A stretch of DNA of 20,543 bases, taken from positions 1-20,543 of IMG/VR virus record IMGVR_UViG_3300010334_000354. One strand, given 5' to 3'. The notes under the pieces were generated by a model. The model was not told the origin of the DNA. It saw only the letters and a program-made list of their open reading frames with translations, and ran no database searches. The position numbers and the translations under genes were made by a program. This stretch comes from a virus. Below, piece after piece: positions 1-20,543 of the stretch (position 1 is its first letter; the number at the start of each line of letters is the position of its first letter).

Positions 1-132
1 ACTGCGATTGATTTTCTTCCGTATCGTAAGGGTAACCGAATGTCGTCTCCAGTTATATCTGATAAGACTAGAGCATTAGGTTGGAAACCAAAGCGTAATC
101 TTGAGGATTATATTAAAGGTTTGTATGATTAA
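1..132 (+). CDS. C-terminal end of a sugar epimerase/dehydratase-like protein (partial)
   Basis: Frame 1 is open from the window edge to a TAA at 130-132, giving the last 43 residues of a protein whose body lies upstream. The tail contains SDKTRALGWKPKRNLEDYI. This resembles the C-terminal pattern of NAD-dependent short-chain sugar epimerases and dehydratases, where a 'K-LGW-P' segment precedes a last helix. That family makes or interconverts nucleotide sugars. A glycosyltransferase lies at 1921-2790, so a shared role in sugar modification is possible, but this is inference. The catalytic YxxxK and NAD-binding GxxGxxG motifs are outside the window. The stop overlaps the next gene start by 8 bases. 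Identity rests on the tail alone, so confidence is moderate. Confidence 0.55.
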   Translation, partial: TAIDFLPYRKGNRMSSPVISDKTRALGWKPKRNLEDYIKGLYD

Positions 133-601
133 TAAATGGTCAGAAAGATTTTTAAATATTGCTAAAGAAGTATCAACTTGGTCTATCGATCCTTCTACTA
201 AGATTGGAGCGGTAATTGTAAATAATGATAAAAGAATATTAGTAACTGGCTATAATGGCTTTCCCAGAGGTATTGATGATTCTGAAGAAAGACTCAATGT
301 CAAGGAAGAAAAGTATAAATATGTAGTCCATGGTGAAATGAATTGCATATATAATGCATGTATCAATGGATTAAGTCTAAATGAAACTACATTATATGTT
401 TCTGGACTCCCAGTATGCTCAGAATGTGCCAAAGGTATTATTCAAGTAGGCATCAAAACTGTAGTTACTCAATATGATAACACAGACATAAATCCAAAAT
501 GGGCTACTTCCAATCTACTTACTCAACAACTATTTTCTGAAGCAAATGTCGCTTACTTACAGTACGACAAATTTGGTGAACTTATATTATGCGACATCTA
601 A
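125..601 (+). CDS. cd: deoxycytidylate (dCMP) deaminase
   Basis: A 158-residue protein of the zinc-dependent cytidine/deoxycytidylate deaminase family. It converts dCMP to dUMP, feeding thymidylate synthesis for phage DNA. Visible family marks are the substrate-side GYNGFPRG (about 42-49), the zinc and proton-shuttle motif H69-G-E71, and the zinc cysteines C98 and C101 in PVCSEC. The usual spelling is HAE and PCxxC, so HGE and PVCxxC are slight variants that keep the ligands. I chose ATG at 125, with AAAGG five bases upstream, over a TTG at 101, because the family begins close to the WSxRF segment. It overlaps the upstream stop (130-132) and the next start (589), suggesting one operon. The length fits the family. 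Confidence 0.9.
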   Translation: MINKWSERFLNIAKEVSTWSIDPSTKIGAVIVNNDKRILVTGYNGFPRGIDDSEERLNVKEEKYKYVVHGEMNCIYNACINGLSLNETTLYVSGLPVCSECAKGIIQVGIKTVVTQYDNTDINPKWATSNLLTQQLFSEANVAYLQYDKFGELILCDI

Positions 602-1206
602 TTTTTGATATGGAAACTATGGGTACAAATACAACTGATTGTGCCGTTCTTGATTGCTCTATGTTTATCTATGATGATGAACAATTTCTAAGCAATCCAT
701 ATGATTTAGATACTGTCAAGTTAATCAAAACATTAAAGCCTTCCGTCAAGGATCAGGTTTCTAATTACAAGTATAAAGTTTATGCTGATACTGTAAAGTT
801 TTGGTCAGAACAGAGTAGGGAAGTACGAGATCGAATTAAGCCAATGTCTACTGATCTTACATTGGAAGATTTTGTAGATCAATTCATCAAGTATGTTTCT
901 GGTCCTAAAATTCAGTACTGGTGGTCAAGATCAAATTCATTTGATCCGGTTATTCTTTGGAGACTAGCAGATTCTGTAGGTCGCTTGGATGAACTTAACA
1001 AGCTTCTACCTCACTGGAAGTTGAGAGATACTCGAACATATATTGATGCAAAACTTAGATTCCCTAAAAAGAATTCATTTACTCCTATCAAGGATGAAAA
1101 GCTTTGGGAAGCAGAATTTAAACTACATAACAGCGCTTGGGATATTTTGGCAGATATTCTAAGGTTTCAAGCTATTGCCAGAATTGAAAACGATTTGGAG
1201 ATGTGA
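589..1206 (+). CDS. dexA: DexA-type 3'-5' exonuclease
   Basis: A 205-residue DEDD-superfamily exonuclease resembling T4 exonuclease A (DexA, about 227 residues), which degrades DNA from the 3' end. The N-terminal strand carries the metal-binding pair D7 and E9 (IFDMETMG, compared with IDFETMG in T4). The middle has KFWSEQSREVRDRI, matching the WWKNQSPEAR region of T4, and then SNSFDPVILW with another acidic site. RDTRTYIDA parallels RDIRTRIEA in T4. HNSAWDILADI near the C-terminus parallels the HDSxxDxxxDI exonuclease III motif. The start overlaps the deaminase by 13 bases and the stop lies just before the next gene, so translation is probably coupled. Identification rests on remembered family sequence, not a search. 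Confidence 0.85.
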   Translation: MRHLIFDMETMGTNTTDCAVLDCSMFIYDDEQFLSNPYDLDTVKLIKTLKPSVKDQVSNYKYKVYADTVKFWSEQSREVRDRIKPMSTDLTLEDFVDQFIKYVSGPKIQYWWSRSNSFDPVILWRLADSVGRLDELNKLLPHWKLRDTRTYIDAKLRFPKKNSFTPIKDEKLWEAEFKLHNSAWDILADILRFQAIARIENDLEM

Positions 1207-1207
1207 T

Positions 1208-1561
1208 ATGATTTATAATGAAGCTTTATGTTATAAGAATAAAGAAGATGAGTCTGAAATTTGTTCAGACAAACAAGATATTCAGTATAAATATAATGAA
1301 GGCAAACTCCTTCAAGAAATCACAGACTATGTTAATGCAACATACGGTGAACACTATTCCCAAAATAGATATCAGGCCACTGAGTTTATAGTAGATGGCG
1401 GCCATGGCATTGGATTTACCATTGGTAATATCTTAAAGTATGCTCAGCGATATGGTCGTAAGGGAACCCCCGAAGATTGGAGAAAAGATTTAATGAAGGT
1501 TATTCATTATGCAATTATTGCACTACACGTGCATGATCTTGAAACTAAGGATAAAGTATGA
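1208..1561 (+). CDS. DUF3310-like protein
   Basis: A 117-residue protein. Its second half (roughly residues 45-105) has the pattern GNILKYAQRYGRKG, then EDWRKDLMKVIHYAIIAL. This matches DUF3310, a small helical phage family often annotated as a nucleotide kinase without biochemical proof. The first 40 residues are charged and look like a variable extension. I placed the start at ATG 1208, which follows a GGAG at about 1196-1199, rather than at TTG 1175 inside dexA. The gene sits between an exonuclease and a MazG-like pyrophosphohydrolase and overlaps the latter by 4 bases, so a role in nucleotide metabolism is plausible but unproven. Confidence 0.7.
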   Translation: MIYNEALCYKNKEDESEICSDKQDIQYKYNEGKLLQEITDYVNATYGEHYSQNRYQATEFIVDGGHGIGFTIGNILKYAQRYGRKGTPEDWRKDLMKVIHYAIIALHVHDLETKDKV

Positions 1562-1911
1562 CAATTAAATACTCTGAAATGATTTCAGCACTAGTAAAGC
1601 CAGGTGCTGTTATTCAAAATAGTTTAACACCAGATTCTATTAATCTCTGGCATATGGCAACAGGTGTTTCTGGTGAAGCCGGTGAATTACTAGATGCTGT
1701 TAAAAAACATGTAATCTATAATAAGACACTAGATGTAGTTAATGTAATTGAAGAACTAGGTGATCTTGAGTTCTACATGGAAGGACTTCGTCAAGTACTT
1801 AATATTACCAGAGAAGAAACAATCCAAAAGAATATTGAAAAGCTTTCAGTTCGTTACCACGGGCTGACTTATAGTGACCAAAAAGCTCAAGATCGAGCAG
1901 ACAAGAAGTAA
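1558..1911 (+). CDS. MazG-like nucleoside triphosphate pyrophosphohydrolase
   Basis: A 117-residue all-alpha NTP pyrophosphatase of the MazG/dUTPase superfamily, which splits NTPs or dNTPs to NMPs and pyrophosphate using Mg ions. The paired acidic helices are clear: GEAGELLDAVKKH with E40 and E43, and EELGDLEFY with E66 and D69. The conserved ENIxKLxxRY-type tail appears as KNIEKLSVRYHGL. The start ATG overlaps the upstream stop (GTATGA), pointing to translational coupling. Phage members may clean the dNTP pool or act on alarmones. The sequence does not show which. Neighbouring dCMP deaminase and DUF3310 genes favour a dNTP-pool role (inference). Confidence 0.82.
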   Translation: MTIKYSEMISALVKPGAVIQNSLTPDSINLWHMATGVSGEAGELLDAVKKHVIYNKTLDVVNVIEELGDLEFYMEGLRQVLNITREETIQKNIEKLSVRYHGLTYSDQKAQDRADKK

Positions 1912-1920
1912 GGAATTATT

Positions 1921-2790
1921 ATGTCAGGAATTGAAATTAAAGTACCAATTGAGAAGTTAAGAGAACGAAAGCTTTTTGTAGCAGTTCCTATGTATGGCGG
2001 TAGCTGTATGGGTATGTTTACCAGATCAATTGCAGATCTTTCTGCATTATGCACACATTATGGAATTCAAGTTAGATTCTACTTTCTGTTTAATGAAAGT
2101 CTAATTACACGTGCTAGAAATTATTGTGCAGATGAATTTTTGAGGTCAGGTGATACACATCTTATGTTCATTGACGCCGACATCGGTTTTAATGCACAAG
2201 ATGTTATTGCTCTTCTAGCACTGTCGGATCACGAAGATCCTACAAACGAGTATGATATCATTTGTGGTCCATATCCTAAGAAGTGCATCAGTTGGGAAAA
2301 GATTAAGACGGCTGTTGATAAGGGCTTTGCTGACGAGAATCCACAGAATCTTGAAAAGTATGTCGGTGATTATGTCTTTAATCCAGTACAAGGTAATGGA
2401 TCCATTTCGCTTGGTCAACCGGTAGAAGTTCTTGAAGCAGGAACTGGCTTTATGATGATCCGCCGAGCAACATTCGAGAAGTTTGAAAAAGCTTATCCAG
2501 AACAGTTGTACACACCTGATCATATTCGTACCGAACACTTTGATGGTTCACGTCAGATTATGGCTTATTTTGATACTCCAATTTGCCCAGACACAAATCG
2601 TTATCTCTCGGAAGATTATATGTTCTGTCAATGGACTCGTAAAGCTGGTATGAAAGTTTGGTTCTGCCCATGGATGTCACTACAGCATGTTGGTATGATG
2701 GTCTTTGGCGGTTCACTTATAGATCTTGCTTCAATTGGTGCATCTGCCACTGCGGACCCAGCACTTCTTAAGAAGAATTTTAAGAAATGA
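1921..2790 (+). CDS. GT-A-fold glycosyltransferase
   Basis: A 289-residue protein with the features of a nucleotide-sugar-dependent GT-A glycosyltransferase. It has an N-terminal beta strand LFVAVPMYGG (18-27), then NESLITRARNYCADEFL and the metal-binding D85-A-D87 in MFIDADIGF. EAGTGFMMIRR and LSEDYMFCQWTRKAGMKVW further on correspond to the acceptor side and the conserved 'ED' motif. Whether it glycosylates DNA, a virion protein or a host surface sugar cannot be told. The epimerase-like tail at 1-132 is a possible partner. A GGAATT sequence just before ATG 1921 is the likely ribosome site. It ends at TGA 2788-2790, one base before the -35 box of the gp45 promoter. Confidence 0.8.
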   Translation: MSGIEIKVPIEKLRERKLFVAVPMYGGSCMGMFTRSIADLSALCTHYGIQVRFYFLFNESLITRARNYCADEFLRSGDTHLMFIDADIGFNAQDVIALLALSDHEDPTNEYDIICGPYPKKCISWEKIKTAVDKGFADENPQNLEKYVGDYVFNPVQGNGSISLGQPVEVLEAGTGFMMIRRATFEKFEKAYPEQLYTPDHIRTEHFDGSRQIMAYFDTPICPDTNRYLSEDYMFCQWTRKAGMKVWFCPWMSLQHVGMMVFGGSLIDLASIGASATADPALLKKNFKK

Positions 2791-2791
2791 G

Positions 2792-2820
2792 TTGACATTT
2801 TATCGTGTTTAATATATTAG
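2792..2820 (+). promoter_or_regulatory. sigma70-like promoter before gene 45
   Basis: TTGACA at 2792-2797, a run of T, then TATTAG at 2815-2820 with 17 bp spacing (TATATT at 2813 is a nearby alternative). It starts one base after the glycosyltransferase stop, forming TGAGTTGACA, an arrangement also seen at 7100 and 17486. The leader reaches ATG 2852 through a GGAG at 2841-2844. Confidence 0.75.
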
Positions 2821-2851
2821 TGATATATGCAATTTATTATGGAGCATATTA

Positions 2852-3511
2852 ATGAAGTTTAATCAGCGTACCACACAAATTCTTAAGAACTTTTCGTCAA
2901 TCAATCCGTCGATTCAGTTCAAGCCAGGTAAGACACTGTCTACTATTTCTACTGGTAAGACCATTATGGCCAGAGCAAAGCTTGACCAGGACATTACCGG
3001 TACATTTGCCATTTATGATCTAAGTCGGTTCCTTGGAACTATTTCACTTTTCTCTGATCCAGAGCTCAATGTTCAAGAAAAGTTTATGGAAATCCGTGAA
3101 GGCCAGCGTAAACTTAACTATACCTTTACAGCACCTGAGCTTATTGTGACTCCACCTGATAAGGAAATTAAGCTTCCTGATCCAGAAGTGAAGTTTACAA
3201 TTGATGCAGTTGATCTTCAGGAAGTTATCAAGGCACTATCCGTTCTGTCTCTGCCAGAAATTGCTGTTGTTGGTGATGGTGAAACAATTACTGTACAAGC
3301 TATTGACAGTAAGAATCCATCAGGTGACGTTTATTCCGTCAAGGTTGGTGACACCAAAAATGCTTTCCGTATGATTATCCGTGCCGACAATCTCAAGCTA
3401 CTACCTGGTTCATACGAAGTTGAAATTTCTGCTAAGGGCCTCTCTAAGTTTACTGGTGCTGAGGTGGAGTATTTTGTGGCTGTTGAGTCCAACTCGACTT
3501 TTGAAGGCTAA
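2852..3511 (+). CDS. 45: DNA polymerase sliding clamp (gp45-like)
   Basis: A 219-residue protein of about T4 gp45 length (228). The T4 clamp is a trimeric ring that tethers DNA polymerase and also activates late transcription with gp33 and gp55. The N-terminus KFNQRTTQILKNFSSIN matches the T4 pattern KLSKDTTALLKNFATIN. FAIYDLSRFLGTISLF matches VAIYDLNGFLGILSLV, and the C-terminal YFVAVESNSTFEG matches YVVALEADSTHDF. It has its own strong promoter 60 bases upstream and a hairpin terminator just downstream, so it can be expressed apart from gp44. The late-promoter boxes seen in this window fit a clamp that also serves late transcription (inference from T4). Confidence 0.93.
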   Translation: MKFNQRTTQILKNFSSINPSIQFKPGKTLSTISTGKTIMARAKLDQDITGTFAIYDLSRFLGTISLFSDPELNVQEKFMEIREGQRKLNYTFTAPELIVTPPDKEIKLPDPEVKFTIDAVDLQEVIKALSVLSLPEIAVVGDGETITVQAIDSKNPSGDVYSVKVGDTKNAFRMIIRADNLKLLPGSYEVEISAKGLSKFTGAEVEYFVAVESNSTFEG

Positions 3512-3532
3512 TCTTTCGGTGAAGTTACTACT

Positions 3533-3562
3533 GGCGGGGTTTCGGCTCCGCCACCTTTTATT
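3533..3562 (+). terminator. hairpin terminator between genes 45 and 44
   Basis: GGCGGGG (3533-3539) pairs with CTCCGCC (3546-3552) through seven base pairs, one of them G-U, around a six-base TTTCGG loop. CTTTTATT follows at about 3555-3562. The G+C-rich stem stands out in this A+T-rich DNA. The short, interrupted T tract suggests partial termination, which would lower gp44/62 relative to gp45. Confidence 0.65.
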
Positions 3563-3574
3563 ATGGAGACTATT

Positions 3575-4513
3575 ATGCTTGAAGAATTCTTGTGGGTAGA
3601 GCGCTACAGGCCAGCCAAGATTGCAGATGCTATTCTGCCAGATAATCTCAAAGCTACATTTCAAGAGTTTGTAAATCAGAAGAACATTCCAAATCTTATT
3701 TTAGCCGGCGGTGCTGGTGTAGGTAAGACAACTGTTGCTCGTGCTATGCTTGAGGAACTCGAGTGTGACTATATTATTATAAATGGTTCGATGAATGGTA
3801 ACATCGACACACTACGAAATGAGATCAAGAACTTTGCCTCGGCTGTTTCACTTTCCGGTGGCCGTAAGTACGTAATCCTTGACGAGGCAGATTATCTAAA
3901 TGCCAACTCAACTCAACCAGCGCTTCGTAACTTTATGGAAGAGTTCTCAAAGAATTGTGGTTTCATTCTTACATGTAACTACAAGAATCGTATCATTGAA
4001 CCACTTCATTCTCGTTGTTCAGTAATCGACTTTAAGATTACCAAGAAGGAACTACCTGAACTAGCCAAGCAGTTTATGCGCCGTGTATGCACAATTCTTA
4101 CTACCGAGAATATTGAATTTGATAAGGCTGTAGTTGCAGAAGTACTCAAGAAGCACTTTCCAGATTGGCGTCGAGTTCTAAATGAACTTCAGCGGTATTC
4201 AGCTACAGGCAAGATTGACTCGGGCATTCTTGTTAATCTTCAGGAAGTATCACTCAAGTCCTTAATGACTTTCCTCAAGGAACGTGATTATACTAATATG
4301 CGTAAGTGGGTTGCCGAGAATATTGACAATGATGCCAATGGTATGTATCGCATGATCTTTGATCAAGCAAGTCAATATGTAACAAAAGATACTATTCCAG
4401 CTATAGTTCTCATTCTTGGTAAGTATCAATACCAGCATGCATTTGCTGCCGATCAAGAGATTAACCTAGTGTGTTGCTTGACAGAGATTATGATGGAGGG
4501 CACATGGAAATAG
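3575..4513 (+). CDS. 44: clamp loader large subunit (gp44-like AAA+ ATPase)
   Basis: A 312-residue AAA+ ATPase (T4 gp44 is 319) that with gp62 opens the gp45 ring and loads it on primed DNA. It begins with WVERYRPAKI, the clamp-loader RYRP signature, followed by the P-loop GGAGVGKTT at 45-53. Walker B is YVILDEAD, and LHSRCSVIDF carries the SRC arginine-finger motif. I chose ATG 3575, six bases after a GGAG at 3565-3568, rather than ATG 3563, which overlaps that ribosome site. The C-terminus reads MMEGTWK, close to the T4 ending in QWK. The minus-strand endonuclease gene overlaps its last 26 bases. A second version of the same C-terminal codons lies at 5293-5319, so this tail may have been replaced. 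Confidence 0.93.
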   Translation: MLEEFLWVERYRPAKIADAILPDNLKATFQEFVNQKNIPNLILAGGAGVGKTTVARAMLEELECDYIIINGSMNGNIDTLRNEIKNFASAVSLSGGRKYVILDEADYLNANSTQPALRNFMEEFSKNCGFILTCNYKNRIIEPLHSRCSVIDFKITKKELPELAKQFMRRVCTILTTENIEFDKAVVAEVLKKHFPDWRRVLNELQRYSATGKIDSGILVNLQEVSLKSLMTFLKERDYTNMRKWVAENIDNDANGMYRMIFDQASQYVTKDTIPAIVLILGKYQYQHAFAADQEINLVCCLTEIMMEGTWK

Positions 4514-5249
4514 AGGAATAATAATCTTTAGCAAATAAAGTTTTACCCTTAATTATATTACAAATTGTTGAGTTTGTAACATTATATTTAGAAGAAATTT
4601 TTTGTGAAAATGCGGCATTATAAGTATGTTTATTTGTAGGCAATTCAAAATATGGTTTAGAAATATAAAGATCTATAATTTCTTTCACTTGCTCTTTATT
4701 AATTTTACAATAGTGAACATTACCAATTAGTCCTATTCTCATTTTATCAATACTTTCGTTTGTTTGTTTTTTACCAAACATAGGATTATTTTCTGGATTT
4801 TTATATCTTTGTTTTGCGTTTGATGAAATTTTTTCTTTATGTTTATCTGAAAATAATCTACCTAAAACATATCCGTTTTCTAAATGATAATTTACAGATT
4901 GTTCATCAATAAATTTAGTATGAACACCATTATTAACCCATTTTCTGCTTTTTGTATCAAAAAGAAAATCACATTCATTTATAAAATCTTGTCGTTTTGA
5001 TGCTTTAATTTTCAGCAAAAATTTAGATTCCCAATTTTTTGCTGAAATCACATCTTTAAATATTTTTCTTACTTCAACATCAAACGATTCCTTTCCATAT
5101 TCTTTTATTATTTCCTTCACGTAAGAAGAAGAAGTAAAATATATATTCCATAGGTCAGAAGGTTTACAACCTTTTGCAAATCTTACTCCATAATAATATT
5201 TCTTTAATGGTCTACAATAAATTAAATATGTAAAAGGTATAGTTAACAT
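4488..5249 (-). CDS. GIY-YIG homing endonuclease with NUMOD3-like region
   Basis: A 253-residue free-standing endonuclease on the strand opposite all its neighbours. The N-terminal nuclease has TYLIYC (7-12) and KYYYGVRF (17-24), the two strands of the GIY-YIG fold, then IYFTSS and a conserved WESKFL. A middle segment with DKHKEKIS, NNPMFGKKQT and ESIDKMR resembles the NUMOD3 DNA-binding repeat of phage and intron endonucleases. The tail, with NVTNSTICNIIKGKTLF, looks like a helix-turn-helix module. The start ATG is preceded by AGGAG and an exact TATAAATA box. It interrupts the gp44-gp62 region and is visibly more A+T-rich than gp44. Such enzymes cut endonuclease-free alleles and spread by repair. 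Here the likely target is the gp44 3' end (inference). Confidence 0.88.
   Translation of the reverse strand: MLTIPFTYLIYCRPLKKYYYGVRFAKGCKPSDLWNIYFTSSSYVKEIIKEYGKESFDVEVRKIFKDVISAKNWESKFLLKIKASKRQDFINECDFLFDTKSRKWVNNGVHTKFIDEQSVNYHLENGYVLGRLFSDKHKEKISSNAKQRYKNPENNPMFGKKQTNESIDKMRIGLIGNVHYCKINKEQVKEIIDLYISKPYFELPTNKHTYNAAFSQKISSKYNVTNSTICNIIKGKTLFAKDYYSSISMCPPS
4489..4502 (+). repeat. gp44-tail direct repeat, upstream copy
   Basis: TATGATGGAGGGCA, within the gp44 reading frame encoding MMEG. It matches 5292-5305 at 13 of 14 bases and flanks the endonuclease insert. Confidence 0.7.
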
Positions 5250-5269
5250 GATTTTTTCTCCTATAGCTT

Positions 5270-5277
5270 TATTTATA
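5270..5277 (-). promoter_or_regulatory. T4-type late promoter box for the first GIY-YIG gene
   Basis: TATAAATA on the minus strand, 20 bases before the endonuclease ATG at 5249, with an AGGAG ribosome site in between. This equals the T4 late promoter consensus, read by the gp55 sigma factor and the gp45 clamp. Confidence 0.7.
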
Positions 5278-5291
5278 AAAATTCAATACTG

Positions 5292-5305
5292 TATGATGGA
5301 AGGCA
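5292..5305 (+). repeat. gp44-tail direct repeat, downstream copy
   Basis: TATGATGGAAGGCA, the counterpart of 4489-4502 with one G/A change. Read in frame it continues MMEGNFDK to a TGA at 5317-5319 that overlaps the next ATG, so it looks like the displaced native end of gp44. Confidence 0.7.
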
Positions 5306-5315
5306 ATTTTGATAA

Positions 5316-5510
5316 ATGAGTTGGTGGAAGCGCCGAAAGTGTGCTACATGCAAAAAGGTTCTTAAAGCAAAGAACCCTGTGCATGAACTTAGAGTTGGTA
5401 CTGCTGATGGTGTAGTAGATCTAGAAATCTGTGATGATTGTGCTAGGTTCTGGGATAAATCGGCAGAGGTTCTATCAAAAGGAAATCAAGAAAATGACGA
5501 GCCCGTTTGA
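5316..5510 (+). CDS. small zinc-ribbon protein
   Basis: A 64-residue protein with CATC at residues 9-12 and CDDC about 30 residues later: two CxxC knuckles that could hold one zinc ion in a treble-clef or ribbon fold. The N-terminus is basic (WWKRRK) and the tail acidic. I do not recognise a named family. ATG 5316 overlaps the TGA of the displaced gp44 tail (ATGA), and the stop overlaps the gp62 start by 17 bases. It was therefore probably coupled between the two clamp-loader subunits before the endonuclease arrived. T4 has no gene between 44 and 62. The GGAAGG at 5298-5303 is 12 bases from the ATG, rather far for a ribosome site. Confidence 0.75.
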   Translation: MSWWKRRKCATCKKVLKAKNPVHELRVGTADGVVDLEICDDCARFWDKSAEVLSKGNQENDEPV

Positions 5511-5871
5511 TTATATCAATTCTATCGGTCATAGCAAAAAGGATATGATGGCCGATGAAGCAGGTGAAAAAGACTATAACGCATGGATGATCAATAAAGG
5601 CTTTTCATACTTTCCTGACACAATTGAATATGCCAACAATATGAATATGCTCTATCATCTTGATAGTAGACTTCAATATGAATATCTGACTAACATTATT
5701 AGGCCTAGGAAACGCTTTTCTAAATGGTCTAAGAAAAAAGAAGATAAAACAGTTGAACTTATTAAGACTTACTATAAATGTAGCGATAAAAAGGCTGACG
5801 AGTATCTGAAGATCTTAAACGCAAAACAAATTAAACAGATTAAGGATTATCTTGAAACTGGTACAAAATAA
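5494..5871 (+). CDS. 62: clamp loader small subunit (gp62-like)
   Basis: A 125-residue protein, shorter than T4 gp62 (187), in the expected position between gene 44 and regA. A T4 gp62 stretch, PRGKRYGKWAKLVEDSTEVL, is mirrored by PRKRFSKWSKKKEDKTVEL. A following YKCSDKKADEYLKIL resembles YQVNTNDAINYKSIL. Earlier KDYNAWMINKGFSYFPDTIEYANNMN lines up with [24 protein letters not shown]. gp62 has no ATPase site and acts as the fifth subunit of the gp44(4)/62(1) loader. ATG 5494 follows AAGGAA and overlaps the zinc-ribbon gene. The family diverges strongly, so the call depends on these blocks and on synteny. Confidence 0.8.
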   Translation: MTSPFDYINSIGHSKKDMMADEAGEKDYNAWMINKGFSYFPDTIEYANNMNMLYHLDSRLQYEYLTNIIRPRKRFSKWSKKKEDKTVELIKTYYKCSDKKADEYLKILNAKQIKQIKDYLETGTK

Positions 5872-5888
5872 TTTGTAGACTTCACTTT

Positions 5889-5896
5889 TATAAATA
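5889..5896 (+). promoter_or_regulatory. candidate late promoter box before regA
   Basis: TATAAATA in the 71-base gap between gp62 and regA, 46 bases before the regA ATG. It matches the T4 late consensus exactly. A chance match is possible in such A+T-rich DNA, but this one is intergenic and on the right strand. Confidence 0.45.
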
Positions 5897-5942
5897 TTCG
5901 GTCATTTCATTACAATGATAGAACAAAAAATAAAGGTGGAAT

Positions 5943-6347
5943 ATGACTGATGATATTTTTAAAGGTAAAGGTATAGAGATTCGTCTTGGTGAAGAAGATG
6001 ATTTTCTAAAGATTAAAGAAACATTAACTCGTATTGGTGTTGCATCACGTAAAGATAAGACACTTTATCAGTCTTGTCATATTCTACATAAACAAGGTCG
6101 ATATGTAATTCTTCACTTTAAGGAATTATTTGAGCTTGATGGTAAGGCTTCAAATTTCTCTGATGAAGATGAAGGTCGCCGAAATACAATTGCTAAACTT
6201 CTGGAAGATTGGGGTCTCATTAAACTTGTAGAACCTGAAGCTGTAAAGAAACCAACTGCAACACTCAATCAGATTAAGATTCTTCCATATAAAGAAAAGA
6301 ATGATTGGGTATTGACTGCTAAATATACTATAGGCAAGCGTAAATGA
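5943..6347 (+). CDS. regA: RegA translational repressor
   Basis: A 134-residue protein (T4 RegA has 122) with high visible similarity: DFLKIKETLTRIGVASRKDK, LYQSCHILHKQGRY, ILHFKELFELDGK, LLEDWGLI and the ending KYTIGKRK compared with KYTIGN in T4. RegA binds mRNA at the start codons of many phage early genes, including its own and the clamp and clamp-loader genes, and blocks ribosome entry. The many early genes in this window that share a leader around GGAATGGAG and ATG are natural candidate targets (inference). GGTGG about 5 bases before ATG 5943 gives the ribosome site. The stop overlaps the next start as ATGA. Confidence 0.95.
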   Translation: MTDDIFKGKGIEIRLGEEDDFLKIKETLTRIGVASRKDKTLYQSCHILHKQGRYVILHFKELFELDGKASNFSDEDEGRRNTIAKLLEDWGLIKLVEPEAVKKPTATLNQIKILPYKEKNDWVLTAKYTIGKRK

Positions 6348-7102
6348 AGTATAAATCTATCTTTATCAGTGATATTCATCTAGGGACCAAAGATTGTAAG
6401 GCAGATTTACTTAACGACTTTTTAAAAACCAATGAATGTGAGACACTTTATCTAGTCGGTGACATCATTGACGCTTGGAAGATCCAGCAAAATAAACTTA
6501 AGTGGAAAGAATCGCATACAAAGGTAGTTCGACGAATACTTAAATTTGCCAAAACTGGAACTGATGTAGTTTATATTGCTGGCAATCATGATGAGTTTCT
6601 CCGACCAATGATTCCTTATGGTGTAAGTTTTGGTCGTATTAAACTTTGTAATCAGATAACGCATACAGGTCTTGATGGAAACAAATATCTAGTCATTCAT
6701 GGTGACTTGTTTGATGGTATTACCAGATTAGCACCTTGGATTGGATTCCTTGGTGATAAAGCTTATGATTTTATTTTAGACATTAATGGTAGATTTAATT
6801 GGATTCGCCACAGATTAGGTTTTGGTTATTGGTCACTAAGTAAATTTCTAAAGCATAGAGTCAAAAAGGCAGTTGACTTTATATTCAAGTTTGAATATAC
6901 TATATCTACATATGCCAAGAAACGAAACTTTCAAGGTGTAATCTGTGGACATATACACACTGCTGAAATCAAGACTATTGATGGCATACAGTATATGAAT
7001 ACAGGCGACTGGGTTGAGTCTTGCACCGCTCTAGTCGAACATTATGATGGAACCTGGGAGATACTTACTTCTTTAGGAAATCGTACAATTTGTCAACTTT
7101 GA
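6344..7102 (+). CDS. LpxH-like calcineurin-type phosphoesterase (UDP-2,3-diacylglucosamine diphosphatase family)
   Basis: A 252-residue metallophosphoesterase with a full active site: D10-I-H12-L-G, G39-D40, G80-N81-H82-D-E, H119-G-D and G202-H203-I-H205. Between them LYLVGDIIDAWK, GYWSLSKFLKHRVKKAV and NTGDWVESCTALVEH match a bacterial group annotated as UDP-2,3-diacylglucosamine diphosphatase. That enzyme cleaves UDP-2,3-diacylglucosamine to lipid X in lipid A synthesis. The substrate here is unproven, since calcineurin-fold enzymes are broad. It looks cell-derived rather than a T4 core gene. It is coupled to regA by ATGA overlap and ends one base before the next early promoter. A role in changing host lipopolysaccharide or hydrolysing another nucleotide-linked substrate is inference. 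Confidence 0.8.
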   Translation: MKYKSIFISDIHLGTKDCKADLLNDFLKTNECETLYLVGDIIDAWKIQQNKLKWKESHTKVVRRILKFAKTGTDVVYIAGNHDEFLRPMIPYGVSFGRIKLCNQITHTGLDGNKYLVIHGDLFDGITRLAPWIGFLGDKAYDFILDINGRFNWIRHRLGFGYWSLSKFLKHRVKKAVDFIFKFEYTISTYAKKRNFQGVICGHIHTAEIKTIDGIQYMNTGDWVESCTALVEHYDGTWEILTSLGNRTICQL

Positions 7103-7103
7103 G

Positions 7104-7132
7104 TTGACATTTTTCTCATTCCGTGGTAGTTT
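7104..7132 (+). promoter_or_regulatory. early promoter before the 49-residue gene
   Basis: TTGACA 7104-7109, TTTTT, 17 bp spacing, then TAGTTT 7127-7132 with TG one base before it (extended -10). The leader contains AAACCATAAGGAATGGAG before ATG 7157. Confidence 0.82.
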
Positions 7133-7156
7133 AAACCATAAGGAATGGAGATCAAC

Positions 7157-7306
7157 ATGATACCTGAACAGCTCATCCGTACTATTCTTCCAAATAATCT
7201 TGGTGCTAGATTTTGGCAACTTCATTTTGAACAAACTGAAGGAGTTCGTTTCTCAAAACGAAAGCTTCGTAGGCTTGCGGGAAAAGTATGGAATAAAAGT
7301 AATTGA
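7157..7306 (+). CDS. small basic protein, unknown
   Basis: A 49-residue reading frame starting at ATG 7157, seven bases after a GGAG and directly behind an early promoter. It begins IPEQLIRTILPNNLGARFW and ends in a basic stretch (SKRKLRRLAGKVWNKSN). I recognise no family. Small basic proteins from phage early promoters often bind host proteins or nucleic acid, but nothing here shows that. The stop TGA lies inside the TTGACA box of the next promoter. Confidence 0.65.
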   Translation: MIPEQLIRTILPNNLGARFWQLHFEQTEGVRFSKRKLRRLAGKVWNKSN

Positions 7307-7331
7307 CATTTTTCCAGAACCGTGGTAGACT
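7303..7331 (+). promoter_or_regulatory. early promoter overlapping the preceding stop codon
   Basis: TTGACA 7303-7308, 17 bp spacing, TAGACT 7326-7331 in a TGGTAGACT extended -10 context. Its TGA is the stop codon of the upstream small gene. The leader repeats AAACCATAAGGAATGGAG before ATG 7356. Confidence 0.85.
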
Positions 7332-7355
7332 AAACCATAAGGAATGGAGATTGAC

Positions 7356-7427
7356 ATGATTACTACTCTATGTGCCGGATCATTTAAACTTAAAAAAGGA
7401 TTATATTATGACTATTGTTGGTATTAG
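7356..7427 (+). CDS. possible 23-residue leader peptide
   Basis: ATG 7356 sits seven bases after the GGAG of a conserved early leader. The frame runs 23 codons (ITTLCAGSFKLKKGLYYDYC, then W-Y) to a TAG, overlapping the start of the next small gene in another frame. It may be a leader peptide coupling translation of the downstream membrane protein, or what remains of a gene shortened by deletion. The leader and its spacing argue that it is translated. The peptide itself shows no function. Confidence 0.4.
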   Translation: MITTLCAGSFKLKKGLYYDYCWY

Positions 7428-7539
7428 TTTGTCCACTCTTGTGGAAATTTTTGTTGTTGGTTGGGTCGTAGGTGTTCTGACAGTGATTGGTCTTATTATT
7501 CTTTCATTTAATTGGTCTAAAAAGAAAAAGAAAGATTGA
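7408..7539 (+). CDS. small single-span membrane protein
   Basis: A 43-residue frame from ATG 7408, preceded by AAAAAAGGA at a suitable distance. Residues about 10-34 form one long hydrophobic segment (LVEIFVVGWVVGVLTVIGLI). The tail is strongly basic (WSKKKKKD), which predicts a cytoplasmic C-terminus by the positive-inside rule. No family recognised. It shares the promoter at 7303 with the 23-codon frame and ends within the next TTGACA box. Confidence 0.7.
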   Translation: MTIVGISLSTLVEIFVVGWVVGVLTVIGLIILSFNWSKKKKKD

Positions 7540-7564
7540 CATTTTTCTTGATTTGGTATATATA
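7536..7564 (+). promoter_or_regulatory. early promoter overlapping the preceding stop codon
   Basis: TTGACA 7536-7541 followed by TTTTT, 17 bp spacing, TATATA 7559-7564. The TGA inside TTGACA ends the membrane-protein gene. The leader has TATGGAGG before ATG 7593. Confidence 0.82.
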
Positions 7565-7592
7565 AAATATATGCACTTTTATGGAGGTTGAT

Positions 7593-7766
7593 ATGGATGT
7601 TGAGACTTATACTTTTCCGACTATGAATGATGGCCGGATTGTAGTCGAAGAGGCTTACTGCAACCTCATTAATGCTTATCGCAATGGTGATACTCTCAAG
7701 CCTGAAATGCTTGACTGGATGGACTCAGCCAACACGTGGCTCATTACTACTGAGACTAAGCTCTGA
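7593..7766 (+). CDS. small acidic protein, unknown
   Basis: A 57-residue acidic protein beginning MDVETYTFPTMNDGRIVVEE. I start it at ATG 7593, placed correctly after the GGAGG. An in-frame ATG at 7581 overlaps that ribosome site, the same situation as at 14291 and 17532. It contains helical-looking stretches (VVEEAYCNLINAY, EMLDWMDSANTWL) but no motif I can name. Its stop shares a base with the next ATG (TGATG), so the two are probably coupled. Confidence 0.7.
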   Translation: MDVETYTFPTMNDGRIVVEEAYCNLINAYRNGDTLKPEMLDWMDSANTWLITTETKL

Positions 7767-8005
7767 TGCGACCTTCATCTACAGGTCGCAATCAAGTGAG
7801 AACAAATGGTTCAGTCAATCCTGCTCCTTCGCTTGGTCCTATTCTTTCCGCTTCAGGTAAGGTAGTTTATCTTACAGATAATGAATGCAACTTTTTAATA
7901 GAATGTATTAATTTTCTTGTTGAAGAAGCTAAAGAAGCTGGACCAATCACGGACTTTGAAGAAAAGTGTAGTATTGATCTCATAAACAAACTAACGGTCC
8001 TGTAG
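7766..8005 (+). CDS. hypothetical protein ending at a tRNA-like sequence
   Basis: A 79-residue frame. The first 30 residues are Pro/Ser/Asn-rich and unstructured-looking. Residues 32-77 (VVYLTDNECNFLIECINFL, then KCSIDLINKL) look like a genuine alpha/beta domain. The ATG overlaps the upstream stop and sits at the base of a perfect 8-bp hairpin (7767-7790). Translation may therefore depend on ribosomes arriving from the upstream gene. No ribosome site is obvious. The stop TAG is part of a tRNA 5'-end-like sequence (7996-8008), so the present C-terminus may be altered by rearrangement there. No family recognised. Confidence 0.55.
   Translation: MRPSSTGRNQVRTNGSVNPAPSLGPILSASGKVVYLTDNECNFLIECINFLVEEAKEAGPITDFEEKCSIDLINKLTVL
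7767..7790 (+). other. perfect hairpin at a coupled start codon
   Basis: TGCGACCT and AGGTCGCA pair perfectly over 8 bp around an 8-base loop. The stem includes the TG of the start codon at 7766. No T tract follows, so it is not a standard terminator. A structure controlling translational coupling is more likely. Confidence 0.5.
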
Positions 8006-8008
8006 CTC
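7996..8008 (+). other. tRNA 5'-end-like fragment
   Basis: GGTCCTGTAGCTC follows the tRNA layout: a 7-base acceptor strand, then TA and a GCTC D-stem strand. What follows lacks the GG of a D-loop and the closing GAGC, so no tRNA folds here. The acceptor strand could pair at 5 of 7 positions, one of them G-U, with the orphan tRNA 3' end at 8853-8859 beyond the endonuclease. It may be the broken 5' half of that gene. Confidence 0.3.
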
Positions 8009-8044
8009 CAGATTAACATTTGAACCTGTCAAAATACTAAGAAT

Positions 8045-8052
8045 TATAAATA
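8045..8052 (+). promoter_or_regulatory. T4-type late promoter box for the EDxHD-like endonuclease
   Basis: TATAAATA 30 bases before the endonuclease ATG at 8083, on the same strand, with GGAG as ribosome site. It is the same box found before both GIY-YIG genes. Confidence 0.65.
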
Positions 8053-8082
8053 TAAAGTATTATAGGTTCGAATGGAGATTTT

Positions 8083-8868
8083 ATGAAGTTATGTCCAAGA
8101 TGCGGTAATGAAAATATTAGAGTTAAAGCAAAATATTGTAGTGACAAATGTTCACATCAACACGATGATAAAACTAAATTACTTCTCAGTGAAAAACGTA
8201 AACAATATTTAAAGGATAATCCAGATAAGCATGTATGGAAAAGACATACTAAATTTAAATCTGGTCCTTGTGAACATTTAAAGAAATATTTAATTTCTAA
8301 AGGTTTAGTTTTTATTGAAGAGTGGCAACCCCTTCAATCTAAATTTTATTCTATTGATATTGCATTTCCAGATATAAAGCTTGGTATTGAAGTAAATGGT
8401 AATCAGCATTACGATAGATTTGGAAATTTAAAAGATTATTATAAACTTAGACATAATGAAATTGAAGCATCGGGATGGATTTTAATTGAATTACATTATT
8501 CAAGTTGCTATAACATAGAACTAATAGATAAGATTATTAGTATTCAATTTCAACCAGATTACACTGAATATTTTAAGATTGCGGAAGAAAGAAAAATTAG
8601 AAAAATTAAAAGGACAAAAAAAGAAGTAGGTGAATCTGTGAGGAATAAAACAGATTTAAGATGGAGTCCATATAAAGATTTAATTTTAACTTCTACTATA
8701 GATTTTACTAAATTCGGTTGGGTTTCAAAAGTTTCAAAAATATTAGGTATAAAAACACAAAAGGTAAACGGATGGATGAAACGACATTTGCCTGTCTTTT
8801 ACGAAGAAAAATGTTTTAAACGAGCCTCTGTTGTCGTAGGTTCGAGTCCTGGTAGGCGCACCACTTAA
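8083..8868 (+). CDS. Vsr/EDxHD-like homing endonuclease
   Basis: A 261-residue protein with an N-terminal zinc knuckle (C4, C7, C19, C23 in CPRCGN and YCSDKC). The nuclease core YSIDIAFPDIKLGIEVNGNQ (89-108) continues H-Y and then YYKLRHNEIEASGWILIEL. The spaced D92, E103 and QHY resemble the PD-(D/E)XK fold of Vsr, DUF559 and EDxHD homing endonucleases such as I-Bth0305I. WVSKVSKILGIKTQKVNGWM near the end looks like a DNA-binding helix-turn-helix. The last residues (SVVVGSSPGRRTT) are encoded by the 3' end of a tRNA gene, so the frame reads through tRNA-derived DNA. It lies directly before an intact tRNA, a location known for T4 seg genes. It is A+T-rich compared with its neighbours. Confidence 0.75.
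   Translation: MKLCPRCGNENIRVKAKYCSDKCSHQHDDKTKLLLSEKRKQYLKDNPDKHVWKRHTKFKSGPCEHLKKYLISKGLVFIEEWQPLQSKFYSIDIAFPDIKLGIEVNGNQHYDRFGNLKDYYKLRHNEIEASGWILIELHYSSCYNIELIDKIISIQFQPDYTEYFKIAEERKIRKIKRTKKEVGESVRNKTDLRWSPYKDLILTSTIDFTKFGWVSKVSKILGIKTQKVNGWMKRHLPVFYEEKCFKRASVVVGSSPGRRTT
8836..8863 (+). pseudogene. orphan tRNA 3' end (T-arm, acceptor strand, CCA)
   Basis: GTAGG, the canonical T-loop TTCGAGT and CCTGG (imperfect stem) are followed by the acceptor strand TAGGCGC, discriminator A and encoded CCA at 8861-8863. It is 6 bases before the intact tRNA, as in a tRNA cluster. No cloverleaf 5' half is present upstream, where the endonuclease coding sequence lies, so the gene appears broken by the insertion. 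Confidence 0.6.
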
Positions 8869-8869
8869 T

Positions 8870-8944
8870 GCTCCCGTAGCACAAAGGTCAGTGCTGATCG
8901 CTCATAACGATTAGATTGGTGTTCGAGTCACCACGGGAGTACCA
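8870..8944 (+). tRNA. tRNA with CAT anticodon (Ile2 or Met)
   Basis: A complete cloverleaf. Acceptor GCTCCCG pairs with CGGGAGT (G-U at 1-72). The D-stem is GCAC/GTGC. The anticodon stem GATCG/CGATT closes loop CTCATAA, the T-stem is TGGTG/CACCA with loop TTCGAGT, and discriminator A and CCA are encoded. Anticodon CAT can mean methionine, or isoleucine if a host lysidine synthetase (TilS) modifies C34 to read AUA. C4-G69, C5-G68 and the G27-U43 wobble are features of bacterial tRNA-Ile2, which makes Ile2 somewhat more likely. An AUA-reading tRNA would suit A+T-rich phage genes. Confidence 0.93.
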
Positions 8945-8954
8945 AGGATATATA

Positions 8955-9089
8955 ATGAAATTAAAACTACGTCTTTACAATGTTATTCATGATTTACTTC
9001 CGATTTTTGTTCTTGGTGGAACTATCGGGCTATTGTCACATACTTCTACTAAAGCACTTGAAAAGTTTAAGAAGAAAGACACAAAGTGA
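8955..9089 (+). CDS. small membrane protein after the tRNA
   Basis: A 44-residue frame from ATG 8955, preceded by AAGGATATATA. It has a basic N-terminus (MKLKLRLYNVIHD), one hydrophobic segment at about 14-28 (LLPIFVLGGTIGLLS) and a lysine-rich tail (KFKKKDTK). No named family. The stop overlaps the GTG start of the next gene (GTGA), giving coupled translation. It is probably an inner-membrane peptide. Confidence 0.65.
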   Translation: MKLKLRLYNVIHDLLPIFVLGGTIGLLSHTSTKALEKFKKKDTK

Positions 9090-9430
9090 AACCTCTTATT
9101 CATGCGAAAGTTTCAGTAAAGCGTTATGGTGGGCGTGTAGAAGATTATCTCGCGATCCATGAGTTTATCGACTCTTCTAAGATTGCAATGCCAGATGTTC
9201 GGCATAGAGCAATTCTTCACAGTTCATTTGGTATCTATCTAGCCGAAAAGCAATTTGGTACTTATATCACAAATGCTGCAGGTAAAGATGTTTCGGTCAG
9301 AGATATTGCCGAAGAGCATGTTCAAGAAGATCTTGGGTTTATTCCCACAATTGAAACCTGGTTAGAAGAACTACCTTTAAAGCCATGGATGAGTGGTGCC
9401 AAGAAGCGCCGTGTTGAAAGGATTGATTGA
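9086..9430 (+). CDS. DUF6915-like conserved protein
   Basis: A 114-residue protein starting at GTG 9086, which overlaps the upstream stop. It reads HAKVSVKRYGGRVEDYLAIH, then FIDSSKIAMPDVRHRAILHS, then FGIYLAEKQFG, and later VSVRDIAEEHVQEDLGFIPT and a WLEELPLKPWM tail. This pattern of His, Arg and a late 'DIAEEHVxEDLG' segment matches a small phage and bacterial family I remember as DUF6915, whose function is unknown. The conserved histidines (DVRHRAILHSS) could bind metal, but that is speculation. Its stop overlaps the next ATG. Confidence 0.7.
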   Translation: MKPLIHAKVSVKRYGGRVEDYLAIHEFIDSSKIAMPDVRHRAILHSSFGIYLAEKQFGTYITNAAGKDVSVRDIAEEHVQEDLGFIPTIETWLEELPLKPWMSGAKKRRVERID

Positions 9431-9693
9431 TGCCTTATACTAATGCTGAAATTGCAATGATGTTTAATGATGAAGATCCAAAACTTACTATTATTAAAGA
9501 GAGTGATTGGATATGCCTCAGTAAGAGATCATTCAGAACATCTTATGTAAAGATCGAAGATAAGTACTATGAAATTGAGCAATGTCGTTCGGGTTCTTAT
9601 TTCACTGATTATTACTACGAAGATCCCGAGGTCTATGAGGTTACTCCTAAGGAAGTCGTGATTACCAAGACAGTTTATGAGAGGATAAAGTAA
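9430..9693 (+). CDS. hypothetical acidic protein
   Basis: An 87-residue protein starting at ATG 9430, overlapping the TGA of the gene before (TGATG). I prefer it to TTG 9427, three bases earlier. It begins MPYTNAEIAMMFNDEDPKLT and has a tyrosine-rich middle (SYFTDYYYEDPEVYEV), suggesting beta structure, then a C-terminal EVVITKTVYERIK. No family recognised. Both ends overlap neighbours, so it is the middle of a coupled trio with the DUF6915-like gene and the deoxyribosyltransferase-like gene. Confidence 0.7.
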   Translation: MPYTNAEIAMMFNDEDPKLTIIKESDWICLSKRSFRTSYVKIEDKYYEIEQCRSGSYFTDYYYEDPEVYEVTPKEVVITKTVYERIK

Positions 9694-10166
9694 TGGCTAT
9701 AATCTATAAAGCACCAGAACTTGTTCCTTATAATAACAATAAAGAGTTTCGTATCTTCCTTGCCGGTTCGATTGATATGGGTAAGGCAGAGAATTGGCAG
9801 GAACGACTAGAACGCGAACTTGCCGAATATGAAGATGATGTAGTTATTTGCAACCCTCGCCGGGATGATTGGGATTCTACCTGGGTGCAATCAATTAACA
9901 ACCCTCAGTTCAATGAGCAGGTAACCTGGGAACTTGAAAATATCGATAATGCGGATCTTGTAGTTTTCTACTTTGATCCTAATGGGCAGGCACCGATCAC
10001 ACTTATGGAACTTGGTCTTGTAGCTGGATGGGAAATTCCAGCTATTGTTTGTTGCCCTGATGGCTATTGGCGCAAGGGAAATGTCGAGATGATCTGCGAT
10101 AGATATGGCATCGCACTCTGCACCAACATTGATGATTTTATTGCTTTGATTAAAGAGGAGATCTAA
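9693..10166 (+). CDS. nucleoside 2-deoxyribosyltransferase-like protein
   Basis: A 157-residue protein of the Rossmann-like nucleoside 2-deoxyribosyltransferase superfamily. The first strand and loop read IFLAGSIDMGKAENWQERLE. CNPRRDDWDSTW and QFNEQVTWELENIDNADLVV follow, then YFDPNGQAPITLMELGLVAG. The glutamate in LMELG corresponds to the catalytic nucleophile of the family. Classical members move deoxyribose between bases. The phage subgroup may hydrolyse or remodel modified nucleotides and is not well characterised. The TAATG overlap couples it to the gene before. Together with the dCMP deaminase and MazG-like enzymes it suggests active management of the nucleotide pool (inference). Confidence 0.8.
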   Translation: MAIIYKAPELVPYNNNKEFRIFLAGSIDMGKAENWQERLERELAEYEDDVVICNPRRDDWDSTWVQSINNPQFNEQVTWELENIDNADLVVFYFDPNGQAPITLMELGLVAGWEIPAIVCCPDGYWRKGNVEMICDRYGIALCTNIDDFIALIKEEI

Positions 10167-10167
10167 G

Positions 10168-10428
10168 ATGAAATATTCTACAGAACAATGGTGGCATGTC
10201 TATCTTTATCTTATTATTTCTACTTTTCTTGTTGCTGCTTTTACTGCTACAATAACTCAGATTAGTACCATTCCATTTCTTATTTCATTTGGAGCTATGG
10301 GCTTTATTTCTGGTGCTGCATTTCTAGCTGAATCTACTGTAACGGGTGCTACAGCTAAGGCGGGCGGTCTGTTTTTCACTTGTTTGACTTGTATTTTAGT
10401 TTGTTATTTTCTACCAATTCCCAACTAA
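10168..10428 (+). CDS. three-span membrane protein
   Basis: An 86-residue hydrophobic protein. Likely membrane segments are residues 11-27 (VYLYLIISTFLVAAFTA), 34-55 (IPFLISFGAMGFISGAAFLA) and 66-83 (GGLFFTCLTCILVCYFLP), with short polar links. ATG 10168 is preceded by GAGGAG. Function unknown. A holin-like role cannot be excluded, but there is no endolysin beside it. The stop overlaps the end of the opposing endonuclease gene by a few bases, marking the left edge of that insert. Confidence 0.72.
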   Translation: MKYSTEQWWHVYLYLIISTFLVAAFTATITQISTIPFLISFGAMGFISGAAFLAESTVTGATAKAGGLFFTCLTCILVCYFLPIPN

Positions 10429-11255
10429 GGAGATTTGATATGAGTGCATTTAGTTCCGTGCCATCTTCTATAATTGGCTTTATTTGTTTTCTTACCACAA
10501 AATTCACATTCATGATCTATTATATTTAAATGATTTGCTAATCCAACTTTATTTTTATTAATTCCAACTAATTCACCTGAAATAAACTTTGGATCATCTT
10601 TAGAAACATTATATGTGTATCCTAGTTTATCTTTAACTGTTACCATATTAATTTTACTTTTGTTTGATTTTCCAATTTTTGATTTTGATTTTTTAATTCT
10701 GGTTTCAGGCGTATCAGATAATCTTCCTTTACTCCACAGATCCGGTAAATCACCTTTTATTAATTTTTCAAATTTGCCATCGTTTGCCCAATAACTTCCT
10801 TTATTTCTTTTGCCTATAGATTCTCGAGATTCTTCAGAAAAATATTGTCCAGATTTATATCCTAGAGATAGATAAAAATTCTTTTCTTCAGATGTAATAT
10901 AAATAGTTTTACCGTTTTTGTTTACTGGAATTTTATTCTTTATAGATCCTGAACCAAAAAAGTTCGAGTCTACTGCATTTTTCATATTAATATACAATGG
11001 ATTGTGCATAACATTAAATAACACATGAATTTTTCTTTCATATAACAAGGCATCATTTCTATTTTCAAACCTTTTTATTATCTTGATTTTAAATAGATTT
11101 AGGTTATTTTTAAGTTCCAATTTAAATATATTTTTAAATTGTTTACTTGAGACCGAACCGAAATAACCATTTTCTACATTTTTAATTGATGAACTTCCTA
11201 TATAAAATGGTGGCATTAATTTACCTGAATAAATTGTAAGATATACGCAATACAT
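10425..11255 (-). CDS. GIY-YIG homing endonuclease with C-terminal zinc finger
   Basis: A 276-residue seg-like free-standing endonuclease against the direction of all neighbours. The N-terminus YCVYLTIYSGKLMPPFYIGS carries the two GIY-YIG strands, then GYFGSVSSK and a conserved YINMKNAV. The middle is basic with SIGKRNKGSYW. Near the end a CEFCGKKTNKANYRRWHGTKC-type element, with cysteines at the CxxC pair and a late His/Cys, is the small zinc finger common in these phage enzymes. AGGAG and an exact TATAAATA box precede ATG 11255. On the plus strand, GGAG and an orphan ATG at 10441 lie inside this gene, perhaps the displaced start region of the gene now beginning at 11310. Confidence 0.88.
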   Translation of the reverse strand: MYCVYLTIYSGKLMPPFYIGSSSIKNVENGYFGSVSSKQFKNIFKLELKNNLNLFKIKIIKRFENRNDALLYERKIHVLFNVMHNPLYINMKNAVDSNFFGSGSIKNKIPVNKNGKTIYITSEEKNFYLSLGYKSGQYFSEESRESIGKRNKGSYWANDGKFEKLIKGDLPDLWSKGRLSDTPETRIKKSKSKIGKSNKSKINMVTVKDKLGYTYNVSKDDPKFISGELVGINKNKVGLANHLNIIDHECEFCGKKTNKANYRRWHGTKCTHIKSP

Positions 11256-11274
11256 AATTTGTTCTCCTTAACTC

Positions 11275-11282
11275 TATTTATA
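11275..11282 (-). promoter_or_regulatory. T4-type late promoter box for the second GIY-YIG gene
   Basis: TATAAATA on the minus strand, 19 bases before the ATG at 11255, with AGGAG between. Spacing is nearly the same as for the first GIY-YIG gene. Confidence 0.7.
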
Positions 11283-11309
11283 AAATTAAACTTTAACGAT
11301 GGTGATAAA

Positions 11310-12005
11310 ATGAAGGTAAATATAGGACCATATAGAAGAGATCTAGTTCCAATCTCATCTTGGCAGCGCAGATATGAACAATGGAGATCAGAAGATCATT
11401 ATCTTGATGAGGCTGATTACACCTGGTATGATAAGATTATCATGAGATCTTTTGATTTTCTTTATAGTGTCTTTCTTCCATTGAACTGTTGGTCAAATAA
11501 CAGACCTCGTAAAGTTAAAGTACACATTGATGATTATGATGTTTGGGGTGCCGATCACACTTTAGCAATGATTATTCATCCTGTTCTTGTCAAGCTCAAA
11601 CAATGTAAGCAGGGTTCACCTAATGTAGATGATGAGGATGTTCCAGAGCATCTAAAGTCTACATCTGCCGGTCCTAAAGAAAATGAATGGGATACCGATG
11701 AGTTTCATCATACTCGTTGGGACTATGTTCTTGATGAAATGATTTGGGCATTCGAGCAGCATACAGACGAAAACTGCAATGATAATCAGTTTCATCATAA
11801 TCCTGAACAACTTGATATTTTATTTGAGCCTATCACGGAAGGTGATCTTGCTGGTAAGGCATACAGTACCATAAAGATGAACCACCAAAAAGATCCTAAC
11901 AAACCTAAGTACTGGATTGACGAAGAAGGTAAGAAAGCACATTATGAACGGATTGACAACGGCCGCCGATTGTTTGCTAAATACTTCAGTTCTTTATGGG
12001 ACTAG
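11310..12005 (+). CDS. conserved phage protein of unknown function
   Basis: A 231-residue soluble, acidic protein with many Trp, His and Asp residues. Landmarks are WSNNRPRKVKVHIDDYDVWG, ADHTLAMIIHPVLVKLKQ, VDDEDVPEHLKST, and then WDTDEFHHTRWDYVLDEMIW. This set of blocks recurs in hypothetical proteins of many large phages, to my memory, without assigned function. The paired histidines and aspartates (DEFHH, HHNPEQ) could bind metal. I start it at ATG 11310, after a weak GGTGAT site. An earlier in-frame ATG at 11259 lies inside the endonuclease promoter region and is unlikely. The weak ribosome site may result from the endonuclease insertion just upstream. Confidence 0.75.
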   Translation: MKVNIGPYRRDLVPISSWQRRYEQWRSEDHYLDEADYTWYDKIIMRSFDFLYSVFLPLNCWSNNRPRKVKVHIDDYDVWGADHTLAMIIHPVLVKLKQCKQGSPNVDDEDVPEHLKSTSAGPKENEWDTDEFHHTRWDYVLDEMIWAFEQHTDENCNDNQFHHNPEQLDILFEPITEGDLAGKAYSTIKMNHQKDPNKPKYWIDEEGKKAHYERIDNGRRLFAKYFSSLWD

Positions 12006-12045
12006 TTTTTAATAAAAAATTAATCTCGATTTATGACTATTTTTG

Positions 12046-12073
12046 TTGACATTTTTTGTAGATGTATTATTAG
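12046..12073 (+). promoter_or_regulatory. early promoter before the secreted protein pair
   Basis: TTGACA 12046-12051 with the usual T run. The -10 is less certain: TATTAG 12068-12073 gives 16 bp spacing. AAAGGG before ATG 12106 is the ribosome site. The conserved GGAATGGAG leader is absent. Confidence 0.65.
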
Positions 12074-12105
12074 TTATATTATAATATGTAGAAAGGGAAT
12101 TGATT

Positions 12106-12468
12106 ATGAAATTGTTTCTTGGTTTGGCAATGATTTCTATTGCTACTTCTGCTAATGCTGCTTCGGTTACTGATAAGGACTTTCTAAGGATAATTGCAAA
12201 ATATGAAGCAATTGAAAATACAAAGCATAAGACAGTTACCAAGTATGAAGCAAGTCAAAATACAAGATATAAAGCAAATGTCAATCCTGTTAATGTTGTA
12301 AAATATAAACCAGATATCACACCCGTTAATTTCACAAGTCAAAATGCAAGGTATGAAGCAATGCAAAATGCTCAAGCTGCAGTTAATGCTGCTAATGAAG
12401 CTCGTGCTGAAATGGCTAAGTTTAAATTGAGACGCAATAGAAAAAGGGTACTTAATGCTTTTAACTGA
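12106..12468 (+). CDS. small secreted protein with YEA/QN repeats
   Basis: A 120-residue protein with a clear Sec signal peptide: MK, a hydrophobic core LFLGLAMISIATS, and an ANA-AS cleavage site after about residue 18. I chose ATG 12106, since the TTG at 12100 would add two residues before the basic start. The mature part is polar and repeats a loose unit (KYEAIENTKHK, KYEASQNTRYKA, ARYEAMQNAQAA), ending in a basic tail. It probably acts in the periplasm. The last 14 bases overlap the next gene, suggesting a functional pair. No family recognised. Confidence 0.72.
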   Translation: MKLFLGLAMISIATSANAASVTDKDFLRIIAKYEAIENTKHKTVTKYEASQNTRYKANVNPVNVVKYKPDITPVNFTSQNARYEAMQNAQAAVNAANEARAEMAKFKLRRNRKRVLNAFN

Positions 12469-13480
12469 TTTTATTACTTTTTTATTTGTAAGTACTTCAC
12501 CTCAACCCTTGGTGACTATTAGACTTGATAGACTACCTCATACAGTAGAAAAGTACAAGTACGTTAACTTTAAACCTGTTATTGCGGCAGGTATTGGTAA
12601 GACTTCGCTGAATTATCTGGGCTTTAGTGGTTCAGTCCCTTCTGAAGGTTCTATTGACTGGAATAAGAATCTTAAGAAACTTTGGGCTCAAAAACTAAAA
12701 ATTCAAGATGTGAGTTCTGCTACAAAAAAATCATTTACAAAGATAACATATAGTTACATTTCCAGTCCTGCGGAAATAATGACTATAGAAAAACATATAC
12801 GATTACTTGATAATCATCTAAGTAATGTCAAATCTTCCATTAAATGGGCTAACTTATGTTCTGACTCACATCTCTCTAAGGGGTGTGAGTCATTTAAGCA
12901 AGCTTCACTCTCAATTGATGGTACAATGCTCACAGCATACTCGATGACTGAAATTATGCCATATCAAATTGGACGTCAGAATTACGAGATGATGAATCTC
13001 TACATGCGCTATGCTGGTCGAAACTATTTAGATAAGATTCCGTCATTGGGTGACCCACTACTTAGTATGGGACGATATCAATTCACTTCGTATGCTTTAG
13101 GTAATGATAAAGATGGACCTCGAAGTGCTAACAAGATTGCAAAGTACTCAGATTATCCAATTCCTCAGTCTGTGATTAGACTTAAGGGTCTTTCAAGTGA
13201 TCGCGCAGCATACTACTTTTCAGTCTATAACATTCGGTCATTATTTAAAGATATGTCTGCTGTACAGATTCTAAACTATAATCGGTTTTGCCGAGGTAAA
13301 GAATCTCTGACTGAGTACATTGCTACGGCACATCACAATCCTAGCAACGCCAAACGCAATATGATTCGATGGATTGATGGGAAATGCAAAAAACCTCTTG
13401 TCACATATCTGACCGGTGATCTTCCGCTCTATGCTAAGAAGACGTCAATAAATTACGTCGAGCTAAAAAATCGCATTTAA
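12455..13480 (+). CDS. possible lysozyme-like or transglycosylase-like protein
   Basis: A 341-residue protein with a hydrophobic N-terminus (MLLTDFITFLFVSTSP) that could be a weak export signal or anchor. Residues about 180-215 include MTEIMPYQIG and SLGDPLLSMGRYQFTSYALG. Later TEYIATAHHNPSNAKRNMIRW occurs. These recall, in order, the catalytic Glu, the 'S-G-xQ' segment and the 'AYNAGPG..V.RW' segment of SLT-type lytic transglycosylases. The match is loose and not proven. ATG 12455 follows AAAAAGGG and overlaps the secreted-protein gene. If correct, the pair may act on the cell wall during infection or lysis. A 9-bp perfect inverted repeat lies inside the gene at 12862-12892. Confidence 0.6.
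   Translation: MLLTDFITFLFVSTSPQPLVTIRLDRLPHTVEKYKYVNFKPVIAAGIGKTSLNYLGFSGSVPSEGSIDWNKNLKKLWAQKLKIQDVSSATKKSFTKITYSYISSPAEIMTIEKHIRLLDNHLSNVKSSIKWANLCSDSHLSKGCESFKQASLSIDGTMLTAYSMTEIMPYQIGRQNYEMMNLYMRYAGRNYLDKIPSLGDPLLSMGRYQFTSYALGNDKDGPRSANKIAKYSDYPIPQSVIRLKGLSSDRAAYYFSVYNIRSLFKDMSAVQILNYNRFCRGKESLTEYIATAHHNPSNAKRNMIRWIDGKCKKPLVTYLTGDLPLYAKKTSINYVELKNRI
12862..12892 (+). repeat. perfect inverted repeat inside the coding region
   Basis: TGACTCACA (12862-12870) and TGTGAGTCA (12884-12892) are exact inverse complements separated by 13 bases. The stem could form in mRNA. No T tract follows. Confidence 0.55.
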
Positions 13481-13536
13481 CTTTAAAAATCGTTTGACAT
13501 TTTTGTTGGTCCGTGGTAGACTAAACTATAAGGAAT
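13481..13536 (+). repeat. 56-base direct repeat, copy 1 (promoter cassette)
   Basis: By eye this is identical over 56 bases to 14237-14292, running from the end of the upstream gene through TTGACA, TGGTAGACT and AAGGAAT. A third, shorter version at 16144 shares the first 23 bases. Confidence 0.8.
13494..13522 (+). promoter_or_regulatory. early promoter, cassette copy 1
   Basis: TTGACA 13494-13499, 17 bp spacing, TAGACT 13517-13522 with TGG before it (extended -10). The leader to ATG 13547 reads AAGGAATAGAG, slightly changed from the common GGAATGGAG. Confidence 0.87.
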
Positions 13537-13546
13537 AGAGATCGAA

Positions 13547-13846
13547 ATGTCTAAGTTTGAAAAAGATAACTTCGAATACTTTGGTGGATACCTTCATTAT
13601 CTCATTGGTGGTCATACTATGGACTGCGAACGTAAGTTTGTAGCTCGGTTCAAACATCGTGGTCCTGTTACCAAGGGTAAGTTTGTAGCTGTTCTTAAGA
13701 AGCATTACTCGGTTGAAGATTACTTTGCCAAGCTTGATGCTGGTCGTGCTCCTCTTCAAATTCTTGAAGAGGATGGTCATCTGGTCTTCCATCCCAGTGC
13801 TGATGGAAAGCGTGCATTCTTTGTTCTTTGTGGAAAGGTTCTCTAA
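13547..13846 (+). CDS. hypothetical early protein
   Basis: A 99-residue soluble protein beginning MSKFEKDNFEYFGGYLHYLI. It includes KFVARFKHRGPVTKGKFVAV, LKKHYSVEDYFAKLDAGRAP and a C-terminal HPSADGKRAFFVLCGKVL. Mixed alpha/beta character and basic patches are visible, but no motif or family. The promoter leader places ATG 13547 firmly. The stop shares bases with the next ATG (CTAATG), so the two are coupled. Short early proteins of this sort often modify host functions (general expectation, not shown here). Confidence 0.8.
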   Translation: MSKFEKDNFEYFGGYLHYLIGGHTMDCERKFVARFKHRGPVTKGKFVAVLKKHYSVEDYFAKLDAGRAPLQILEEDGHLVFHPSADGKRAFFVLCGKVL

Positions 13847-14022
13847 TGAATTGGTTCTACTTTCCTCAGACTGTTTATATTGAAGCCCATAAGGCCTTTA
13901 TGGAAAAGACTGGAGCTAAGCCATCTGAGATGGAAGCGTATTCACTGAAAGATCCTGCGTGGTTTATCGAGGTCGTCTTTGCCCACTTGGATGGGACTGA
14001 CTTTCCTGAAATGAAAGGTTAA
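13846..14022 (+). CDS. small hypothetical protein
   Basis: A 58-residue protein starting at ATG 13846, one base into the upstream TAA. An earlier in-frame ATG at 13828 lies in the preceding gene and has no ribosome site. It starts MNWFYFPQTVYIEAHKAFME, and its middle (EKTGAKPSEMEAYSLKDPAW) and end (FIEVVFAHLDGTDFPEMKG) are soluble. Function unknown. It is the second gene in the cistron from the 13494 promoter. Confidence 0.72.
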   Translation: MNWFYFPQTVYIEAHKAFMEKTGAKPSEMEAYSLKDPAWFIEVVFAHLDGTDFPEMKG

Positions 14023-14029
14023 GTTTAAT

Positions 14030-14242
14030 ATGAAAAAGATTATTAGTTATAATATGCTCGATTGGGGAAAATTTACTCTTGGTCGAGTAGTCCAGCTTCG
14101 TACTGCTACAGATTCGTATCTCGGTCACATTACGGGCTTTAAGCTTGTCGAGCTTGATACTTATTTTGATACAGTTGTGATGGTCAAGTGGTGTGACGGG
14201 CAAGAATATGCAGTTCATCCTACAGATGTTATTCTTCTTTAA
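14030..14242 (+). CDS. small beta-rich protein (SH3-like?)
   Basis: A 70-residue protein with alternating strands: FTLGRVVQLRTATDSYLGHI, TGFKLVELDTYF, DTVVMVKWCDGQEYAVHPTD, VILL. This pattern of short strands ending in a 'V.W.DG.E..V.P.D' motif recalls small SH3- or KOW-like barrels that bind nucleic acid or proteins. The inference is from the pattern only. Weak AAGTTTAAT precedes the ATG, so it is probably translated as the third gene behind the 13494 promoter. It ends in the copy-2 promoter cassette. Confidence 0.72.
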   Translation: MKKIISYNMLDWGKFTLGRVVQLRTATDSYLGHITGFKLVELDTYFDTVVMVKWCDGQEYAVHPTDVILL

Positions 14243-14292
14243 AAATCGTTTGACATTTTTGTTGGTCCGTGGTAGACTAAACTATAAGGAAT
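14237..14292 (+). repeat. 56-base direct repeat, copy 2 (promoter cassette)
   Basis: Identical to 13481-13536 by eye. The first base after it differs (G here, A in copy 1). The repeat begins within the last codons of the upstream gene in both places, as if the cassette had been copied as a unit. Confidence 0.8.
14250..14278 (+). promoter_or_regulatory. early promoter, cassette copy 2
   Basis: TTGACA 14250-14255, 17 bp spacing, TAGACT 14273-14278 in extended -10 context. The leader has the full GGAATGGAG before ATG 14303. Confidence 0.87.
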
Positions 14293-14302
14293 GGAGATTG
14301 AC

Positions 14303-14473
14303 ATGGACGGATTTTGGATTATTCTTGAAGGTGTTGGCGGTGAACTTGATCGTGAGTTCGTTCGTGAAGGTGACGACGTTGCATCGGCACTCAAGGAATT
14401 GCTTGATGGTGATTGGTCTAATCTTGATGCTGGAGATAAGATCTCTATCGTTGTTGGTTGGACCGAACTTTAA
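14303..14473 (+). CDS. small acidic protein
   Basis: A 56-residue acidic protein starting at ATG 14303, six bases after the GGAG. The ATG at 14291 is part of the conserved leader and would overlap the ribosome site. It reads MDGFWIILEGVGGELDREFV, then EGDDVASALKELLDGDWSNL and KISIVVGWTEL: a likely helix between two strands. No family recognised. Strong acidity is common in phage proteins that mimic DNA or bind host enzymes, but that is only a thought. Confidence 0.72.
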   Translation: MDGFWIILEGVGGELDREFVREGDDVASALKELLDGDWSNLDAGDKISIVVGWTEL

Positions 14474-14485
14474 AGGATTTTGATC

Positions 14486-14764
14486 ATGACTAATCATATA
14501 TCTAGCCGTAAACGTAATACCGGAGAAGTTCCTGCATCAATTGGAATTATCCAACGTTCAAAAGAAAAGTCGTTCGAAGTTTTTGATAATCTTCCCCCAG
14601 AAATTAGAGCTATTCTTCGGGATGCTCCACACAATGCTAATTTTCGAAGTGCTAATCCTCTGTATCTACCTACTGCGGAAACCTTGCGTAAAAATCTAAA
14701 AGAACAAAGCCGAGCAATTATTCTTGCAAATTACGGACCAGATCATCCTGCTCTGGCTGTATAA
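14486..14764 (+). CDS. DUF6525-like hypothetical protein
   Basis: A 92-residue protein starting at ATG 14486 (AAAGGA upstream) rather than TTG 14480. The central block FEVFDNLPPEIRAILRDAPH, followed by N-A-N-F, resembles a small family seen in alphaproteobacterial phages and mobile elements that I remember as DUF6525 ('YD-LP-P-R--L--A--'). Function unknown. It is basic at the N-terminus (SRKRNTGEV). If the family memory is right, it adds slight support for an alphaproteobacterial host. It follows the 14303 gene by 12 bases in the same cistron. Confidence 0.65.
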   Translation: MTNHISSRKRNTGEVPASIGIIQRSKEKSFEVFDNLPPEIRAILRDAPHNANFRSANPLYLPTAETLRKNLKEQSRAIILANYGPDHPALAV

Positions 14765-14769
14765 AATGG

Positions 14770-14798
14770 TTTACTTTTTTCTCAATATAGATTATAAG
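14770..14798 (+). promoter_or_regulatory. variant early promoter before RNA ligase 1
   Basis: TTTACT 14770-14775, then TTTTTCTC, 17 bp spacing, TATAAG 14793-14798. It keeps the T run and spacing of the other early promoters but has a weaker -35. AAAGGG lies before ATG 14822. Confidence 0.6.
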
Positions 14799-14821
14799 AA
14801 ACTATATTGAAAGGGATTGTT

Positions 14822-16039
14822 ATGAAGTACGAATTTCCTATCATTCAGAATATCTCGGAAGTCCTTGCTGCTATCGAAGGGCACGACGAGATCACTGTCG
14901 CAAAGCGTGACGGTTATACCATCATTAATTATGCAGTTGTGATGGAGGATACGTTCCCTCCTGTGAATGTCGCTGGTGGATCAGCTAAGATGCGTGCAGA
15001 GCGTTCTAGGCACGACGCACTTCGTCGTGAATGTCGTGGTCTTGTCTTTGATAACGAGACTGGTGCGATTCTTCGTCGTCCTTATCACAAGTTCTTTAAT
15101 GTCAACGAGCGTGAGGAAACTCTTGCTTCGCATGTAGATCTTTCGGTTGGTCATGCTATACTTGAGAAGCTTGACGGCTCTATGATTGCTCCTTTCATTT
15201 TCAATGGTGAACTTATCTGGGGCACTCGTTTGTGTTCGCAGGACTTTCATGATGACGTTGCTGCTTTTGTGAAGAATAATTGGGTATATGCTGCGTTTGC
15301 GGAAAATATAATTCAAAACGGATTTACTCCTATCTTTGAGTGGCACAGCCAAAAGAACCGCATCGTTCTTGATTATGGTTCAGATGAACAGTTGATTTTG
15401 ACTGCCGTTCGCAATATGAGTAACGGCGCGTATGTCAATTATAACGTTCTTCGTGATTGGGCACTTACAAATGGAATTCCTTATGTTCGGGCTTATGATC
15501 CTCAGACTGATATGAAGGAGTTTCTTGACTATGTGCGCGACCTCAAGGATGTAGAAGGCTTCGTTGTCCGCTTTGATGATGGTCATATGCTGAAGCTTAA
15601 GTGCGACTGGTACGTCCAGATCCACAAGGCAAAGGAAGCTATTCTTCAGGATCGCAACATTGTTGAGTTGATCTTGGATGGCAAGCTTGACGATATCAAG
15701 GCTCATCTTTTGGACGATGACCGTGATCGTTTGACTAAGTTCGAGAATGACTTCAATAAGATCATTCGTCCTTTGGCTTTGAGCATCGTTGTTCAAGTTT
15801 CAAACTGTCAGCGAATTGGTAATATGGACCGTAAGACTTTTGCTCTTGATTACGCTCCTAAGATGGATGCTTTCAGTCGCCCTATTGCCTTCTCGATGTG
15901 GGATGACGTACAGTACACTGATGCTGTTGATCTTTGCGAAGTGAAGGTTCGGGCTTCTATCCGTAACAGCCTTGGTCGTACTGTGAAGTATGAAGCTATT
16001 CGTGATGTCTGGTTTCCTGGGTTGAGCTACAATGCTTAA
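14822..16039 (+). CDS. rnlA: RNA ligase 1 (RnlA/Rnl1-like)
   Basis: A 405-residue ATP-dependent RNA ligase (T4 Rnl1 is 374). Motif I is E115-K116-L-D-G-S, with K116 as the adenylated lysine. Upstream, ECRGLVFDNETGAILRRPYH and KFFNVNE match the typical N-terminal Rnl1 blocks. Later FEWHS (motif III region), EGFVVRF (motif IV) and LKLKCDWY (motif V) are all present, so it should be active. T4 Rnl1 reseals tRNA cut in the anticodon loop by host defence nucleases such as PrrC, after end healing by polynucleotide kinase. Here a kinase domain lies 500 bases downstream. ATG 14822 is supported by AAAGGG. An upstream TTG at 14807 is not. Confidence 0.93.
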   Translation: MKYEFPIIQNISEVLAAIEGHDEITVAKRDGYTIINYAVVMEDTFPPVNVAGGSAKMRAERSRHDALRRECRGLVFDNETGAILRRPYHKFFNVNEREETLASHVDLSVGHAILEKLDGSMIAPFIFNGELIWGTRLCSQDFHDDVAAFVKNNWVYAAFAENIIQNGFTPIFEWHSQKNRIVLDYGSDEQLILTAVRNMSNGAYVNYNVLRDWALTNGIPYVRAYDPQTDMKEFLDYVRDLKDVEGFVVRFDDGHMLKLKCDWYVQIHKAKEAILQDRNIVELILDGKLDDIKAHLLDDDRDRLTKFENDFNKIIRPLALSIVVQVSNCQRIGNMDRKTFALDYAPKMDAFSRPIAFSMWDDVQYTDAVDLCEVKVRASIRNSLGRTVKYEAIRDVWFPGLSYNA

Positions 16040-16142
16040 TCCCAGAAAACTCAAGCGCAACGATGTGGTAATCGAACGGCTCAATCGAGGTTATGCTGAT
16101 GGTGGTAAGAAAGCCAGAGACATTCTAGAAAAGAAAGTCTAA
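16032..16142 (+). CDS. 36-residue basic protein overlapping rnlA
   Basis: ATG 16032 overlaps the last 8 bases of rnlA. The peptide is basic and helical-looking (MLNPRKLKRNDVVIERLNRG, then KKARDILEKKV). It ends just before the third cassette-type promoter. No family recognised. It lacks a clear ribosome site and would rely on coupling to rnlA. It is real if translation is coupled, otherwise a chance frame. Confidence 0.5.
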   Translation: MLNPRKLKRNDVVIERLNRGYADGGKKARDILEKKV

Positions 16143-16155
16143 GCTTAAAAATCGT

Positions 16156-16184
16156 TTGACATTTTTCCACAACCATGGTAGACT
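16156..16184 (+). promoter_or_regulatory. early promoter, partial cassette copy
   Basis: TTGACA 16156-16161, TTTTT, 17 bp spacing, TAGACT 16179-16184 in TGGTAGACT context. Upstream bases CTTAAAAATCG match the 56-base cassette. The leader is shorter (GAGGAAT) before ATG 16204. Confidence 0.85.
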
Positions 16185-16203
16185 AAATTATGAGGAATCT
16201 GAT

Positions 16204-16377
16204 ATGAACGCGTGGCTCTTTTCACTGCTTGGTGGATATCTTGTCCTTGATGTTGTCGCATCGTTTCTTTACGCAGGCAAACCACTTGCAGTTATCTTTG
16301 TCTCACTGTTTCTGATTAATTTTCTTTGGTCAATGATTATAGTCATTTTCGGGTTGCTTTGTGGAGAGGAACGCTAA
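16204..16377 (+). CDS. two-span membrane protein
   Basis: A 57-residue hydrophobic protein with segments at about 4-22 (WLFSLLGGYLVLDVVASFL) and 27-51 (LAVIFVSLFLINFLWSMIIV). The C-terminus is short and charged (CGEER). ATG 16204 is set by the promoter leader. The longer upstream frame runs through the promoter and is not real. Unknown function. Its TAA overlaps the next ATG. Confidence 0.75.
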   Translation: MNAWLFSLLGGYLVLDVVASFLYAGKPLAVIFVSLFLINFLWSMIIVIFGLLCGEER

Positions 16378-16544
16378 TGTTTGAATATCTTAAGCGCGGA
16401 CATGAAGGTCGATATGATTTTGTTTCGTCTCAAGAACTAAATCGACTTGGCTCAGAAGGTTGGGAACTGGTTTCAGTTGTCATATCTCGAGTTCAGGATG
16501 TAGAACAGATGATTTACTTTTTTAAGCGTGGATTAGTTCATTGA
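16377..16544 (+). CDS. DUF4177-like small protein
   Basis: A 55-residue protein starting at ATG 16377 (TAATG overlap, GGAGAGG upstream). The pattern YDFVSSQELNRLGSEGWELV, then SVV and a final YFFKRG, matches the DUF4177 signature 'LN-LG-EGWELVSV...-FKR', a short beta-alpha-beta module of unknown function found in bacteria and phages. The upstream in-frame ATG at 16326 lies within the membrane-protein gene and is rejected. The stop overlaps the TTG start of the kinase gene. Confidence 0.78.
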   Translation: MFEYLKRGHEGRYDFVSSQELNRLGSEGWELVSVVISRVQDVEQMIYFFKRGLVH

Positions 16545-17017
16545 ATAAGACTTGTACCTTTCTGATTGGTGTTCCAGCGTCGGGTAAGTCGACTTGGATT
16601 AAGAACAATGTTGACTTTAAGAAAGTCAAGGTCATCTCGACTGACGATATTCTTGACCAAATTGCTGCCGTTCAGGGTAAGACTTACAATGAGGTCTTTA
16701 AGGATCACATTGCTGATGCGGAAAAGCAGATGTTTAATGAACTTGAACTGGCAATGATAATACACAAGGACATTGTGATTGATCGTACCAATCTCAACAG
16801 AAAGGCTAGGAATCGCTTCCTGCTGCGGATGAAGGATAATGGATATACCTTCCATGCTATCATCTTCCCTACTCCAGGCGACGTTGAGTGGCGTAGACGC
16901 CTGGATTCTCGTCCAGGCAAGACCATTCCCGAGTTTATTCTTAAGAATATGAAGGAAGGTTTTCAGCCTATCTCGGATGATGAAGGGTTTTCCTCAGTTA
17001 AGATTAATGGGATTTAA
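16541..17017 (+). CDS. polynucleotide 5'-kinase domain protein (PseT N-domain-like)
   Basis: A 158-residue P-loop kinase. Walker A is G10-V-P-A-S-G-K16-S17-T, followed by STD35D with Asp35 at the same place as the catalytic Asp35 of T4 polynucleotide kinase. DRTNLNRKARNRFL matches DTNLNPERR, and DSRPGKTIPEFILKNMKEGF matches the T4 KRGTKAVPIDVLRSMYKSM lid. It would phosphorylate 5'-OH ends of RNA or DNA. T4 PseT has about 301 residues with a C-terminal 3'-phosphatase. That domain is absent, so 3'-end healing must come from elsewhere if this is a repair enzyme. The start is TTG 16541, overlapping the previous stop as TTGA. No better start lies before the P-loop. Confidence 0.85.
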   Translation: MNKTCTFLIGVPASGKSTWIKNNVDFKKVKVISTDDILDQIAAVQGKTYNEVFKDHIADAEKQMFNELELAMIIHKDIVIDRTNLNRKARNRFLLRMKDNGYTFHAIIFPTPGDVEWRRRLDSRPGKTIPEFILKNMKEGFQPISDDEGFSSVKINGI

Positions 17018-17488
17018 ATGAACATCACAGTTACTGGTACTAACGAACATTTCAGTAAATTGTTAATTGAGGCTGCTAACTTTTTTGCTAATATTCTAAT
17101 GGACCCTCGTATGGTTCGCAATCTTAATATTGAAGTAGAAGTTGACAAAAATTCAGATTATGAAGGTGAGTGTATTGACGAGGAAGGAACTAAAAATCCC
17201 CGTTGGTTCACCATTAGTCTTAAACAACAAGAACTTGAGGATATGATTAGAGTTCTTGCACATGAGATGGTTCATGTCAAACAGCATGCCAAGAACGAAC
17301 TTCAATCTGGGTATGTAGTTCCTGCCCGAGGTGGTCTAAAGATTACTTCTAAGTGGAAAGGTACTCTTTGGAAACCTAAGCGGCAGGAAGATCCTTACTT
17401 TGACAGCCCTTGGGAGCTGGAGGCGTACGGTAAGGAAGTCGGTCTTTTTCAGCGATATATAACTTTTCGAGATAAACTTATAAAATGA
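17018..17488 (+). CDS. SprT-like zinc metalloprotease
   Basis: A 156-residue protein with the zincin motif H82-E83-M-V-H86 in VLAHEMVHVKQHAK and a later SPWELEAYGKE, the third-ligand helix pattern seen in SprT-like proteins. Eukaryotic SPRTN cleaves DNA-protein crosslinks. The role of phage and bacterial SprT-like proteins is mostly unknown. The start ATG directly follows the kinase stop. Lying between the kinase and RnlB genes suggests co-expression with nucleic-acid repair, but not a shared pathway. It ends one base before an early promoter (TGAGTTGACA). Confidence 0.85.
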   Translation: MNITVTGTNEHFSKLLIEAANFFANILMDPRMVRNLNIEVEVDKNSDYEGECIDEEGTKNPRWFTISLKQQELEDMIRVLAHEMVHVKQHAKNELQSGYVVPARGGLKITSKWKGTLWKPKRQEDPYFDSPWELEAYGKEVGLFQRYITFRDKLIK

Positions 17489-17489
17489 G

Positions 17490-17518
17490 TTGACATTTTT
17501 CCTGGAATGGATTATACA
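17490..17518 (+). promoter_or_regulatory. early promoter before the 17544 gene
   Basis: TTGACA 17490-17495, TTTTT, 17 bp spacing, TATACA 17513-17518. The leader CTATAGGGAATGGAG before ATG 17544 is close to the common form. Confidence 0.83.
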
Positions 17519-17543
17519 TAATCTATAGGGAATGGAGATTGAT

Positions 17544-17765
17544 ATGAAAACTTTCACTTTTACCGCTGAACAGATCAAAGATATCTATCGGGCTGGAATT
17601 GCTCATGGTGGAGATGAAGCAACTGCATATGAACATGGTAGTTCTACTCATCGTGATCAGTTTGAAAACTGTGTCGATGCAGTGTTTGACATTGTCAACG
17701 ATGGTAAATCTTGGAAAAATTATGATTATGTCACTTGGAATACTGTCAAAGAGTGGTTCAAATGA
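17544..17765 (+). CDS. hypothetical early protein
   Basis: A 73-residue protein starting at ATG 17544 behind GGAG. The ATG at 17532 is in the leader. It reads MKTFTFTAEQIKDIYRAGIA, then HGGDEATAYEHGSSTH and FENCVDAVFDIVN, ending with YDYVTWNTVKEWFK. It is probably mostly helical. The AEQIxxIYxAGI-G.xEA pattern looks like a widespread phage hypothetical family, but I cannot name it. The stop overlaps the next ATG (ATGA). Confidence 0.75.
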   Translation: MKTFTFTAEQIKDIYRAGIAHGGDEATAYEHGSSTHRDQFENCVDAVFDIVNDGKSWKNYDYVTWNTVKEWFK

Positions 17766-18028
17766 CTGAAGTCTTTGCAGTTAGGTTCTTTGAAAAGTAT
17801 GATGATAGAGCGATTTTAGGTAAAACTAAAGAAGAAATTTTTGCCAAGATTTTGAAAGAACGAATTGAAGATACATATGATGGATCTTCTGACTCAATTT
17901 GGTATGAAGATGAAACCGAACACGCACTTTATATGCTCAATTCAGGTCAGGCCGAACAATTTATGACTAGTAGAATTGATTATGAGTACGAAAATTGGGA
18001 ATTTATCAATTTGGAGGAAGTTCGATGA
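17762..18028 (+). CDS. hypothetical acidic protein
   Basis: An 88-residue acidic protein starting at ATG 17762 inside the upstream stop (ATGA). It begins MTEVFAVRFFEKYDDRAILG and includes KTKEEIFAKILKERIEDTYD and a DYEYENWEFINLEEVR end. Several Tyr, Asp and Glu clusters are visible but no catalytic motif. It is the second gene of the 17490 cistron and overlaps the next start, so it is coupled on both sides. Confidence 0.74.
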   Translation: MTEVFAVRFFEKYDDRAILGKTKEEIFAKILKERIEDTYDGSSDSIWYEDETEHALYMLNSGQAEQFMTSRIDYEYENWEFINLEEVR

Positions 18029-18228
18029 TTGATATTAAGACTATCAAGATTGGTGACAAAGTTAAGGCTACCGAAGTTTGTGGTTATATTGAAGATGGAC
18101 TTAAGCTAGGTACAGTTGGGATAGTTGTGGACCTTTATCCGGATTATTGTCCATACCCCTTTGTTGTACTATTTGAGGGGCATTTGCATAATTCGGCATG
18201 CAGTGAAAAAGAACTTGAGCTTGTCTAA
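18025..18228 (+). CDS. small SH3/KOW-like protein
   Basis: A 67-residue protein starting at ATG 18025, overlapping the upstream TGA, with GGAGG ahead. The sequence TIKIGDKVKATEVCGYIEDG, LKLGTVGIVVDLYP, YPFVVLFEGH has the 'GDKV...G..GIV......VLFE' shape of small KOW- or SH3-like beta barrels. These bind nucleic acids or proteins in other contexts. The function here is unknown. It precedes the RnlB gene by 14 bases and probably shares its transcript. Confidence 0.75.
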   Translation: MIDIKTIKIGDKVKATEVCGYIEDGLKLGTVGIVVDLYPDYCPYPFVVLFEGHLHNSACSEKELELV

Positions 18229-18242
18229 GAAAGGTCAAACAG

Positions 18243-19313
18243 ATGATTAAGTTTCCCTCGATAGATCAATACCGGAATGTCATTCGGCATGTACAGACAC
18301 ATGCTCGTTTCGTTGGTAAGGACGAAAACGGAGATGCAATTTACGATGCATCACGTCCGCTCCCAAAGCTAAAGTTTCGTGGCACTGTAAAGCTGCATGG
18401 TACTAATGCTGGTATCGTGTATGATGTTGCTACCGATACTCTCAGCTTCCAGTCTCGTGAGCGTGAACTTTCACTGATTTCGGATAACGCAGGCTTCATG
18501 CTTACTATGCTGAAGTTTAAGACTGAACTGCTAGAGTACTTCCGTGAACTTATCAGTGATGAACGCCTTGATCCTAGTCGTTCTGATAATCCTAAGAAGA
18601 TTGTTATTTTTGGTGAATGGTGTGGTCGTGGCATTCAGAAGGGTGTAGCAATCAGCGAAGTTGATCGTATGTTTGTTGTCTTTGCTCACAAGGAAGTATA
18701 TGCCGACGGATATACATATTGGCAAGATCTCTTTGGGGCTGGTGAAGATGTTTCTTTATCACAGGAAGCAGATAAGGTAATTCGATGGATTGGAGAGTTT
18801 CCAACTTATGAAATCGAAATTGACTTTGCTTTCCCTGAGATTGCTCAGAACAAGATGATCGAAATCACTGAAGCTGTTGAAGCTGAATGCCCAGTTGGTA
18901 AGGCTTTTGGTATTTCTGGAGTGGGGGAAGGTGTAGTTTGGACATGTATTACACCGGGATGGAACGATTCTGGAACCTGGTTTAAGGTTAAAGGAGAACT
19001 GCATTCAGCTTCCAAGGTTAAGACACTTGCTTCGGTAGATGTAGAAGCTGTAGAAAGTCTGCGGGCTTTTGTAGAAGCTACTGTTACTGAAGCTCGTCTT
19101 GAACAGGGTTTGGACAACCTCGTCCGTGAACAGTTGCTTCCATTTGAGATGAAGAGCCTTGGTGACTTCATTCGGTGGGTCTACAACGACGTCCTGAAGG
19201 AAGAACAGGATACTCTTGTAGCTTCTGGGATTGACCCTAAGAAGCTTGGTGGAGCAATTGCTAACATTGCACGGCCTTGGTACATTCGTAAGTTTAATGA
19301 AGGAGTTAAGTAA
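18243..19313 (+). CDS. rnlB: RNA ligase 2 (RnlB/Rnl2-like)
   Basis: A 356-residue protein of the Rnl2 family (T4 Rnl2 is 334), which seals nicks in double-stranded RNA. Motif I is K50-L-H-G-T-N with adenylated K50. Motif III is VIFGEWCGRGIQKGV, close to the T4 VFGEFAGPGIQKNV. Motif IV is GVGEGVVW and motif V FKVKGELH. The C-terminal helical domain ends NIARPWYIRKF, mirroring VLRPAWIELVS in T4. With Rnl1 and the kinase domain in the same 4.5 kb, this phage has two ligases of different families. The T4 Rnl2 role in infection is not settled. AAAGG precedes ATG 18243. It overlaps the next start (TAATG). Confidence 0.93.
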   Translation: MIKFPSIDQYRNVIRHVQTHARFVGKDENGDAIYDASRPLPKLKFRGTVKLHGTNAGIVYDVATDTLSFQSRERELSLISDNAGFMLTMLKFKTELLEYFRELISDERLDPSRSDNPKKIVIFGEWCGRGIQKGVAISEVDRMFVVFAHKEVYADGYTYWQDLFGAGEDVSLSQEADKVIRWIGEFPTYEIEIDFAFPEIAQNKMIEITEAVEAECPVGKAFGISGVGEGVVWTCITPGWNDSGTWFKVKGELHSASKVKTLASVDVEAVESLRAFVEATVTEARLEQGLDNLVREQLLPFEMKSLGDFIRWVYNDVLKEEQDTLVASGIDPKKLGGAIANIARPWYIRKFNEGVK

Positions 19314-19537
19314 TGTTGATCATTTGGATACTTGGTGCTCTTGTTATCGGTTCAGTCGGTGCTTATTTTCTTGGTCAGCAAGATCTCAGAGCTGATGTAG
19401 TAGATTTATTTTGGATCTTGTTCATGGGTGCTATTTGTTGGCCTTTTATTCTTGGTTTTGCTCTTATTATAGCTCCTTTTGCAATTCCTTTTATTTTAGG
19501 ACAACGAAAGAAGAATAAGGAAAAGAAAACAAAATGA
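19313..19537 (+). CDS. two-span membrane protein with basic tail
   Basis: A 74-residue hydrophobic protein. One segment is at about 2-20 (LIIWILGALVIGSVGAYFL). A second, longer one is at 32-62 (FWILFMGAICWPFILGFALI, then IAPFAIPFI), which may make two spans or a hairpin. The tail is very basic (GQRKKNKEKKTK), predicting a cytoplasmic C-terminus. ATG 19313 is coupled to rnlB. Its stop overlaps the next ATG. No family recognised. Confidence 0.75.
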   Translation: MLIIWILGALVIGSVGAYFLGQQDLRADVVDLFWILFMGAICWPFILGFALIIAPFAIPFILGQRKKNKEKKTK

Positions 19538-19773
19538 GTACTATAATAGAAGATGGAATTAAACTTATAAGCATCGACGATGAGTGGATGGATGGAAATT
19601 TCACTGTGTCTGGTCCTCGATGTGGTGATGTAGTGACAGTAAGAAAAGTTGCTGTTTATTATGCTGGTGGAGAGTTTGAACCAATTGCATGGTTTGATGA
19701 ATTTCCAGGTGACACACTTAATGATGGCTTTTTTATAGGTCGAGGTGGTTTTGTGTTGGGTATTAACGGTTGA
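19534..19773 (+). CDS. hypothetical acidic protein
   Basis: A 79-residue protein coupled to the membrane-protein gene (ATGA). It reads MSTIIEDGIKLISIDDEWMD, GNFTVSGPRCGDVVTVRKVA, VYYAGGEFEPIAWFDEFPGD, then GFFIGRGGFVLGING. The run of strands with turns predicts an all-beta fold. The 'P..G..VTV........I.W.DEFP' layout resembles small phage beta-barrel proteins without known function. The stop TGA lies inside the TTGACA box of the following promoter. Confidence 0.74.
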   Translation: MSTIIEDGIKLISIDDEWMDGNFTVSGPRCGDVVTVRKVAVYYAGGEFEPIAWFDEFPGDTLNDGFFIGRGGFVLGING

Positions 19774-19798
19774 CATTTTTATAGAACTGTGATAAGAC
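19770..19798 (+). promoter_or_regulatory. early promoter overlapping the preceding stop codon
   Basis: TTGACA 19770-19775, TTTTT, 17 bp spacing, TAAGAC 19793-19798. The TGA in TTGACA ends the upstream gene. The leader has ATAGGAG before ATG 19819. Confidence 0.8.
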
Positions 19799-19818
19799 TA
19801 AAATATAGGAGATAAGAT

Positions 19819-20130
19819 ATGTTTTCATTTTTTAAACGTAAAAAGATTGTAGAAAAAGTACCAACTAGATTGGTAGAAAAAGTACCAAGTGGATTGATAG
19901 AAACTTCCCGGACTACTGGTGTACGAAAGTCAACCAATTCTAACTTTACTGAGTCTCGAGTCTACAATAACACTGATGATGTCTCGGACACATTCGGTGC
20001 AATTATGGCAGCTCAGGTTATCAGCGATGTTTCGAGCTATTCATCTTCAAGTGATAGCAGTAGTTCGTCTGATTCGTTTAGCGGCGGTGGCGGTGACTTC
20101 GGCGGCGGTGGCTCATCTGGTGATTGGTAA
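19819..20130 (+). CDS. low-complexity Ser/Gly-rich tail protein
   Basis: A 103-residue protein. The N-terminus is short, hydrophobic-basic (MFSFFKRKKIVEK) and followed by a near-repeat (VEKVPTRL, VEKVPSGL). The middle is polar. The last 35 residues are almost only Ser, Asp and Gly, ending GGGGDFGGGGSSGDW. A final 'GGGGxxGGGGxSGxW' tail is typical of bacterial DUF2207 and TPM-domain membrane proteins, though those domains are absent here. It may be an anchored or exposed flexible tail. Function unknown. ATG 19819 follows AGGAG at a normal distance. Confidence 0.75.
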   Translation: MFSFFKRKKIVEKVPTRLVEKVPSGLIETSRTTGVRKSTNSNFTESRVYNNTDDVSDTFGAIMAAQVISDVSSYSSSSDSSSSSDSFSGGGGDFGGGGSSGDW

Positions 20131-20141
20131 GGAGAAGAAAT

Positions 20142-20369
20142 ATGCGTTATACAGGTTTATTTGAAGATTTTGATAACATTCGCGAGACACAATCTTATAC
20201 CGTCTGTAAGATTATCGACGAAGCACAGAATTATATTGAGTATCTTGAAGCCAAGGAAGATACTCTTGAGCGTGTCGTAGCTTATCTTAATGAGCTTGAT
20301 GCCTCGCCACTGAATGAGACCAAGGCTGAAATCCTGGCTCATCTTGCAACTCTTTTTCCTAGTGAATAA
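20142..20369 (+). CDS. small helical protein
   Basis: A 75-residue protein starting at ATG 20142 behind AAGGAG. An upstream in-frame GTG or ATG lies in the previous gene. It reads MRYTGLFEDFDNIRETQSYT, then CKIIDEAQNYIEYLEAKEDT and LERVVAYLNELDA, ending ETKAEILAHLATLFPSE. Long amphipathic helices with regular Leu and Ile spacing suggest a helical bundle or short coiled coil. No family recognised. Confidence 0.74.
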   Translation: MRYTGLFEDFDNIRETQSYTVCKIIDEAQNYIEYLEAKEDTLERVVAYLNELDASPLNETKAEILAHLATLFPSE

Positions 20370-20381
20370 GGATACTTGATT

Positions 20382-20543
20382 ATGTTTAAGAAGTTTACGA
20401 TTGCATTTATGGCTGCTCTCATGGTTGCTACTCCTGCTATGGCAGGTAAGTTCGGTGGCGGCAGTTCGTTCTCAAGCTCGAAGTCATTCTCGAGTGGATC
20501 CAGTTTCCGATCCAGCAGCTTCAGTTCGTCCAGCTATCGTCCT
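20382..20543 (+). CDS. secreted Ser-rich protein, cut by the window end
   Basis: 54 codons from ATG 20382 to the window edge with no stop, so the gene continues. It has a clear signal peptide: KK, a hydrophobic core FTIAFMAALMVATP and an AMA-GKF cleavage site near residue 21. The mature start is dominated by Ser (GGGSSFSSSKSFSSGSSFRS), resembling the Ser-rich tail of the 19819 protein. AAGGA precedes the ATG. An export route and a flexible surface or periplasmic role are likely. The identity of the rest is unknown. Confidence 0.75.
   Translation, partial: MFKKFTIAFMAALMVATPAMAGKFGGGSSFSSSKSFSSGSSFRSSSFSSSSYRP

Follow-up and report, generated by a model that had tools for sequence, protein, structure and literature searches.

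A repeated promoter-plus-leader cassette at small-gene junctions of an uncultivated T4-like phage

The repeat pair and its genomic setting

We analysed a 20,543-nucleotide stretch of viral DNA (IMG/VR record IMGVR_UViG_3300010334_000354; hereafter the window) in which two identical sequences flank three small genes (Table 1). Direct comparison bore out the original prediction of a 56-base identity between 13481–13536 and 14237–14292 (CTTTAAAAATCGTTTGACA...AAGGAAT) with a start-to-start spacing of 756 bases. The likeness extends further, to 96% identity over 69 bases, and reaches both start codons. This pair is the longest exact repeat in the window and, because the maximum in 50 third-order Markov resamples was 18 bases, chance is excluded as its source. 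A third copy had been said to share 23 bases from 16144; a copy is indeed present there, but the exact run is 22 bases long (TTAAAAATCGTTTGACATTTTT) and occupies 16145–16166. The repeat had also been described as starting in the terminal codons of the upstream gene. This is so for the right copy, which starts in gene 14030–14242, but the left copy starts one base past the stop codon of gene 12455–13480.

That prediction had missed two more close copies (7104 and 7303) and five that are more divergent (2792, 7536, 12046, 17490 and 19770); all are on the plus strand. Together with the sites at 13494, 14250 and 16156 they make up the ten TTGACATTT(T) promoters of the plus strand. The sequence TTGACATTTT occurs ten times on the plus strand of the window and not at all on the minus strand, and the single minus-strand occurrence of the shorter TTGACATTT, at 12284, lies within a gene.

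Table 1. Cassettes of the window and the genes between the two identical copies
Feature	Coordinates	Strand	Description
Divergent TTGACATTTT promoter	2792–2851	+	Precedes sliding-clamp gene
Type A cassette	7104–7156	+	Spacer CTCATT; 31-base exact match to the cassette of relative L010
Type A cassette	7303–7355	+	Spacer CCAGAA; precedes shortened remnant gene
Divergent TTGACATTTTT-family promoter	7536–7592	+	Conserved in place in L010, L016/L103 and L108
Divergent TTGACATTTTT promoter	12046–12105	+	Precedes gene 12106–12468
Left cassette copy	13481–13546	+	A-rich upstream element; -35 TTGACA at 13494; ATG at 13547
99-aa gene	13547–13846	+	phrog_22119, function not assigned; first gene between the copies
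58-aa gene of the block	13846–14022	+	L108 relative at 9331
70-aa gene of the block	14030–14242	+	L108 relative at 9721
Right cassette copy	14237–14302	+	Same as left copy over 14237–14292; -35 at 14250; ATG at 14303
Third, partial copy	16145–16203	+	Same upstream element and -35 (16156); different spacer CCACAACCATGG; altered leader
Type B cassette (GGATTATACATAATCTATAGGGAATGGAGAT)	17490–17543	+	Part of a 54-base exact match with an L108 cassette at a different gene position
Divergent TTGACATTTTT promoter	19770–19818	+	Precedes gene 19819–20130

The last 123 bases of the window (20421–20543) are exactly the end, in reverse orientation, of a 141,838-base contig (IMGVR_UViG_3300010334_000029, here G002), and it is very probable that the window continues this contig. 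No overlap was found between the left end of the window and the piece holding the other end of G002. T4-type genes in the window encode gp44/gp45-type clamp proteins, namely a sliding clamp and a clamp loader, and RNA ligase 1 (phrog_223, phrog_168 and phrog_562). The gp45-type clamp (gp45 C-domain) was matched in the window and not in G002, and a RecA/UvsX-like gene (RecA family, 33.1 bits) in G002 and not in the window. We used these genes, the first three and RecA/UvsX, to recognise a T4-like phage, and the window and G002 would be parts of one such genome of at least about 162 kb. Together they hold 43 TTGACAT[TA]T promoters. In G002, 31 TTGACATTT sites are on the strand that continues the window and 3 are on the other.

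The cassette pattern (at most 3 mismatches) was present in 9 of the 15 records reached through our loci, and the same pattern backwards in 1 of the 15. The best clamp-loader relative among phage isolates belongs to Stenotrophomonas phage DLP6 (61%). When the phage isolate collection was searched with window 12000–17600 there was no near match and one weak RNA-ligase match, and the cassette itself had no match in that collection; genome contigs gave one weak partial relative.

An identical pair might also arise from a short repeat misresolved in the metagenome, and the virus record analysed here may itself be a fragment. We give such an assembly artefact a next to negligible probability: at 123 bases the exact overlap with G002 exceeds the repeat in length and hints at an assembly word size of more than 56, and the cassette family is present in other contigs.

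Promoter and leader parts of the cassettes

Each copy has the same order of parts: an A-rich stretch, TTGACA, a run of T, a spacer, TGGTAGACT, and a leader (AAACTATAAGGAATRGAGAT) that ends shortly before the ATG. In the left copy the 17-base spacer ends in GTTGGTCCGTGG, the extended -10 is TGGTAGACT and the leader is AAACTATAAGGAATAGAGAT. TTGACA-17-TAGACT with TG before the -10 was found at four sites, including 13494 and 14250, and Shine–Dalgarno-like AAGGA/GGAG lies within the leader. Because of the -35, the extended -10 and the Shine–Dalgarno-like leader, we regard the cassette unit as a promoter plus a ribosome-binding leader. A simple sigma70 scan of this AT-rich region was unspecific (47 sites vs 43.2 in shuffles), so the case for promoters rests on the repeated, co-oriented family. 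The cassette thus reads as a promoter-plus-leader unit repeated exactly at gene junctions, much as the original prediction of a promoter cassette had it. The family, its orientation and this anatomy are established, and the pair is two members of a co-oriented family of predicted sigma70-type promoters with a Shine–Dalgarno leader in a T4-like phage. By analogy with early promoters of other T4-like phages, as described in the available part of PMC1524935, the cassettes would work as promoters, and as early ones.

No terminator-like stem was seen at 13494 or 14250. Such stems, within 110 bases upstream or over the -35/T-run, were found at 7 of 84 promoters (mononucleotide-shuffle mean 1.35), and in three of those 7 (window 7104, L091 1678 and L096 1365) the -35 and T-run are the second arm of the stem. 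At window 7091–7109, the -35/T-run of the 7104 promoter supplies the second arm and U-tract of a terminator-like hairpin formed with the end of the upstream gene. The boundary orthologous to that of the left copy has a terminator stem in the relative L103, and one is visible in the sequence of L108 too.

Spacer types and leader types are combined cassette by cassette. At 13494 and 14250 the spacer GTTGGTCCGTGG is found with a AAGGAATGGAGAT leader, and in G002 (coordinate 30965) its partner is a CAACTGAGGAGATA leader; the spacer-specific pattern of the pair occurs in one other place only, in G002. In another genome, G007, the spacer CCGAAAGTAGAT is paired with several leaders.

To compare these two parts we took 84 promoters from nine genomes and kept the 51 whose leaders belong to the family; the remaining 33 were removed ahead of counting, and each copy was treated as independent. 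Spacers were more alike within genomes than between them, both in the 36 cassettes of WIN and G007 (5.82/12 vs 4.45, p=0.0008) and in all 51 (5.79 vs 4.86, p=0.0008), and this held without the 14250 copy (p=0.0012 and 0.0017). Leaders were not significantly more alike within genomes (p=0.17 with 36 cassettes and p=0.08 with 51). In one orthologous region (WIN 72–78 kb, G007 0–6 kb; 16 cassettes) the corresponding values were p=0.03 for spacers and p=0.78 for leaders. G007 4741, in that region, carries the WIN-type spacer TCAAAACAATGG, which counts against genome-specific spacers.

Orthologous cassettes shared a mean of 6.2/12 spacer bases, compared with 7.8 for the size-matched best same-genome paralogue and 7.2 for the best other-genome non-orthologue, and spacer sequence is thus not tied to gene position. 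When sizes were not matched (25 pairs), the spacer values were 5.8 to the orthologue and 10.0 to the best paralogue, and the leader values were 14.5/24 and 19.4/24 (p=0.011). Because leaders, too, are closer to paralogues and cluster among neighbours along the genome in the full set of 43 (p=0.003), a clean split between promoter and leader is not established. Like spacers clustered along the genome when a strict subset of 29 cassettes was taken (p=0.004), but the value was p=0.066 for the whole set of 43 and p=0.11 for the 24 family members; for pairs less than 5 kb apart, spacer likeness gave p=0.064. We do not rely on spacer clustering among neighbours, which is strong in the strict subset and lost in the full set. 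An automated list of orthologous promoters contained 37 between-genome pairs, 7 of them with both flanking genes matched. This list undercounts both-sided cases (the downstream gene of 7536, for example, was missed by it and found by tblastn), and we therefore discarded 30/37 as a rate of pairs that are not both-sided.

The needs of the polymerase and the ribosome might by themselves keep copies alike, or make them converge, with no exchange between sites. The conserved parts are the -35, the T-run, the -10 and the Shine–Dalgarno leader, and this agrees with such selection, as does the absence of a significant within-genome likeness of leaders. However, base-by-base constraint is not expected in the 12-base spacer, which varies widely yet is identical in the pair, and spacers are closer within genomes than between. 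The 56-base identity also takes in 13 bases upstream of the -35, where the family median is 35/56 (276 pairs), and orthologous boundaries carry different cassette types, as described below. We consider selection alone to be unlikely.

Cassettes and gene content in related genomes

Relatives of the 13547 product occur in 7 Sinorhizobium phage records (36%). L108 (3300013286_000074) was the only relative compared that spans the three-gene block; L016 stops inside it. The compared coding DNA of L108 is 80.8% identical to that of the window, with 66–71% for the two shared block genes, and that of L016/L103 is 85.2% identical. At the left boundary, L108 has a terminator and a different cassette type, followed by a 49-aa ORF (45 aa from an inner ATG) in place of the 13547 gene of the window. 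Next is a relative of the 13846 gene, then one extra gene, then a relative of the 14030 gene, behind which lies a third cassette type; the L108 block is two of the three window genes plus two others. In L016/L103 the 13547 relative stands behind a terminator and an L108-like left cassette, and in L109 behind an unrelated 51-base cassette. L109, a more distant relative, has its own repeated promoter-like cassette at 10124–10183 and 10716–10775 (a 51-base pattern in two copies 592 bases apart), the second of which precedes the 13547 relative.

Both block boundaries are therefore promoter sites in L108, and the left one is likewise in L016. Among the relatives compared, type-A sequence is identical at both boundaries in the window only, and one recent copying event is the simplest explanation for this. 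The bases upstream of the -35 of the right copy resemble the orthologous gene end in L108 (GTTCTTTAAAAACAGTTTGACA). There are hints that copying may have run from right to left, a direction that is uncertain because the same upstream element is also found at 16145 and at G002 sites.

A recent duplication of a cassette-bearing segment, followed by replacement of the genes between the copies, would likewise leave an identity that reaches beyond the -35 into upstream bases; in the right copy these bases are the L108-like end of gene 14030–14242. We regard a local duplication as quite improbable, since the genes that follow 13494 and 14250 were not reported as similar in protein sequence, the same upstream element lies at 16145 and before other cassettes, and L108 has cassettes at both boundaries.

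The original prediction was of a movable junction unit, with deletion or swapping of the three small genes between copies. Gene content and cassette type do differ at these junctions in relatives, but deletion of the block between the copies was not among the differences. Loss of 13547–14242 with one cassette left was not seen; L108 keeps a cassette at each end. Such a deletion is possible, and a search of viral_contigs for the exact recombinant-junction pattern found nothing, which is weak evidence as very near records may be absent from that collection. Relatives that keep all the genes beside diverged cassettes had been named as evidence to the contrary; L108, with two other cassette types around 2 of the 3 genes, goes some way towards this. 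A site-specific deletion or exchange device, or a mobile element, that acts between the two copies on this block would account for identical direct repeats flanking exactly three small genes. It is nevertheless very improbable in our judgement. The pair is 2 of the 43 TTGACAT[TA]T promoters of the window and G002, none of the three block genes matches a recombinase family, the ends of the L108 block have unlike cassettes, and the exact viral_contigs search gave no single-cassette recombinant. Cassette copying with replacement of neighbouring genes fits the data better than a two-copy deletion device.

Identical cassettes are also found at non-orthologous positions. Window 17490 and L108 4288 share 54 identical bases between different genes, despite the 80.8% identity of orthologous coding DNA. 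G007 2117 shares 51 identical bases with L091 1457 and L096 1144, and promoter-by-promoter comparison found no shared flanking gene. For the orthologues WIN 77691 and G007 5573 (82% protein identity) the leader is kept, as judged by eye, and each spacer agrees with that of another cassette in its own genome, at 11 and 12 of 12 bases respectively.

Gene content changes at such sites as well. The window, L010, L016 and L108 differ in the small genes that they carry behind a cassette at one slot, which is bounded by phosphoesterase gene 6344 (or a dehydrogenase-like gene) on one side and by gene 7408 on the other; the cassette always starts with the same GAGTTGACATTTTT, but two of the four have type A and two have type B. 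The slot is arranged differently again in L093, and one small gene (MI.NLSGGAFEL...) recurs in L016, L093 and L108. Behind the 7303 cassette, window 7356–7427 holds a short remnant (MITTLCAGSFKLKKG...) of this gene, which is longer in those three relatives; read by eye, it has apparently lost its middle. Between L091 and L096 (about 91% identical), an extra small gene begins with the leader tail AATGGAGATTGACATG, and its end lies exactly at the following cassette. These cases establish that cassette types differ at orthologous boundaries, that identical cassettes stand at positions that are not orthologous, and that individual changes in gene content end at a cassette. They suggest that copies are exchanged between sites and that cassettes mark the spots at which small genes enter and leave. 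Cassettes turn over and are probably copied between sites by recombination.

Gene replacements bounded by cassettes are clear in individual relatives. More widely, gene-content changes often end at cassettes, and this association weakens under controls. With a simple gene caller that missed some genes (16204–16377, for example), promoter junctions were broken in 78/89 directed comparisons and other junctions in 186/322. Counted per junction, the numbers were 45/49 and 126/173 (p=0.004); for gene pairs of at least 80 aa they were 11/14 vs 62/97 (p=0.37), and where the shorter gene was below 80 aa the difference had p=0.059. Against neighbouring junctions, the broken fraction was 0.87 vs 0.70 in directed comparisons (79; p=0.005) and 0.875 vs 0.79 in undirected comparisons with neighbours of the same region (40 promoter junctions; p=0.25). 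Cassettes thus often sit at break points, but their surroundings are variable too.

A proposed mechanism and related systems

The explanation that we think probable is a family of promoter cassettes whose copies are overwritten by recombination, with gene exchange at the cassettes. The cassettes would be promoters for the host RNA polymerase (sigma70-type), probably early, each starting a small operon; the left copy would serve genes 13547–14242 and the right copy 14303–14764. Copies would pair during recombination-based phage replication, and the sequence of one, its promoter part above all, would overwrite another by gene conversion or copy-choice. Genes beside a cassette could be exchanged or lost because cassettes put short stretches of homology at the boundaries of genes. 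That the pair is exactly identical would then reflect one recent copying event and not an ancient deletion device. Cassette replacement and gene replacement are observed; conversion would be the process behind them. That the identities stem from recombination and not from constraint is our inference, as is the direction in which copying ran. A candidate enzyme for cassette recombination is the product of the UvsX/RecA-like gene present in G002.

T4 amplifies and deletes DNA between matches of 6–10 bases, according to the available part of a report on tifA amplification under laboratory selection (PMC9391042), and a homology of just 50 bp is said to be sufficient for T4 recombination at reasonable frequencies (PMC4177764, in part). 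As T4 recombines at such short matches, identical direct copies of 56 bases are plausible substrates for deletion, duplication, circle formation and conversion. The tifA amplification resembles our case in its recombination at short homologies and differs in that the available part of PMC9391042 names no promoter cassette family.

A broader reading, which we hold only tentatively, is that early promoters evolve in concert. The promoter half would be continually overwritten within a genome and the leader half would more often stay with its gene; each lineage would have its own 'dialect' at dozens of slots, and arriving genes would be wired immediately into early expression. Against it, leaders too are on average closer to paralogues than to orthologues.

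The closest comparison is with PeSLs, a feature of which is the formation of mini-circles by exchange between neighbouring copies. These are promoter(early)-stem-loop cassettes of T4-type phages, reportedly described by Arbiol et al. in 2010 and Comeau et al. in 2014. In the available part of PMC4503421, PeSLs are reported to mediate shuffling in T4-type phages. Like PeSLs, which are described as modular shuffling sites, our cassettes are sigma70-like, predicted early promoters that recur between small genes in a T4-like phage. They also have many copies in variable regions (10 in the window and 31 in G002 on the matching strand), and the promoter at 13494/14250 is recognised as sigma70-like by sequence alone. 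By analogy, the cassettes may work like PeSLs. The pair differs in having no terminator stem-loop and in having a conserved Shine–Dalgarno leader that reaches the start codon, and because a stem-loop is absent at 13494/14250 we do not file the pair as PeSLs.

Early promoters of RB69, RB49, RB43, 44RR and Aeh1 are many, stand before core and novel genes and often have an A-rich upstream element (PMC1524935, in the part available). Our cassettes share the high number and the A-rich element; by contrast, near-identity here runs through the spacer and leader, and the -35 TTGACA is followed by TTTTT. For the T4-like phage DLP6, the available part of PMC5349666 describes 25 repeated motifs that lie ahead of gene clusters, with 22 arranged in twos. 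The motif is given there as a short consensus specific to the phage and is labelled as late viral promoters in the map legend, which sets it apart from a sigma70-type promoter with a leader.

A parallel in another phage group is provided by SAS/ESAS of Cluster K mycobacteriophages, which the available part of PMC3203893 describes as asymmetric repeats directly before start codons, mostly in one orientation. SAS is a 13-base start-associated element, and ESAS adds 17-base inverted repeats and mostly stays with a gene family (same source, in part). Here, the repeats are also directly upstream of start codons, but the unit is a promoter that changes at orthologous genes. The SAS-like 13-base GGGATAGGAGCCC (at most 2 deviations) had one match in the window, on the other strand at 15951–15963, and none at a cassette. 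ESAS-like 17-base inverted repeats are absent: around the left copy there is one 10-base pair with 42 bases between the arms, and around the right copy there is none.

Within a partial coverage of the literature, no listed report was found of homogenisation of phage early promoters within a genome, and we make no claim of priority. The sequences analysed, which come from uncultivated T4-like phages, give evidence that promoter cassettes are replaced at some slots and recur identically at others. This bears on how phages gather small host-takeover or counter-defence genes while keeping early expression. The DNA between two cassettes is a candidate exchangeable accessory operon, for which cassettes may be a practical guide.

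Several other features were noted. In three other records, a cassette promoter feeds a conserved non-coding leader (L082 3545–3612, minus strand; L094 2182–2250, minus strand; L090 12042–12105). The leader has a long predicted hairpin that pairs the Shine–Dalgarno region with a T-rich 3' side; 1 of the 21 predicted pairs is changed on both sides among the 3 sequences, and the L082 leader had no Rfam hit at the gathering threshold. The early region of the window is interrupted by three homing-/HNH-endonuclease-like genes, at 4488–5249, 8083–8868 and 10425–11255. The first is absent from L016, and the second is present in L108 (87% identity). A T4 RNA-ligase-1-like gene (14822–16039), a P-loop kinase gene (16541–17017) and a second RNA ligase gene (18243–19313) lie within 4.5 kb. 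We take these ligase, kinase and ligase genes to be a possible RNA-repair set against host anticodon nucleases.
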